DNA of 64,000 bases from Desulfolithobacter dissulfuricans (GCF_025998535.1 NZ_AP024233.1:744001-808000); one strand, 5' to 3'. Positions 1 to 64,000 are shown, counted from the first letter of the stretch. The notes: generated by a model not told the origin, from the letters alone. Numbers and translations are program-made.

Positions 1-609
1 GTGTCCTGATTAAACCAGCATGTCTGGACCAGGTAAGGTAAGATGAGAAGGCTGATTCCCCAGACGAGCTGTGGTATAACCACGCTCAAAAAAACGCAGT
101 CTCAATGCTGCACAACAAAGGAGAACCAGCCATGGGTACTGTAACGATTGGAATGGATCTTGGCGACAAAAATCATGTTCTTTGTGTACTTGATCGAAAT
201 GGATCGGTCTGTTACGAGGGAAATATTCCGAACACGAAAGATGATCTGGTGAAGTTTTTTACCAGATACAAAGGGGCCTCCGTTGCCCTGGAAGCAGCAA
301 CCCATTCGCCCTGGATAAGCCGTCTGCTTGAAGAACTTGGTTGTCAGGTCCTGGTCGGCAACCCGCGCAAGCTGAGAGTTATCTGGGATAGTGACAGAAA
401 AAATGATAGCCGTGATGCCATGATGCTGGCCAGAATTGCCCGGTTTGATCCCGATCTTCTCTATCCAGTCAACCATCGTGGCGAAGGAGCACAGGTTGAC
501 CTGGAGCTGCTCCAGGCAAGGGATATGCTGGTCAAGACCCGAACGTCTCTGATCAACCATGTTCGTGGCAGTGTCAAGGCTTTTGGAGCACGGTTACGGT
601 CATGCATAT

Positions 610-720
610 TCCAGAGCATTCCGGCCACCGATTCCACGTGATTCCGGCCGGTGATTCCATTTCATTCCGGCCACGGATTCCATTCGATTCCGGCCAGTGA
701 TTCCAGAGGAATCCGGCCAC
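610..720 (+). repeat. Subterminal repeat array, left end of IS21 element 1
   Basis: About five units built on ATTCCGGCC followed by a GATTCCA-type half repeat at roughly 23-bp steps. They are probably IstA binding sites. Three similar inverted units occur at the other end. Confidence 0.8.
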
Positions 721-796
721 AAGACTTGGAGAGTAGCGACGCATAGAACCACATGGTAGGTGAGGCCTTTTTGAATCAATATTTCAAGGAGGGCCC

Positions 797-2350
797 ATGC
801 CGAAGAAGAGGTTATCTATGCGTAAGATACGAGAGGTGTTACGCCTCAAATACGAATGTAATCGCAGCAACCGTGATATCGGCCACAGCTGCGGCATTGG
901 CAGCAGTACGGTCAGTGACTACCTGCAACGCGCCAGAATGGCGGGCCTTGAATGGCCGTTGCCTGACCGACTTGACGATACCGCCCTGGAACAACGGTTA
1001 TTTCCTCCGACCATCCCGCGCAACAGCTCCCGCCCCATCCCTGACTTCCAGGAAGTCCATAAGGAACTGCAGTCACGCAAGGGTGTCACTCTCAACCTGC
1101 TCTGGCAGGAGTACAAGGAGCAGCACCCTGACGGCTATCAGTACAGCTGGTTCTGCCACGGTTACCGTGACTGGGCCGTCCGCCTGGATGTTGCCATGCG
1201 CCATGAACACCGGGCAGGAGAAAAGCTGTTCGTTGACTATGCCGGTCAGACCGTTGATATCGTTGATGCGGCAACCGGCGCAGTCAGCAAGGCTCAGGTC
1301 TTTGTCGCCGTACTGGGTGCGAGCAGTTACACCTATGCCGAGGCCACCGCCACCCAGGGCCTTGAGGACTGGATCGGCTCCCATGTCCGCGCGTTTTCCT
1401 TTTACGGCGGTGTTCCCGAGGCCGTTATCCCCGACAACCTGAAAAGTGGTGTCAGCAAGCCAAATCGCTACGAGCCGGACATCAACCCCACCTACAACGA
1501 TCTGGCCCGCCACTACCAAACGGTGATCCTTCCGGCCAGGGTTCGCAAGCCTCGGGACAAGGCTAAGGCAGAGAATGGTGTTCTGTTGGTGGAACGGTGG
1601 ATACTGGCCAGGCTCCGCAAGCATACCTTTTTCTCTCTTGATGAGTTGAACCTGGAGATCAAGCGGTTACTCCGGGACCTCAACGAAAAGCCCTTCCAGA
1701 AGCTTCCCGGCAGCAGAAAGAGCCGCTTTGAAGAGCTCGACAGGCCTGCCCTGAAACCGCTGCCGGCAGCCGTCTACGAGCTGGCCCAATGGAAGAGGGC
1801 CACAGTCCACATCGACTATCACGTTGAGGTGGAGAAACATTACTACTCTGTCCCCTACACCCTGGTGAAAAAGAAACTGGATGTCCGCTATACCGCAAGT
1901 ACAGTGGAGTGTTTCTACCGCAACAAACGGGTTGCCTGCCACCTTCGCGATGACCGGGCAGGACGCCATACCACCATCAAGGAGCACATGCCTGTCAGTC
2001 ATCAACGATACCTTGACTGGACTCCTGATCGGTTCAGGCGGTGGGCTGCAAAGATCGGTCCGCAGACCCTCGTATTGACCGAGACCATGCTGGTCAAGAG
2101 AGGGCATCCGCAACAGGCCTACCGGTCATTGCTGGGCATTCTCAGGCTGGGCAAGTCCTACGGTGACAAACGGCTTGAGGCGGCATGCGGACGTGCCCTG
2201 CACATTAACGCCTTCTCGTATCGCAGCATAGAATCCATTCTCAAGAACGGGCTGGATCAGAAACCGCTGCCGGGAACCAGCAGAGAAACCACCCCGGTTA
2301 AACACGACAATATCCGCGGCGCCGGGTACTACACATCAACAAGCCATTAA
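797..2350 (+). CDS. istA: IS21-family transposase IstA (element 1)
   Basis: The protein has 517 aa, the normal length for IstA. An N-terminal helix-turn-helix (RSNRDIGHSCGIGSSTVSDYL, about residues 23-43) precedes the DDE integrase core. The catalytic residues are visible as D in FVDYAGQ, D in IPDNLKSGV and E in KAKAENGV. A C-terminal beta-barrel-like region (YSVPYTLVKKKLDV) follows. The start is supported by AAGGAGG 7 nt upstream. It is followed 11 nt later by istB, so the two are co-transcribed. IstA performs the strand transfer and needs the IstB ATPase for target selection. No disabling changes were seen. Confidence 0.95.
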   Translation: MPKKRLSMRKIREVLRLKYECNRSNRDIGHSCGIGSSTVSDYLQRARMAGLEWPLPDRLDDTALEQRLFPPTIPRNSSRPIPDFQEVHKELQSRKGVTLNLLWQEYKEQHPDGYQYSWFCHGYRDWAVRLDVAMRHEHRAGEKLFVDYAGQTVDIVDAATGAVSKAQVFVAVLGASSYTYAEATATQGLEDWIGSHVRAFSFYGGVPEAVIPDNLKSGVSKPNRYEPDINPTYNDLARHYQTVILPARVRKPRDKAKAENGVLLVERWILARLRKHTFFSLDELNLEIKRLLRDLNEKPFQKLPGSRKSRFEELDRPALKPLPAAVYELAQWKRATVHIDYHVEVEKHYYSVPYTLVKKKLDVRYTASTVECFYRNKRVACHLRDDRAGRHTTIKEHMPVSHQRYLDWTPDRFRRWAAKIGPQTLVLTETMLVKRGHPQQAYRSLLGILRLGKSYGDKRLEAACGRALHINAFSYRSIESILKNGLDQKPLPGTSRETTPVKHDNIRGAGYYTSTSH

Positions 2351-2361
2351 AGGAGAATATC

Positions 2362-3099
2362 ATGCTGCTTCACCCGACTCTTGAGAAACTGACCGCTATG
2401 CGCTTCACCGGTATGGCCGCAGCCCTGGATGAACAGATGCAGATAGGCGGTCTTGACCATATGGCCTTCGAGGAACGCCTAGGCCTCCTGCTGGACCGTG
2501 AACAGGCTGTCCGGGAGACCCGGAGGATGAAGACCAGGCTACGCAAGGCCAAACTGCGTCAGCAGGGTTCTGTTGAAGACATTGACTTCCGCCATCCCCG
2601 CGGCCTGGACAAGTCCCTTGTCGCGAGACTGGCTGACTGCCAATGGATCAGGAAGCATCACAACCTGATTATCACCGGCCCCACCGGCGTTGGCAAGTCA
2701 TACCTTGCCTGCGCCTTTGCCGAGAAGGCCTGCCGGGAGGGGTTCAGCGCCCTTTACCTGCGGACCACCAAGCTCTTCGAAGACCTGAGCCTGGCCAAGG
2801 GGGACGGACGGTATCTCAAACTGCTGAGCTCGTACGCCAAGACAGACCTGCTGGTCCTTGATGATTATGGCCTGTTTGAACTGAGCCAGGAACAGCGCCA
2901 CGATCTGCTTGAAATACTGGAGGACCGTCACGGTCTCAAGTCAACGCTCGTGACCAGCCAACTGCCGGTGGAGAACTGGCATGAACAGATCGGCGATCCG
3001 ACCCTGGCAGATGCCATTCTGGACCGGCTGGTACACAGTGCCCACAAGATACAACTCAATGGAGAATCTATGAGAAAAAAGACAGCGAACTTGACATGA
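2362..3099 (+). CDS. istB: IS21-family helper ATPase IstB (element 1)
   Basis: The protein has 245 aa and is an AAA+ ATPase of the IstB/DnaC type. The Walker A motif GPTGVGKS lies at residues 106-113 and the Walker B motif is LLVLDDYG. The C-terminal GESMRK ending is typical of the family. A ribosome binding site AAAGGAG lies about 7 nt before the ATG. IstB assembles on target DNA and presents it to IstA. It appears intact, in contrast to the istB of the neighbouring element copy at 4973. Confidence 0.95.
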   Translation: MLLHPTLEKLTAMRFTGMAAALDEQMQIGGLDHMAFEERLGLLLDREQAVRETRRMKTRLRKAKLRQQGSVEDIDFRHPRGLDKSLVARLADCQWIRKHHNLIITGPTGVGKSYLACAFAEKACREGFSALYLRTTKLFEDLSLAKGDGRYLKLLSSYAKTDLLVLDDYGLFELSQEQRHDLLEILEDRHGLKSTLVTSQLPVENWHEQIGDPTLADAILDRLVHSAHKIQLNGESMRKKTANLT

Positions 3100-3145
3100 T
3101 CAGAGAGAAAAAGGTAATGGACGACTAACAGCGTCGCTACGCTCC

Positions 3146-3222
3146 GATCAGCTGGCCGGAATCCCGTGGAATGCCTGGCCGGTTTCGCCTGGAATGGGTG
3201 GCCGGAATCAGTGGAATACGCA
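3146..3222 (-). repeat. Subterminal repeat array, right end of IS21 element 1
   Basis: Three GGCCGGAAT-type units in inverted orientation relative to the left array, ending in the terminal repeat at 3222. Confidence 0.75.
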
Positions 3223-3444
3223 GGTCATGCAGTGCAGAGAGTTTTCACCGCAAGGTCGCGGAAGATCTGCCGGAGTCGCTCAAGCCCGCATTACTTTCTG
3301 TTCTGGAACTGATTGGGTGTCAATGGCCAAGTATATTGACCCACATAAGGCCAACAATTTTGACCCATTTCGAGGCTGAAACGGCAGCCGTTTGGCTGTA
3401 TCCTCTCTCCTTTTCCCAACCATACAAACCGGGAGGAGGCAACC

Positions 3445-4986
3445 TTGAAGGGGTGGAACATGATACACAAAATCAAAGCGTTACATAGCAATGGGTCGGG
3501 GATGTCCATCCGTGGCATTGCGCGACGGCTGGGGATCTCCCGCAACACGGTCCGGAAGTACCTGGCCATGTCCGAAGAGGAGATCCAGGCCCGGCAGAGC
3601 AACCGTGAGAGGCGCAAGCTCCTCGATCCCCACCGGGCCTACATCCGGCATCTCATGGAGTCGTTTCCCGGCTTGAGCGCGGTGAAGATCCACCGCAAAC
3701 TTAAGGAGAAACACCCTGACCTGCCGGTGTCGATCCGGACGGTGCGAAGATACGTGGCCCGGCTCAAGCAGACCTCCACGCTCAAGCAGGAGCGCTATTA
3801 CGAGCCGGTTCTGGACATGGTCCCCGGGGTCCAATGCCAGGTGGACCCCGGGGAGTTGCGGGGAGTCCTGGTGGCCTGCCAGCCGACGACCGTCTACTTC
3901 GTGGTCTTTGTCCTCTCCTATTCGAGGCTGATGTACGTGGGGCTTTCTCCCCGGCCTATCGACACCGGCACGTTCATCCGCATGCACGACGCAGCGTTTC
4001 GGTACTTCGGCGGTCGGCCCGAGGAGTGCGTCTACGACCAGACCAGGCTGGTGGTGATCAAGGAACGCTACCGGGAGCTGACCCTCAACGAGCAGTTCCA
4101 TGGCTATGCCACCGTAGCCGGTTTCCGGATCCGGGCCTGCGAGGGATACGACCCCGAGAGCAAGGGCAAGGTGGAAGCCGGGGTCCGGTACGTAAAGGGT
4201 AATGGACTGGCCGGGGAGCATTTCGACTCCTGGGCCGACCTGGAAGCCTATATGGCCGAATGGCTCGACGCCACGGCCAACGCCAGAAAGCACGGCAGCA
4301 CTGGCGAGTCACCGCGGCAGCGCTACGAGCGGGACGAACGGCGCCACATGCGGCCCTACCTCACCCCGAGCATCGACTTCACCCCCGCCTGCCGGGAGAC
4401 CCGCAAGGCGGACAAGACCGGGCTCGTCTCCTGGAAGAGCAACCGTTACTCGGTGCCCATGCGTTACCAGCGCGCCACGGTGGGGGTGCGCGAGGAGCAG
4501 GACTTCCTGGTGTTCCTGGACCTGGAGACCGGCGAGGAGATCACGCGGCACGCCCTGTGTCACGGCCGGGGCCAGGTGATCAAGAAGAAGTCCCACTACC
4601 GGGACAAGGCCCGGCGGATCGCCGACTGCGAGGCGGAGATCCAGCGCCGCCTGGGCGACGACGGCATCCGCATGAGCGCCCTGCTCAAGAAGGGCGCGCC
4701 GGACATCTACAAGGACCAGCTGACCGGCCTGATCCGCCTGCTGGACCGCCACGGGATCCCGGCCCCCCTGCTGGCGCATCTCCTCGACCAGCCGCGCCTG
4801 ACCACCTCCCGCATCGAGGACTACCTGGAGGCGTACCGGAAGCGCCCGGACCTGCTCGACGAACTGCGGACAGGCCAGGAGCCCCGGGAGCGGCCGGCAG
4901 CCGCGGCCGACAGCGCCACCAGGGCCATGCTGCGCCCATACGCCGCTATCTGCGAGACAGGGGAGGTGAGCGATGCCGTCCATTGA
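3445..4986 (+). CDS. istA: IS21-family transposase IstA (element 2, copy A)
   Basis: The protein has 513 aa. It begins with a helix-turn-helix (MSIRGIARRLGISRNTVRKYL). The DDE core shows D in CQVDPGEL, D in CVYDQTRLV and E in GKVEAGVRYVKGN. The start at TTG 3445 fits a GGAGGAGG site 6 nt upstream. ATG at 3460 is an alternative with a weaker site. Its 3' end overlaps istB by 14 nt. The sequence matches copy B (15645-17186). The GC content is clearly higher than in the surrounding genes, which suggests a foreign origin and explains several long spurious antisense open frames. Confidence 0.94.
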   Translation: MKGWNMIHKIKALHSNGSGMSIRGIARRLGISRNTVRKYLAMSEEEIQARQSNRERRKLLDPHRAYIRHLMESFPGLSAVKIHRKLKEKHPDLPVSIRTVRRYVARLKQTSTLKQERYYEPVLDMVPGVQCQVDPGELRGVLVACQPTTVYFVVFVLSYSRLMYVGLSPRPIDTGTFIRMHDAAFRYFGGRPEECVYDQTRLVVIKERYRELTLNEQFHGYATVAGFRIRACEGYDPESKGKVEAGVRYVKGNGLAGEHFDSWADLEAYMAEWLDATANARKHGSTGESPRQRYERDERRHMRPYLTPSIDFTPACRETRKADKTGLVSWKSNRYSVPMRYQRATVGVREEQDFLVFLDLETGEEITRHALCHGRGQVIKKKSHYRDKARRIADCEAEIQRRLGDDGIRMSALLKKGAPDIYKDQLTGLIRLLDRHGIPAPLLAHLLDQPRLTTSRIEDYLEAYRKRPDLLDELRTGQEPRERPAAAADSATRAMLRPYAAICETGEVSDAVH

Positions 4987-5712
4987 GACCACCGTTGCCA
5001 AGTTCCGCGGCCTGCGCTGTACCAGCATCGCCGCCGGCCTCCCGGACCTGCTCGCCGCCGCCGAGACCAACGAGGTCTCATACCTGGAGTTCGCCGACAT
5101 GCTGGTGGAGCACGAGCGCCGGCAGCGCAACCACAAGCGCATCCTCCGCAACCGCAAGGCGGCGGGCTTCCCCACAATCAAGCGGCTGGAGGAGTTCGAC
5201 TACAGATACCAGACCACCATCACCAAGCGCCAGGTCAACGCCCTGCTCGATTTCTCCTTCATCGACAACCGCGAGAACCTGATCTTCATCGGCCCCCGGG
5301 CGTGGGCAAGACCCACCTGGCCATCGGCATCGGCCACAAGGCCGTCGAGGCCGGCTACAAGGTCCTCTTCACCCGGGCCGCCGAACTGGTGGAGTCGCTC
5401 GACCTGGCCCTGGCCAAGGGCGAGCTCAAGGCCAGGATAACGGCCCTGGCCAAGAACGACCTCCTGATCATCGACGAGCTCGGCTACCTGCCCATGAACA
5501 AAACCGCGCTCTACAACCTCTTCCAACTCGTCAACAGCCTGTACGAGTACCGCTCCATCGTCGTCACCACCAACAAGGAGTTCACCGCCTGGGGCGACTT
5601 CTTCCACGACGACAACGTGGCGGTGCCCATCATCGACCGCCTGGTCCACCACTCCCGCGTCTATATGCTCGGCGGCGAGAGCTACAGGCTGCGCCAGAAG
5701 CTGACAGGGTGA
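4973..5712 (+). pseudogene. istB: IstB ATPase of element 2 copy A, frameshifted in the Walker A region
   Basis: The reading frame starts as in copy B (MPSIETTVAKFRG) but changes frame at a run of five C at 5293-5297. Copy B has six C at 17493-17498. The lost base falls in the codons for GPPGVGKT, the ATP-binding loop, so the N-terminal product would lose the whole ATPase core. The C-terminal part resumes from about 5302 in another frame. With that base restored, the protein would match copy B except for one Tyr/Phe difference near the C-terminus. The lesion may be real or a homopolymer under-call in the assembly. Confidence 0.9.
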
Positions 5713-6404
5713 CCGCCATGCAGGAGCGTCACGACAACGCATATCGCCTCCGTGGTCTCGACCTGGAACTCTCCCAGCCCGCTCTCCTTTCGGGCACCGG
5801 ACAGGCTCTTGGCCAGGGGCCTCGGGTGGGTCAATTTTTTTGTCCGGGTGGGTCAATTTTGTCGTCCGGTAGTGGGTCAGTTTTTTTGGCTATTGACAGA
5901 TTGGGCAGCTGACCGAGCAGATAAAATCCTATGACAAGAACATTGAGGAACTGTGCCGGATATCGTATCCCGAGACCGAACTTTTGACGGGAATCAAGGG
6001 TGTCGGTGCCCTGACAGCTCTGGCCTTTATTCTGGTGCTGGAAGACCCCTCACGTTTTGACAAAAGCAGCCAGGTGGGCTCTTTTTTAGGATTGACTCCG
6101 CGGCGGGATCAATCCGGGGAAACAGATAAACAGCTGCGTATCACCAAGGCCGGCAACCCCTATTTACGTCGACTTTTGGTTGGTGCTGCTCAATATATCC
6201 TTGGACCTTTTGGAGAGGATTGCAATCTCAGACGATTTGGCCAGCGAATCAGCGACAGGGGCGGAAAAAACGGCAAACGCAGAGCAGTGGTCGCAGTAGC
6301 CAGGAAACTGGCGGTATTGCTTCATCATCTTTGGGTAACCGGAGAAATATATGATCCCCTGTACAGACCGGTTCGCTGTGTGGCAAAAGCGGCATAGGAC
6401 ACAG

Positions 6405-6524
6405 CGTCTGAAGCGAACGCTAGAAGGAATGCAATGAAAAAATTTCGCGTATACAACAAGAAACGAGATGAAAATAAGGTAATGAGCGTCAAGGACCCCT
6501 GACAATTTTTTCCTTGCATTCCTT
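6405..6524 (+). repeat. Inverted repeat downstream of the IS110 transposase (possible guide-RNA region)
   Basis: A 21-bp inverted repeat with one mismatch pairs 6424-6444 (AAGGAATGCAATG...) with 6504-6524, with 59 bp between the arms. It is preceded by a smaller hairpin AGCGT...ACGCT at 6405-6423. The structure begins 8 bp after the transposase stop codon. In IS1111-group members of this family the guide RNA is encoded in this position. Assignment as a guide RNA is inference from position and structure only; a terminator or a small palindromic repeat is also possible. Confidence 0.45.
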
Positions 6525-7145
6525 TACGCTTATCGCTGACCTGAAAGTAATCGAAGGGCGAAAGGCGCCCTTTCGGTCAGGACCCTCCGGGGGGAACTCG
6601 CTCGGTTGCAAAAGGCTTTTATTGATCTGTTTGACAAGGAGACCGTTTCGTCCTGCTCCCTAAAAAGAACGTCCCGTCAGGAAGACTGCGTTTGGTCGTT
6701 CAGCCCGTCATCAGCCAGTGACATTCTTGAGGCCGAAGGTAAGGTTGCAGCTTCCACGACGGACTTTGCAATGCATCGGGATTTTGGCTGAATCTCTTCA
6801 AAGAATGCGAATGGAAGCGTGACGTTACGGGGTGGAAGAGGAAAAAATGGTTCGCCACGTCGAACAATATATTGACAAGCCTTCTCATGGAAGCGACCGA
6901 AGGGAGACTCCGGGCTTCGGCACGGTCCAGCCATAGCAACATATGAAAATCACAATGGGATTATCCAAACTTGTGGTGATTTCCGGAAAAAAACCCTGAA
7001 TGTGGCGCCTTGCGCTCCACCTCCCCCGGATGGTGGCTGCAGGGATACGGGGATATCCGCATGGTCGCAGACAGATATCATGATCTTGTGCCTGATTCCA
7101 TGATATATTGTTTCCAGCTTCTGCTCAACCGTAAGTCCATAAATT
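6525..7145. other. Intergenic region without a recognised gene
   Basis: No open frame here has recognisable protein features. One perfect 7-bp hairpin (CGAAAGG-CGC-CCTTTCG, 6559-6575) is present without a T tract. The stretch may include decayed mobile DNA outside the IS110 right end and the promoter of tilS, but no clear promoter was identified. Confidence 0.6.
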
Positions 7146-8183
7146 ATGCATCCTCTGGAACAGAAAATATACCGGACCATCGTCGACCAGGAGCTGTTTG
7201 ACCAGGGTGCCCGCCTGGTGATCGGGGTTTCCGGAGGACCGGACTCCATGGCCCTGCTCCATCTCCTGGCTGCTCTGCGTCCCTCCTTTCCCTGTTCCCC
7301 TGTCGCTGTATACGTGGACCATGGATTGCGGCCCGGGGAGACACCGGCTGAGTGTCAGGCCGTGGAACAGGCGGCCGGCATTCTTGACCTTCCTTTCGAG
7401 ACCATTTGTGTGGACACGGAGAAATGTTCCAGGGAACGGGGACTTTCCCTGGAACATGCGGCCCGCGAGCTGCGCTACGCGGCCCTGGAAGAGGTGGCCG
7501 GGCGCTACAGGGCCTCCCGCCTTGCCGTGGCCCATACCGCCGATGACCAGGTGGAGGAGGTCCTGATCCGTCTGCTGCGAGGCAGTGGCCGCTGCGGGCT
7601 TTCCGGCATGCGGATGCGGCGCGGCAGAGTTATCCGTCCCCTGCTGGCGACACCCAAGGCGGATCTGCTTCGCTATCTCCAGGACAGGAATATCGCCTTT
7701 TGTCAGGATTCCAGCAACCGGGACCGTCGCTTTCTGCGCAACCGGATCCGTCTTGACCTTTTGCCCCTGCTGGAACGGGAATATGATCCCGGGGTGCGCA
7801 AGGCCCTGCTCAAGACGGCTGAAAACCTGGCCGAGGATGAGGCATTTCTCGACAGCCAGACTGCGGACGCCTGGCAGCGGCTGGTCCGGCCAACCAATCC
7901 CGTTCCGACCGGTGAGCCGGGCTATCTTCTTGAGCGCAGCGGCTTATGCGTTCTCCACCCCGCCCTGCAGCGGCGGCTGGTGGAGAGGCTGCTCTGGGAG
8001 CTTGGCGCCAGACCCCGCTATGAACATATCATCATGGTACTCACTGCGGCTCGTCAGGGTACCATCGGCAGTGAACTGCATCTCAGCCAGGGCCTGCGGG
8101 TCGAGGTGCAGCGTGATTTCCTTAGTTTTTCCTACCCCCGTGGTCGCGGCAGCTGGCGCGGCCGTCTGTCTGGCAGTATCTGA
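7146..8183 (+). CDS. tilS: tRNA(Ile)-lysidine synthase TilS
   Basis: The protein has 345 aa. It is a PP-loop ATPase that attaches lysine to C34 of tRNA-Ile(CAU), changing the anticodon to read AUA. The ATP-binding motif SGGPDS is at residues 29-34. The VDHGLRP motif follows, and HTADDQVEEVLIRLLRGSG is the conserved family signature. RFLRNRIRLDLLPLLE marks the junction to the C-terminal part. It is shorter than the E. coli enzyme, with only a small C-terminal domain, as in other short TilS proteins. No strong ribosome binding site was found before the ATG. This is the only obvious housekeeping gene in the window. Confidence 0.93.
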   Translation: MHPLEQKIYRTIVDQELFDQGARLVIGVSGGPDSMALLHLLAALRPSFPCSPVAVYVDHGLRPGETPAECQAVEQAAGILDLPFETICVDTEKCSRERGLSLEHAARELRYAALEEVAGRYRASRLAVAHTADDQVEEVLIRLLRGSGRCGLSGMRMRRGRVIRPLLATPKADLLRYLQDRNIAFCQDSSNRDRRFLRNRIRLDLLPLLEREYDPGVRKALLKTAENLAEDEAFLDSQTADAWQRLVRPTNPVPTGEPGYLLERSGLCVLHPALQRRLVERLLWELGARPRYEHIIMVLTAARQGTIGSELHLSQGLRVEVQRDFLSFSYPRGRGSWRGRLSGSI

Positions 8184-8410
8184 TCACAGGGTGCGCACCA
8201 GACCGATATTTCAAGAAAAAAATACAAGTTGTCTCAGGGGCCTCGGATTTATGCAGTCGTGGATGACCGTAGCTAAACGACTGGAGGGAGGCTCTGATAG
8301 CCCCTCTATGTGGACAGCCGCGACCGTGCAGGTAAGCGGAGACTTGGAATATGGGGTGGCTGTGACGAGTTACAGTAAAGAGTTTCTATGTTCACAGAAC
8401 AAATGTTGCA

Positions 8411-9037
8411 TTACCAATCCTGGCTGCAGGTTTCCTTCAGGATAAGAGCAGCACCTTGATAAAAATCTTCCTTTGTATGTTCAATAATTGAATCAGAAAA
8501 ATCGGGCACCCATACCGTAAGATGATCGTAAAAGAATCTTTCTGTTAAATTTTTTAGACTCTCAACCTGTTCGTCGTCACCGAGGCTATGCAATTCAAGA
8601 GATCGGTCAATAAGATATTCCATGAATTCCATCTCAAAGCTGATGTGGTCTTCGGGTATTTGATATAAATTATGTACCGTCAGGCCAGCCTCCAGGTATT
8701 GTTTCCTCACTTTGATCGTGATTTCTGACATCAATATACGATTTTCCGAAAGGTAAAAGGAGGCAAAGGGAACAGCTGGAGGATGTGTCGGGCCAATAAA
8801 TAGCCGTGAAAATTCCACGGCCAGCTCTTCGAGATAATCGTCCATCCGACTGTTGTTCGTTTTCGCGGCCTGGGTGATAAGACTAAAGCCCTGATCCAGG
8901 TCATTACTAACAGTGTCAACAGGTATCTGTTGCAGATCCATTAAGATATCTTTATCTATTTCTTTAAGAAAAATTCTTTTCAGAAAACTTAATAGAGGCT
9001 TTCTTTCAGCCATGCTATTCATTTCAGCCAGTGCCAT
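8411..9037 (-). CDS. TorD/DmsD-family molybdoenzyme maturation chaperone (operon 1)
   Basis: A helical protein of 208 aa and the last gene of operon 1. The TorD fold is indicated by EEFSRLFIGP-like text (VEFSRLFIGPTHPPAVPFAS) and the conserved PEDHISFEMEFMEYL motif around residues 128-142. Such chaperones bind the Tat signal of a molybdopterin enzyme and hold it for cofactor insertion before export. GGAG lies 7 nt before the start codon. The presumed client, encoded just upstream at 12938-9106, is interrupted by a transposon, so this chaperone may now lack its partner. A paralogue at 21265-21912 serves operon 2. Confidence 0.88.
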   Translation of the reverse strand: MALAEMNSMAERKPLLSFLKRIFLKEIDKDILMDLQQIPVDTVSNDLDQGFSLITQAAKTNNSRMDDYLEELAVEFSRLFIGPTHPPAVPFASFYLSENRILMSEITIKVRKQYLEAGLTVHNLYQIPEDHISFEMEFMEYLIDRSLELHSLGDDEQVESLKNLTERFFYDHLTVWVPDFSDSIIEHTKEDFYQGAALILKETCSQDW

Positions 9038-10279
9038 AATTTTTCTCCATAATTGGATTGTCCGGGGGGAAATCTCTGCTCCCCCCCGGACCAGTTACTT
9101 ACTGGTTAAACTTTTTTGATCTTGACGATCATATCAGCAAAGGCCGGAAAACCCATGATCGGACTCAATGCATCGGGATCAATCAATATGTTGTGGTACG
9201 GAGTGTACTTTCTGCTCTGGTAGGCAGGTCCCATTCCAGGGCTCCATCGGCCACCAGCACCGAATCCAAGCTTGATGACCCCGGGACGAATACCACCGGT
9301 GGCAAAGATTTTACCACGCGTTGATTTGCCCAGCGGGTTGGTCAATTCCACAAGATCTCCGGTAACCAAGCCAAGATTTTTGGCATCACCGTCGTTTATC
9401 ATGATGGTGCCCACCGAGTAACTGTTTGCCGGAAACTTCATTGTTGTATTTTTGAAGCCTTCTTCAGGGGATGCCTCAGGCACCTCGGCCTCAAAGGTGT
9501 CGTTCAGCGGCTGCCAGGTCCCTTCCGCCTTGACCTGTCCAAGCCAGGGTACCATCTGGGTGCCACTCATGGAATGATGGACCTTGCCGCCGATAACCTG
9601 GAAAGGGTAATCCTTGGCGTATGTTTTATAGTCAGGGTTGGTGTATGGATTCCACTTGGTTTCAAACCAGAAAAAGGCGCTGGGGTACTTTTTGAAGCCA
9701 ATCTCCTGCAGGCCAAGAGGTACATCGCCACCAGCTTCCTCGATTTTTTTGTTGTATTTGGCATAACGGCCCATTCGTTTTCCACCTTCTTTATAATCCC
9801 AGACGAACTCAATCATCTTGCTTGAAGTCTTGGGAAAGAAGTGGTTCGGTTCGTCTGCATCATGTTTGCGATACCGGTACCAACTCATCGGCCAGATTGC
9901 CACTCCATGATTATTGCGCAGCCATTCCACTGTGAGCGGGGTTCCGTAAACCTTTTTGCTCTTGTGGTCGACCTTGGCGTCACCCTTTTCAAGGGAATCC
10001 GGGGTGCCATAAAGTTTGTATCCTTCAGGATATTGCGGATACGGCAGAGGACGACCCACATTGGGTCTGCCGGGTGAAACCGCAAGCATTTCATCGACAA
10101 AGTCTTCCTCTTTGCCATACTTTTCCCAGAAATCTTCTCCCTTGATATCCGGGTCTCCCAAATCACTGAGTTTTTTTGCCAGCAGGTTCATGATTTCAAA
10201 AGGCGGCTTGCTCTCATACAAAGGCTTGATTACTGCATCCCTGTTATAGACCAACTGGTGCGAGGGATAAATATCTGAA

Positions 10280-11263
10280 TATGGCTCTTAACATTTTTCA
10301 GCTAATGCTTATATTTATAACAAGATCAAGCAGATACCGGCTTGAAGGAGGTCTTGTTATGAAGATGCCAGCAGTCTCCTTGTTGGAGTGGCAGAAAAAA
10401 TTTGGCAGTGAAGAAGCGTGTGCGGCCGAGTTGGCAAAAGTGCGATGGCCGGATGGCTTTTTCTGCCCAAGATGCGGCAGCCGAAAAGCAAGCTATATTT
10501 CCACCAGACATCTCTACCAATGCTCCAAGTGTCGCCACCAAGTGTCCATCACCGCTGGTACAATTTTTCATGCCACAAAAATTTCACTCGTCAAATGGTT
10601 CTGGGCAATTTATCTCACCGCCTCCGATAAGGGTGGCATTTCTGCTCTGCGTCTTGCCAAGCACCTGGGTGTTTCCTGGCTGACCGCATACCGAATGTTG
10701 CGAAAAATCCGGATGGCCATGGCTCATCGCGATTCCATATACCGCCTTAAAGGGTTTATTGAACTCGATGATACTTATGTAGGTGGCAAACGATCCGGCA
10801 AGCGAGGGCGAGGTGCAGAAGGTAAAAAGCCTGTACTGGTGGCGGTTGAAATGCACCCGGATAAAGGTGCCGGCTTTACGGCTATGAAGGCTGTGGAGAC
10901 AATTTCCCATGATACGGTGCAGTCTTTCCTTACCAGAAAGCTGCTTACCGGGCAAAAGGTTAAAACCGATGCTTTGCCGGCTCTGACTGTGGTTGGAACG
11001 AGCCAGCAGCATGAGAAAAAGATTACACCACCAGAGGAAGCCGCCAAATGGTTGCCTATGGTCCATGTGATCATCGGTAATATGAAAGCCTTTCTTACGG
11101 GCACCTTTCATGGGGTAAGCCTCAAGTATCTGCAAGAATATCTGGACGAATTCTGTTACCGATTCAATCGAAGATTCTGGGAGCCGGAATTGCCCATGCG
11201 TTTGCTCAACGCTTGCTTGGCCCATGTTCCGGTGACTAAAGCTGAATTTGGTTAAGAGCCATA
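10280..11263 (+). mobile_element. IS1595-family insertion sequence (984 bp)
   Basis: Perfect 13-bp terminal inverted repeats TATGGCTCTTAAC lie at 10280-10292 and 11251-11263. A perfect 8-bp target duplication TATCTGAA lies at 10272-10279 and 11264-11271, the length expected for this family. It is inserted opposite to the direction of the molybdoenzyme gene. The perfect target repeat and intact transposase suggest recent insertion. Confidence 0.96.
10359..11255 (+). CDS. IS1595-family (ISXO2-like) transposase
   Basis: The protein has 298 aa. A zinc ribbon (CPRCGSRKA...CSKCRHQ, about residues 34-56) precedes the ISXO2-like DDE domain. Acidic residues are seen in FIELDDTYVGG. The usual DDE-region ending is present: the IGNMKAFLTGTFHGV segment, where H replaces the last acidic position in some groups, then FCYRFNRRFWE. 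The start at 10359 is chosen because AAGGAGG lies 7 nt upstream; the longer frame from 10281 would begin inside the terminal repeat. The stop lies within the right inverted repeat. Confidence 0.95.
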   Translation: MKMPAVSLLEWQKKFGSEEACAAELAKVRWPDGFFCPRCGSRKASYISTRHLYQCSKCRHQVSITAGTIFHATKISLVKWFWAIYLTASDKGGISALRLAKHLGVSWLTAYRMLRKIRMAMAHRDSIYRLKGFIELDDTYVGGKRSGKRGRGAEGKKPVLVAVEMHPDKGAGFTAMKAVETISHDTVQSFLTRKLLTGQKVKTDALPALTVVGTSQQHEKKITPPEEAAKWLPMVHVIIGNMKAFLTGTFHGVSLKYLQEYLDEFCYRFNRRFWEPELPMRLLNACLAHVPVTKAEFG

Positions 11264-13004
11264 TATCTGAAAGACTTTGACGTTCCGCATAGCTTGCTTC
11301 CGGCAGGATGATATCCGCATACAGGGATGATTCCAGGGCCAGCGTATCGATAACCACCATCAGTTCAAGTTTGTAGTCGCCATTCGCATCCTTGGCTGTG
11401 ATTGCTTCCTCCCACTTGTAGGAAGGTCCTGCGGTATAGACCACATTTCCTGTCCTTAGAAAAAATGCCTTTATAGGATAATGATATCCACGGAAAGGAC
11501 CATATGAGATATCTACTCCATCTAAAAACGCATTGGGATAATTGCCCACCGATTCATCCCAGGCACAAGGATGCTTATGGCCGAAGAGATCCATGTGCAG
11601 ATGTTCAACTTCTCCTTCAACTTCTTTTCCTGCTATCTCGCGAGTAATTTTTCTTTTCTTGAAATGTTTTCCTTTGAACGAGCCTCCTTTGTTGCATTTG
11701 ACCAGTTCACAGTCAATGGCACCTCCAGGTACGTCAAAGTTACCGGTTATAACATTCAGGACGGTACCTATGATGGAACAGCAGTATCCATTGTAATGAT
11801 GGCCAGGTGACTGCATGCCCCAGACCAGAGCTGCCGGTTTCGTGATACCGAACTGATGTGCAAGATCTTCGATCTGTTTTTTCTGCAGTCCGGTTCGCTC
11901 TGCAGCCCAGTCGAGACTGAAATAGGAGAGGTTGTTGATCGGATCCTTCTTGCCCCACCAGGACTTGAACTCGTTCATGAACTCATCCCAGCCCTTGACA
12001 TATTTTTTCATCTCCCAGTCAATATAGCGGCGATTCTTGTCATTGGGGTCATCATGCTCAAGGATATAGCGCAGCATGGCGCCAAAGAGGTCTCCGTCGG
12101 TTCCGGCTCTGGGCGAAAGCCAGACATCGGCCTTGGAGGCGGTATTGCTCAAGGCCGGGTCAATGACCACCACCTTGCAGTCATTTTCTATCTGGGCACC
12201 AACCGTGCCACGATTTTCATAGAATATCCGTGTAGCTACAAAAGGATTCCAGCCATTATAGATGATAAGTTTGTTTTTGTAGCCGTATTCTTTCTTTATG
12301 GAACCATCTTTCTGGCGGACGTGTTGCGGTGTCATGAGGTCAGGTTCTATTCGTTTGCCGCCCAGGATCAGTTTCGGCCCATGCCGGCGCGGGACATCAC
12401 AGATAGCACCATGTTCGGCTGCGTTGGGCGAGCCGAAGGCAAAGGTCAGCCGATAGTATGGGTTACGGTCTGTGACATCACCGCAATCCATGATCATCGA
12501 CTCTGCACCGTATTTTTTCTTGATGCCGACCATTTTTTTACCGATATAGTCAAGTGCTTCATCCCAACTGATTCTCTTGAACTTTCCCTCTCCTCGCTCA
12601 CCTACTCTTTTCATGGGGTATTTGATACGATAGGGAGAATAGATCAGCTGTTGCCCCGAGGAGCCCTTGGCGCAAGCTGTACCGTCATTCATCGGAACTT
12701 CGGAGTTACCGTATATCTTTTCGACCTTGCCGTTGCGCACCCACATTTCCAAACCGCATTCTGCCGGGCACATCGTACAGGCAGTGTAATGAATTTTGTA
12801 GTTATCCATGGCCAGGCGTGCTGCCTTTGCCTCCGCGGGGCTCAATTTTTTGAGCGACAGCATTCCGGACTGGGACAGGGCTACTCCCCCTGCCAGGATG
12901 CTGCTATATTTTAAAAAACCTCGTCTCGTAGTAGTCATATGTTTTCCTCGCTATGAAAAATCATTCACTTATTCTTCTTCAGTCTGCAATAATTTTGTAG
13001 ACTC

Positions 13005-13847
13005 TCATATCTTGGGATTGGCATGTTCGTTCAGGGCGGCCAGTTCATCGTCAAGATCGATGTAATAGACATTTGGGCTGGTATTTTTTTCAGGAAGGAG
13101 CACCTTTGTCTTGTTTTCCTTTATCAGCTTGGACACTTCGCTTTCAGGATCACTGAGATCACCAAAAATCCTTGCACGCCCCACGCAGCTTTTCACGCAG
13201 GCAGGTTCAAGTCCCTGGTCCAGCCTGTGAATGCAGAAGGTGCACTTTCCTATGCCGAAAGGACCTTCCTTGTCTTTTCTGGTCAGGCGAACATTTGGGT
13301 TGAAAAAGCGTGCGCCATATGGACAGGCCTTGATGCATTTACCGCATCCTATGCACAACTCGTTATTGTAAAGAATAGCGCCATCAGGTCGTTTATAGGT
13401 TGCCCCGATGCTGTAGCGTATTTTTTTCCCTTCCGGAGTGATATATATCTCTCTGGTTGGCTTGGGGTACTCGGGACAGGCCTTGACACAGGGGGGCACC
13501 AGCATGCGGCCAACCGTTTCTGTCCCCTCGCAATGGTTACAGAGGTGGGGTAGAAAAGGACGCTTCGCCTCGGGAAAGCTTCCTTTTTCCATGGTGGTAA
13601 CCCAGGCGCCAAACCCAACCATCGGCAAGGAATTTTCCATTTTACAGGTAATCTGGCATGAGTAGCAGCCAACACATCTTCGGATATCGATGACCATGCC
13701 CCAGCGTGGTCTCTTTTTACCCTTTCCTTTGCCCTTTCTCGCCACAGCTGTTTCGGTCATCAGGCCTGTGACAGCCGCACTTCCGACCAGCACCGCACCG
13801 GCGCTTTTTAAAAATACTCTTCTTTCTTTTTTACGGTCGTCTTCCAT
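13005..13847 (-). CDS. Four-cluster ferredoxin subunit with Tat signal (PsrB/DmsB-like, operon 1)
   Basis: The protein has 280 aa. The N-terminus carries a twin-arginine motif (KKERRVFLKSAG). Several [4Fe-4S] clusters are indicated by the cysteine groups CVGCYSCQITC, CNHCEG...CVKAC, CIGCGKCIKACPYG and CTFCIHR...CVKSC. It would carry electrons from the cytochrome partner to the molybdenum subunit. AAGGAGG lies 6 nt before the ATG at 13847, so the longer frame to 13910 is not used. It sits between the cytochrome gene and the molybdoenzyme gene. A close paralogue is encoded at 24581-25447. Confidence 0.93.
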   Translation of the reverse strand: MEDDRKKERRVFLKSAGAVLVGSAAVTGLMTETAVARKGKGKGKKRPRWGMVIDIRRCVGCYSCQITCKMENSLPMVGFGAWVTTMEKGSFPEAKRPFLPHLCNHCEGTETVGRMLVPPCVKACPEYPKPTREIYITPEGKKIRYSIGATYKRPDGAILYNNELCIGCGKCIKACPYGARFFNPNVRLTRKDKEGPFGIGKCTFCIHRLDQGLEPACVKSCVGRARIFGDLSDPESEVSKLIKENKTKVLLPEKNTSPNVYYIDLDDELAALNEHANPKI

Positions 13848-13936
13848 CGTGGCCTCCTTGCTTTGCTTTTGGCGTGTCCGCAACCATTGCGGCTCCACAT
13901 CCGACATCATTGTTGTCTGATCATCCGCGTGTACGT

Positions 13937-15373
13937 TTACTGTTCATCCTCAATGAGGATTATTGCATCCTCAAAGTTGATTGAAGCATTGTTAAGGACC
14001 ATGAGTGAATATTTCTTGTTGTGAACACCGTTGCCGTATTGGACAAGATGGAGGTCCTTGAGTCCTTTCTCGTAAAGAGCCCTGGCCTCGTTTATCACCT
14101 CAGGTGAAAGTTGATCCGATTGCGCTTGTTCTATTGCCTGAAACGCTTCTTTCTGAAGAGCAACAGCCTGTTTGATTCCTTCGGCTATCTCCTTTTTCCA
14201 CCGCTCGATCATTTCCAGGTGGCCCTCTTTGTGACAGGAGACACAGGTTCTGGCATCACCCTGAAGCACCACGGTCCCTTTTAGATCCTTTTTTCTTACA
14301 TGACAGGCCAGGCAGTTTGTTGTGACCTCGTGCATCAGGCCAGGAGTCTTAGGCACTCCTTCACGCTCCGGCCCTTCAATGAGCTGAGCCTGATAAAGAT
14401 GTTGCTCGGGGTGACAGGCAGCACAGTTTTGGCGGATCGCTTCCACATAATTTGTTTTTTTATGCTGTTTGGGAACGTGGCAGTCGAAACAGCCGGCCTT
14501 TTGCTCTGCAACGTGTTTTTCATGCATCAGAGGAAGGTTGTTTTTCTTGGCCAGAACTTCCGGATCAGCGTGACACGTCTCGCAGGCCTGAGGTTTCAGG
14601 TTGTCAGTACCACCTACAATGTCCAGATGGCAACTTGCACATGATACATTTCTGGCAGCTAAACTCTGATGAGTTATAGGTTGATCATCATTATTGATTG
14701 AACTACCTTCTTCACTTTTCTGTTTTTGTAACGGTTTGGTTGGAATGAGATGACATATCTCACACTTGGCTCGATCTTCGTTAAATTTGGTGTTTCGAAA
14801 ATGACAAGTGAAGCATAGTTTTTTGCTCACTTCAAAATGCTTGTTGCTCCCAGGAACCTTTTGATGACAGGATGTACAGTGCATTTCCTGCCCATTGATT
14901 GGCTTTTCATAATGAGTGTTATGTGTAAATGGAATAACACCTTCTCGTTTAGAAAATTTTATTTTTTTTGTAAAAAATTTGTCACGAGGATGACATTCAG
15001 CAGTCATGCAGCTCCGGTCATCAATATGTGTTTGCTTCCGTACCTCCTTTTCGTGAGTGGCCATATAAGTAAAAAGTTGGCCTAATCCTTTGAATTTTGC
15101 CTTGAACGTTTTTCTTTCTCCGGGTGCGTAATGACATTGCACACACGCTACCGTATGTTTTGCCGATTCTTCACCATGTTTGTCTCTCTTCCAACTCTGG
15201 TAGGCTGGGTCCATGATATGACAGGATGTCCCGCAAAAGCCCGGCGTTCCTGTGTATGATTCAACCGAGACCATGACGGTGACAATAATAATGGCGAAAA
15301 TGATCAGAAAGATCAGAATTGGTTTTTTCCACCTTTCCGATCTCCTTATTACTGTTTTTGCTTTTTTACCCAT
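13937..15373 (-). CDS. NapC/NirT-like membrane-anchored dodecaheme cytochrome c (operon 1)
   Basis: The protein has 478 aa. One transmembrane helix (KPILIFLIIFAIIIVTVMV, about residues 17-35) is followed by CGTSCHIMDP, the NapC/NrfH-type start. Twelve heme sites are seen: ten CxxCH, one CxxxCH (first) and one CxxxxCH (CMTAECH, third). The C-terminal 100 residues are helical and heme-free. It probably takes electrons from menaquinol and passes them to the ferredoxin subunit, replacing the NrfD-type anchor found in Psr/Ttr complexes. It is the first gene of operon 1. An IS21 copy ends 144 bp upstream, which may have altered its control. Confidence 0.92.
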   Translation of the reverse strand: MGKKAKTVIRRSERWKKPILIFLIIFAIIIVTVMVSVESYTGTPGFCGTSCHIMDPAYQSWKRDKHGEESAKHTVACVQCHYAPGERKTFKAKFKGLGQLFTYMATHEKEVRKQTHIDDRSCMTAECHPRDKFFTKKIKFSKREGVIPFTHNTHYEKPINGQEMHCTSCHQKVPGSNKHFEVSKKLCFTCHFRNTKFNEDRAKCEICHLIPTKPLQKQKSEEGSSINNDDQPITHQSLAARNVSCASCHLDIVGGTDNLKPQACETCHADPEVLAKKNNLPLMHEKHVAEQKAGCFDCHVPKQHKKTNYVEAIRQNCAACHPEQHLYQAQLIEGPEREGVPKTPGLMHEVTTNCLACHVRKKDLKGTVVLQGDARTCVSCHKEGHLEMIERWKKEIAEGIKQAVALQKEAFQAIEQAQSDQLSPEVINEARALYEKGLKDLHLVQYGNGVHNKKYSLMVLNNASINFEDAIILIEDEQ

Positions 15374-15407
15374 CTTGTATACACTCCATAGGATGATTCG
15401 AACTTAT

Positions 15408-15477
15408 TTAGTACCTATCCACTGATGCTCTTTGTGCCCGATCTCTGCGTCACGCTCAAAAAATAATGGTTGGAATA
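15408..15477. repeat. Dispersed 70-bp repeat, copy 1
   Basis: It is about 80 percent identical to 48010-48079, with the core CCCGATCTCTGCGTCA identical in both. It lies upstream of operon 1, between the cytochrome gene and the IS21 copy. On the minus strand both copies could encode similar peptides (LFFERDAEIG and LFFKHDAEIG), so a shared decayed coding origin is possible. Confidence 0.7.
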
Positions 15478-15644
15478 CCAACTGGATACTTGCTTTTGTT
15501 TTTTGCAGATCCCTGATTGTCAATGGCCAAGTATATTGACCCACATAAGGCCAACAATTTTGACCCATTTCGAGGCTGAAACGGCAGCCGTTTGGCTGTA
15601 TCCTCTCTCCTTTTCCCAACCATACAAACCGGGAGGAGGCAACC

Positions 15645-17186
15645 TTGAAGGGGTGGAACATGATACACAAAATCAAAGCGTTACATAGCAATGGGTCGGG
15701 GATGTCCATCCGTGGCATTGCGCGACGGCTGGGGATCTCCCGCAACACGGTCCGGAAGTACCTGGCCATGTCCGAAGAGGAGATCCAGGCCCGGCAGAGC
15801 AACCGTGAGAGGCGCAAGCTCCTCGATCCCCACCGGGCCTACATCCGGCATCTCATGGAGTCGTTTCCCGGCTTGAGCGCGGTGAAGATCCACCGCAAAC
15901 TTAAGGAGAAACACCCTGACCTGCCGGTGTCGATCCGGACGGTGCGAAGATACGTGGCCCGGCTCAAGCAGACCTCCACGCTCAAGCAGGAGCGCTATTA
16001 CGAGCCGGTTCTGGACATGGTCCCCGGGGTCCAATGCCAGGTGGACCCCGGGGAGTTGCGGGGAGTCCTGGTGGCCTGCCAGCCGACGACCGTCTACTTC
16101 GTGGTCTTTGTCCTCTCCTATTCGAGGCTGATGTACGTGGGGCTTTCTCCCCGGCCTATCGACACCGGCACGTTCATCCGCATGCACGACGCAGCGTTTC
16201 GGTACTTCGGCGGTCGGCCCGAGGAGTGCGTCTACGACCAGACCAGGCTGGTGGTGATCAAGGAACGCTACCGGGAGCTGACCCTCAACGAGCAGTTCCA
16301 TGGCTATGCCACCGTAGCCGGTTTCCGGATCCGGGCCTGCGAGGGATACGACCCCGAGAGCAAGGGCAAGGTGGAAGCCGGGGTCCGGTACGTAAAGGGT
16401 AATGGACTGGCCGGGGAGCATTTCGACTCCTGGGCCGACCTGGAAGCCTATATGGCCGAATGGCTCGACGCCACGGCCAACGCCAGAAAGCACGGCAGCA
16501 CTGGCGAGTCACCGCGGCAGCGCTACGAGCGGGACGAACGGCGCCACATGCGGCCCTACCTCACCCCGAGCATCGACTTCACCCCCGCCTGCCGGGAGAC
16601 CCGCAAGGCGGACAAGACCGGGCTCGTCTCCTGGAAGAGCAACCGTTACTCGGTGCCCATGCGTTACCAGCGCGCCACGGTGGGGGTGCGCGAGGAGCAG
16701 GACTTCCTGGTGTTCCTGGACCTGGAGACCGGCGAGGAGATCACGCGGCACGCCCTGTGTCACGGCCGGGGCCAGGTGATCAAGAAGAAGTCCCACTACC
16801 GGGACAAGGCCCGGCGGATCGCCGACTGCGAGGCGGAGATCCAGCGCCGCCTGGGCGACGACGGCATCCGCATGAGCGCCCTGCTCAAGAAGGGCGCGCC
16901 GGACATCTACAAGGACCAGCTGACCGGCCTGATCCGCCTGCTGGACCGCCACGGGATCCCGGCCCCCCTGCTGGCGCATCTCCTCGACCAGCCGCGCCTG
17001 ACCACCTCCCGCATCGAGGACTACCTGGAGGCGTACCGGAAGCGCCCGGACCTGCTCGACGAACTGCGGACAGGCCAGGAGCCCCGGGAGCGGCCGGCAG
17101 CCGCGGCCGACAGCGCCACCAGGGCCATGCTGCGCCCATACGCCGCTATCTGCGAGACAGGGGAGGTGAGCGATGCCGTCCATTGA
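15645..17186 (+). CDS. istA: IS21-family transposase IstA (element 2, copy B)
   Basis: A 513-aa protein with the same translated sequence as the copy at 3445-4986. The helix-turn-helix (IRGIARRLGISRNTVRKYL) and DDE residues (CQVDPGEL, CVYDQTRLV, GKVEAGVRY) are all intact. The TTG start follows GGAGGAGG. Together with its intact istB this copy could supply transposition functions to copy A, whose istB is frameshifted. Confidence 0.94.
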   Translation: MKGWNMIHKIKALHSNGSGMSIRGIARRLGISRNTVRKYLAMSEEEIQARQSNRERRKLLDPHRAYIRHLMESFPGLSAVKIHRKLKEKHPDLPVSIRTVRRYVARLKQTSTLKQERYYEPVLDMVPGVQCQVDPGELRGVLVACQPTTVYFVVFVLSYSRLMYVGLSPRPIDTGTFIRMHDAAFRYFGGRPEECVYDQTRLVVIKERYRELTLNEQFHGYATVAGFRIRACEGYDPESKGKVEAGVRYVKGNGLAGEHFDSWADLEAYMAEWLDATANARKHGSTGESPRQRYERDERRHMRPYLTPSIDFTPACRETRKADKTGLVSWKSNRYSVPMRYQRATVGVREEQDFLVFLDLETGEEITRHALCHGRGQVIKKKSHYRDKARRIADCEAEIQRRLGDDGIRMSALLKKGAPDIYKDQLTGLIRLLDRHGIPAPLLAHLLDQPRLTTSRIEDYLEAYRKRPDLLDELRTGQEPRERPAAAADSATRAMLRPYAAICETGEVSDAVH

Positions 17187-17913
17187 GACCACCGTTGCCA
17201 AGTTCCGCGGCCTGCGCTGTACCAGCATCGCCGCCGGCCTCCCGGACCTGCTCGCCGCCGCCGAGACCAACGAGGTCTCATACCTGGAGTTCGCCGACAT
17301 GCTGGTGGAGCACGAGCGCCGGCAGCGCAACCACAAGCGCATCCTCCGCAACCGCAAGGCGGCGGGCTTCCCCACAATCAAGCGGCTGGAGGAGTTCGAC
17401 TACAGATACCAGACCACCATCACCAAGCGCCAGGTCAACGCCCTGCTCGATTTCTCCTTCATCGACAACCGCGAGAACCTGATCTTCATCGGCCCCCCGG
17501 GCGTGGGCAAGACCCACCTGGCCATCGGCATCGGCCACAAGGCCGTCGAGGCCGGCTACAAGGTCCTCTTCACCCGGGCCGCCGAACTGGTGGAGTCGCT
17601 CGACCTGGCCCTGGCCAAGGGCGAGCTCAAGGCCAGGATAACGGCCCTGGCCAAGAACGACCTCCTGATCATCGACGAGCTCGGCTACCTGCCCATGAAC
17701 AAAACCGCGCTCTACAACCTCTTCCAACTCGTCAACAGCCTGTACGAGTACCGCTCCATCGTCGTCACCACCAACAAGGAGTTCACCGCCTGGGGCGACT
17801 TCTTCCACGACGACAACGTGGCGGTGCCCATCATCGACCGCCTGGTCCACCACTCCCGCGTCTTCATGCTCGGCGGCGAGAGCTACAGGCTGCGCCAGAA
17901 GCTGACAGGGTGA
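17173..17913 (+). CDS. istB: IS21-family helper ATPase IstB (element 2, copy B)
   Basis: The protein has 246 aa. Walker A GPPGVGKTH is encoded across the six-C run at 17493-17498, and Walker B is DLLIIDELGYLP. The start overlaps the end of istA by 14 nt and is preceded by GAGGTGAG. It is the intact counterpart of the frameshifted gene at 4973-5712. Confidence 0.94.
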   Translation: MPSIETTVAKFRGLRCTSIAAGLPDLLAAAETNEVSYLEFADMLVEHERRQRNHKRILRNRKAAGFPTIKRLEEFDYRYQTTITKRQVNALLDFSFIDNRENLIFIGPPGVGKTHLAIGIGHKAVEAGYKVLFTRAAELVESLDLALAKGELKARITALAKNDLLIIDELGYLPMNKTALYNLFQLVNSLYEYRSIVVTTNKEFTAWGDFFHDDNVAVPIIDRLVHHSRVFMLGGESYRLRQKLTG

Positions 17914-18100
17914 CCGCCATGCAGGAGCGTCACGACAACGCATATCGCCTCCGTGGTCTCGACCTGGAACTCTCCCAGCCCGCTCTCCTTGCGGGCACCG
18001 GACAGGCTCTTGGCCAGGGGCCTCGGGTGGGTCAATTTTTTTGTCCGGGTGGGTCAATTTTGTCGTCCGGTAGTGGGTCAGTTTTTTTGGCTATTGACAA

Positions 18101-18116
18101 TCGACAAATCTGTCGA
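18101..18116. promoter_or_regulatory. Palindrome TCGACA-AATC-TGTCGA directly beside the IS21 right end
   Basis: A perfect 6-bp inverted repeat starts 2 bp after the end of copy B and 160 bp before the DUF2202 start. It could be an operator for the downstream gene or a feature of the original target. No matching regulator was identified. Confidence 0.3.
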
Positions 18117-18276
18117 GTCGGGCGCGGGTTGTCGAGCTTCTTTATGCTGTCTTTCTGTGGTTGTTTTTCTTATCTGTTTGATATTATGTTTTTTTATGGC
18201 AAGGGTGCTATCTGGCACGGTTGTTGGAATAAGCAGGCAAAGAAAAAATATCCATTTTCAACTGGAGGAACATAGC

Positions 18277-19050
18277 ATGAAAACAAAAACAACATTCTTT
18301 TCCGCGGCCGCGTTCGCGCTTTCCCTTGGACTCATGGGCCTTCCCGTCAAATCAGATGCCCGTGGCCCCGGAAACCCGGCCGCTCCCTGCGCTGTCCGGA
18401 ACGTCCAGGGTGGGGGCATGGCCACCATCATTGCCAATCTGCCCCAGGAGGAGCTGAGCAGCGAAGAAGCTGCCGGTCTGAGCAAAATGCGGGAAGAGGA
18501 AAAGCTGGCCCGTGATGTGTACAGGGTACTTTCAGACCAGTGGAACCTGCCTATCTTCAATAATATTGCCCAGAGCGAACAGCGCCATATGGACATGGTG
18601 AAAATACTGCTCGACAGGTATGAGCTCGCCGATCCGGTAACCGATTCCTCGGTGGGCGTGTTCACCGACCCGCAGCTCCAGGAGCTCTACGATGCGCTGG
18701 TGGCTAGGGGCAAGGTCTCCCTGGTGGAGGCCCTCCAGGTCGGTGCCACCATCGAGGATCTTGATATCAAGGATCTGCAGGATTTGCTGGCCCGGACAGA
18801 CAACCAGGATATCAGAACCGTTTATCAGAACCTCTGCAAGGGGTCGCGCAATCACCTGCGCGCTTTTATCTCTCAGCTCTCGTTGAACAACAGTTCGTAT
18901 GAAGCCCAATATCTGACCCCGGAAGAAGTGGAGGCCATCAGTACCTCGCCCATGGAGCGGGGCATGGTCAACGCTGACGGTGTTCAGGTCTTCGGACCTG
19001 GAGCGGGTCGGGGTATGGGTCGGATAATGCAGCAGAATATAACGAAATAA
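18277..19050 (+). CDS. Secreted DUF2202 (ferritin-like) protein
   Basis: The protein has 257 aa. A signal peptide (MKTKTTFFSAAAFALSLGLMGLPVKSDA) is followed by a DUF2202 domain. The ferritin-like helices are marked by EEEKLARDVYRVLSDQW and QSEQRHMDMVKILLDRY, whose Glu and His residues would bind a di-metal centre. The C-terminus is Gly-rich. The start at 18277 follows CTGGAGGAA; the longer frame begins inside the IS21 copy and is not used. The role is unknown; metal storage or oxidative protection in the periplasm is possible. It is followed by a palindromic MITE-like element and a small secreted protein. Confidence 0.85.
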   Translation: MKTKTTFFSAAAFALSLGLMGLPVKSDARGPGNPAAPCAVRNVQGGGMATIIANLPQEELSSEEAAGLSKMREEEKLARDVYRVLSDQWNLPIFNNIAQSEQRHMDMVKILLDRYELADPVTDSSVGVFTDPQLQELYDALVARGKVSLVEALQVGATIEDLDIKDLQDLLARTDNQDIRTVYQNLCKGSRNHLRAFISQLSLNNSSYEAQYLTPEEVEAISTSPMERGMVNADGVQVFGPGAGRGMGRIMQQNITK

Positions 19051-19075
19051 CAAGACAGTATGTCAAACTGAAATC

Positions 19076-19245
19076 TGATTACCATCAATCTTTGCCATTG
19101 AAACCGGTGTCGACCTCACCCGTTTCACGGGACGCCATAAACCCGTCCCTGGGGGCTTGACTGTGGCCATCCAGGCCACAGACACCCGTGAAACAAGTGA
19201 GGCCGACACCTTCAGGCATCGGTGGCTGAATTTCAGTGGTAATCA
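19076..19245. repeat. 170-bp palindromic MITE-like element, full copy
   Basis: The ends TGATTACCA (19076-19084) and TGGTAATCA (19237-19245) are perfect 9-bp inverted repeats. A 10-bp direct repeat AAACTGAAAT flanks the element (19065-19074 and 19247-19256), one base outside each end. Nearly the whole length can fold on itself: the paired blocks include GCCATTGA/TCGGTGGC, GGTGTCG/CGACACC, CCTCAC/GTGAGG and GTTTCAC/GTGAAAC. They enclose two hairpins (GGGACG/CGTCCC and TGTGGCC/GGCCACA). A second, left-truncated copy lies at 45631-45761. It encodes no protein. Confidence 0.8.
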
Positions 19246-19269
19246 CAAACTGAAATGGAGGTGTGAATC

Positions 19270-19611
19270 ATGGTAGACAATATCAGGAAATCAATACTGG
19301 TTGGGCTGGGGATTATCATGTTGAGTGGTCCTGCCTGGGCAGTGACCGATTACAGCAGCATGTCAACCGATGAACTGGCCGGCCTGCAAGGCACCATGCG
19401 CCAGACCACGGTGGAGGAGCGTAACGCCTTCCGGGACGAGTGGCGCAGCCGCCTGCAGCAGATGAGTCCCGAGGAACGGCAGCAGTATACCTCCGGAACC
19501 CGGGGACGGAACCGGGCCGGTATGGGGGCTGAAAACATGGGAAGCGGATATGGGACCGGGGATGGTTCCGGCCGCCAGCGTGGCCGGCAACGGGGCGGCG
19601 GACGCTGGTAA
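19270..19611 (+). CDS. Small secreted protein with Gly/Arg-rich tail
   Basis: The protein has 113 aa. The signal peptide (KSILVGLGIIMLSGPAWA) is followed by a short helical part (MSTDELAGLQGTM, EERNAFRDEWRSRLQQMSPEE). The last 40 residues are rich in Gly and Arg. The helical part resembles small DUF1104-type periplasmic proteins, but this is not certain. TGGAGG lies about 9 nt before the ATG. It sits directly after the MITE-like element, which may have inserted in its leader. Confidence 0.7.
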   Translation: MVDNIRKSILVGLGIIMLSGPAWAVTDYSSMSTDELAGLQGTMRQTTVEERNAFRDEWRSRLQQMSPEERQQYTSGTRGRNRAGMGAENMGSGYGTGDGSGRQRGRQRGGGRW

Positions 19612-19703
19612 CAGGGATGGCTGTTGTGAGCGGCGGGTAACCTCGACGGTCACAGCAATCATGTGCACAGCAGCAGGTACATCGTTGCTGTTTCCCTTCT
19701 GCC

Positions 19704-19743
19704 GGGGCTGTCAGGTGACTGGCAGCCCCTTTGTGTCCTTTTT
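19704..19743 (+). terminator. Probable intrinsic terminator
   Basis: The stem GGGGCTG/CAGCCCC with a 12-nt loop is followed by a T-rich stretch (TTTGTGTCCTTTTT). It is positioned about 90 bp after the small secreted protein gene. Confidence 0.55.
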
Positions 19744-19889
19744 CAAGGACTTCTGAAACGCGGTGCCCCTGGTGCCCCTATATATAATGTGGATAGCCAG
19801 ATAGCAGAAACTCAAGGATGATGGACCCGTAAAAAGTCCATCACTCTTTGAAGATGGCTAAGTTGAAAGAAATGAAGGAGACAGTTTCC

Positions 19890-20354
19890 ATGAAAAACGC
19901 GAAAATTTCGGCTTCAATACTGATTATGCTGTTGCTTACCTCCTGTACCAACATGCAGGTGGAAGACGGCAAGCATGGTCAGGTGGGCTCCATAACCGGG
20001 GCCATCGGCGGGGCCCTTGTCGGCCAGGCCATTGGCCGCAGTACCGAGGCAACTCTGATCGGCGCGGCCGTGGGAACCATGCTTGGCTACATGATCGGCA
20101 ATGAAATGGATAAGTATGACCGGGCCCGGCTCAACCGGGCCTTGGAATACACGCCCTCGGGAGAGCCGGCTGCCTGGACCAATCCGGATACCGGGAACAG
20201 CTACGAGGTGATCCCCAAACCGGCCTGGAAGGATCCGGAAGAGGAAAAGGTCTGCCGGGAGGCGGAAATCATCGCCACCATCGACGGTCGGACCGAACGG
20301 ACCTACACCACGGCCTGCCGTGATGCTTCGGGACGCTGGGTACTGCAGAACTGA
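19890..20354 (+). CDS. Glycine-zipper outer membrane lipoprotein
   Basis: The protein has 154 aa. The lipobox is LLTSC near residue 20. A glycine-zipper segment (GSITGAIGGALVGQAIG...LIGAAVGTMLGYMIG) spans about residues 34-72. This resembles the 17-kDa surface antigen / YMGG-like family. The C-terminal part is a small soluble domain with two cysteines. The start at 19890 is chosen because GAAGGAG lies 9 nt upstream. The function in this family is poorly known; envelope stability is commonly suggested. Confidence 0.8.
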   Translation: MKNAKISASILIMLLLTSCTNMQVEDGKHGQVGSITGAIGGALVGQAIGRSTEATLIGAAVGTMLGYMIGNEMDKYDRARLNRALEYTPSGEPAAWTNPDTGNSYEVIPKPAWKDPEEEKVCREAEIIATIDGRTERTYTTACRDASGRWVLQN

Positions 20355-20683
20355 TCAGGTCAAGTTGACTGACCATCACTGCCGGGCAGTGAAAGATGCT
20401 TGTGGCTGTTAATGGCCATTAACACCAGCTCGGTTATCCGGAAATCACCACGGTTATTGTGTAACCCCATAGTGATTTTCATTGGTCGAAGTCTTCGCTG
20501 TCTGTTGTGGCTGGGCCGTGCTGAATCCAGGAGTCTCCTTTCGGTCAATTACCTGGTCCTGCCATGTTGGTTAAGTTAATAAACCTCGGTGTTGACGGAC
20601 AGCTGTTAGTGCGTCAGTAGACAGGAAACCGTGATGTTGTTTCCTTATTGGGAGCAGCGGACCCCGCTGCTTACGGAAGACTA
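20355..20683. other. Non-coding region between convergent genes
   Basis: It holds two perfect hairpins, CACTGC-CGG-GCAGTG (20377-20391) and AGCAGCGG-ACC-CCGCTGCT (20653-20671). Neither has a T tract. They may help end transcription from the lipoprotein gene and from operon 2, but this is uncertain. No gene was seen. Confidence 0.5.
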
Positions 20684-21268
20684 TCAGAATTCTATGTAGT
20701 CGTAGTCGACAATCTCCTCCGGGTCTCCCTCAGAATGTTTACGATAATAGACCATCTTGTCGAAGGTCGGCTTGTAAATAATGACGATGGAGTTTTCTTT
20801 GTCGACAAATCCTTCCTTTTGCCCGGGAGGATAGTATCGAAAGAGAACCAGGACGTTGGTATATTCATGAATTTCCACTTCAGCGACCCCGGCCAGACTT
20901 TTGGAGGTTGTTTTGCGGACCGCTTTTCTTGATCCAAGACCACTGACCATTTTCCCGATATAGTCTTCATTGATCAGGTGGTCGATGGACTTGTCACCAT
21001 AATATCGTGTAACCGAGGCAAGCTGGTTTTCAAAGAGCTTGAATTCGACACGGTCCACATACTCTTCCGGGTGGAGCAGGCGGAAACGGGTGACGTGGAA
21101 TGCATCTTCGTCGACAAATTCAACCCCTGGAAACCGCTGCTCAATAACAGGAAACGGGCTGTTCCATGGAATACCCATGTACCCACCCGTTTCCTGTCCA
21201 TACGCCACAAAACCGTTTCCAAGGATAAGGAGGAAAAGAAAGAGGCAAACAACAGGGTAACGGTTCAT
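20684..21268 (-). CDS. Secreted protein of unknown function, end of operon 2
   Basis: The protein has 194 aa. A signal peptide (MNRYPVVCLFLFLLILGNGFVAYG) is followed by a soluble domain with no cysteines after the signal and no family I recognise. The text GGYMGIPWNSPFPVIEQRFPGVEF resembles small periplasmic proteins of the type that start with a conserved GIPWG-like motif. The ATG at 21268 overlaps the torD stop codon (ATGA), so translation is probably coupled to operon 2. Operon 1 has no counterpart. A role tied to the respiratory enzyme is inferred from location only. Confidence 0.7.
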   Translation of the reverse strand: MNRYPVVCLFLFLLILGNGFVAYGQETGGYMGIPWNSPFPVIEQRFPGVEFVDEDAFHVTRFRLLHPEEYVDRVEFKLFENQLASVTRYYGDKSIDHLINEDYIGKMVSGLGSRKAVRKTTSKSLAGVAEVEIHEYTNVLVLFRYYPPGQKEGFVDKENSIVIIYKPTFDKMVYYRKHSEGDPEEIVDYDYIEF

Positions 21269-21912
21269 ACTGGGGCGCATTCTTCTGTTGATTCGGTAAT
21301 GATTCTGTTTTCCTGCTCAAGCAGGAGTTGGAGCAATACAGCCATTTCCCGGTAAAAGGGAAGTGTTGCCCTCTCTGCCACTTTTGTTAGAAATTCAGGG
21401 GCCCACGCCAGGAGGTGTTCCGTGAAAAACCTTTTTTTTATCTTCATCAGGTTGTCGGCAAGTTCCATTTCGCCATCATCGACGGCCTGGGCATATCGCT
21501 CCTCGAGTTTCTGGATAAATTCAAGCTCGACAGCGATGTGATCAGGCATGCCGCCAAACTCCGGCTTATAACTGAGCCCGGTGGCCTCGATGAATTTCTT
21601 GACCGCCACTGTATCCGCTCCCCAGAGGGTGCCGTAATCACCGTCATCCCGGACATGATGCACGGATTCATGGGGAGATATGAAATGACCGGGACCCAGG
21701 AACAGCCCGGCAAATTCCACCGCAAGCTGGTCCACTATTTCTGCGGCATCGCCGCTGTAAAAATCCTCGCCAAGATCTATTTTCAGCTCTGTGAAAAGTT
21801 CGCGAAAGTCTGCACTGCGCAGTTGAGCCAGCAGTTCAGGACTGACCTCGGTGGCAAAGATATTTGCCAGCAGACCATATAGTCCGGCAATTCCACTGTT
21901 AGAGTTCCGCAC
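21265..21912 (-). CDS. TorD-family molybdoenzyme maturation chaperone (operon 2)
   Basis: A helical protein of 215 aa. TorD features are AVEFAGLFLGPGHFISPHESVH and the PDHIAVELEFIQKLEERYA motif. It starts at a GTG with GAGGGG upstream. It follows the molybdoenzyme gene after 92 bp and is coupled to the next gene by a 4-bp overlap. It would bind the Tat signal and insert the cofactor into the enzyme encoded at 22005-24536. It is a distant paralogue of 8411-9037. Confidence 0.9.
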   Translation of the reverse strand: MRNSNSGIAGLYGLLANIFATEVSPELLAQLRSADFRELFTELKIDLGEDFYSGDAAEIVDQLAVEFAGLFLGPGHFISPHESVHHVRDDGDYGTLWGADTVAVKKFIEATGLSYKPEFGGMPDHIAVELEFIQKLEERYAQAVDDGEMELADNLMKIKKRFFTEHLLAWAPEFLTKVAERATLPFYREMAVLLQLLLEQENRIITESTEECAPV

Positions 21913-22004
21913 GATACATTTCCCCTCTAAAAGATTTATAGTCAGTCGTCATGGACCTGACCGGGAAGATACAGCACCTTCCCGGTCAGATTCTCATGTC
22001 AGGC

Positions 22005-24536
22005 TCAGGCCTTGCTTACAGTGACGACCGTATCCATCCAGCGCATCTGGCCGCTGATAGGATCCGGTTCGTTGGCAATCGCCCAGTTGGGGTGGACACC
22101 ATAGGTGTTCCACCATTTCAGTTTGAGATCCGGATCGTTGTCGGTTCCGAAAGGGGATTTCCTCCCTGATGCGTAGCGGCCTGATTCCATTCTCCCGAGG
22201 TGGTACGAGATGGCTATTGCACCGGGTACGATCATCTCGTTGACATAGGCCTTGATGGAAATTTCGCCAATAGGAGACGAGAGTTTGATCTTGTCGCCGT
22301 TTTTGATCCCCAGCGAGGCCGCAGTCTTCGAGTTGATCCAGGCCGGATTGTCATGGAACATCTCGGTCAGCCATTTACAGTGGGTGGAGCGGGAGTGGAT
22401 CTGGACCGGTACCTTGTAGGTGGTCAGTACCAGCTGATTACTGGCCATTTCCTTATGCTCGGGAATCCCCTTCCATGCCGGCAGAGGATCAAAGCCCTTA
22501 TCTTTGAGAATGGCTGAATAGAGTTCGAAATAACCGGTCTTGTTGATCTTGTCGGGCTTGAATCCTTTGTAGACCTTGTTGCCGATCTTCTGGCCCACAT
22601 ATCCCTTATAGGCATAATGTGTGCCGGAATACCCCTTGGATTTTGCTTCGGCCTCGTTCTTGGCCTTGGACTTCTTCCAGTTCCAGTAAACGCCGGTGGC
22701 TTCGTCAAATATGATACCGTCCTTTTGCAGATCAGCATCCTTGACGATTTTCTTGTGAGTGTCAAAGGCCGGTTTTTCGTCGGGATTATGATAAACACCA
22801 TGTTTCTTCATGTACTCGAAGGCCCCTCCTGGTAATCCTTTCAGGGCCGGCGTCATTTCACAGGAGAGCCGGACAAACTCCTCCATGCTGTTGAAGCCGA
22901 GCGGCATCCCCATTCTGTTGGCCAGATCACAGAGCACGTCGCTGAAGTTTCTACTTTCACCCAGAGGCTCCACTACGGGCTGGCGCAGCTCATATTCGGC
23001 GACCTGTGTCGGTGACGCATTGCCATCCCAGTCCCAGCGTTCAAGATAGCTGGTATCGGGCAGAATCAGATCAGCCAGGCGGCTGGACTCGTCATAAACA
23101 ATGTTTGAGGTGACGGTAAAGGGCATCAGCTTCTCATCGGAGAGAATGTCGATGTTTTCCTGGCATTCACCATTTACATAGACTGGATTGTAGCAGTACC
23201 AGAAATATATTTCAGGCCGTCCATGTGAACCGTCCTTGATCATCTTGAGCACCGACTGGCACTCTCCATGGGTCGGCAGTGCAGATTTCGATCCACTGGT
23301 AATCTTCAGTTTTTTGGCTTTCGGTTTCACCTTGGGCCCTTTGGGGTATTTCCAGTGGGGTGCGACCGCTTTGCAACGACCTCCGCGATTGTTGATGTTG
23401 CCGGTGATCATCCCCAGCATCTGGGCCGCACGCTCGCCGTCGGTTCCATTGTAATGAGCGACAAGGCCGCGATAACTGATCACAACAGCGGCCTTGGCCC
23501 TGGCGAATTCCCGGGCGTATTTCTTGATGTTGGCCGCCGGAACACCGCTTATTTTTTCCGCCCACTCGGGAGTGTACTGTTGCAGATGCTGTTTCAGGGC
23601 CGCAATTTTTTCATCGGTAGACGCGTTGACGTCCTCGGTGGCCCTGATAAAGGTGAACGCGTCGCGGTCGTAAAGGTTTTCCTGCATGATCACGTTGTTC
23701 ATGGCCAGGAGAACCGCCAGGTCGGTCCCCGGACGAACCGGTTCCCATTTCGTCGATTTTGACGCGGTATAGGATAATCTCACGTCAAAGGTGATCACCG
23801 GGACATTCCGCTCCACCTTGGCCTTGATCAAACGCTGGGCCGTCGGAATATGATTGGTATGGGCCTCGAGAACACTGGAGCCGAAATTCAACACATAGTC
23901 GGTGTTGTCGAAGTCCCAGTTGTCATAATGCTTGCCCCAGGTCAGTTCCTGAGCTGTCCATTTTCCGCCCTCGCAGATCGATGTGTGACCGGAAATGGTT
24001 TTGGAACCATAGGTGCCCATGAACACGGTCTTCGGCAGTTTGGAGGAACTGCCTTTGGCCCGGCCGTAGTGGTACATGAACTTTTCCGGATGTCCCTCGT
24101 CCCGCAATTTTTTCATACGGGCAGCGAGATCGGTCAGTGCCTCGTCCCAGGAGATACGTTTGTATTTACCATCCCCCCGCTTGCCGGCACGTTTCAGGGG
24201 ATAGAGAATCCTGTCCGGGAAATAGACCTGGTTGATTCCAGCCTGTCCCTTGGAGCATATCTTTCCCATACTGCGGATAGAGTTGGGCTGGCCTTCGATC
24301 TTGACCACCCGGCCATCTTCAACAAAGGCAATCTTGGGATCTCTGGTCACGCAGTTATAACAGATTGTCGGAACCGCTTTTCGTTCCTTGCCGGTTTCCG
24401 GGTTGAAGTCCCGCCCACCGTTGGCCAGCTTGATCGAGCCGGCCAGAGCATTGCCAGTCATTGCCTTGCCGGCGCCCATCAGTACACTGCTGGCCGCGGC
24501 CAGTTTCAACACGTTGCGGCGGCTGAGTTTTTTCAT
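22005..24536 (-). CDS. Tat-exported molybdopterin oxidoreductase, catalytic subunit (operon 2)
   Basis: The protein has 843 aa. The Tat signal is KKLSRRNVLKLAAAS. The iron-sulfur motif reads C59-x2-C62-x3-D66...C94: the third cysteine is replaced by Asp. Cys188 in GHTSICEG is the probable molybdenum ligand, as in the PsrA/PhsA/TtrA/ArrA group. DRLSYTASKS-type text (FDVRLSYTASKSTKW) and the C-terminal MGD-binding domain (SLGIKNGDKIKLSSPIGEI) are present. Neither the RGRY motif of ArrA nor the GRGWG motif of ArxA was seen; the corresponding place reads YHYGRAKGSS. It is uninterrupted, unlike its paralogue in operon 1. The substrate is not determined; a sulfur compound or a metalloid oxyanion is likely. 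Confidence 0.92.
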   Translation of the reverse strand: MKKLSRRNVLKLAAASSVLMGAGKAMTGNALAGSIKLANGGRDFNPETGKERKAVPTICYNCVTRDPKIAFVEDGRVVKIEGQPNSIRSMGKICSKGQAGINQVYFPDRILYPLKRAGKRGDGKYKRISWDEALTDLAARMKKLRDEGHPEKFMYHYGRAKGSSSKLPKTVFMGTYGSKTISGHTSICEGGKWTAQELTWGKHYDNWDFDNTDYVLNFGSSVLEAHTNHIPTAQRLIKAKVERNVPVITFDVRLSYTASKSTKWEPVRPGTDLAVLLAMNNVIMQENLYDRDAFTFIRATEDVNASTDEKIAALKQHLQQYTPEWAEKISGVPAANIKKYAREFARAKAAVVISYRGLVAHYNGTDGERAAQMLGMITGNINNRGGRCKAVAPHWKYPKGPKVKPKAKKLKITSGSKSALPTHGECQSVLKMIKDGSHGRPEIYFWYCYNPVYVNGECQENIDILSDEKLMPFTVTSNIVYDESSRLADLILPDTSYLERWDWDGNASPTQVAEYELRQPVVEPLGESRNFSDVLCDLANRMGMPLGFNSMEEFVRLSCEMTPALKGLPGGAFEYMKKHGVYHNPDEKPAFDTHKKIVKDADLQKDGIIFDEATGVYWNWKKSKAKNEAEAKSKGYSGTHYAYKGYVGQKIGNKVYKGFKPDKINKTGYFELYSAILKDKGFDPLPAWKGIPEHKEMASNQLVLTTYKVPVQIHSRSTHCKWLTEMFHDNPAWINSKTAASLGIKNGDKIKLSSPIGEISIKAYVNEMIVPGAIAISYHLGRMESGRYASGRKSPFGTDNDPDLKLKWWNTYGVHPNWAIANEPDPISGQMRWMDTVVTVSKA

Positions 24537-24580
24537 TATTCAATTCCTCCTGTATCCAAACAGATTAGTGGTCTCGCTTG

Positions 24581-25447
24581 TTATTCAACGATGTCGCGGT
24601 ACTCTGCGAGCTTGTCTTTCTCGTCAAAAGAGTAGTCAGCCAGCACACCGTCCGGATCGATGTAAAAAATGTTGGGCATGGTCTTGGCTTCAGGCTTCAT
24701 GGTCGTCTTGTCCCGGTTCTCAAGCAGCTTGAACTCCCTGGCAAGCCTGGCGACCTCGCTGTCGGGATCGTTGAGGTCTCCAAAGATTCTGGCCCCTGCG
24801 GCGCAGGTATTGACACAGGCCGGCGTCACGCCTTCGTCCAGGCGGTGGACGCAGGAAGTGCACTTGACAATGGCGTGCTTGCTTTTGTCTTTCCCGGCCG
24901 CCTTGCGCTTGTTGAAGGTTCTGGCGCCATAGGGACAGGCGTCGATGCACTTGCCGCATCCCGTGCAGGAGTCGTTGTCGAGCAGGATCAGCCCGTCCGG
25001 ACGCTTGTAGGTGGCCCCGCCACGATAGCGGATTTTTTTTCCTTCCGGAGTGATGAAAACCCGCCGGTCCTTGGGGTACTCGGGACAGACCTTGACGCAG
25101 GGCGGCACGGTCATCTTGCCGACCTTTTCCGTCCCTTCGCAGTGGTTGCAGCGTCGGGGAATCGTTGTCCGCCTTGTGTCAGGGTATTTTCCGGTGACAA
25201 CCTGTTTGACCACGGTCTTGAACGCGCCCAGCGGCACATCGTACTCTGCCTTGCAGGCCACTGTACAGGCCCGGCAGCCCATACAGCGCCGAAGATCCAT
25301 GATCATCACCCAGTGGGGAGCCTTTGCCCGGGCAGCCCCGGCTTCTTTGGGCTGCAATAGACTTGTCGACATCAATCCGGCTGCGACCACGGCAGCTCCG
25401 GAAACGCGAAGCATTTCCCTGCGATCATCTGTTCTGTTGGTGCTCAT
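24581..25447 (-). CDS. Four-cluster ferredoxin subunit with Tat signal (operon 2)
   Basis: The protein has 288 aa. The N-terminus has a twin-arginine-like DDRREMLRVSG segment and a hydrophobic stretch. Cysteine groups CMGCRACTVAC, CNHCEG...CVKVC, CTGCGKCIDACPYG and CTSCVHR...CVNTC indicate four [4Fe-4S] clusters. It carries electrons between the dodecaheme cytochrome and the molybdenum subunit. The segment ITPEGKKIRY-x2-GATYKRPDG is shared nearly word for word with the operon 1 protein, showing common descent. It is flanked by the cytochrome gene (127 bp away) and the molybdoenzyme gene (44 bp away). Confidence 0.93.
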   Translation of the reverse strand: MSTNRTDDRREMLRVSGAAVVAAGLMSTSLLQPKEAGAARAKAPHWVMIMDLRRCMGCRACTVACKAEYDVPLGAFKTVVKQVVTGKYPDTRRTTIPRRCNHCEGTEKVGKMTVPPCVKVCPEYPKDRRVFITPEGKKIRYRGGATYKRPDGLILLDNDSCTGCGKCIDACPYGARTFNKRKAAGKDKSKHAIVKCTSCVHRLDEGVTPACVNTCAAGARIFGDLNDPDSEVARLAREFKLLENRDKTTMKPEAKTMPNIFYIDPDGVLADYSFDEKDKLAEYRDIVE

Positions 25448-25573
25448 GACCTCCTCCTCTTTTCGTTTTTCTGGTTAGGCGCGGATCAGGGCGCCCGGGC
25501 CAACCCGGTTCTCCTGAAACCACTGTTTCAGGATACACATGTGTTTTCACTGCTCCTGGAGCGGCAGTTACCG

Positions 25574-26983
25574 TCACTGTCGGTTCTCCTCTGTTGCATT
25601 TTGTTCTTCAGCCAGGGGTTCCAGTTCATCCAGCACTGCGTATATGCTGTTCATCGCCTCGTCGATGAGCATGATGGCATATTTTTTGTTGTGGACCCCA
25701 TTGCCATAGACAACTATGTCCAGGGCCTGCTGTCCTTTGGCGATCTGCTCCTTGAAGGCCGCAACCCGTTCGGGATCGAGCCTGTCTTTGAATTCGTCCA
25801 GCAGGGCAAGGGCCCGGTCGTGATTCTCCTTGGCAAAGGCGACCTCGCCCTGAACTTCTTTTTCCCAGTCGGCGAGCAGTTTTTCATGATCCTTTGTATG
25901 ACAGTCCACGCATGCCCTGGCTGCCCCGCGAAGAACAGGTTCGCCTTTCAGTACCTCTTGTTTCTGATGGCAGCCCAAACAGTTGGTCTTGACGTTATAC
26001 ATGAGGTTCGGTGTCGCCGGCACTTCACCATAGGGATTGCCGACAAGGAGGGCCTTCTGGTAGCTGTGATGGTCCGGGTGACAGCTGGCGCAGTTCAGCC
26101 GGGCCGCCTCGATGAAATCACTTTCCTTGTGGACGATCGGCTGGTGGCAGTCAGCGCACTGGGCCTTCTGCTTAGCCACGTGTTCGCTGTGCATCAGCTT
26201 CATGTCATTCTTCTTGGCCAGTACCGCTGTATCACTGTGGCATTCTTTGCAGGCCCTGGGCATGAGGGCTGTCTCGCCGCGTATCATCTGGTAATGACAG
26301 CTCTGACAGGCAACACCGGCCTTCTCAAGGCTCTGATGGGTAATAATCTTTTCATCCTTGTCCGGCTGGGCATTCTTTTTCTGCGACTGCAGAGGCGTTG
26401 TCGGGATCTCATGACAGAGATTGCACGCCCCCCGTCCCTTGTTGAAGTCACTCTTCCTGAAGTGGCAGATATAGCACTGTTCCTTGGGCACCTCGAAATG
26501 CTTCTCGTCGCCAGCCTTGATATGGCAGGTCGTGCAGTGCATTTCCTGTCCCGGGATGGTTTTGTCGAAATGGGTTTTGTGGGTGAAGCTGACCTTTTTC
26601 TTTTCGCCGTACTTCAGCTTCTTGTCCATGAACTGGTCTGCAGGGTGGCACTTTGAAGTTGTACAGGAGATGTCAGCGATGTGGGTGGCTTTGCGGACCT
26701 CTTTTTCATCACTTGAGAGATAGGTGAACAACTGGCCCAATCCCTTGAATTTGGCGTGGAGGGTCATCTTTTCGCCCGGTGCGTAGTGGCAATCCACGCA
26801 GCGGACCTCGACCTTGCCGGATTTGCCATGTTTTGACGCCTGCCAGGTCTTGTAGGGTTTGTCCATTATATGGCATTTGGTCCCGCAGAACTGCGGTTTT
26901 GCCGTGTACGATTCAACCGAGAGAACCCCGGCGGCAGCCAGAAAAACAATCAGAACAATTGTCAGTACAATTCCTTTCTTCAT
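25574..26983 (-). CDS. NapC/NirT-like membrane-anchored dodecaheme cytochrome c (operon 2)
   Basis: The protein has 469 aa. An N-terminal transmembrane helix (MKKGIVLTIVLIVFLAAAGVL) is followed by CGTKCHIMDKPY. Twelve heme sites occur in the same order and with the same unusual spacings as in the operon 1 protein: first CxxxCH, third CxxxxCH (CTTSKCH). The heme-free helical C-terminus ends in VVYGNGVHNKKYAIMLIDEA, also shared. The probable role is quinol oxidation and electron delivery to the periplasmic ferredoxin subunit. It is the first gene of operon 2, and AAGGAG lies about 10 nt before the ATG. A sigma-54 promoter is 47 bp upstream. Confidence 0.93.
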   Translation of the reverse strand: MKKGIVLTIVLIVFLAAAGVLSVESYTAKPQFCGTKCHIMDKPYKTWQASKHGKSGKVEVRCVDCHYAPGEKMTLHAKFKGLGQLFTYLSSDEKEVRKATHIADISCTTSKCHPADQFMDKKLKYGEKKKVSFTHKTHFDKTIPGQEMHCTTCHIKAGDEKHFEVPKEQCYICHFRKSDFNKGRGACNLCHEIPTTPLQSQKKNAQPDKDEKIITHQSLEKAGVACQSCHYQMIRGETALMPRACKECHSDTAVLAKKNDMKLMHSEHVAKQKAQCADCHQPIVHKESDFIEAARLNCASCHPDHHSYQKALLVGNPYGEVPATPNLMYNVKTNCLGCHQKQEVLKGEPVLRGAARACVDCHTKDHEKLLADWEKEVQGEVAFAKENHDRALALLDEFKDRLDPERVAAFKEQIAKGQQALDIVVYGNGVHNKKYAIMLIDEAMNSIYAVLDELEPLAEEQNATEENRQ

Positions 26984-27029
26984 TCAGGCAGTCTCCTTGT
27001 TGGGAAAAATAGCTTTATTCCCACTCTAA

Positions 27030-27045
27030 TGCATAAAGAGTGCCA
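27030..27045 (-). promoter_or_regulatory. Sigma-54 promoter of respiratory operon 2
   Basis: On the minus strand it reads TGGCACTCTTTATGCA, with the invariant GG and GC separated by exactly 10 nt. The -12 side ends about 47 nt before the cytochrome start codon. The next operon upstream encodes a sigma-54 activator, the likely regulator. No equally good site was found before operon 1. Confidence 0.82.
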
Positions 27046-27138
27046 GTGGAAATCTGCCTGAAATTACATGAAAAATTTTAGAAAAAGCGACGGGAGGGGC
27101 GGGAATGCTTATGGAGTATACAGGGGCTTGTCTATTTT

Positions 27139-28524
27139 TTAAGCAGAGGCAAGTTTTTTGCGCAGGGTCATCCGATTGATGCCAAGCAGATTGGCAGCCT
27201 TGACCTGGTTGCCATCACAGAGGTCGAGAGCTTTTTTGATCAGCATCTGTTCCACTTCAGAGATCAGATGTCGATAGGGGCGTGATTCGTTACCCTTGAT
27301 AAGCAGATCGATCTGCTTGCCGACAACATATTCAAAATCATTTTTGTCAGGTTCTAGCTGTTGGGGAAGGATGCAGTCTTCAGCGGAGATGATTTTGGAC
27401 TTTGCCAGGACAATAGCCCGGCGAATGGTATTTTCGAGCTCTCGGATATTGCCGGGCCAGTGGTAACTGGCAAGTTTTTTCAAGGCCTCGTCACTGATTC
27501 CTTCCACTGGGGGAGACACCTGGCAACCGTAACGGGCAAGAAAGTAAAGAATCAGGTCCGGAAGATCGGATATCCGCTGCCGCAGGGGTGGAATGGAAAT
27601 AGTCAGCACGTTGATCCTGTGCAGCAGATCGGCGCGAAAACGGCCATCTGTAGCCATTTGCTCAAGATTTCTGTTGGTGGCGGCGATCAGGCGTACATCG
27701 GTCTGCAGTTGTTTGTTGCTGCCCAGCCGTTCAAAGGTGCCGTCCTGGAGAACCCGGAGGACTTTAGCCTGGGCCGCAAGGGGCAGCTCACCTATTTCAT
27801 CCAGAAACAGGGTCCCGGAGGTACACTGCTCAAAACGGCCGATGCGCTGTTTAACTGCCCCGGTAAAAGCACCGGTCTCATATCCGAACAACTCGCTTTC
27901 AACCAGTTCATCCGGCAGAGAGGCACAGTTGACGATCATAAAGGGGGCCTCGTTCCGGGTACTGTGCTGATAGATGGCCCTGGCGGTCAACTCCTTGCCG
28001 ACCCCGGTTTCGCCGGTGATGAGGACGGGCAGGTCAGAACCGGCCACTTGGCCGATTTTTTTGCACATGTTCAATATTTCGGGACTGGAGCCGACGATAC
28101 ACTCTTTGTCGTCTGTGGTGGCATCCCAGTTGTCACCGCAGCCACAGTGCAGTTTGGCCTGCATTTTACTGGCATTCAAGGCCTTGGCAATGATGCTGCG
28201 CAATTCATCATTGTCAAAGGGCTTGGCTACATAATCAAAGGCGCCGTCCTTCATGGCCTGCATGGCGGAGGCAGAGTCGGCAAAGGCCGTGACCATGATA
28301 ACCGGCAGGTGGGGGTGTGATTTTTTGATGCTTTTAAGGGCGGTCAGACCGTCCATGCCCGGCATGCGGATATCCATCAGGACGACGGCCGGTTCTTCTT
28401 CTGCCACAGCCCGTATGGCCTGCTCGCCGTTTTCCGCGCTTCTGATGCTGTACTCGTCGCCAAAGGTCCGTTCGAAAGCGTAACGGACCGATTTCTCATC
28501 GTCAACTATAAGGAGTGTCGTCAT
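27139..28524 (-). CDS. NtrC-family sigma-54 response regulator
   Basis: The protein has 461 aa. The receiver domain has Asp51 in LMDIRMPG. The AAA+ domain has Walker A GETGVGKE and the sigma-54 contact loop GAFTGA. A Fis-type helix-turn-helix (QVKAANLLGINRMTLRKKL) ends the protein. The ATG at 28524 overlaps the kinase gene by 23 nt; upstream in-frame starts lie within the kinase gene and are less likely. It probably activates operon 2 from the sigma-54 promoter at 27030-27045, 94 bp downstream of its own stop codon. Confidence 0.93.
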   Translation of the reverse strand: MTTLLIVDDEKSVRYAFERTFGDEYSIRSAENGEQAIRAVAEEEPAVVLMDIRMPGMDGLTALKSIKKSHPHLPVIMVTAFADSASAMQAMKDGAFDYVAKPFDNDELRSIIAKALNASKMQAKLHCGCGDNWDATTDDKECIVGSSPEILNMCKKIGQVAGSDLPVLITGETGVGKELTARAIYQHSTRNEAPFMIVNCASLPDELVESELFGYETGAFTGAVKQRIGRFEQCTSGTLFLDEIGELPLAAQAKVLRVLQDGTFERLGSNKQLQTDVRLIAATNRNLEQMATDGRFRADLLHRINVLTISIPPLRQRISDLPDLILYFLARYGCQVSPPVEGISDEALKKLASYHWPGNIRELENTIRRAIVLAKSKIISAEDCILPQQLEPDKNDFEYVVGKQIDLLIKGNESRPYRHLISEVEQMLIKKALDLCDGNQVKAANLLGINRMTLRKKLASA

Positions 28525-29941
28525 AGGGCAGGACCAGGATAAATGAAGTTCCGTTATTCTTGCTGGAAACGATATCAAGGCGTCCGCCATGCTGCTGAGC
28601 AATATTCCATGCCACTGACAGCCCCATGCCGGTACCGTTTTCCTTGGTGGTAAAAAAAGGATCGAAAATGTACTTTAGATGTTCCTCACTGATGCCGCAG
28701 CCAGTGTCGGTTATCGTGCAGCGAAGCTCTCTGCCGTCGACAGCGGTAGTAATGGTCAGTTTTCCTCCTTCGTCCATGGCCTGCAGGGCGTTAAGTATGC
28801 CATTCATCAGGATCTGTCTGATCCCCGAGGCATCGATCTGCACCGGTGCGATATCCTTTGCCAGCTTCTTGACGATAACAACTCCTGATTTTTCAATTTT
28901 TGGTCGGGTGATGGCCAGTACATCTTCAACCAGACTGTTTATATCCGTCCGGGTGACTGCAATGTCCGACTGACGGGCTGAACGGAGAAAGCGGGTGACC
29001 GTATGATCAATCCGCTCCAATTCATCAATAATAACCTCCAGGTCTTCTCCTTCCAGGGCTTCTTCCTGTTCCCCGGCACGCTGGATCAGCATCTTGATCG
29101 AAGTCAGCGGATTTTTAATTTCATGGGCCAGGCCAGTGGAAAATTCACCCAGGGCATAGAGCTTTTCGGTTCGGACCAGGTTTTCCTGGGCTGCGGTGAT
29201 TTCATCCACCAACTCTTTTAGCCGGCGGGACATGGTGTTGAACGTGAGGCTCAACTCCCGGATTTCCCCCACACCGGTCTCGCGTATTTCCATGCCGAGA
29301 TTTCCCTCACCCACTTTGTGGGCTGCCTGGTTGAGAAGCAGGACGGGATAGAGCAGGGCACGGGCCATCCATAAACCAGCCAGAGAACCGAGAACGGCGA
29401 TTACAGCGGTTACTGCCCAGACCTTGCGCCTGGAGGCGGAAATCGTTCTGATCAGCGGCTCTACGGAAACACCAAGACGGAGATAGCCGACAACACCTAT
29501 CTTGCTGGAAGAAATCGGGACCACCAGGTCCATGGGGACAAGGTCGTTGCTCTGTTCCACGTCCCGCAAAAATTTGGGCAGCTCTCCGGCATATTCGGCT
29601 AAAACGACAGGTTTTCGTGGCACAGGTATCTTTTCCCTGGCCAGTATTTTTTCGCCCTGTTCATTATACAACTCACCGTAGACCAGAAAGGCATCTCGTG
29701 CGGCCAGGTAGGAGGTGATCAGTTCATGGAGAGTGTAATTTTCTTCGTAGAGCAGGGGTTCTAGGACCTGACGGGTCATGATTTCTCCAAGCTGCAGGGC
29801 CCGGACCCGCAGATCCCGCTGGAGAATGCGTTTTTCATCGCGCAGGACAAGGGTTGCCACGGTAACTGCCGTGACCAGAACGACGATGACGATGGCCAGC
29901 GACAGCCGGATGGCTATCCGGTCGTGAAATCTGATTGCCAT
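28502..29941 (-). CDS. Membrane sensor histidine kinase (partner of 27139-28524)
   Basis: The protein has 479 aa. A first membrane helix (IRLSLAIVIVVLVTAVTVATLV), a periplasmic sensor region of about 140 residues and a second helix (AVTAVIAVLGSLAGLWMARAL) are followed by a HAMP domain. The phosphoacceptor is in LAHEIKNPLTSIKM. The ATPase domain has the N box around ILMNGILNALQAM and the G boxes DTGCGISEEH and GTGMGLSVAW. It lies 21 bp after a PhnD-like binding protein gene, which may present the signal to the periplasmic region, as in TorT-TorS or ArxX-ArxS. Confidence 0.92.
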   Translation of the reverse strand: MAIRFHDRIAIRLSLAIVIVVLVTAVTVATLVLRDEKRILQRDLRVRALQLGEIMTRQVLEPLLYEENYTLHELITSYLAARDAFLVYGELYNEQGEKILAREKIPVPRKPVVLAEYAGELPKFLRDVEQSNDLVPMDLVVPISSSKIGVVGYLRLGVSVEPLIRTISASRRKVWAVTAVIAVLGSLAGLWMARALLYPVLLLNQAAHKVGEGNLGMEIRETGVGEIRELSLTFNTMSRRLKELVDEITAAQENLVRTEKLYALGEFSTGLAHEIKNPLTSIKMLIQRAGEQEEALEGEDLEVIIDELERIDHTVTRFLRSARQSDIAVTRTDINSLVEDVLAITRPKIEKSGVVIVKKLAKDIAPVQIDASGIRQILMNGILNALQAMDEGGKLTITTAVDGRELRCTITDTGCGISEEHLKYIFDPFFTTKENGTGMGLSVAWNIAQQHGGRLDIVSSKNNGTSFILVLPYDDTPYS

Positions 29942-29962
29942 GGGCTATCTCATATTAAAAAA

Positions 29963-30832
29963 CTATTCATGAACCTGTTTGCGCAGCAGGATGGCGGACC
30001 GGTACAGTTCAGGATCAGGAAGGACAAAACCATCCATGCCCAGACTGTGCAGAACTTTCTGGCCTTCCGGGTCATGATCCATGGAGAGCAGCACCTTGAG
30101 GAGTTTTCGCTTGAGTTTAACGGATAATCCTGGCGGGACGACCACCGGTGGCATACCGAATTCCTCGGATCTCTCGATAATTTTCAAACGGCCGGCAAAG
30201 GAGTCCGGTTGTTTGCGCAGGGCATCAAAGATAAGACTGTCCACGGCCGCTCCATCTGCCACCCCGGTGGCCACTGCCTCAATGGATTTATCATGGCTTT
30301 CTGTATAAAATGTTTTCTGAAAAAATTCAGTGGTGGTCAGACCCATCTGATTAATTCTGGCTGTGGGATAGATATATCCGGTCAGGGAAAGCGGATCGGT
30401 AAAGGCAAAAACCGAGTCCTTCAGATCTGCCAGTGAACGGGCCAGGCTTTCCGCCCGGGTGATAATATAAGACCGGTAGCGCGTCTTGCCGTTCATGACG
30501 GGCACCGCCAGAAGTTCAAGGCCAAAGGCTTTTCTTCCGGAGAGGTAGCCACCGGTACAAGTAAAGGCCATCTGTACCTTTTCCCTGGCCAGCAGTTCGT
30601 TGATCTCTTCATAGGTGCGGCGCTGTTTGAGCAAGGTCGGTGTCCCCAGTTTCTCGGCCAGGTAGTCCTGAAATTCGGAAAAATGGACCAGGGTCTGTGC
30701 CGGAGAGGCCATTGCCGAGACAGCGAAGTAAAAGGTCTCCCCGGTGTTGCCGGATCCGGCCGGGGAGATTGCCGGCAGGCCGAAAACAAGAAAAAAACCG
30801 ATGAGAAAAGAAAGATATTTTTCAAAGCCCAT
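29963..30832 (-). CDS. PhnD-like periplasmic substrate-binding protein (sensory)
   Basis: The protein has 289 aa. A signal peptide (MGFEKYLSFLIGFFLVFGLPAISPAG) is followed by a phosphonate/phosphite-type binding fold: FHFSEFQDYLAEKLG-like start, RRTYEEINELLAREKVQMAF, FAFTDPLSLTGYIYPTARI and VATGVADGAAVDSLIFDAL. No ABC transporter genes are nearby. It is the first gene of a three-gene operon with a kinase and a sigma-54 activator, so a sensory function is likely: binding of an oxyanion and handing the signal to the kinase. It is divergent from the arsR-like gene at 30988. Confidence 0.87.
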   Translation of the reverse strand: MGFEKYLSFLIGFFLVFGLPAISPAGSGNTGETFYFAVSAMASPAQTLVHFSEFQDYLAEKLGTPTLLKQRRTYEEINELLAREKVQMAFTCTGGYLSGRKAFGLELLAVPVMNGKTRYRSYIITRAESLARSLADLKDSVFAFTDPLSLTGYIYPTARINQMGLTTTEFFQKTFYTESHDKSIEAVATGVADGAAVDSLIFDALRKQPDSFAGRLKIIERSEEFGMPPVVVPPGLSVKLKRKLLKVLLSMDHDPEGQKVLHSLGMDGFVLPDPELYRSAILLRKQVHE

Positions 30833-30917
30833 ATTTCCTCCGTTATGAGTCAGCTCTCATGCGTATCTTTTTATTATAGTGAGAAAGTAGAAAATAGAAA
30901 AGAGGCCAAAAAAATAG

Positions 30918-30965
30918 TTGACAATCGCATGTCAGGTTTTACTATATATTGCTATATAGCGATAT
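30918..30965 (+). promoter_or_regulatory. Promoter and operator of the first arsR-like gene
   Basis: A -35 box TTGACA (30918-30923) is followed after 16 nt by TACTAT (30940-30945). A 20-bp near-perfect palindrome with the centre GCTATATAGC lies at 30946-30965, directly after the -10 box. This is a typical place for ArsR-type repressor binding. Confidence 0.75.
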
Positions 30966-30987
30966 GTAAATATTAAAAACAGTTCCC

Positions 30988-31338
30988 ATGAAAGCATTTA
31001 TTCGTGTCATGAAGGCGTTGTCCGATCCCAACAGAGTTCGGGTGCTCAAGATTCTTCAACAGGGTGAACTCTGTGTCTGCGAGATTCAGCAGGTGCTCGG
31101 GCTGGCCCAGTCGACGGTGTCCAAACATTTGAAAATACTGGAAGATGCTGGGATGGTGGATAGAACGCGCCAGGGCGCTTGGATAATCTACAGCCTGGCC
31201 GATGGCAGCGAGTCGGAATACGCTGCTGCGATGCTCGCCAGGCTCCGCAACTGGCTGGATGACGATGAAGAACTGCAGTTGATGCGCAGCAGGCTGCCGC
31301 AGGCAGCGGCATTGCGAGAGTGTGCAGAAAAAAACTGA
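30988..31338 (+). CDS. ArsR/SmtB-family metalloregulator 1
   Basis: The protein has 116 aa. The winged helix has the recognition segment GLAQSTVSKHLKILEDAGMV. The metal site ELCVCEI (Cys29 and Cys31) is the classic As(III)/Sb(III) site of ArsR in helix 3. On binding trivalent arsenic or antimony it would leave the operator just upstream and allow expression of the permease gene that starts 11 nt after its stop. The signal could also be another thiophilic metal. Confidence 0.92.
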   Translation: MKAFIRVMKALSDPNRVRVLKILQQGELCVCEIQQVLGLAQSTVSKHLKILEDAGMVDRTRQGAWIIYSLADGSESEYAAAMLARLRNWLDDDEELQLMRSRLPQAAALRECAEKN

Positions 31339-31349
31339 GAGGATTGATC

Positions 31350-32447
31350 ATGGAACCCATTCAACCCGTCGGCTGCGACTGCGCCCGGGCAGAAAACGGT
31401 CAGAAAGCTGAAAGCGAAAAGAACAATATGAATATGGGCAAGGCCACCATATTTGGCCTGCTCGGCCTTGCTGTCTGGTATGTCGTCTATAGACAGCTGG
31501 AACCCTTCTCCTACTTCTTTGCCTACTCGCTGCTCGGTCTTGAAAAGGGCAGCCACCTTGGTGAGGCGGTCCAGTTTTTCACCTATGATACCCCAAAGGT
31601 CATGATGCTGCTGACCCTGATTGTTTTTGTGATCGGCATGCTCCGCTCCTTTTTCACCCAGGAGCGTACCCGCAGATACCTGGCTGGTAAGCGGGAGACC
31701 GCCGGCAATGTGATGGCCGCTCTACTCGGGATTGTCACCCCGTTCTGTTCCTGTTCGGCCGTGCCGCTTTTTCTGGGTTTTGTTCAGGCCGGTGTGCCGC
31801 TTGGAGTCACCTTTTCCTTTCTCATCGCCGCACCCATGGTCAACGAGATTGCCCTGGTTCTGCTCTACGGTCTTCTCGGCTGGAAAGTCGCCGCCCTGTA
31901 CATGACAACCGGCCTGCTGATAGCCATGGTTGCCGGCTGGATAATCGGTCGTCTCAAGCTTGAGCACTGGATCGAGGACTGGGTGCAGGAGATGCGGGCT
32001 GCCGAGGCTGTGGTCATAGAAGAAAAACTGACCTGGAGCGACCGGGTGCAGCGGGGCCGGGAAGCGGTGCGCGACATTGTCGGCAAGGTCTGGATCTATG
32101 TGGTGGCTGGTATAGCCGTTGGTGCCGCCATACATGGCTATGTGCCCGAGGATTTTATGGCGCGGATCATGGGCAAGGATGCCTGGTGGTCGGTCCCGGC
32201 CGCAGTGGTGGTCGGTATTCCTATGTATTCCAATGCCGCCGGAATAGTGCCCATTGTCGAAGCTCTGCTGGGCAAGGGTGCCGCCCTGGGCACGGTACTG
32301 GCTTTCATGATGAGTGTCATTGCCCTGTCGCTGCCCGAGATGGTCATCCTGCGCAAGGTTCTGAAACCACGTCTGATCGCTGTTTTTGTCGGGGTTGTCG
32401 GTGGCGGCATTCTCTTCACCGGCTATCTGTTTAACCTGATAATCTGA
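31350..32447 (+). CDS. Permease of the ArsP / UPF0718 family
   Basis: An integral membrane protein of 365 aa with about eight predicted helices. The family motif is TPFCSCSAVPLF (CxCS) in the first half, with GIPMYSNAAGIVP in the second. Members of this family export organoarsenicals (ArsP) or are linked with metalloid tolerance. The start at 31350 follows GAGAGGA, 6 nt upstream. It is co-transcribed with the ArsR-type gene, and a small thioredoxin-like gene follows after 114 bp. This trio is common in anaerobes. The exact substrate is uncertain. Confidence 0.88.
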   Translation: MEPIQPVGCDCARAENGQKAESEKNNMNMGKATIFGLLGLAVWYVVYRQLEPFSYFFAYSLLGLEKGSHLGEAVQFFTYDTPKVMMLLTLIVFVIGMLRSFFTQERTRRYLAGKRETAGNVMAALLGIVTPFCSCSAVPLFLGFVQAGVPLGVTFSFLIAAPMVNEIALVLLYGLLGWKVAALYMTTGLLIAMVAGWIIGRLKLEHWIEDWVQEMRAAEAVVIEEKLTWSDRVQRGREAVRDIVGKVWIYVVAGIAVGAAIHGYVPEDFMARIMGKDAWWSVPAAVVVGIPMYSNAAGIVPIVEALLGKGAALGTVLAFMMSVIALSLPEMVILRKVLKPRLIAVFVGVVGGGILFTGYLFNLII

Positions 32448-32490
32448 GCTGGCGGTGGAAGAGGAAAATCTGGAAGGTTGGAGTTCTTCA

Positions 32491-32536
32491 AGATAACAGA
32501 TTAAAAACAATAAATTTTCCGTCACGGATTCAGGAA
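32491..32536. repeat. Dispersed about 45-bp repeat, copy 1
   Basis: It shares AGATAACA, AAACAATAA and an identical 20-nt stretch TTTTCCGTCACGGATTCAGG with 52355-52396. It lies between the permease and thioredoxin genes. Its function is unknown. Confidence 0.65.
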
Positions 32537-32561
32537 CAGGCTCAAAGTAATGGAGGAAATT

Positions 32562-32791
32562 ATGGAGATCAAGGTATGCGGACCTGGCTGCGCGTCCTGC
32601 CAGAAGGCCCAGGAAGTTGTTGAAGCTGCTGTTGCCGCCAAAGGCGTCGATGCGACGGTTACCAAGGTGACTGACTTTCAGGAAATCGCCAAGATGGGTA
32701 TCTTCTCGACTCCGGCGGTGGTTGTTAACGGCGAGGTCAAATGCGTGGGCCGCCCCCGAAGCAGGCCGAAGTGGAGGAGTGGATCAGTTGA
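32562..32791 (+). pseudogene. Small thioredoxin-fold protein (MTH895/TM0996 type), apparent frameshift
   Basis: The N-terminus MEIKVCGPGCASCQKAQEVV has the redox motif CASC and the later FSTPAVVVNGEVKCVG motif of the family. After VKCVGR the frame leaves the family sequence at five C (32753-32757). One extra C would give PPKQAEVEEWIS and a stop at 32791, the expected 77-aa protein. As read, the frame runs on to 32885 with unrelated residues. GGAGGA lies 4 nt before the start chosen here. It may reduce or relay electrons for the permease system. Confidence 0.82.
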
Positions 32792-32851
32792 GAAGGGATG
32801 TCTCTTTCGTTGCCGTAACAGTCCCCCATTTCATGGCGGACTGTGTCCATT

Positions 32852-32882
32852 CTTTATATATCAAGTTATCTTTATATATCAA
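32852..32882 (+). promoter_or_regulatory. Tandem 13-bp repeats before the second arsR-like gene
   Basis: CTTTATATATCAA occurs twice, at 32852-32864 and 32870-32882, 18 bp apart. The second copy ends 26 bp before the start codon. It is a probable repressor binding region. Confidence 0.55.
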
Positions 32883-32908
32883 TAAATCACTACAATGTTG
32901 CCCCTGCC

Positions 32909-33235
32909 ATGGACAATTACCTTCGCCTCGTCAGTGCGCTCAATGATCCGACCAGAATCATGATTCTCAAGTTCCTCCAGTATTATGGCAGGAGTTGTGT
33001 CTGCGAACTGCAGCACTCGTTTGACATGGGACAGCCCCGGCTTTCCCGGCACCTGAAAATTTTAAAGGATGCCGGTCTGCTTGCGGCCCGGCGCGTGGGA
33101 ACCAAGGTCTTCTATTCCATTGCTCCCGTGACCGCCCAGGGTGAACAGCTCCTGCAGACCCTTGAACTGGTGGAAGTTCGGTTGCCACGGAAGATAAACC
33201 ATCGGGAAATCAGACAGCAAAAGGAGGCCGCATGA
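32909..33235 (+). CDS. ArsR/SmtB-family metalloregulator 2
   Basis: The protein has 108 aa. The winged helix has FDMGQPRLSRHLKILKDAGLL. The site SCVCEL (Cys30 and Cys32) matches the As(III) site. The start at 32909 gives the normal family N-terminus; the longer frame to 32843 runs through the repeat operator and is not used. Its stop overlaps the start of the outer membrane factor gene (ATGA), so it heads the efflux operon and probably represses it. Confidence 0.9.
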   Translation: MDNYLRLVSALNDPTRIMILKFLQYYGRSCVCELQHSFDMGQPRLSRHLKILKDAGLLAARRVGTKVFYSIAPVTAQGEQLLQTLELVEVRLPRKINHREIRQQKEAA

Positions 33236-34521
33236 AGATTTTCAGCGGTTGTATCGCCCTTGTTCTTGCCCTTGCCATGAACTGGACCCGGGCCGGGGCC
33301 GTGACCATGGCCGATCTCTTTGCAGCCTTGAAGGAGCATCCGGTCACCGAACTGGACGCTCTGCAGACAAGGTCCAGTGAACTGAACCGGCAGGCCGTCC
33401 ACGACCGGTTCTATCCGCAAATTAACGGAGTGCTCTCCTATGAGGAGTATAATTCGCCCACCAACTGGCGACCGGTACTTCCCACCGAATCGGCGCAACT
33501 GCTGGCCCGCGATGAGCCTTTGCCGTTCAGTGAGACCATAAGCCGGGCAGGGGTGACACTTTCTTTTCCCGTCTTTGTCAAGGAATTGTTCTCATTGGGG
33601 AAACAGGCAGAGATGCTGGCCAGAAGCGCCAGGGCCAAAAAACGTCTCAAACTGCTCGAGAATCAGGCCATGCTGCTCAGCGCCGATGCCCGTCTGCTGC
33701 ATCTGGCCTCGCTGGAAAAATCCCTCGAGGCCCGTAAGGCCTCGCTGGAAAAGACCAGGCAGGACGTTATCCTCCAGGTAGACAACGGCAGAATTCCCGA
33801 GACGGAAAGAATACGCATGGACGAGGCTATCAACCAGATAAAGCTGAGCTTCAACGAAACCATCGTTCAGGAACTTGTCTTGAAGAAAACAATTGAATCG
33901 CTCACATCCATCCATCTTGACGAACCGGTCCCTCTGCAGCTCAATGGCGGCATCCGTGAAGGAGAGCTGTTTGCCCTCGAGCCGGTCAGGGAAGCGGTGA
34001 AGGCAAAAGAACTGGGCGTGCAGGTGGCAAGGGACAAGCTGTATCCCCGTATCGTCGGCACGGCCCGCTGGTTCCACAACTATGGCGAAGGGTACAATAC
34101 CGGCGAGGATGTCGATGATGAATACGGCAGTTTTGCCCTGACCCTGCAGATACCGCTGTTCAACAAGCCGGCCTACACGGAGGTTGAAAAGGCAAAGATA
34201 GCGATGCGACGGGAAAAGGCACAGCTGGCCAGGACAGCGGTGGAGCTGGAGGCAAAGGCCAGAAGCCTGCATGGAACTCTATCTCTTCTGGAAAGTTCCA
34301 GGAAACTTGCCGCCAAGAGTGTAGATCATGAACGGCGGCTCCTTGAAGTGGCAAAAATTGCCTATGCCAGCCGGCGGATGAGCCAGGAGGAGTATCTGCG
34401 TTACGAAGAAAAGATCCTGTCAGCCGAAGCGAAGTATTATCTCGTCGAGGCCCGATGGTGGGAGGTGTTCGGTAGCCTGGCGGTACTCTACGGGAACAGC
34501 CTTGAGCACCTTGTAAAATAA
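33232..34521 (+). CDS. TolC-like outer membrane efflux protein
   Basis: The protein has 429 aa. The signal peptide is MKIFSGCIALVLALAMNWTRAGA. Long coiled-coil segments (SLGKQAEMLARSARAKKRLKLLENQ and the matching RREKAQLARTAVELEAKARSLHG) define the two halves of an OMF protein. It forms the outer membrane channel of a tripartite exporter with the next two genes. It is translationally coupled to the ArsR-type regulator. Confidence 0.88.
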   Translation: MKIFSGCIALVLALAMNWTRAGAVTMADLFAALKEHPVTELDALQTRSSELNRQAVHDRFYPQINGVLSYEEYNSPTNWRPVLPTESAQLLARDEPLPFSETISRAGVTLSFPVFVKELFSLGKQAEMLARSARAKKRLKLLENQAMLLSADARLLHLASLEKSLEARKASLEKTRQDVILQVDNGRIPETERIRMDEAINQIKLSFNETIVQELVLKKTIESLTSIHLDEPVPLQLNGGIREGELFALEPVREAVKAKELGVQVARDKLYPRIVGTARWFHNYGEGYNTGEDVDDEYGSFALTLQIPLFNKPAYTEVEKAKIAMRREKAQLARTAVELEAKARSLHGTLSLLESSRKLAAKSVDHERRLLEVAKIAYASRRMSQEEYLRYEEKILSAEAKYYLVEARWWEVFGSLAVLYGNSLEHLVK

Positions 34522-34593
34522 AGAGAAATTTCTGGACCCGAATGTTTGTTTTGCCACTGTGGCTGAACAGTAAACAGGGAGAAGATTGAGCAG

Positions 34594-35667
34594 ATGAAAA
34601 AAATAATATGGATCATTATCGGTATGCTGCTGGTTGGCGGCGGAGTCACGGCTGTCAGGAAGAAGAAACAGGCAATGGCAAAGATTCCTCCCATGCAGGT
34701 TTACCGGCAGGTTGTTTCCGTTACAGCTCCAAGAACAGGGGAGATCACCCTGACCCTGCCGGCCCTGGCCGAGGTGCAGAGCGATCAGGATGTTATCCTG
34801 TCTTCCAAGCTATCGGCGAGGATTGTCAGTATGGTCAAGAGTGGCGACAGTGTGAAGGCGGGACAGGTCGTTGTCACCCTTGATCACGATGACCTGCTGG
34901 CAAAACAGAAAGCCATATCTCTGCAGATCGATTCTCTGGAGGCGGAGATTTCGGCCCAGAAGGTGGCCCTGGATACCGCTCTGGCAACCCATGAGAGAAC
35001 CAGGGCGCTGCTGGACGCCCGAGGAGCCTCTATCGAACAATACGAAGCGGAAGAGAGCAAGATAGCCACCCTGCGGGCGGGATTGAAAAAACTGAAAAGC
35101 AATAAGGGCGTCCTGGAGCAGAATGCCAGGGAGATTGCCAACCTGCTCAGTTACGCGGTCATTACCTCTCCCATTGACGGGATTGTCAGCTCCACCTCCG
35201 CCAATGTCGGCGTTATCGCCATGCCAGGCAGGCCGCTGCTTTCGATCCAGGCGGAGAGCGGCAAGTTTCTGCTGATCCGTTCACCGGACGATCTTCGCCC
35301 AAGGGCGGTTATCTTCGGCGGGCAGACCTATCCCCTGAGATCTCTGAAGCATACTTTTAAAGGGCTGGACGAATATCGCGCCGATGTCCAGACAGATAAC
35401 AGTGCCGGAGAACGTCTGCCGGTGCGGCTGGTGCTTTACCAGGGGCAGGGGACCATGATCCCGGCCTCTGCCCTTCTGCAGAAAGAAGACAAGTCTCTGT
35501 GCTTTGTCGCGGATAACGGCCGGGCCAGGCCGGTGGCAGTTACTGTCGTGGCCTCCGGCAGCGAAGGAGTTGTCGTCGACGGCCTTGCCGCTCGGCAGGT
35601 TATTGTCGCGAAACCGGACATTCTTCTCAAACTCCTCGCCGGAGTGCCTATAACGATTCGGAATTGA
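34594..35667 (+). CDS. RND efflux membrane fusion (adaptor) protein
   Basis: The protein has 357 aa. An N-terminal anchor (IIWIIIGMLLVGGGVTAV) is followed by a first lipoyl half (ILSSKLSARIVSMVKSGDSVKAGQVVVTLD), a helical hairpin (about residues 100-180), a second lipoyl half (VITSPIDGIVSSTSANVGV) and beta-barrel parts. It bridges the RND pump and the outer membrane channel. It lies 72 bp after the channel gene and 268 bp before the pump gene; that spacer shows no other gene. Confidence 0.88.
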   Translation: MKKIIWIIIGMLLVGGGVTAVRKKKQAMAKIPPMQVYRQVVSVTAPRTGEITLTLPALAEVQSDQDVILSSKLSARIVSMVKSGDSVKAGQVVVTLDHDDLLAKQKAISLQIDSLEAEISAQKVALDTALATHERTRALLDARGASIEQYEAEESKIATLRAGLKKLKSNKGVLEQNAREIANLLSYAVITSPIDGIVSSTSANVGVIAMPGRPLLSIQAESGKFLLIRSPDDLRPRAVIFGGQTYPLRSLKHTFKGLDEYRADVQTDNSAGERLPVRLVLYQGQGTMIPASALLQKEDKSLCFVADNGRARPVAVTVVASGSEGVVVDGLAARQVIVAKPDILLKLLAGVPITIRN

Positions 35668-35935
35668 AAGGCAAGAGAAAATGCCTCTATCCGTCAAGCC
35701 GGGATTAGACCGTATGCGCCGGGCGAGGGCTGATTGATCGGAGCGACATTCTGCTGCCGGCCTGGTCGGGTTGCGGACGCAGCGGTTGTGACGGCAGCGG
35801 TAGCGGTCGAAGGATGATGCGGAAAAGTAGATCCTGACCTGCCGCGTCACCCGAAGGACCAGGCAGCTGGTAAAAAGATGCTGTTTCCGCCGCTGATCCG
35901 GGAAAACGTAAAGATACCTTGTGTTGGAGACTGTT

Positions 35936-38900
35936 ATGTTCAGTTTTTTCTATAAACGGCCCCACCTGCTCTTTTCCGTTATCGCTCTGTTATTCGTCCT
36001 GGGTGTTATCGGGCTGATCACCATGCCCAAAAATCTCTTTCCCGATGCCGACAGGCCGCAGGTTATTGTTATTACACAGGTTCCTGGTTCGACAGCAGCT
36101 GTGGCGGCCAGTACGGTTTCCAAGCCCATTGAAAACGAGATCGCCCGTCTCAGCCTGGTCCGGGACATCAGTTCGGTCAATGTGGCAAATTTTTCCATCG
36201 TCAAGGCCGAGTTCGAGTATGCCAAGGGGCTGAACGCGGCGGCGGTGGATGTGGCCAATGCTCTTTCCATAGCCAGGGCCAACCTGCCGCCGACAGCAAA
36301 TCCGGCCATCTATACCGCCGGTTCCTTTACCCTGCCGGTGGAAGTGGTGGCCATCAGTCCCGGAAACGAGTTTCTCAGCCTCGGTGACCTCCGTAAAATT
36401 GCTGATTCGTTTATCAAACCTTCTCTACTGTCCAACCCGAAAATCGGCAATGTGGAGGTCTTCGGCGGTTACCAGAGCGCCCTGGTGATAGATATCGATC
36501 CGTTGCGTCTTCAACGGTTCGGTATCTCCATGGACACTCTGGTCAGAACCGTCATGGGAGCCAACAGGGACATCCCCCTGGGCTTTGTCAAGGGAGAGAA
36601 CGGCTTCTTCACCCTGACTTATTACGGCGAGAAGACCAGTGTCGCCGAACTCTCCCGGCTCCGCATTTCCGCAAACCTCAGGCTCGGTGACGTGGCCGAT
36701 ATTCACTGGTCGACCCGGAAGCGGTTTTCAGGCTATCTCGGTAACGGCAAACCTGCCATAGCCCTGGCCATTCAGCGCTCGCCGGGCGGTTCGGTGCTTG
36801 ATGTCAGCAAGGCTGCGCGCCAGGAAATCAGAAAGTTGCGGATGCAGTATCCCGATATCGATTTTCAGATCGCCGACACCCAGCGGGACCTGATCGAAAC
36901 CGCCAATACCAATATGCTGGAGGCCCTTCGGGATGCTATCATCTACACCTTGCTGGTACTGCTTTTCTTTCTTGGCAATTTCCGGGCTATCATTGCCGCG
37001 GGCCTCTCCATTCCCCTGGTCTTTTTTTCGACCATGGCGGTCATCTACCTGTTTGGTGGCGAACTCAATATCGTCGTATATACGGCCATTATCCTCGCTC
37101 TCGGCATGCTGGTCGACGACGCGGTGGTTGTGCTCGAAAACATCGAGCGCCATCTTGGTGAACTGCACGAAGACCTGCAGACCGCTATCGAACAGGGAAC
37201 TAAAGAGGTTATCGGCCCGATCTTTGCCGGCACCGTGGCTACCATTGCCATCATGTTTCCGCTGATGTTTGTCGGTGACTTCCCTGAGCATATTTTCAGG
37301 CCCCTGATCCAGACACTGATCATTGCGCTCCTGGTCTCCTACTTTCTCTCCATTACCTTTATCCCTAAACTGTCTGTGTACCTGTACAGGAAAGGGGCTG
37401 AGAAAACGCGGGCAGAACGCTTCTTTGAATCTCTGTACCAGAACACCGTCGGCCGTCTTGTCATCCCCTATGAAGGGGTGCTCAACTTCTCCAACGGTCG
37501 TTTCTCCGTTTTCCGCAAAATAGTTCTTACTCTCGGTGTTCTGGTTGTGCTTGTTCTGAGCCTGAAAAACATCATGCCGATCATCGGCAAGGATGTCATG
37601 CCGCCCATGGATACCGGTATCATCAAGGCTCATGTAGCCTTTTCCGCCAATGATACAGTGGAGAGCGCCGAAGAACGCATGAAGCCCTTTCTTGCCTGGC
37701 TTCATGGCCAGAAGGAGGTTGTCAAGAGCTCGGTGGCCTTCGGTGGCGAGGCCGGGGTTCTTTCCCTGGGTAGCGGAAACCTGCCCGCCGAGGCAACTCT
37801 TACCATCAATTGCGTGAACCGTTTTGAACGGGAAAAAACACTCTGGCAGCTTGAAGACGAGATCAGGGACCAGCTCAACGGAATTCAGGGAGTCAAAATC
37901 GTGGATGTCTATGATTTCGGCGCCACGGCACTTTCCAGTATCAAGGCACCTCTGAACATTCGTCTGACAGCCCCGGATTATCTCGATCTGCCGGAAAAAG
38001 GCCATCTTCTGGCCAAAAGACTTGCCGACATCAGGGGACTGACAAGCGTGGCTCTGTCCTGGGACCGCGATTTCAGTGAAGCCGAAGTGGTCATCGACAC
38101 CAACAAGGCACTCAGCTATGGCCTCACCCCCTTTGCCATTGCAGCCCAGATACCGATCAAGGGACAGGTGGTCTCGCTGCTGGGGGATTTTTCCTCCATG
38201 AATACCCAGCCGGTACGGCTCTATCTCAAGGGAGAGTTCAATGAAAATTTGCAGAGCCTGCGACTTTTGCCTGTTCAGACCAGGGAAGGTACCATTCCCC
38301 TGGAGTCCATTGCCGATATCCGCCAGCGGTTGACAGCGGCAAAAATTGAAAGGGATAAAATGCTCTACAGTCTGGATGTCCAGGGATACCGGGGACTGCG
38401 GCCCATAACCCATATCACTGCCGATTCTGTTAAGGAGCTGGCACAGTTTGACAGCACCGGCGTCATGGTGAGCCAGGAAGGTGATATTGCCCAGCTCAAC
38501 GACTCCTTCAGACGGATGATCAAGGCGATCGGCACCGGCATCATAATTCTGGTGATGGCGCTTGTTGCCATTTACCGTTCCTTGCGGCTGTCCCTTATCA
38601 TGGTCGTGGTCCTGCCCCTGTCCATGATCGGGGCCTCCTGGGGGATGCTCCTGTTCGACAAGCCGAGTTGCATGCCCTCCATGGTCGGGGTGCTGCTGCT
38701 GTTCGGGATCATTATCAAGAACTCGATCCTGCTGGTCGATTTTTATCAGCATTACCGGAAAAAGGAGTCTGCCTTCGAGTCAGCCATGGAGTCGGTCCGG
38801 GTTCGGTTCCGACCGGTGATGATGACCGCCTTCGGCACCATTGCCGGCATGATTCCCATCGCCCTGGAGCAAGCGGTGGGACTCGAGCGTCTTTCACCAC

Positions 38901-39019
38901 TTGCCGACGTAGCGGTGGGTGGCCTGCTCGTGGGCACCCTGCTGACCCTTATCTATGTGCCCATGTTCGCCTATGGCTTTGATTCCGGCCCGGATCCGGA
39001 GACAAAATCGGTCCCATAA
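35936..39019 (+). CDS. RND-family efflux pump
   Basis: The protein has 1027 aa, full length for the AcrB/CzcA/MexB superfamily. N-terminal helix RPHLLFSVIALLFVLGVIGL is followed by a large periplasmic loop. Helix 4 contains LGMLVDDAVVVLENIERHL with the two aspartates of the proton relay. The second half repeats this layout (FGIIIKNSILLVDFYQHY, RPVMMTAFGTIAGMIPIAL). ATG 35936 follows GGAG and is preferred over the TTG at 35921. Control by an ArsR-type repressor suggests export of a metal, metalloid or its thiol complex, but an organic substrate cannot be excluded. Confidence 0.92.
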   Translation: MFSFFYKRPHLLFSVIALLFVLGVIGLITMPKNLFPDADRPQVIVITQVPGSTAAVAASTVSKPIENEIARLSLVRDISSVNVANFSIVKAEFEYAKGLNAAAVDVANALSIARANLPPTANPAIYTAGSFTLPVEVVAISPGNEFLSLGDLRKIADSFIKPSLLSNPKIGNVEVFGGYQSALVIDIDPLRLQRFGISMDTLVRTVMGANRDIPLGFVKGENGFFTLTYYGEKTSVAELSRLRISANLRLGDVADIHWSTRKRFSGYLGNGKPAIALAIQRSPGGSVLDVSKAARQEIRKLRMQYPDIDFQIADTQRDLIETANTNMLEALRDAIIYTLLVLLFFLGNFRAIIAAGLSIPLVFFSTMAVIYLFGGELNIVVYTAIILALGMLVDDAVVVLENIERHLGELHEDLQTAIEQGTKEVIGPIFAGTVATIAIMFPLMFVGDFPEHIFRPLIQTLIIALLVSYFLSITFIPKLSVYLYRKGAEKTRAERFFESLYQNTVGRLVIPYEGVLNFSNGRFSVFRKIVLTLGVLVVLVLSLKNIMPIIGKDVMPPMDTGIIKAHVAFSANDTVESAEERMKPFLAWLHGQKEVVKSSVAFGGEAGVLSLGSGNLPAEATLTINCVNRFEREKTLWQLEDEIRDQLNGIQGVKIVDVYDFGATALSSIKAPLNIRLTAPDYLDLPEKGHLLAKRLADIRGLTSVALSWDRDFSEAEVVIDTNKALSYGLTPFAIAAQIPIKGQVVSLLGDFSSMNTQPVRLYLKGEFNENLQSLRLLPVQTREGTIPLESIADIRQRLTAAKIERDKMLYSLDVQGYRGLRPITHITADSVKELAQFDSTGVMVSQEGDIAQLNDSFRRMIKAIGTGIIILVMALVAIYRSLRLSLIMVVVLPLSMIGASWGMLLFDKPSCMPSMVGVLLLFGIIIKNSILLVDFYQHYRKKESAFESAMESVRVRFRPVMMTAFGTIAGMIPIALEQAVGLERLSPLADVAVGGLLVGTLLTLIYVPMFAYGFDSGPDPETKSVP

Positions 39020-39291
39020 AGTGGTATACTGGAGGGCAGGTCAAGGAAACCGGACTCCTGCACCGGGGCCGCCGTATTTCACTTGAACAGATCCTCATCA
39101 TGCCTGTATACTTGAGTTGTAATGAGCCGCAAACAGGGTTTTTTCAGTGGGAGGATTCTGATTCATGTCATCTCGTGGTGTTGCTTGTGCCGGGCCTTGG
39201 AAAAATGGTTCCGGCGAACAGGGGCCACCGGTACCCGGAGCATTGAGATTTTGTCGTTGACGCGATCGCGCTGTCAGTCAGCCAGCCGGCA

Positions 39292-40389
39292 ATGAATCCG
39301 TTTGTCCTCGCAACCGGCTGTTTTGTCATCGGAGCCCTGCTCGGCATGGTTCTCTACCGGGGTGATTACTGCATGGTCGCCATGCTGCGCGATTTTTTTC
39401 TCATTGGTGACCGGACCCTTCTCCGCTCTTTCCTGATCTATCTGCTGACCTTCGTCGTCCTGGTCTCCATCGGTCGAATAACCGGTTTTATAGCAGTCTT
39501 TCCACCATATACCTTTGCCGCGGCCTCGATGATGACCGTGGCCGGCGGTTTCCTGTTCGGTATCGGCATGGTGCTGGCCGGAGGATGTGTTATCAGCACC
39601 CTTTATCGGATGGCCGCCGGACATACAGGGAACTGGATAGCCTTTTCCGGGATCCTGCTTGGCAGCATGCTCTACGCCGAGATTCATGAACAGGTTACGC
39701 AATTGGCCGCTGCCACCCGTCTGACATCAGTGCGGGTGGTTGCCGAGATCAGTCCGAAACTTGAAGTCCTGCTTGTGGTGAGCTTTGTTGTCCTGGCGCT
39801 GCTGATGATCATCCGCTGGCTGCGGCAGGGGAAATTGACTGTTGTCTGCCATGCCCGAGGATATATCGAGCCCTGGCGGGTGGCGCTGTTTATAGGTTGC
39901 CTCAATTTTCTTTTCTATGCTCTCTCCGGTGCCCCCATGGGGGTCACGACCGGCTACGCCAAGATGGCAGCCTTTCTTGAATCTCTCGTCATTCCGGCGC
40001 ATGTGCGAACTCTTCGTTTTTTTCAGGAGGATACCGTAAGCCTGCATTACGGAAAAAGCATGCTGGCCGGCGGGGCAGCGCCGGTCATGGACCTGATTGG
40101 TTACACGGAACTGCCCCTGATAGGAGGGATCTTTATCGGTTCGCTCTGCAGCGCCCTGATCTGCCGGGAGTTCAGGGTGTATGGTCTGCCTCCCCGACGA
40201 CAGATTGTTTCATCCTTTATCGGCGGCCTGCTGCTCGCTCTGGGGGCCCGTTTTGCTTCGGGGTGTAATGTCAAATTTTTTCTGGGTGGCCTGCCTCTGC
40301 TGGCCCTGCAGAGCTTTTTCTTTATACTGGCGGTCCTACCAGGGGTCAGGATCGGTATCTGGCTCCTTACCCGTCTCGTCATACGGTGA
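39292..40389 (+). CDS. YeeE/YedE-family sulfur compound transporter
   Basis: A membrane protein of 365 aa with about ten helices. The two pseudo-symmetric halves carry the family cysteine motifs GGCVISTLYR and SGCNVKFFLGG, plus a third cysteine in RGDYCMVAMLRD. YeeE (TsuA) proteins pass thiosulfate through the membrane by a cysteine relay; YedE relatives are linked to selenium. A TusA-like gene follows after 4 nt, the usual partner. A weak sigma-54-like site (TGG-N9-TGC with GG and GC 10 nt apart) lies at 39176-39190; I am not sure it is used. Confidence 0.9.
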   Translation: MNPFVLATGCFVIGALLGMVLYRGDYCMVAMLRDFFLIGDRTLLRSFLIYLLTFVVLVSIGRITGFIAVFPPYTFAAASMMTVAGGFLFGIGMVLAGGCVISTLYRMAAGHTGNWIAFSGILLGSMLYAEIHEQVTQLAAATRLTSVRVVAEISPKLEVLLVVSFVVLALLMIIRWLRQGKLTVVCHARGYIEPWRVALFIGCLNFLFYALSGAPMGVTTGYAKMAAFLESLVIPAHVRTLRFFQEDTVSLHYGKSMLAGGAAPVMDLIGYTELPLIGGIFIGSLCSALICREFRVYGLPPRRQIVSSFIGGLLLALGARFASGCNVKFFLGGLPLLALQSFFFILAVLPGVRIGIWLLTRLVIR

Positions 40390-40393
40390 ACAA

Positions 40394-40636
40394 ATGAAGC
40401 ACAGGGTAATCGAACTTGATATTCTTGGGCAAGTCTGTCCGGCCTGTCTTCTTGTGGTCTTGCGGACCATAAATGAGAATCGGGTCCAGCTCAGACGGGG
40501 TGAACTCAGGATCAACATCAAGACCGACCATCGGGATACCACCCGTACTATTCCCGAATCAGCCCGCAAGATGGGTTATGACGTTGCTGTCAGAAAAATG
40601 GAAACCTATTATGAAATCAGCATCGGCAAGTCCTGA
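40394..40636 (+). CDS. TusA-like sulfur carrier with a CPAC motif
   Basis: The protein has 80 aa and the TusA/SirA fold (LDILGQVCPACLLVVLRTI...). The active cysteine Cys15 is followed by Pro-Ala-Cys: the second proline of the usual CPxP motif is Cys18, giving a possible disulfide pair. It would carry persulfide sulfur from the transporter to downstream enzymes. It is tightly coupled to the transporter gene and overlaps the sensor kinase gene by 26 nt. The long frame starting at 40181 is not a real start. Confidence 0.88.
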   Translation: MKHRVIELDILGQVCPACLLVVLRTINENRVQLRRGELRINIKTDHRDTTRTIPESARKMGYDVAVRKMETYYEISIGKS

Positions 40637-42347
40637 GGAAACAGCAGGGCGGACGGAAGGACTCGGCAAGACTGGTGGATCGTCCAAAGGGCGGCAGACC
40701 TCCCTGCGCGCTGACAACCAGAGATACACACGCTATATCCGGGAAAAAACCAATCAGCTTCTCCAGGTCATGGGAACCGAACCCCTGCGACCTGAGGAAT
40801 TCGACGATAATGAACTTCTGTCACTGGATCCCATCGGCATTATCGCAGGCTCCTTCGAGCAGGTGCTGGAGTATCTCAAGGAGACCATTGTTGAGTTACG
40901 GGAGGCCAAAGACGAGTTGCAGGCTATTTTTGACGCCACAGGGGTTGGGATATCCATTATCGACAGCAGGTTCTCCATTGTCAAGTGCAATGAAAAACAG
41001 CGTCAGCTCCTGGTCGACAGTGAACTGGAGGAGGTGAACGGTCGATTCTGTTATGATATCTACTGCAACAGGAATGCACCTGGCATTGACTGCCCGGCCG
41101 TGCGGACCTTTGCCACCGGTAGGCCGGTTATGGTGCGGGAGGTCAACAAAAAAGGCAAGTTCTTTCAGCTGATCACCACACCGTTTTCCCGCGATGAGAG
41201 CGGACAGGTGACCCGGGTGATCGAGGTTTCCCTGGATATTACCGAAAAAAAACAGGCCGAACTGGAGGAGAGGCGCCAGAGAGGATACTACCTGAGTGAA
41301 AAACTCAAGCTGGCCACCGTTCTCAGAAGTCTGTCCGAAGGATTGCTGATCACGGATCTGAAAAACGATATTGTGTCCGTCAATCCTGCCGCCCTGAGGA
41401 TGACCGGGAAAAGGGAAGAAGACCTGATCGGCACCAATATCCATGATCTGTTTGGCCCTGCCTGTAAAGAAACCGGCCATGTTTCAGCCAGCCTGGCCGA
41501 GGGATTTCTTCACCGGGAAATTATTTCTCGGCATGATGGGGAGGAGCGTATTCTGGCCATCAACTCAGTGGCCCTGAAAGGTCCGACAGAGGAAACAATT
41601 GGCTCGATACTGACTTTCCGGGATATTACCGAGGAAAAGAAGCATCGCGAGGCCTACCTGCGGGCGGAAAAACTGGCTGCCGTGGGCCAGCTTTCGGCAG
41701 GCCTGGCCCATGAACTGAACACCCCGCTGGGCACTATTCTCGGCTATGCCCGCCTGCTCCGCAAACAGGATAATCTCACCCCGGAGCAGAAGGACCGGCT
41801 CGGTCTGGTTGCCGACCAGGCCAGGAAAAGCAGTGCCATAATCCAGGACCTGCTCAACTATGCCCGCAGTTCGGCTCCTGTGGCCGCCGTGTCCCGGCAA
41901 TGTGATCCCTGCCGGGTTATCGGCAAGACCCTCCATATTCTGGCGGCTAGGATAAAAGAACAGCAGGTGGATATCGTCTGCCATCTTGTCGAGGGCACAT
42001 CCGTGTGCATGGACGAGAAGCACCTGGAGCAGGTTCTTTTGAATATGCTGCTCAACAGTCTGCAGGCATTGAAAGGGTCCGGGGGAGAAATCGAGATTTT
42101 GATGGCCGTGCGCGACAGTCATCTGCAGATAACCATTGCCGATAACGGACCGGGTATCCCTGTGGATATACAGTCCCGTGTCTTTGATCCCTTTTTTACC
42201 ACCAAGGAGGTCGGCGAAGGGACCGGGCTGGGCCTTTCCATCTGTGCCGGAATGATCAGCGAGGTGGGCGGTGCCATCGACCTTTTCAGCGAGCCCGGCA
42301 AAGGCGCAGTCTTCACCATAATCCTGCCGACGGGGAACTGCTCTTGA
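40611..42347 (+). CDS. Soluble PAS-domain sensor histidine kinase
   Basis: The protein has 578 aa and no membrane helix, so the signal is sensed in the cytoplasm. PAS domain 1 (about residues 95-210) carries a cysteine cluster (CYDIYCNR...IDCPA). PAS domain 2 (about 230-350) follows. The phosphoacceptor is in LAHELNTPLGTIL, and the ATPase has NMLLNSLQAL, DNGPGIP and GTGLGLSIC. The start chosen here overlaps tusA; no clear ribosome binding site was found. It overlaps the regulator gene by 4 nt. A sulfur or redox signal is inferred from the neighbours. Confidence 0.9.
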   Translation: MKSASASPEETAGRTEGLGKTGGSSKGRQTSLRADNQRYTRYIREKTNQLLQVMGTEPLRPEEFDDNELLSLDPIGIIAGSFEQVLEYLKETIVELREAKDELQAIFDATGVGISIIDSRFSIVKCNEKQRQLLVDSELEEVNGRFCYDIYCNRNAPGIDCPAVRTFATGRPVMVREVNKKGKFFQLITTPFSRDESGQVTRVIEVSLDITEKKQAELEERRQRGYYLSEKLKLATVLRSLSEGLLITDLKNDIVSVNPAALRMTGKREEDLIGTNIHDLFGPACKETGHVSASLAEGFLHREIISRHDGEERILAINSVALKGPTEETIGSILTFRDITEEKKHREAYLRAEKLAAVGQLSAGLAHELNTPLGTILGYARLLRKQDNLTPEQKDRLGLVADQARKSSAIIQDLLNYARSSAPVAAVSRQCDPCRVIGKTLHILAARIKEQQVDIVCHLVEGTSVCMDEKHLEQVLLNMLLNSLQALKGSGGEIEILMAVRDSHLQITIADNGPGIPVDIQSRVFDPFFTTKEVGEGTGLGLSICAGMISEVGGAIDLFSEPGKGAVFTIILPTGNCS

Positions 42348-43687
42348 AAAGTCCGGCGATCCTGATCATTGACGACGACCAGGCCATGCGGGAACTGCTG
42401 CGCGACTCCCTGGCCGAGGAATCGCTTGCAGCCAGACTCTGTGGCGACAGTCGCGAGGCTATGGAACTGCTTGGCGAGCAATCCTTTGACCTGGTGATCA
42501 CCGACCTCAAAATGCCCCACCATAACGGCTTAGCCATTCTGGAACTGGCCCGGCAAAAGGATCCCGAGGCGGTGGTGATCATGATTACCGGCTACGGTTC
42601 CGTGGAAACGGCCATCGAGGCCATCCGCAAGGGAGCCTATGATTATATCCAGAAACCTTTTGAGCCCGATGACCTGCTGGTCGTGGTCCGCAGAGCCCTT
42701 GAACATGTGGCGCTGGTCAGGGAAAATCGTCGTTTGCGCCGGCAGGTGGCGGCAACTGCAGCCGAAGAACTGGTAGGTGACTGCCGCCCCATGCGGATGC
42801 TGAAGCAGACTATTGATCGTGTCGCTCCCTTTGACACCCCGATACTCATCGAGGGAGAAACCGGCACCGGCAAGGAACTGGTTGCCCGACGCATCCATCG
42901 TCTGAGCCGCCGGGCCAGCGGCCCCTTTGTCGCCGTCAACTGCGGTGCCCTGGCTGAACAGTTGCTCGAATCGGAGCTGTTCGGCCACGAGAAAGGTTCG
43001 TTTACCGGCGCGGATCGCCGCAAGAAAGGCCTGTTCGAGGCAGCGGACAAGGGAACGATATTCCTTGACGAAATCAGCAACACTTCTCCGAATTTTCAGA
43101 TCAAACTGCTCCGCGTGCTCCAGGAGGGACAGATTTCCCGGGTAGGCAGCACCACTCCAATCTCCATCGATGTCCGGGTGCTCGCCGCCACCAATATTCC
43201 CCTGGTCAGGGCCATCAAGGAGGGAATTTTCAGGCGTGACCTGATGTATCGGCTCAATGTCATCACGCTTGAACTGCCTCCTCTGAGGCACCGTAAGGAT
43301 GATATTCTGCTGCTGGCCCATCACTTTCTGGCCAGATATACCAGACAATACGATAAGGCCATCACTTCCATTTCCGACGAGATACGTCACCGTCTTCTCA
43401 CCTATCACTGGCCCGGCAATGTGCGGGAGCTCGAAAACGCTCTGGAACGAGCAGTACTGCTCTGTGAATCATCGACCATCCAGTCGGTGCACCTGTCCGA
43501 AAAACAGGCCACCTCCCGTGACGTGGAATCCCTCTGTTCCAATTTCGTTACCTTGGCGGAGATGGAAAAGATGATCATCCGTCATACCCTGCAGGCCATG
43601 AATGGGCACCGGGAACTGACCGCCGGAACTCTCGGCATCTCGACCACTACTTTGTGGCGGAAGATGAAGAAGTACAATCTGTTTTGA
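42344..43687 (+). CDS. NtrC-family sigma-54 response regulator (partner of 40611-42347)
   Basis: The protein has 447 aa and starts at a TTG that overlaps the kinase stop codon (TTGA). The receiver has Asp54 in VITDLKMP. The AAA+ domain has GETGTGKE and the loop GSFTGA, a serine variant of GAFTGA. The DNA-binding helix is LTAGTLGISTTTLWRKMKKY. A near-consensus sigma-54 promoter lies 144 bp after its stop, before the rhodanese gene, which is its most likely target. Confidence 0.93.
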   Translation: MKSPAILIIDDDQAMRELLRDSLAEESLAARLCGDSREAMELLGEQSFDLVITDLKMPHHNGLAILELARQKDPEAVVIMITGYGSVETAIEAIRKGAYDYIQKPFEPDDLLVVVRRALEHVALVRENRRLRRQVAATAAEELVGDCRPMRMLKQTIDRVAPFDTPILIEGETGTGKELVARRIHRLSRRASGPFVAVNCGALAEQLLESELFGHEKGSFTGADRRKKGLFEAADKGTIFLDEISNTSPNFQIKLLRVLQEGQISRVGSTTPISIDVRVLAATNIPLVRAIKEGIFRRDLMYRLNVITLELPPLRHRKDDILLLAHHFLARYTRQYDKAITSISDEIRHRLLTYHWPGNVRELENALERAVLLCESSTIQSVHLSEKQATSRDVESLCSNFVTLAEMEKMIIRHTLQAMNGHRELTAGTLGISTTTLWRKMKKYNLF

Positions 43688-43830
43688 CCACCCTTTCTTT
43701 CATTCTGAAAGGAAGGGTTCATCTTGCAAGGTGCTGTCCCGGATTTCATCTTTTTCTTCCAGGGTCAGATGTATCTTTTCTTACTGTTATAACGATGAAA
43801 ATATGTCTTAAGCCGCGAGGGATGATCTTG

Positions 43831-43846
43831 TGGCATGCAGCTTGCT
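43831..43846 (+). promoter_or_regulatory. Sigma-54 promoter of the rhodanese gene
   Basis: TGGCATGCAGCTTGCT: GG and GC are 10 nt apart, and the site matches the TGGCACG-N4-TTGCT consensus at nearly every position. It ends 55 bp before the start codon at 43902. Confidence 0.88.
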
Positions 43847-43901
43847 AATTCATGGGTGGAGCTACGAAACCGATACCCTTTTACAGCCGATGGAGGTACC
43901 C

Positions 43902-44906
43902 ATGAAAAGAAACATCAATATGTTAAGGACAGCGGTTCTTGCTGCTGTGGCCTGCCTGACTGCCGGTCTGGTTCAGGCCGCCACCGGAGCGGTCGCACCA
44001 CTGGTTTCCACCCAGTGGGTGGCCGACAACCTGTCAACCATCAGGGATACAGGGCAAGCCCGTATCCGCCTGATCGAAGTAAGTGCCAAGGGTTATGACA
44101 AAGGTCATATTCCCGGAGCGGTTCACATGAAGTGGGGGCGTGACACCTTTGATCCTACCACTGATCATATGGTGCTCGGGCTCGATCAGATCGAGAGGCT
44201 GATGAGCCGGCTGGCTGCTCCCCCATCCACCCATATCGTCATCTATGGCGGTGACGGCAAGCCTCATTTTCCGGCCCGGGTTTACTGGACTCTCAAGTAC
44301 TGGAACTACAACAAGGTAAGCATCATGGACGGAGGCAAGAAAAAATGGCTGGCGGAAAAACGGGAAATGACCAGTGTTGTTCCCGCCATCGTTCCGCAGG
44401 GGGTAACAGTTGCCTATCCACCCAATACCAGTATCAGGGCCCAGTATTCCCCGGATGTCATTTCTGCTCTGGCCACCGGCAAAAGCATAATTCTCGACAG
44501 CCGGCCGGAACGGTTCTACGACGGCCGGGAGTACGCCCTGAACAAGTGGATCCGCAACGGACACATCACCGGAGCACAGAATGTTCCGGCCCTGGCAGCC
44601 ATGGCAGAAGACAATACCTATATGAAAAAAGAGGAATTGCAGGAACTTTATGAGGAGATTCCAGCAGACAAACCAGTTATCACATACTGTGACACAGGTG
44701 TTCTCGGCGCCCATGCCTGGTTTGTCATGCACGAACTGCTCGGATACACCAATGTCCGGCTCTACGACGGTTCCATGAGGGAGTATGCAAACCGTTTCGA
44801 TACCCCCATGGTGCCGGGCACAGTTTATGGCAAGGTTCCACCAGGACCGATTGCTCTGGTCGGCAGGAACTGTCCGCCGCCCGAGACTGTCGCTGCGACC
44901 CCGTAA
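43902..44906 (+). CDS. Secreted two-domain rhodanese (sulfurtransferase)
   Basis: The protein has 334 aa. The signal peptide is RTAVLAAVACLTAGLVQAA. The first rhodanese domain (about residues 35-150) has Gly in place of the catalytic cysteine (IVIYGGDG). The second has Cys263 in TYCDTGVLGAH. It would move sulfane sulfur, for example from thiosulfate or polysulfide, in the periplasm. TGGAGG lies 6 nt before the ATG at 43902; the longer frame starts within the sigma-54 promoter. It is the output gene of the adjacent two-component system. Confidence 0.92.
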   Translation: MKRNINMLRTAVLAAVACLTAGLVQAATGAVAPLVSTQWVADNLSTIRDTGQARIRLIEVSAKGYDKGHIPGAVHMKWGRDTFDPTTDHMVLGLDQIERLMSRLAAPPSTHIVIYGGDGKPHFPARVYWTLKYWNYNKVSIMDGGKKKWLAEKREMTSVVPAIVPQGVTVAYPPNTSIRAQYSPDVISALATGKSIILDSRPERFYDGREYALNKWIRNGHITGAQNVPALAAMAEDNTYMKKEELQELYEEIPADKPVITYCDTGVLGAHAWFVMHELLGYTNVRLYDGSMREYANRFDTPMVPGTVYGKVPPGPIALVGRNCPPPETVAATP

Positions 44907-45423
44907 TGCGATCCGTTATTCCCGGAGGCTGGCCGTCTTTCACTTGAGCGGCCAGTCCTCTTCATTTTTTCTTCCCCCTGCGGTTATCTCCATGCCATTT
45001 CAGGCCCCTGTTTCCCGCTACCGCATTTGTCCAAGAAAGGAGCAGTGGCCTTTTTTCTTCGTTTTTCCGTGTTCGACAAAACTTGTTTGGGTTTGACAAT
45101 CAGGCGGGTGGGTGTCGCCCTGCCGCCCACGATTCGGGAGATCACATGAAAGCTAAACAGCCTCGAAACAGCTGTGGTAGTGCCAAGGGCAATATTCTGT
45201 TTCGTGGTGTCCTGTTTTTACGGAATATTTAAAAATCAGATGTCAAAGATCAGTCAAGAAGATTGATTGGTACGTGCAGGCCAGGTTCAGTCGCTTTATG
45301 AAGACCCGGAGTCCCCGGCACTGCCGGCACCTTGATGGACCGTCGTTGTACAGGACGCTCATGTCCAAGGGGCTGCTTTATCGGCATAAAAGAGCTGTCA
45401 ACTCTCTGTGAATGTCTTGAGGC

Positions 45424-45545
45424 GAGAGATCATCGAAGAGCCGGATGCGGGAGCCGGAGCGAAGCGGAGACCATGATCCCGCAGGGGTCAAGTGAGGCGT
45501 AGCCGAACGGCAAAACCGCATCTCCGGTTCGACGAGGGGGCGCTG
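45424..45545 (+). other. Possible group II intron remnant
   Basis: The stem GAGCCGG-ATGCGG (45438-45450) pairs with CCGCAT-CT-CCGGTTC (45516-45530) and is followed by GACGAGGGGGCGC. This resembles the conserved GAGCCGTATGCGG...GTACGGTTC stem of bacterial group II introns, here with a long insert in the loop. No reverse transcriptase is present. The identification rests on this one stem. Confidence 0.35.
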
Positions 45546-45630
45546 TCCGCAATAAGACTTCCTCTGATATGTAGTAGCCGCGTGCGGCGGGGGATAGTCG
45601 TTGAAGATCATTTTTGACAATGCTCTACAC

Positions 45631-45761
45631 TCCACCCGTTTCACGGGACGCCAAACCCGTCCCGAGGGGCTTGACTGTGGCCATCCAGGCCACAGACACC
45701 CCTGAAACGGATGGGGCCGACACCTTCAGGTATCGGAGGCCGAATTTCAGTGGTAATCACA
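45631..45761. repeat. MITE-like palindromic element, left-truncated copy
   Basis: It matches about 130 bp of 19076-19245, from CACCCGTTTCACGGGACG to TGGTAATCACA. Internal stems are kept (GGGACG/CGTCCC, TGTGGCC/GGCCACA). The outer stem differs in sequence but still pairs (CTCCA/TGGGG here, CCTCAC/GTGAGG in the full copy). The left arm of the full copy is absent. It lies 37 bp beyond the arsC stop codon. Confidence 0.8.
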
Positions 45762-45797
45762 TTTCGTTTTTCAACGGCCCGCTGTTGAACAGACAGC

Positions 45798-46244
45798 CTA
45801 ATCTTTCGAGGCACTCTGAAGGCAACAGGGCAGGGTGGCGACAAAATATCTGATTTCATCCCGTACCCGCCGGTAATGTTCCAGGGCCTCTTCCTCGCTG
45901 GCGGCCTCTGCCGCCAGCCGGGGCGGATCGTCAAAACCCCGGTGGATGACCTTTGCGTGCCCGGGAAAAAGGGGGCAGGATTCATGGGCGTGATCACAGA
46001 CAGTGATGACATAGTCAAAGTCCAGGTCCGGCAACTCTTCGATCAGCTTGGAACGCTGACCGGAGATATCCACTCCGGCTTCGGCCATGACCTGCATCGC
46101 CCGTTGGTTCATGCCATGTTTCTCGATGCCTGCCGACCAGGCATCGATCTGTTCACCCCTGAGCTTTTTTGCCCAGCCCTCGGCCATCTGGCTGCGGCAG
46201 GAGTTTCCGGTGCAGAGAAAAAGAATTTTTGTTTTTGCGCCCAT
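45798..46244 (-). CDS. arsC: Thioredoxin-type arsenate reductase ArsC
   Basis: The protein has 148 aa and the low-molecular-weight phosphatase fold. The P-loop is C11-TGNS-C16-R. The redox cysteines Cys83 and Cys90 (VCDHAHESCP) are placed as in the Bacillus/Staphylococcus enzymes (Cys10, 82 and 89 there). It reduces arsenate to arsenite in the cytoplasm using thioredoxin. GAGGA lies 6 nt before the ATG at 46244. It follows acr3 after 92 bp and would be co-transcribed with it. Confidence 0.95.
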   Translation of the reverse strand: MGAKTKILFLCTGNSCRSQMAEGWAKKLRGEQIDAWSAGIEKHGMNQRAMQVMAEAGVDISGQRSKLIEELPDLDFDYVITVCDHAHESCPLFPGHAKVIHRGFDDPPRLAAEAASEEEALEHYRRVRDEIRYFVATLPCCLQSASKD

Positions 46245-46336
46245 TGGTGTTCCTCGGGTCCCAGGCAGGGTGCCTGAAACTGAAATTCGGTCCGGACATG
46301 GCAAAACAGCGACCACGCAGCCGCCCTTGTCCGTGC

Positions 46337-47422
46337 TCAGTCCTCGCAGCTAACGTGACAGATTCCTTCGGGTGTCTCCTTGGCAAAGGGGAAATATCTT
46401 CGCTTGAACCAGAGGGCGACATTGACAAGCGAGATCAGAACCGGAACCTCGACCAGGGGACCGATGACCGCGGCGAACGCTTCGCCCGAGTTGATGCCGA
46501 ACACGGCGATGGCGACTGCGATAGCCAGTTCAAAGTTGTTGGAGGCCGCAGTGAACGACAGGGTGGCCGACTGTTCATAGGTCGCCCCGGCCCGCATGGA
46601 GAGGAAAAAGGAGACAACGAACATTATCACAAAATAGAGAGAGAGCGGGATGGCGATCCGCACCACGTCCAGGGGTAACTCAACAATATATTCACCTTTC
46701 AGAGAGAACATCACCAGGATGGTGAACAGGAGAAAAACAAGTGTCAGAGGACTGATCTTGGGAATGAGTACCTGCTGGTACCACTCTTCTCCTTTTACCT
46801 TCAGGCCGATGAATCTGGTCAGCATACCGGCGATAAAAGGAATTCCCAGGTAGATGAAAACGCTTTTGGCGATCTGGGCCATGGAGATGTCGACCACTGC
46901 CCCCTCGATACCGAGGACCCGTGGCAGTATGGTGATGAAAAACCAGGCATAAACCGAAAAGAACAGGACCTGAAAGATGGAGTTGAAGGCGACAAGGCCG
47001 GCGCAATACTCCCTGTCCCCCTCTGCCAGATCGTTCCAGACAATGACCATGGCGATGCACCGGGCAAGTCCAATGAGTATCAGGCCCACCATGTAGTCGT
47101 GGTAACCGTTGAGAAAAATAACGGCCAGGCCAAACATGAGCAGCGGTCCTATCAGCCAGTTCTGAACCAGGGAAAGGGTCAGCACTCTGACATTGCAAAA
47201 GACCTCGTGCAATTTTTCATAGCGCACCTTTGCCAGAGGGGGGTACATCATAAGTATGAGGCCGATGGCAATGGGAATATTGGTAGTGCCCACCTGGAAG
47301 CTGTGTATCAGGTCGGTGACCGGCGGATAGAGCCAGCCTGTCATGACTCCGGTGAACATGGTCAGAAAGATCCACAGGGTCAGAAAGCGATCAAGAAGGG
47401 AAAGTTTTTTTGTTACGGGCAT
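46337..47422 (-). CDS. acr3: Arsenite efflux transporter of the ACR3 family
   Basis: A membrane protein of 361 aa with ten predicted helices. Family text includes [13 protein letters not shown] at the N-terminus, [16 protein letters not shown] with the essential cysteine, and [20 protein letters not shown] near the C-terminus. It exports arsenite made by ArsC. The start at 47422 gives the usual N-terminus; a TTG at 47545 would add 41 residues unlike the family. No ArsR gene is adjacent; control by one of the ArsR proteins at 30988 or 32909 is possible. Confidence 0.94.
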
Positions 47423-48183
47423 GGTGTTTTCATTGTGCAGTTTTTTGTTGAGGCAACAGGAAAACGATTGGTTCCTGTCGTCTTTTCCTTTATCAGGTTC
47501 TGGCTTTTTATTTTTCTGTATATCCGCATAGACGGATTTATGCAAGTTTTTTAGATGATATCGCCCGCAGGATGATTGTTCATTACATGCGCCAGGCTGG
47601 AATCCGGGGAAAAGAAGTCATGACGACTGTTCCTGGAAATCGAACGAACTATCGATTTTAAAGACACCCTCTAACGTTATTTCCTGGTTATTTTATGAAC
47701 GTTGCGGATTATTGTCTGGAAACAAGACATCGTCGCGCCTGGCGGACCGGCCTTTCTGTCTCGTTTTGAGACAGGCTGAGCCTGGAACTTGCGGGATATG
47801 GCCTGGCGGGCCATAGTATGATACAGTCTGCTGGTGATGGATTTTCCGGCACTGTTTATGCAAAGGAAAGTGCGAGCAAAAAGACCGTGCCACCGCACAG
47901 GTGGCAGTCTTCCTGTTGCACCTCCTTCAAGTATTCTGTCTCCGGCAGGAGCATGAAAGGCGGTAAAAGAGCTGGCCCGGTACATGATGTGTTCGCTCCG
48001 GGGGACAAGTTAGTGCCTTTCCAGAAATGGTCTTTTGGCCCGATCTCTGCGTCATGCTTAAAAAATAATGCTCGGAATATTAGGCATATGCCTGCGCTTA
48101 TTTTTTTCGCATTCCTTGATCTCGAACGAAAATCCTCATTTCTGGACAGACACAAGTTAGAGCGGGAGGATCGAGAATATCAA
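47423..48183. other. Gene-free region upstream of acr3 and the 48184 gene
   Basis: It holds the second copy of the 70-bp dispersed repeat (48010-48079). A perfect hairpin CTGTCTC-GTTTT-GAGACAG lies at 47756-47774, without a T tract. No protein gene was recognised. The two divergent genes on each side must be transcribed from promoters here, but no clear promoter was identified. Confidence 0.55.
48010..48079. repeat. Dispersed 70-bp repeat, copy 2
   Basis: The partner of 15408-15477, about 80 percent identical, sharing CCCGATCTCTGCGTCA and AAAAAATAATG. It lies 105 bp before the start codon of the gene at 48184. Confidence 0.7.
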
Positions 48184-49314
48184 ATGAGACATTTTTTGAG
48201 ATTGGCACTGATCTGTATTTTGATGGTCAGCGGATATGCACCCGCTTTCGGTTGGGGTAATGGCGGAGGTGAAGGATGGGGCGGCTGGAGTGATGATGAG
48301 TGGAGTGCTGCGCCGAATGCAGGAGGGCGCGGCAATGGCCGGCGCTGGAACGCGGCAAAAGGCGATGACTCCCGGAAGGGGGGACGTTACTGTTCGCCGG
48401 AGCAGGAGGAAGGATTGCTCGAGGTACTCCGGCAAGTCAGTGAACCATTTGACCCGGATAGTGAAATGGTGGGCGGGGCCTCGGAAGTGCGGTGGAAGTA
48501 CCGCCTTGCCGTCAGGCTCCGTCAATATGATGACTGCCGGGCCGAAGATGCCCTGCGTAAGCTCAGCGAGGAAAATATCTGTGAAGATCGGGGAGAAGGC
48601 AACGTCTTCTGTGTGAAGTGGACCGCCGAGCCGGGCCGTCAGAAGATCAGCGCTGCGGCGGATCTTGAAAAACTCTCTCCTGACGCGTTACCGGAAGAGC
48701 AGATCAAGATTATCCGTAAATACACAAAACGGCCTTACGAAAATGATTATGCTCTGCACGCGATAGCAAAATTTCTCAAGCAGCAGGCCATGTCCAGATC
48801 CGATTTCTCTGTTCCCCTGCTGGTCGAACTCTTTCCGGCCGATCCGGAAACCGAACAGATTGCCGGCCGGTTTCCGGCCCTGGCCAGCCGGGGGCTTGAG
48901 AAACTTTTCAGCTCATCCTATTACGATCAGGTCTGGTGGGGAATCAACCTGGCCCGTTACCTGGGCAAGGAGGAATTCCTTCCCCGGGCCTATGCCGTTG
49001 CCTTTGAGCAAGAAGGTAATATCGATTACGGCAACCGGGACGAGGTTGAAGCGATACAGACGGCTGCCATCGCCTTTTTCCGTTCTTTTGAACCGCAATC
49101 GCTGGAATATTACCGCCAGGTTCTCTACCGCAGCGATTTCACCCGGGGAAAAGAGTATATTATAAGTGGAGTAAAGCTGTTAGACAGTCAGGAGGTTCTT
49201 GGCCTGTTCTCCGAATATTTTGCCTATCTGGAGACAGTTGACGAGCCGGAAAACGCATTGCTGGTCCAGAGGCTGCGGCAAAAGATTTCTCGGATGGAGG
49301 AGCTGGGGCAATGA
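48184..49314 (+). CDS. Secreted protein of unknown function coupled to a carboxypeptidase
   Basis: The protein has 376 aa. A signal peptide (MRHFLRLALICILMVSGYAPAFG) is followed by a Gly/Trp-rich linker (WGNGGGEGWGGWSDDEW). The rest is helical. It contains HEAT-like repeats of the kind seen in scaffold proteins (ALHAIAKFLKQQA, GLEKLFSSSYYDQVWWGINLARYLG), but I do not recognise a family. A GGAGG site lies rather far upstream (about 14 nt). Its last codons overlap the carboxypeptidase start (ATGA), so the two are made together. Confidence 0.75.
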   Translation: MRHFLRLALICILMVSGYAPAFGWGNGGGEGWGGWSDDEWSAAPNAGGRGNGRRWNAAKGDDSRKGGRYCSPEQEEGLLEVLRQVSEPFDPDSEMVGGASEVRWKYRLAVRLRQYDDCRAEDALRKLSEENICEDRGEGNVFCVKWTAEPGRQKISAAADLEKLSPDALPEEQIKIIRKYTKRPYENDYALHAIAKFLKQQAMSRSDFSVPLLVELFPADPETEQIAGRFPALASRGLEKLFSSSYYDQVWWGINLARYLGKEEFLPRAYAVAFEQEGNIDYGNRDEVEAIQTAAIAFFRSFEPQSLEYYRQVLYRSDFTRGKEYIISGVKLLDSQEVLGLFSEYFAYLETVDEPENALLVQRLRQKISRMEELGQ

Positions 49315-50879
49315 GGTGCTACAGGACGGTTGGCGTACTTCTTGTCGCCTTGTTTGCGATCGTTCCGGCCACTGTTCATGCCGGTGGTTACTGTCTCAGT
49401 GCCACAATGGGCTGCAAGAAAACCGGAATGATAAGCAGGTATCTTGCGGATATGGCAGATAATTCCTCCGGGTTTGCCGTGGCCGGGACCCTGGGTACAA
49501 CCTCGGGGCGCGGAGATGGCGACGGCAGTGACATCCCGGCTATCCTTATTACGGAAAACGCTTCCTGGGACGAGAGCCGTAAACCTACGGTGGTTATTAC
49601 CGGGGCCATACACGGCAATGAATGGGCTACGCCAGAGGTCTGTCTCGGGATCGCCGAATACCTGCTGGCTAACAAGGATAATTCCGAAGCGGCCCGCGAT
49701 GACTTTGGGATGCTGATTAACGAGGCTGCACAGAAGACAGGGGATGGCAAGACTGAGAAGAAAATAGTTCCATCCATCAGCGATATCGCTCGACTGCTCA
49801 AAACCGTTCAGGTGGTCATTGTGCCGGTCCTTAATCCGGACGGTTATGATTTCAGTCACACCGACGCCGGCAGAAAATCCTATTATGGAGCGGGATGGCG
49901 CCCCAATCGGCGGATACAGGGGCTCCTTGATCAGGACATTGTCTGCTATCGTCAGGATGGCAGTCAGTACGCTTCTGTGCCGTCCGATGTAGATCGCTGC
50001 TTTCTGGCCGATTTTGACGATACGGCCGACGGAGGTGACCTGGAAGAGGAAGAAGTGGTGGTCTGCGAAAGCCGGGACGGCAGTTCTCTGTATCTGTTCG
50101 AGCCGTCGCTCAACGTGGATTCGGCGGAGATGTTTGATGCCCTGTATGGCTCCACCGATCCGGCAAGAGTTGTCTGCGCCTCGAGCCAGCGCCGGGTCTG
50201 GAAAGATGCATGGCCCTTGATCGGCGAGGATACCGTGGCCCTGAAAACGGCCAGGGCGGATGGATATCTGCAGGAATCATCCGGGGTCGATCTCAACAGG
50301 AACTTTCAGTACAAGTGGGATGTGGTACAGGATCAGAAACATCTTTTCATCAGGAGCCGGTCCCCGTCGTCCCGTATGTTTCGCGGCAGGAAGATGATCT
50401 CCGAGGCGGAAACCGCAGCAATGGAAAGGCTCGTCGCCCGAATGAACGTGGTGGCGCTGATCGATTATCATGCCGGCTCGACCCAGGTGCTCTATCCATA
50501 TGCCTATTCGACAACCGAGCATGCCGAGCACACATACCTGGGAAAGAGATGGGGGAAGAATGATTATGAAGCCTTCCGGCTCCTGTCGGAGCAGATTGCC
50601 TCGATCCTCAATCGTCATGACCGCGGTGATCCATCAATCGTCAACTTCACTGCGGCCCAGAACTACAACGATGTCAGTGTGGGAAGCGGGGTGGCCAGGG
50701 ACTGTTATTACCAGACAGAACGGATAGCAGCCATAAATATCGAGGTGCACGACAAACGGTATACCTATGAAAATGAAGAGTTCAGGAGCATTGTCCCCAA
50801 GATCTGCAAGATTAATGTCCCCGGTGCCGTCTGGTTCATGTTCTGGGCCGCTGACCTCGGGGCAAGGGTCGAAGACTAA
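49311..50879 (+). CDS. Secreted zinc carboxypeptidase (M14 family)
   Basis: The protein has 522 aa. The signal peptide is TVGVLLVALFAIVPATVHA. The zinc site is HGNE in GAIHGNEWATPEV. Later motifs are SGVDLNRNFQYKW (substrate-binding NR), LIDYHAGSTQVLYPY (third zinc ligand region) and INIEVHDKR (catalytic Glu). A 150-residue insert with acidic stretches (DLEEEEVVVCES) lies between the first and second motif groups, making it longer than typical M14 enzymes. It is convergent with the cytochrome gene on the other strand; their ends overlap by 4 bp. Confidence 0.9.
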   Translation: MRCYRTVGVLLVALFAIVPATVHAGGYCLSATMGCKKTGMISRYLADMADNSSGFAVAGTLGTTSGRGDGDGSDIPAILITENASWDESRKPTVVITGAIHGNEWATPEVCLGIAEYLLANKDNSEAARDDFGMLINEAAQKTGDGKTEKKIVPSISDIARLLKTVQVVIVPVLNPDGYDFSHTDAGRKSYYGAGWRPNRRIQGLLDQDIVCYRQDGSQYASVPSDVDRCFLADFDDTADGGDLEEEEVVVCESRDGSSLYLFEPSLNVDSAEMFDALYGSTDPARVVCASSQRRVWKDAWPLIGEDTVALKTARADGYLQESSGVDLNRNFQYKWDVVQDQKHLFIRSRSPSSRMFRGRKMISEAETAAMERLVARMNVVALIDYHAGSTQVLYPYAYSTTEHAEHTYLGKRWGKNDYEAFRLLSEQIASILNRHDRGDPSIVNFTAAQNYNDVSVGSGVARDCYYQTERIAAINIEVHDKRYTYENEEFRSIVPKICKINVPGAVWFMFWAADLGARVED

Positions 50880-52074
50880 TCCTTGTTCCAGTGGCAGCCG
50901 ATGCACTGCATGTTGCCCGGCATGAGGCGCAGCTTGCTTGGTCGCTGCGATCCAGCGGCCGAGGCCCGGACCTTGAGAACTCCCTGCTGGTGCGGATTGT
51001 GGCAGGTGGCGCAGATGATACGGCCCCGGTACAGTGGCAGTTCGATACCGAGTCTCCTGACCGATGTCTGAATCGCCCGAAGTATCTTTCTGGAGGGGCG
51101 GCGCAGGTGATCGACCCCGGCCGGATGGCCGCGGGTGAAACCGTGATGGCAGCCGATACAGTACTCATCGGGATTCTTGGCAATGAAGCGGACGTGCTTC
51201 ATGCCCATGATGGTCACATCGGGCCGGGTGGGGTGGCAGAACAGACAGGTGGCCTCGATGATCTTTCCCTGGTCGTCGAGCTGGATATGGGGATTCATGC
51301 GCTGATAAGCCTCGCGCAGATGACAGAGAAAACAGAAACTGTTTCTTGACAGCCCTTCCCGGCGCAGGAAGTTGGGGTTGCGCTTCTGCCGCTTCTCCGG
51401 CACCGGAGCGCCCATCTGCAACCGGGCATCGTGACAGGTATTGCAGGAGAGGCGGCCGTCCTGCAGGGGCATGTCGTCGGGAATTCGGATCTGGGGCGAG
51501 GGCTTGACACCTACCGGATGGATATCGGCCCGGGCATAGCGGGTACCGTGGCAACGGTTGCACAGCAGATTGTGGTCCCCCTTTTCCTTCAGCCGGGGGG
51601 TGTCCCTGGTCGGGGTGGTCTCATGGCAGCAGAGACAGAGATATCCTTTCCAGTGGGGATTGATGCTGCGGCTGCGGCGGGCCCTTTCCAGGTAGGTCTC
51701 TGAGAGGAGAAATTTTTTCTCAGCACTGGCATGGATGGTGTGGCAGTCGAGACAGAAGAAGTGCGGCCGCTTTTTTTTGTCCCGGATGAATCGTTTGCCA
51801 CGGGCTGCGGTATCCAGGAAAGGGTTGAGTCCCTTGTAGTGCAGTCTGCTTACCTTGGGGTGACACTGGCGGCAGAGCGCCTCACTGGTGTCATCGGGCA
51901 GGAGATTGATCGGGGATTTGGTTTTTGCCTGCCGGTGGCATTGTTCGCAGGTCAGGCGATCATGGGGCTCATCGACCTCGGGCGGGGGGCGGCCAGAACC
52001 GGGAGACCGGTCAGCACCATTATTAGTGAGAGAAGAAACAGCCTCCAAATCCAAACCATGTCCACCCCTTTCAT
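50876..52074 (-). CDS. 11-heme cytochrome c, apparent frameshift between signal peptide and mature part
   Basis: Eleven CxxCH sites are counted, from CEQCH to CIGCH. The cytochrome frame begins with a non-secretory N-terminus at 52054. In another frame an ATG at 52074, preceded by GGAGGGAG, encodes a good signal peptide (MVWIWRLFLLSLIMVLTGLPVLAAP). The two frames would join if the G run at 51984-51989 (six G on the plus strand) had one more base. I therefore place the start at 52074 and treat the frameshift as real or as an assembly error. The protein is presumably periplasmic or extracellular and part of the electron transfer operon upstream. Confidence 0.85.
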
Positions 52075-52163
52075 CTTCTCCCTCCGGCAGCTTCTGTTGC
52101 AGGTTTGTCCGTGCTGGTCCCGGTTACCACTTCGGTTTTGTCGAAAAAACCTGAATCAGTGAA

Positions 52164-52276
52164 GCTGGAATTTCGCCGCAGGCGCCAGGTAAGCGAAGAC
52201 TCCGGGAAGAGGCCCATTGATTGGAGTGATACTCTATCAATCGTTGATGACGCAGCGGATGCGGTGAAATTCCAGC
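52164..52276. repeat. Palindromic element between two cytochrome genes
   Basis: A 16-bp inverted repeat with one mismatch, GCTGGAATTTCGCCGC (52164-52179) and GCGGTGAAATTCCAGC (52261-52276), encloses a second hairpin (ATTGAT/ATCAAT with an inner GAGT/ACTC). It lies in the 308-bp gap between the 22-heme and 11-heme genes. It could be a regulatory RNA structure or a small mobile repeat. Confidence 0.6.
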
Positions 52277-52354
52277 TCCCGAAGGGCGGCTCCATCGCGA
52301 TGGGTAAAATGAAACACCTCAGGTTATCTTTCCTTCTTGCTTGTGATTCAAGGT

Positions 52355-52396
52355 AGATAACAAAGAAACAATAATTTTTCCGTCACGGATTCAGGG
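52355..52396. repeat. Dispersed about 45-bp repeat, copy 2
   Basis: It matches 32491-32536, including the 20-nt TTTTCCGTCACGGATTCAGG. The repeat overlaps the stop codon and last residues of the 22-heme cytochrome gene. Confidence 0.65.
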
Positions 52397-55076
52397 GAAA
52401 ACCAGGGGAGTAATGCCCTTTGATTTTCTGGCGCTCCTTGGTTACATGATAATACCTGTAGAGGAAAAGTGTATCGATTCCGTGGCATTCATAGCAAAGT
52501 TTTTTTCGCACTTCCCTGCGCAGAAAGCTGTTTACCGGACTGCCCTCAATGTTGCGGCCATTGCCCGGTCTGCTCTGGCCCGCCTGCCAGACATGGGGAT
52601 CGTGGCAGGTGGGGCAGCTGATCTCGCCGGTGACCGCTGTCCTGCCGTCACCGGTGAACAGCGGAATACCATCGGGTGACGAGGGGTCATCGAGCAGGGT
52701 CGAAGAGTAGGGCAGCCGGTAGCCGAAATAGATCCGTCTTGGATGGGAACCCACCTGGACCAGCTTCTCCTTCCCAGCACCTCTGGGGTTGTGACATCCG
52801 TAGCAGGCCTTTTCCATGAAATCATCTCCTTTTCTGCCCTTCATCAGGGGCGCATTCCACAGTACCACTCTGTTTGCGGCATTATGGATTCCGTGACAGG
52901 GCGCGCAGGCCGAGCCGCTCACCGCTTTCTGACCCCTGGCGTTTTTTGAATCCGGGGCTGTGTAGCGCAGGTCATGGTCCGTGCCCGTGACCAGGTATTC
53001 CCGGCGGTGACACTCCCGGCAGAGCAGAGGTTTTTCCAGGTTGGGAATGCGCAGGAAGCTGGTCGCCTCGGTTCCTTCCACCTTTCTGCCCGGTCCCGTG
53101 GTCGCCTGATCACCGCTCCATTGATGGGGATTATGACAGGTCTCGCACTCCATGTTGTTGCCGTTTTTTCCCTGGCCAGACAGGGGCAGGTTCACCTTTT
53201 CCTCCACTGGAACCGATACCGGGTGGGAGTTCTTGCCTGTGGTCTTGGCTTTGGCCACCCCGCCGGTCCGGTGGCAGCTGCGGCAGAGATCCGAGCGGGA
53301 CGGATTTCCTGGCAGGGTCCGGGCCCAGAGCCGCGGACCGGTTCCGTTATGGACCACGTGGCAGGGTGAGCAGATGCCGTCCTGGGTCACGGTCCGGCCA
53401 GCGCTATTCTTTGCCTTCGGTGCGGTGAGGTGCAGGTCATGGTCCGTATCGGCGACGAACGACTCTTTTTCATGGCAGGTCCGGCACAGGGAAGGATCGG
53501 CCCCTGATGTTTTGCGGAGAAAGCTGCTCGAGGCGTCCCCCTCCTCGTTGTGGCCCGTGCCGGGCGCCGGATCGCCTGGCCGCCACTGGTGTGGATTATG
53601 ACAGGTGTGGCACTGGATCCGGCCGATGTTGTCATCTCCTGTGGCCAGCGGCAGGTCCACCTTGCGCTTGAAGACCACGTCCACGGGATGGGTGACCTTG
53701 CCGATGGTTTTTTTGCCTGCTTCCCGACCCTGGCGATGGCAGTCCTGGCAGAGGGCCGAATCCGGACCCTGTTTCCCGGTCGGTCGGGCCCAGAGATAGC
53801 GGCCACCACCGTTGTGGGGAACATGGCATGGAGAGCAGACTCCGGCCCGCTCCGGGGTCTGTTTGAGCCTGTTTTGGCTTTTCGGGGCCGTGATCCGTAG
53901 ATCATGATCCGTTGCCACCACCATGGCCTCGCTGGTATGACAGGAACTGCAGACAGTTTTTTCCGGCAGGACCAGTCCCCTGCTGCCAGGGGCCGCCTGA
54001 TGGGGTCTATGACAGGTGCGGCACTGGAGGGTGTGACCCGGGCCCTGGTAATAGCGGGTGGTGCCCGGTGGCTGCTTGAAGGATTTGTTGATCGGGTGAT
54101 TGGTCCCGGTGGAAGTGCTGCCTCCAGGACCGCTGGCCTTTTCCCTGTGGCAGAGCAGGCAGAGACTGGAATCACTCTCCGGTTGGATAAGGATATAATC
54201 ATAGCGGGTGGGGCCGGATTTTGGCGGCAGTGGCTGGCCAGGTTTTTTCTCCCGGTGGATCAGGTGGCAGGAGAGACACTGAACCGAGTTGTCCCGACCG
54301 GTGAACGTAACTTGGCCCCGGGGGAGACGATCCTCTTTCATGACCACCCTGACGGGATGATTTTCATGGCTGGTCCGGGGAGACTCTTTCGGGTCGATCC
54401 GTTTTTCATGGCAGGTAATGCACAGGGTGGAATCACTGGCCGGAAGGAGCAGGTTTCGCTCCACACCCCCATGGGCCGTATGGCAGCTTTCGCAGATCAC
54501 CTGCCTGGGATCCCTGTCCGAGGGCACCGCACCGGCCTTGAAAATGGCCTCGGGTAAAGGCCGATCACCACTGTGCAGGGGATGGTTGTGGCTGGTATCG
54601 GTTTTGCCGACATGACACATCTCGCACATGATGGATTCTTTTTCCGAGATCCGGAGAAAGATCGTCCGTTCGATGGAGGTGTCGGTGGGCACGCCGTGGG
54701 CGGAGTGGCAGGTCGCACAGACAATTTTCCCATCATGGGAGAGAGGAAAGAGCTTGGGAATTTTGACCTTGTCCGAGGGGATGATACCGGTTTTATGCCG
54801 GTCAAGAATCCAGACTTTTTTCCTTGAGTCATCGGTGGATCCGTCATGGCAACTCAGGCACATCAGTTCGGTGCCGGCCACGTCCTCGGTCTCCAGGGGA
54901 GTCAGAACTGTGCCGTACCCTTGGACAAACTGATCGATCCAGCGGAAATGACAGATGGCGCATTCCCGGGCCGAATTCCTGGTCAGGTTACCGGCACCGT
55001 GTGCCGGTGGTGCGGTGCAACCCAGGAGCAGGAAAAGCAGGAGCCCAGGCAGTGTAAAGCGTCCCGTGGCATTCAT
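52383..55076 (-). CDS. 22-heme lipoprotein cytochrome c with repeated modules
   Basis: The protein has 897 aa. The lipobox LLLGC (Cys20) indicates anchoring in a membrane, probably the outer one. Twenty-two CxxCH sites are counted. Residues from about 390 to 855 consist of modules of about 155 residues, each starting with TDHDL-x2-TAP (near 390, 545 and 700) and containing CSPCH, a CxxCHR site, CxTCHNPHQW and a CxxCHxxE-like site. This points to internal duplication of a four-heme unit. The ATG overlaps the stop of the beta-propeller gene (ATGA). A long heme chain of this kind fits electron transport across or outside the outer membrane. Confidence 0.93.
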   Translation of the reverse strand: MNATGRFTLPGLLLFLLLGCTAPPAHGAGNLTRNSARECAICHFRWIDQFVQGYGTVLTPLETEDVAGTELMCLSCHDGSTDDSRKKVWILDRHKTGIIPSDKVKIPKLFPLSHDGKIVCATCHSAHGVPTDTSIERTIFLRISEKESIMCEMCHVGKTDTSHNHPLHSGDRPLPEAIFKAGAVPSDRDPRQVICESCHTAHGGVERNLLLPASDSTLCITCHEKRIDPKESPRTSHENHPVRVVMKEDRLPRGQVTFTGRDNSVQCLSCHLIHREKKPGQPLPPKSGPTRYDYILIQPESDSSLCLLCHREKASGPGGSTSTGTNHPINKSFKQPPGTTRYYQGPGHTLQCRTCHRPHQAAPGSRGLVLPEKTVCSSCHTSEAMVVATDHDLRITAPKSQNRLKQTPERAGVCSPCHVPHNGGGRYLWARPTGKQGPDSALCQDCHRQGREAGKKTIGKVTHPVDVVFKRKVDLPLATGDDNIGRIQCHTCHNPHQWRPGDPAPGTGHNEEGDASSSFLRKTSGADPSLCRTCHEKESFVADTDHDLHLTAPKAKNSAGRTVTQDGICSPCHVVHNGTGPRLWARTLPGNPSRSDLCRSCHRTGGVAKAKTTGKNSHPVSVPVEEKVNLPLSGQGKNGNNMECETCHNPHQWSGDQATTGPGRKVEGTEATSFLRIPNLEKPLLCRECHRREYLVTGTDHDLRYTAPDSKNARGQKAVSGSACAPCHGIHNAANRVVLWNAPLMKGRKGDDFMEKACYGCHNPRGAGKEKLVQVGSHPRRIYFGYRLPYSSTLLDDPSSPDGIPLFTGDGRTAVTGEISCPTCHDPHVWQAGQSRPGNGRNIEGSPVNSFLRREVRKKLCYECHGIDTLFLYRYYHVTKERQKIKGHYSPGFPLNP

Positions 55077-56056
55077 CGGATCTTTTCCAGCACAACCACC
55101 TGTCCGGTGTACATTTCCACCACATAGAGGTTGTTGCGGCTGACCGTCAGTCCGACCGGCGTGGTAAACCTGATGATATTCCCCGAGGGATCGGTGACAA
55201 TGCCCCGCAGGCTGCCGCCCCGGTCAAATATCTGGATGACACCCAGGTAGCTGTCCGATACATAGACTTCACCGCCGGGACTGATGGCGATACCCTTGGG
55301 GCGGAAAAACTGGCCCGGTTCGATGCCCCAGCCACCGATGAAATGGCCAAAGGAGCCATCGGGGTTAAGGACCTGGATCCTGGTGTTGATCACCTCGACC
55401 ACATAGCTCCGCCCGTCCCGGTCCGTGGCCAGCATGAAAGGGTAGCGGAATTCTCCGGGATTGCGACCCATGACTCCCCGGCTCCAGATGGGGATGCCCA
55501 TCCGGTCCAGGCGGAGGACACGATGATTGTCGTTGTCCACCACCACAAAGCTGCCATCCGGAGCAAAGGCCACGTCCGAACAATCGGCCGCCTCCCCGTT
55601 TTCAGCAGGCGGAAGAGGGAAGATACGGGGAGGCTTGTTCGTGGCCGAAAAGAGAATCAGTCGATGGTTGCCGGAATCGGCGACCACCACATCACCTGAA
55701 GCCGAGACATCCAGGCCCAGCGGCTGGTTGAGCAGGTTCGGTGTACCTAGATCCAGGAGATGGCTGCCGTCGCGGCCATAAACCCTGATCCGGTCTGCGG
55801 TCCCGTCCAGGACAAAGATACGTCCCTTTCGGTCCACACCCACATCGCTTGGCAGGTGAAACCCGTCTCTGAGCCTGAAGAGTTCCCGATACCGGCTCGC
55901 TGGAAACGGCTGCTCAGTCGCAGGGAGGGCAGATGGCAGCAGCAGGCAGAGCAGAAACAGGAGGGGGAGAATGTTTCTGATAGCATGTTGCCCGGTCAGC
56001 ACCAGAAAATTCCTGTGCTGTTTATGCCGCTGCTGCCTTCTGACCGCGGTCCTCAT
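55073..56056 (-). CDS. Secreted NHL-repeat beta-propeller protein
   Basis: The protein has 327 aa. A basic N-terminus is followed by the hydrophobic segment ILPLLFLLCLLLPSALPA. Six NHL-type repeats are seen, for example LPSDVGVDRKGRIFVLDG, QPLGLDVSASGDVVVADSGNHRL and RPKGIAISPGGEVYVSDSYLG. Such propellers often hold partner proteins, and they recur in cytochrome clusters of metal-reducing bacteria. The start at 56056 overlaps the cytochrome b stop by one base (TGATG). It is the third gene of the operon. Confidence 0.88.
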   Translation of the reverse strand: MRTAVRRQQRHKQHRNFLVLTGQHAIRNILPLLFLLCLLLPSALPATEQPFPASRYRELFRLRDGFHLPSDVGVDRKGRIFVLDGTADRIRVYGRDGSHLLDLGTPNLLNQPLGLDVSASGDVVVADSGNHRLILFSATNKPPRIFPLPPAENGEAADCSDVAFAPDGSFVVVDNDNHRVLRLDRMGIPIWSRGVMGRNPGEFRYPFMLATDRDGRSYVVEVINTRIQVLNPDGSFGHFIGGWGIEPGQFFRPKGIAISPGGEVYVSDSYLGVIQIFDRGGSLRGIVTDPSGNIIRFTTPVGLTVSRNNLYVVEMYTGQVVVLEKIR

Positions 56057-57654
56057 CACTGGGTTGAACGGTTTTCCTTGAGCAGCTGCCGCAGCTTCTG
56101 CTGCTTGATCAGGTCCGGATCGAACATGGTCGGCAGGTAGAATTTCATGTACCGGTCGATCATGTCCGCCACCTCGGTACGGTAGAGGCTCTCGGCCCTG
56201 GCCCTGGAGTAGCCGACGGCAACAAAGTCGATGTAAGGTTGGCGGCTGTGGCATTCCGTGCACTGGATTGGTTTCTTGGAGATATTTTTGTGCAGGACGG
56301 CCTTGGCCTTGGCCTGTTCCTCCGGGGAGAGGGTATTCACCTTGGCGATATATTCCTTGGTCAGCTTTTCATCGAGTTGGTGATCCAGGCGGTGGGCTTT
56401 ACCACCGGGTTCCACCACCACCGGCACCAGCCGGGCGCCGAAGACCCCGTCCTCACCCCGCAGTTTGCCGACCCGCTGTTTGTCGCTCTTGTTGTCGAAC
56501 CAGGCAAAATGATGGTTGGGGTCGTTGGGGTCGAGGCGGACATGGCAGGTCTCGCAGGCCATGAAGTAATTGTGCATGTTGAGAAACGACCTGATGTCCG
56601 GCGATTTGGAATGGGGATAGGTCCCGTGACAGGTAATACATACCGGCGGGTTGCCCAGGTGCATCTTGACGTTGTTGTCCAGGGCGTGAAAGTGGCCGGT
56701 CATGTCCTTGCTGCTGATGGCCCAGAAGACATTGCCTGCCAGTTTGCTTCCCGTGGTAGCGGCGCCTGTGTACTGGGCCGGAAAGTAGAGCAGTTTGACC
56801 AGCGCGCCGGCGAAAACCAGGCAGATGAGCATGGAAAGCACGGTGAAGGCCTTGATCAGATAATGACCAAAGCTGTGCTTCTCCGGAAAAACGTGCATCT
56901 CTCCATGTTCAGCCGCCTTGGCGGCGCTGGGATCAATAAGACCCTCTTCCACCATCCTGGCGAACTGGAGGGGATGCTCTTCCTTGAGTTCGTGCAGGGG
57001 CATTTTACCGTCGATCCAGATCCGGGAGCCAGGAAACTTACCCGGTTTATAATGGACCGTGTAGAAATGCCAGACAAAGACCGCCAGGGTGGCCAGGATC
57101 GCCTCCATGCCATGGATCAGGATGGAGAGGTTGAGGACAAAGGTGGACCAGTATTCCTCGGTCCAGAGCAGGAGACCGGTGGAAGAAATGATGATGGTTC
57201 CGGCCACCAGGGCCCAGTACTCCATCTTCTCCCGGTAGTCGAACCGGTCGAACTCCGGTGGTTCTTCCCGCATGCCCAGGTAATAGGCCAGGTTCTGGAC
57301 CATATCCTTGGCATCCTTGAAGCGAGGAATCATGTCGCGGAGAAAGGAGCGACCGTCCGGATCGGTTATGATGTACCAGACATGGGCCAGGGAGGAGAGG
57401 ATCATCACGGTCCCGGCTATCCGGTGCAGCAGGCCCCGGTATTCGAAGACCACCTTGCCTGTTTCGCCGAATTTCAGAATCCATGCCTCTGGAATCTTGA
57501 GCATGAAACCGGTGATCACCAGGATGAAAAAGGTGACAAAGGTCAGAAGATGCTGCAGCCGTTCCTGGCTGTTGAGGCGAATGATATAGTTTGTATATGG
57601 GGCCTGGCTTTCCATGGTTCCACCTGTTGTGCTGTTTCCTGTATCTGTGTTCAT
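56056..57654 (-). CDS. Cytochrome b with C-terminal triheme domain (probable quinol oxidase subunit)
   Basis: The protein has 532 aa. The N-terminal half is a four-helix cytochrome b561/FdhI-type domain; histidines in RLQHLLTF, LLHRIAG and LSILIHGMEAIL are possible heme b ligands. The fifth helix (KAFTVLSMLICLVFAGALVKLLYF) leads to a periplasmic part with three CxxCH sites (CITCH, CETCH, CTECH). It resembles the Cbc-type menaquinol dehydrogenases of Geobacter and probably passes electrons from the quinol pool to the multiheme partners encoded around it. It starts 4 nt after the gene at 57659-58888. Confidence 0.88.
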   Translation of the reverse strand: MNTDTGNSTTGGTMESQAPYTNYIIRLNSQERLQHLLTFVTFFILVITGFMLKIPEAWILKFGETGKVVFEYRGLLHRIAGTVMILSSLAHVWYIITDPDGRSFLRDMIPRFKDAKDMVQNLAYYLGMREEPPEFDRFDYREKMEYWALVAGTIIISSTGLLLWTEEYWSTFVLNLSILIHGMEAILATLAVFVWHFYTVHYKPGKFPGSRIWIDGKMPLHELKEEHPLQFARMVEEGLIDPSAAKAAEHGEMHVFPEKHSFGHYLIKAFTVLSMLICLVFAGALVKLLYFPAQYTGAATTGSKLAGNVFWAISSKDMTGHFHALDNNVKMHLGNPPVCITCHGTYPHSKSPDIRSFLNMHNYFMACETCHVRLDPNDPNHHFAWFDNKSDKQRVGKLRGEDGVFGARLVPVVVEPGGKAHRLDHQLDEKLTKEYIAKVNTLSPEEQAKAKAVLHKNISKKPIQCTECHSRQPYIDFVAVGYSRARAESLYRTEVADMIDRYMKFYLPTMFDPDLIKQQKLRQLLKENRSTQ

Positions 57655-57658
57655 GCCT

Positions 57659-58888
57659 CTACTCCCCGTGACTTTTTCTGCTTTTCACTGTTCTGTAGAA
57701 GTCCAGGATCTGGTGCACCAGCATGCCGCCGATGACCACCGTGATCAACAGGGTGTAGACGTACTTGACCAGGCTGTAGATTTTCTGCTGGAAGATTTCC
57801 TGCTCGCTGAGCTTGGAGGTATCCTTTTTGGAGATCAGCGTGCGGAATCGACGCTCCTTCTTGAGGGCCTTGATGTCCTCGGCGATTTTCTCACCCTGGA
57901 CAAAGGCGGCTACGGTCTCCTCGAAGCCGAGCCCGGTCCGGTGGATTTTTCCGGAGACGAATTTTTCCGTGGCATGGGGATGGCATTGCTGGGTCCCGCT
58001 TCCTCCTGCGCAGGTGCGGCGAAGGTTCTTCTTGTTGACCGGAGAGTTGGGGTCATCGGCTGGAACCATGGAATGGACGGTGTAGCCGATGGGGGCGTGG
58101 CAGTTGAGGCAGTCCGGGGCATTGGGGTCCCCGTAGAGTACCGCTTTCCAGTGGTAGGTGTCCTGGTAGTTGGCCGTGGGCATAAGGCCGTGCCGGGCCA
58201 TCATCTCCCCGTCCTGATGGCAGTTGAGGCAGAGCTTGACCGTTTCCAGTGAGGTCCGGGAGCGGTGCATGCGGTGGCTGAAGTGGTTGTAGAACCGGTT
58301 GGTCCACTGCTTGTCGTCGTGGCAGCCCAGGCAGCGGCGCAGGGCATTGAACGAGATCCCGGCCTCCAGGGTGGTGAGGTCGCTTACCGGCTGATAGATT
58401 TCATTGACGTGGCAGTCGGTGCAGCCGGGCATATCTTCGGGATATTTTTTCGGCTTCCCGGTCGTATCCCTGCCATGGACACTGTGACTCAGTTTGTTGT
58501 TGATCTTGCCGTGGGAGAATTCCTTGCCGGTGGATGGTTCCTTGATATGGCACTTGGTGGTGCAGTCCACCTTCTTGGCATCGGTATGGGGGATGACATC
58601 CAGGTTCAGGTGGCAGTTGCGGCAGAGAACCTGGCTGTGAACCGAGTTGAGAAATTTGGAACCGGCAACATAGAATATCCGCAGCCTTCCTGTCTTCTGG
58701 TCGATCCGGCCCAGCCCCGGATATTTATGGCAGATCAGGCAGTCCTCCTCGTCGGCCCCGGCCGCGTACCCGGAGGTGCCTGTCCACATGATCAGCAATA
58801 TGCTCATCAACAAGATCTGGATGATCCAGGGAAGACTGTTTTTTCGCACTGTTTCCCTGCCAGTGATGTCCAGGTACGCAACGTTCAT
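57659..58888 (-). CDS. Membrane-anchored multiheme cytochrome c (about eight hemes)
   Basis: The protein has 409 aa. Helix IIQILLMSILLIMWTGTSGYA is the signal or anchor, and a second helix lies at the C-terminus (YVYTLLITVVIGGMLVHQIL). Heme sites are six CxxCH (CLICH, CRNCH, CTDCH, CLGCH and CLNCH twice) and one CxxxCH (CTTKCH). CAGGSGTQQCH, with eight residues between the cysteines, may be an eighth, unusual site. It is the first gene of the operon and is tightly linked to the cytochrome b gene, so both probably form one inner membrane complex. AGGAG lies 8 nt before the ATG. Confidence 0.88.
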   Translation of the reverse strand: MNVAYLDITGRETVRKNSLPWIIQILLMSILLIMWTGTSGYAAGADEEDCLICHKYPGLGRIDQKTGRLRIFYVAGSKFLNSVHSQVLCRNCHLNLDVIPHTDAKKVDCTTKCHIKEPSTGKEFSHGKINNKLSHSVHGRDTTGKPKKYPEDMPGCTDCHVNEIYQPVSDLTTLEAGISFNALRRCLGCHDDKQWTNRFYNHFSHRMHRSRTSLETVKLCLNCHQDGEMMARHGLMPTANYQDTYHWKAVLYGDPNAPDCLNCHAPIGYTVHSMVPADDPNSPVNKKNLRRTCAGGSGTQQCHPHATEKFVSGKIHRTGLGFEETVAAFVQGEKIAEDIKALKKERRFRTLISKKDTSKLSEQEIFQQKIYSLVKYVYTLLITVVIGGMLVHQILDFYRTVKSRKSHGE

Positions 58889-59199
58889 AGTTTTACTCCT
58901 GTTCTTTCCTGGTTGGTATCCTGATCAAATAATACTCATCTGCCATGGAATAATAAGTGGGGAATGGTTAAAAGAACCCGTTTAAAATGCTAAAATTCGA
59001 TGCTCCCAAACCTATGCTTTGCCGTGGTGAAAAACATGAAGTTACAGCGAGATGCCACAATGTATCTCTTGCGATGGATGAGGGTGGTACAGGGGAGCGG
59101 GTGACAGTCTGGGCAGGGCTGGGGGGCGGAGGATGACAAAAAAAACCGGTTCCACCGCAAGGGGGGAACCGGTTTTTTCGGGCTGCAGGAATGTGACAG
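58889..59199. other. Intergenic region with promoter of the cytochrome operon and terminator of the porin unit
   Basis: The terminator at 59138-59178 lies in it. The rest (about 250 bp) must hold the promoter of the minus-strand cytochrome operon; I could not identify convincing promoter boxes. No gene was seen. Confidence 0.55.
59138..59178 (-). terminator. Strong intrinsic terminator after the porin gene
   Basis: AACCGGTTCC and GGAACCGGTT form a 10-bp stem. The A run on one side and T run on the other make it work in both directions; in the minus direction it follows the porin stop codon by about 22 bp. Confidence 0.9.
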
Positions 59200-60744
59200 T
59201 TAGAAATGAACGTCCATCAACAGGTAGTAGTTGTCCAGGGTGGCATCAGTGGGCATGGGCTGGCCCATGTGCTGTCCGCTGCCGGTGTAATCGTAATTGA
59301 CCCGCATATACCCTGTGCGGAAGAAGAGATACTTGTTGACCGGCTGAATATAATAGAAATCATAGACTGAGCCCCTGGTCGCCAGCTTGTTGAACAGGTC
59401 CGGGGTACCCATGGTCATGCTGAACCAGTACTGGGAACCATAGTTGTATTCAAAGCCGAGTTTGGCTCCCCGCAGCCAGTCCGATGGGAGCGTGTAACGA
59501 AAGCCTGTGTACAAAGCGTAGCCGCTGTGGCTTTCCTGGCCATCCCATGAGAGCAGACCATAGAGTCCCAGCGGTGCGTTGCCACTGGGATCCGAGGCAT
59601 TACCGGCATAAGAGGCAAAGAAGTCAAGACCGCTGTCCCTGATATTTTTTGTCTGAAAATGGATGCCCCAGAGGTCCATGTCGCCCAGGTCGGTGTTAGC
59701 TATGCCTGTGTCGGCCAGTTCCGGACCGGTAAGATAGAAGGGCAGGTCCCATACATGGGCGTAACTGAGGACCAGCAGACTGTCTTTGAACCCGGGAACC
59801 TGGGTCTCGAAAAAAGTGGCGAAAATGGTCGAATCTCCGGCCTCGTCGTCGTCAAAGAATGGGAACGGGCTGCCGGTGTTGTTATCGTCGTCACTGTGAT
59901 AGGCCTTGCCAAAGGCAAAACGGAGGCCGTTTTCTTTGAGGCCGGTGAACCGTTCCAGGCCCAGAGTGGCGACAATGCCATCCGCCTCGCCGTCAAATAT
60001 GAGGGCTGGGTAGGTGGACTGGCGCAGACGCTTTTCCCTGAGTTCAAATGGTGGTCCCTCGGTAGAGGGATGTCGGCCGATGGTAATGGCCAGGGGAACC
60101 GGCATGCCCTGGGGGATCCAGTCCACATAGGCCCGGTCGACCCACAGGTTGCTGCTGTTTGGCCGATGGGTTCGGTTGGAGTCGTTGAAAAGGCCGCTGG
60201 CGGTGCCATCGTCGCTGTCGGCCCAGTTCTTGTACATGGCAAGACGGCCATGAAAGGAGAGGCCATCGGTGATTTTGGCATCCATGTTGATCCGGAACCT
60301 GTTGGTCCAGTTGTTTGAATCGGTTGTCTGGTCGACCTGTTCGATGGCGCCGACCAGGGCTTGCTGGGGAGTGAGGCCGCCGGCCAGTCCACTTTCAAAA
60401 GTGGTCATGTTGACCCTGGTGTAATCCTCTGCCCTGTAGCCATCCACCCGGGTTCTGAGCTCGGCCCCGAAGTTGAGCTTGTTTTTTATCTGTTTGGTCT
60501 CAAGTTCATCCATGGTGTCGTAGATATTATCGATGTCCCTGGCCAGTTTTTCGTACTTGGCATCATCCGGGGCCGGTGCGTTGGTAGTTGATTCCAAAAA
60601 TTCGACCCGTTTCTGCAGTGCATCGAGCCGCTGCAGGATAGCTTTATAATCTTGGGCCGGGATGGTGACGGTATCCCCGCCGCCGGCCTGGGCGCCACTG
60701 GTCATGGCCAGCATTATGGCCACGCTGAGCACGGTTTTCTTCAT
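59200..60744 (-). CDS. Outer membrane beta-barrel porin (DUF3373-like)
   Basis: The protein has 514 aa. The signal peptide is MKKTVLSVAIMLAMTSGAQA. A short coiled coil (YKAILQRLDALQKRVEFLES) is followed by a barrel with many alternating strands; the C-terminus ends LLMDVHF, with the terminal Phe typical of outer membrane proteins. It resembles DUF3373 porins that occur beside multiheme cytochromes in Desulfuromonadia and related groups. GAGGAGG lies 7 nt before the ATG at 60744. It is the last gene of a unit starting with two small cytochromes. It may be the channel of a porin-cytochrome conduit. Confidence 0.85.
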   Translation of the reverse strand: MKKTVLSVAIMLAMTSGAQAGGGDTVTIPAQDYKAILQRLDALQKRVEFLESTTNAPAPDDAKYEKLARDIDNIYDTMDELETKQIKNKLNFGAELRTRVDGYRAEDYTRVNMTTFESGLAGGLTPQQALVGAIEQVDQTTDSNNWTNRFRINMDAKITDGLSFHGRLAMYKNWADSDDGTASGLFNDSNRTHRPNSSNLWVDRAYVDWIPQGMPVPLAITIGRHPSTEGPPFELREKRLRQSTYPALIFDGEADGIVATLGLERFTGLKENGLRFAFGKAYHSDDDNNTGSPFPFFDDDEAGDSTIFATFFETQVPGFKDSLLVLSYAHVWDLPFYLTGPELADTGIANTDLGDMDLWGIHFQTKNIRDSGLDFFASYAGNASDPSGNAPLGLYGLLSWDGQESHSGYALYTGFRYTLPSDWLRGAKLGFEYNYGSQYWFSMTMGTPDLFNKLATRGSVYDFYYIQPVNKYLFFRTGYMRVNYDYTGSGQHMGQPMPTDATLDNYYLLMDVHF

Positions 60745-60817
60745 GTTCTGCCTCCTCGATCCATTTCGATGGGACAGCAAGTGGTGTCGCCGTCCTGATT
60801 CTCCTGATGATATATGA

Positions 60818-61161
60818 CTACTTGGGAATAACCGCCGCCACCGGGTGATCACTGGCGGCGGCATGATGTTCGAGAAAAGAAAGGATCCGCTCTTTTTCTT
60901 TTTTCGATATCATGGATGAAAGATCAACCGGATGTCGCCCCCGTTTGAAGTATTTTTTTCAGACCAGCCCTGCCTTGTCGGCCGGATTGATCGGTGGAGC
61001 CTGGCCGCCCTGGCGGTGACAGTTGCCGCATTTTTCAAGAAAAGTATCCAGCTCGCTGGCAGCTGCAGGAGCGAAAAAAAACAAGAGAGCCAAGGCCAGG
61101 ACAAAGATTTTTTTCGTCCAGGCCGACAGCGGTCCGGCAGGATACGGAGTTGTTCTTGCAT
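60818..61161 (-). pseudogene. Small monoheme cytochrome c, damaged duplicate
   Basis: The translated text ELDTFLEKCGNCHRQGGQAPPINPADKAGLV matches the neighbour at 61188-61496 but is then stopped by TGA (60961-60959), where the neighbour has TGG (Trp). Beyond the stop, KKYFKRGRHPVDL and DHPVAAVIPK continue in frame to a TAG at 60818. In addition, the ATG at 61161 is one base out of frame with the signal peptide; one more A in the A run near 61105 would join them. Both lesions suggest a decaying gene, unless the sequence has errors. Confidence 0.78.
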
Positions 61162-61187
61162 GGTGTTTCCGGGAAAATGCAGGGAAC

Positions 61188-61496
61188 TTATTTCGGGATG
61201 GCCGCGGCAACAGGGTGATCACTGTCTGCGGCATGATCCTGAAGATAGGAGAGAATCAAAGCCATCTCTGCGTCATTGATAGTGGCAGCCAGGTCTACGG
61301 GATGTCGTCCCCGTTTAAAGTATTTTTTCCAGACCAGTCCTGCCTTGTCAGCCGGATTGACCGGTGGGGCCTGACCGCCTCTCTGATGACAGCTGCCACA
61401 TTTCTGGACAAAAGTTGCCTCATTGTCTCCAGCTCGGGCCGGCAGGGTCAGGGCAAGTGTCAGCAGGATGAGTGTACATAGTGAATACAATCTCAT
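61188..61496 (-). CDS. Small monoheme cytochrome c
   Basis: The protein has 102 aa. The signal peptide is MRLYSLCTLILLTLALTLPARA. One heme site CGSCH is near residue 37, and a methionine (NDAEMALIL) near residue 80 may be the second heme ligand. The RGGQAPPVNPADKAG segment resembles small class I cytochromes. It is the first gene of the unit cytochrome, damaged duplicate, porin. A probable promoter (TTGACT, then TACCCT after 18 nt) lies upstream between about 61560 and 61590. Confidence 0.85.
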   Translation of the reverse strand: MRLYSLCTLILLTLALTLPARAGDNEATFVQKCGSCHQRGGQAPPVNPADKAGLVWKKYFKRGRHPVDLAATINDAEMALILSYLQDHAADSDHPVAAAIPK

Positions 61497-61964
61497 ACTT
61501 GATCCCAAGGTTTAGTTTTCAGGTTAGGGGGTTGCTTGATTACACACTGAAGGGTATCAAAAGCAAATCGTGAAAGTCAAATTTTTATTTGCTTGTCCGA
61601 CAATCGGATTGACACAATGGGTATGGGGTGCGATTTCTGGCAGGTGGCACGGTGGCGGGCCTTGGCGGGCAGGGTGTAAAAGAAATGTCATGCCTTTTTT
61701 ATAGCGAACAGCTGTGGTATAATCTCTCTGAACCCCGAATACCACAGGGGGAGACCGCAATGGATTCGATCCCGGGTGATGTGTAATTGGGGCAGGGAGG
61801 TACCAGCAAAACAGATGATTGCTGCCCGCACAGTGGCCACCGGGCTAGCTGTGGGCAGATTTTTTGTAAAAGGCAAGCCTGACAGCCGGTCTTGTCACGA
61901 CCGCAGCTCCCTTCCCGTGCCGGTTCCGCCGGGTTGGTGTTGCAAAGAACGAGGTAGACTTACG
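61497..61964. other. Divergent intergenic region and long leader of the chemoreceptor gene
   Basis: It holds promoters for the cytochrome/porin unit (minus) and the chemoreceptor (plus). A small palindrome CCGA-CAA-TCGG lies near 61598-61608. The leader from the promoter at 61718 to the GTG at 61965 is about 235 nt. No gene was seen. Confidence 0.55.
61718..61723 (+). promoter_or_regulatory. Extended -10 promoter box (TGGTATAAT) before the chemoreceptor
   Basis: A perfect TATAAT with TG one base before it. The -35 region is poor (CTTTTTT), as is common with extended -10 promoters. Confidence 0.55.
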
Positions 61965-63953
61965 GTGAAAAAACTAAGCAGACTGCGCAAAGTGATGGAC
62001 CTGAAAGTCAGAGGTAAGATTCTCACAGGGTACGTTGTTGTGGCTCTGTTCATTGCCGCCATCGGCGGTATTGCCCTGTACCAGTTCACCTCGCTGTCGG
62101 ACCGGATCAACTACCTCACCGACGTGGTGGCCAATGAGGTGCGAAACGCCGGTGATATCAGTAAGCTGGTACTCTCCATGCGGACATCGGTGGAAAAATT
62201 CATCTATCTGCAGGATCCGCAGGAGAAAAAACAGGCCCTTGCCTACAGTGATGAGGTGAACAGGCAACTCGCCCTGGCCGGTCAGCAGATTCAGAGCCAG
62301 GACCAGAAAAAACGGCTCTGGCAGATCACCGAGGTGTCCAGGGAATATATAGGCAAGTTCAAGAACGTGATCATCCGCATCGAATCCATGTCCAGCAATA
62401 CCAGACGGCTGCTGGATTCTACCTATACTATTCAGAGCGATCTGCTGGCGCTGCTGGCAGCCAGTCGAAACGATCCGCAGAAGGCGGATATTCTCCTCAA
62501 AGTGATCGATGAGTTCAATCATGTGGTGCTTCTGGTCAACAGGTACCTGCAATATCATGATCAGGCAGGGGGAGAGCAGGCCGGCCGGATCCTGCTTGAT
62601 ATAGGTGAACAGCTTGGGCAAATCAAGGATAAGTCTTTTGAAAACCAGATGTGGGACATCGAGGACTTCGGGGATAACTTCCTTGGTCTCAAGGCCATTC
62701 AGAAGAAGATGAATGACGAGATCGAGGGAACCATCCTGCCGCTGGCCCCGAAGATTGTCGCCCTGTCCAAGCAGGTCAGCGATTCCGGCTGGCAATCCAT
62801 GGACAGGACCAAGAAGGAAGTTGCGGCCCAGGTGGTCCGGGCCAAGTCACTGATCATTTCCATTTCTGTCGTTGCCGTACTGGCGGGGCTGTTCATTGGT
62901 TATGTGGTGGCTCAGGCTCTGGTACGGAAGATCACCAGGGTGTCCAACCAGCTCCAGGGTATTGCCAGTGGAGGTGCAGACCTGACCAACCGGCTGCCGG
63001 TCGGGGGATCTGACGAGATCTGTGCGCTGGCCTCCTGGTTCAATACCTTTGTGGAAAAACTGCAGCTCATAATTCGGGATGTGGTATCGGGCGCGGATAC
63101 GGTCAACAGTACTTCGGCCCGGTTTGGCGAGCTGTCCCGGACCATGTCCACCCAGTTGGAAGGGATCTCCGAAAAATCCACCGTTGTCGCCCGGGCGGCC
63201 CAGTCCCTGAACGAGAATATGGGCTCGGTTTCCCACGCCATGGAAGAAACAACGGCCAATGTCAACCTGGTGGCCAGCGCCGCTGACGAGATGAGTACCA
63301 CGGTGTCAGATATCGCCGAGAATTCTTCCACTGCCCGGGCCATCACCGTCCAGGCCGTGGAACACGCCAACCTCACCTCGGAGAAGATTGAAAACTTGAA
63401 CAGTAAGGCCCAGGAGATCGGCATGGTGACCGAAGTGATCACCGAAATATCCGAGCAGACCAATCTGCTGGCCCTCAACGCCACCATCGAGGCCGCCCGG
63501 GCCGGCGAGGCAGGCAAGGGCTTTGCCGTGGTGGCCAATGAGATCAAGGAGCTGGCCAGGCAGACCGCCTCGGCAACCCAGCGTATCAAGGAGCAGATTG
63601 CCGAGATACAGCAGACCACCCAGGAAACGTCCGATGAGATCGGGCAGAGTGCCAGGGTTATCGACCAGGTGGAGGAGATCGTGACCAAGATCGCCACCGC
63701 CGTAGAGGAGCAGGCGACCACTACCCGCGAGATCGCCGATAACGTCAGTCGGGCCTCTACCGGGATCGCCGACACCTCTGAACGGGTTGCGGAAAGCTCC
63801 CAGGTCACCGCTGAAATTTCCGGAGAAATCGGTGAGGTGTCCGAGGCGGCCCTGGCCCTGGCCAGCAACAGTGAACAGGTGCGAAACAGTTCGGACGAGC
63901 TCGCCCGGGTGGCCCGTAGTCTCAGGGAGCTGGTGGGGCAGTTCAAGGTTTGA
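61965..63953 (+). CDS. Methyl-accepting chemotaxis protein
   Basis: The protein has 662 aa from the GTG at 61965 (GAGGT about 10 nt upstream); the longer frame to 61776 is unlikely. A first helix ([20 protein letters not shown]) and a second ([25 protein letters not shown]) bracket a helical periplasmic sensor domain of about 270 residues, the size of an HBM-type ligand domain. HAMP and a signalling domain follow; the hairpin tip is [20 protein letters not shown]. No CheR-docking pentapeptide is at the C-terminus. A role in taxis towards electron acceptors is suggested only by the neighbours. Confidence 0.93.
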
Positions 63954-64000
63954 GGCCACCGGTATCCGGTCTCTGCCCTGATCCTGCCAACCAACCGTCA

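Follow-up and report, generated by a model that had tools for sequence, protein, structure and literature searches.

A recurrent gene module predicted to link the quinone pool to giant multihaem cytochromes in Desulfobacterota, encoded apart from a neighbouring DUF3373 porin

Gene organization of the locus

The DNA analysed here (the window) is a stretch of 64,000 nucleotides, bases 744001-808000 of the closed 3.6-Mb genome of Desulfolithobacter dissulfuricans, and positions are counted from its first base unless another region is named. Two adjacent groups of genes lie on its minus strand: unit 2, with monohaem cytochrome genes and a DUF3373 barrel, and unit 1 (58888-50876), with genes A and B and the genes for an NHL propeller, a 22-haem and an 11-haem protein. 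In the direction of transcription, the features are:

61188-61496, minus strand: monohaem c cytochrome, upstream partner of the DUF3373 porin (PF13442, E 1e-4, below the cut-off)
60818-61234, minus strand: second, tandem monohaem copy, with an in-frame TGA where the first copy has TGG (Trp)
59200-60744, minus strand: DUF3373 porin with an N-terminal coiled coil (PF11853, E 1.3e-68, 232 bits, cut-off 26.1)
59139-59179, minus strand: strong terminator-like hairpin with a U-run, separating unit 2 from unit 1 (-26.2 kcal/mol, z -4.2)
57659-58888, minus strand: gene A, octahaem-type c cytochrome with six CXXCH, one CX3CH and one CX8CH site and a C-terminal transmembrane helix
56056-57654, minus strand: gene B, dihaem cytochrome b of the FdnI/b561 type with a fused trihaem c tail on the periplasmic side (PF01292, E 5e-14)
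55073-56056, minus strand: exported NHL-repeat beta-propeller (PF01436, E 1.2e-24)
52383-55076, minus strand: 22-haem cytochrome, ending in three tandem tetrahaem units
52150-52370, minus strand: dispersed repeat of 220 bp between the 22-haem and 11-haem genes
50876-52074, minus strand: 11-haem cytochrome gene, with a signal peptide from 52074 and a haem-region frame open from 52054

All genes named in a preliminary description of this DNA were recovered where it had placed them, and its beta-propeller and DUF3373-like porin agree with the Pfam matches above. The small cytochrome that it assigned to unit 2 is present as two tandem monohaem genes; the second, intact in frame apart from the TGA, is either a pseudogene in the making or the product of a sequence error. 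The proteins of unit 1 carry 6 (A), 3 (B), 22 and 11 CXXCH motifs, and the haem total of the unit comes to about 46 when A is counted with 8 haems and B with two b and three c haems. The stop codon of B overlaps the start of the NHL gene (TGATG), and the end of the latter overlaps the start of the 22-haem gene (ATGA). Elsewhere in the host genome the 220-bp repeat recurs as some 17 whole or partial copies, which are 76-93% identical.

Cytochromes of unit 1

Only six CXXCH motifs occur in A, so that the preliminary label of an octahaem-type protein holds if the non-canonical sites are counted. In the alignment, the CX3CH site is invariant and the eighth Cys...CysHis is conserved; across 35 proteins a single alignment column at this eighth site reads CX2CH, CX4CH or CX8CH, the host protein (P0001) having CX8CH at residues 293-303 and its relatives CX4CH or CXXCH. 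This series makes a haem site at this position plausible, and CX8CH may represent an unusual c-haem site, for which A would offer a compact test protein. The AlphaFold model of A (pLDDT 44) is unusable, and neither A nor the 22-haem protein found a relative in a sequence search of the PDB.

Gene B had been described as a cytochrome b with three haems. Its three c-type sites are indeed present, but the protein also keeps the four histidines that bind the two b haems in a dihaem cytochrome b: His 18, 57, 155 and 169 of Escherichia coli FdnI, which we take to be the haem-b ligands in its published structure, align with H35, H77, H181 and H196 of B, all invariant in nine orthologues. Selenocysteine was considered for the in-frame TGA codons of cytochrome b genes in eight genomes; a read-through frame was found only in two, in both cases near the end of the frame as for an ordinary stop codon, and the idea was therefore dropped.

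All 22 CXXCH motifs of the 22-haem protein are kept in 11 of 11 aligned sequences, and exactly 22 other histidines are kept in at least 10 of them, as many as 22 bis-His haems would require. The tetrahaem units at the C-terminal end of the protein are about 155 residues each and 38-47% identical, a pattern which suggests that this family of giant cytochromes may grow by tandem addition of such units. The haem count of the preliminary description thus stands, but its lipoprotein assignment is doubtful, because the lipobox is weak in the host and absent from orthologues, which have ordinary signal peptides, many ending in ...AAGNLTQNSS. A lipobox is carried by some orthologues of the 11-haem protein.

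The 11 CXXCH motifs reported for the last gene were confirmed; eight of them are kept in all 11 aligned sequences, and each of the remaining three in 9 or 10. The signal peptide and the haem region, though, are read in different frames (52000-52074, minus strand), close to a run of C. This apparent frameshift means that the module may be partly broken in this organism or that the sequence is wrong; together with the 220-bp repeat upstream, it leaves the host module perhaps not fully working.

Conservation of unit 1 in Desulfobacterota

When 395 sampled genomes of the phylum were searched with a profile of A, 26 proved to encode it, mostly in neighbourhoods that also contain genes for a cytochrome b, an NHL propeller, a giant cytochrome of 16-38 haems and a trihaem c protein, either fused or separate. 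Outside the host, nine complete five-gene clusters were found (L039, L040, L041, L042, L050, L052, L054, L056 and L145), and four more are cut by contig ends (L053, L055, L057 and L144). The order A, B, NHL propeller, 22-haem and 10-, 11- or 15-haem protein is conserved in other genomes, with genes overlapping or nearly so, and the nearest relatives of the host cluster belong to Desulfobulbales, such as Desulfocapsa, Desulforhopalus and Desulfosediminicola. Judged by this gene order, unit 1 is indeed a module resembling an operon. The preliminary description rightly set its composition apart from those of Mtr, Omb-Omc and Ext; the clusters of the same composition in other genomes show that it is not unique.

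The host has a second, diverged module at about 2.970-2.976 Mb. It adjoins a large cytochrome island (G000:C1:2942001-2982000, a range that takes in the second module; loci L103 and L043) encoding a PPIase, 26-haem and 10-haem cytochromes and an NHL protein, as well as several cytochromes of 5-16 haems. In this second module, the gene related to that for the 11-haem protein (L043, about 13580-14520) looks split too.

Unit 2 as a separate porin unit

The DUF3373 barrel is modelled with 16 strands at moderate confidence (pLDDT 61.5), and the model matches 16-strand general porins with a Z of about 20 over 300 aligned residues (rmsd 3.7). Its sequence also matches a solved "50 kDa outer membrane protein" (10aw_A, E 9e-61). 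MtrB is a 26-strand barrel that encloses a decahaem; its absence from the results of the fold comparison is uninformative by itself. In 9 of the 9 loci with upstream sequence, the gene immediately preceding a member of this DUF3373 subfamily encodes the monohaem cytochrome, whereas neither a DUF3373 nor a monohaem gene was found in any of 35 unit-1-type loci (a few of which overlap or repeat a genome). Two genomes, G050 and G056, have both units, but on different contigs, and the flanks of their unit 1 are free of the monohaem-porin pair. Among 57 relatives, 43 have a DUF3373 gene and few have unit 1; DUF3373 is thus a common porin. The barrel fits both the PF11853 family and the general-porin fold; it is an ordinary general porin rather than a cytochrome-enclosing one, and unit 2 is separate from unit 1.

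The monohaem-DUF3373 pair often adjoins a chemoreceptor or sensor gene (L093, L094, L095, L098 and L102), and such a gene lies beside the pair in the window as well (61776-63953).

Outer-membrane partners of the module

In other genomes the module is found beside different sets of outer-membrane proteins. A GSU2203-type decahaem cytochrome and a GSU2204/MtrB_PioB-like barrel adjoin it in L147-L149 and L156, and an Oet-like set of roughly 680 aa in L050 and L052, where Oet-like refers to gene content (small cytochromes, a propeller lipoprotein and a large barrel) and not to published Oet sequences. In a genome taken as that of Desulfurivibrio alkaliphilus AHT2, where the locus lies near 2.446-2.459 Mb, the neighbours are an MtrC-like 9-haem cytochrome and a putative barrel of 440 aa. 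Ferrihydrite raises the transcription of 13 multihaem cytochromes in this species (PMC12545173).

None of these partner sets adjoins the host module. Searches of the host genome with PF11854 and for an Oet-like barrel gave no match, a search with the 440-aa barrel of D. alkaliphilus was likewise empty, although this result carries little weight, and a 741-aa protein of the host island has no detectable relation to the Oet-like barrel. The separate island at 2.94-2.98 Mb is a candidate for the outer-membrane partner in this organism.

Proposed function and alternative explanations

We consider that unit 1 probably encodes a Cbc-like oxidoreductase acting between quinone and multihaem cytochromes, together with electron acceptors dedicated to it, and that the chain ends on the periplasmic side. 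In the inner membrane, the dihaem cytochrome b of B would be the site of electron exchange with menaquinol, as its homology to FdnI suggests, and the gene fusion and linkage point to the trihaem c tail of B and the membrane-anchored A as the next carriers. Electrons could then pass down the bis-His haem chain of the 22-haem protein and on through the 11-haem one, with the NHL propeller perhaps serving as a scaffold or docking platform. The module would stop within the periplasm or reach no further than the inner face of the outer membrane, and the outer-membrane conduit with which it is used would vary from one bacterium to another. The gene content, the conservation of the module and of its haem ligands and the independence of the porin unit are observed, and the direction of flow, the type of quinone, the contacts and the location in this scheme are inferred. 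The route from the quinol pool through the periplasm and the outer membrane that was first proposed is thus upheld for its inner half, by the conserved operon, the FdnI-like cytochrome b and the full bis-His sets, but not for its outer half: with a nearby porin that is ordinary and unrelated, unit 1 would supply just the inner part of an electron wire.

A single conduit across the whole envelope, built from both units and using the DUF3373 barrel and the monohaem cytochrome for its outer-membrane step, is very improbable, even though the units share a strand and adjoin in the host genome. The terminator between them, the lack of linkage in the 35 unit-1-type loci, the separate contigs in G050 and G056, the wide distribution of DUF3373 compared with unit 1 and the 16-strand general porin model, as against the 26 strands of MtrB, all speak against it; unit 2 was accordingly rejected as the outer-membrane step of unit 1, and the misleading porin can be removed from the electron-conduit model. 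A different reading keeps unit 1 wholly within the periplasm, as a hub or capacitor between the quinone pool and periplasmic reductases or dehydrogenases (for example, of sulfur compounds), with the outer membrane never reached. The plain signal peptides of the 22-haem orthologues would fit such a hub, as would the two NapC/NrfH-type decahaem genes and the molybdoenzyme-like operon in the same window and the fact that the module has no outer-membrane partner beside it in the host and in the majority of orthologous loci. We regard it as somewhat unlikely, since in other lineages the module is repeatedly linked to sets of outer-membrane cytochromes and barrels.

The closest described relatives are CbcBA and Cbc5 (CbcEDCBA) of Geobacter sulfurreducens, inner-membrane menaquinol oxidoreductases with a similar quinone-to-periplasm role, and unit 1 has their dihaem PF01292 cytochrome b and adjacent anchored c cytochrome of 7-8 haems (PMC7726332, PMC7894505). 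Acidobacteria contigs with an A-B-like pair and neither NHL nor giant cytochrome would also accord with outright identity to Cbc5 or direct orthology to CbcBA. Yet published Cbc5 includes the 12-haem CbcC (OmcQ) and the 2-haem HAMP protein CbcD (PMC7894505), both missing from unit 1, which instead has a trihaem c domain fused to the cytochrome b together with NHL, 22-haem and 11-haem genes; we therefore hold this identity to be quite improbable, a distinction drawn from published descriptions. The module might also run inward, with electrons from outside or from the periplasm reducing quinone during uptake or syntrophy, as proposed for CbcBA in Seep-SRB2 (PMC10553843). This differs from the oxidoreductase proposed here only in direction, which cannot be read from sequence, and we see it as a possible though minority alternative.

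Comparison with known electron transfer systems

Like unit 1, the Skennerton core and Oet-type operons of syntrophic sulfate reducers combine large multihaem cytochromes with a beta-propeller (PMC5539420, PMC10553843); they differ in a PPIase, in 16- and 26-haem cytochromes and, for Oet, in an outer barrel, whereas unit 1 has neither PPIase nor barrel and the PPIase/26-haem/propeller set of the host lies elsewhere. Multihaem cytochromes and NHL or propeller proteins also occur together in DFE_0448-0465 of Desulfovibrio ferrophilus, for which the accessible portions of the reports describe no pair of cytochrome b and octahaem protein as in unit 1 (PMC9769857, PMC8322314). Porin-cytochrome (Pcc), Mtr and Ext systems resemble unit 1 in the broad sense of electron transfer at the envelope: in these, as in Oet, a barrel is encoded with periplasmic and surface multihaem cytochromes, and no such barrel-cytochrome pair exists at the host locus.

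None of the published clusters of propeller and multihaem proteins that we compared (PMC5539420, PMC8322314, PMC9769857) has the composition of unit 1; coverage of the literature was partial, and its novelty is provisional. Tentatively, and with less than even confidence, we suggest a previously undescribed phylum-wide module from quinone to giant cytochrome, which would grow by tandem tetrahaem units (16-38 haems), use interchangeable outer conduits and bind a c-haem on CX8CH. A recurrent wiring module from inner membrane to periplasm across Desulfobacterota can be set apart from its associated outer-membrane conduits, and each half becomes testable separately.

Other genes in the window

A zinc carboxypeptidase gene (Peptidase_M14, 49311-50879, plus strand) is convergent with the end of the 11-haem gene. 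The two NapC/NrfH-type cytochromes, which are related to each other and have 10 CXXCH motifs each, are encoded at 13940-15403 and 25577-26983 (minus strand), the latter upstream of genes for a Tat-type FeS protein and a molybdoenzyme-like protein (25447-22008). An ACR3 arsenite efflux transporter gene (TIGR00832, 46340-47545, minus strand) adjoins a low-molecular-weight phosphatase/arsenate-reductase-like gene (45798-46316, minus strand).
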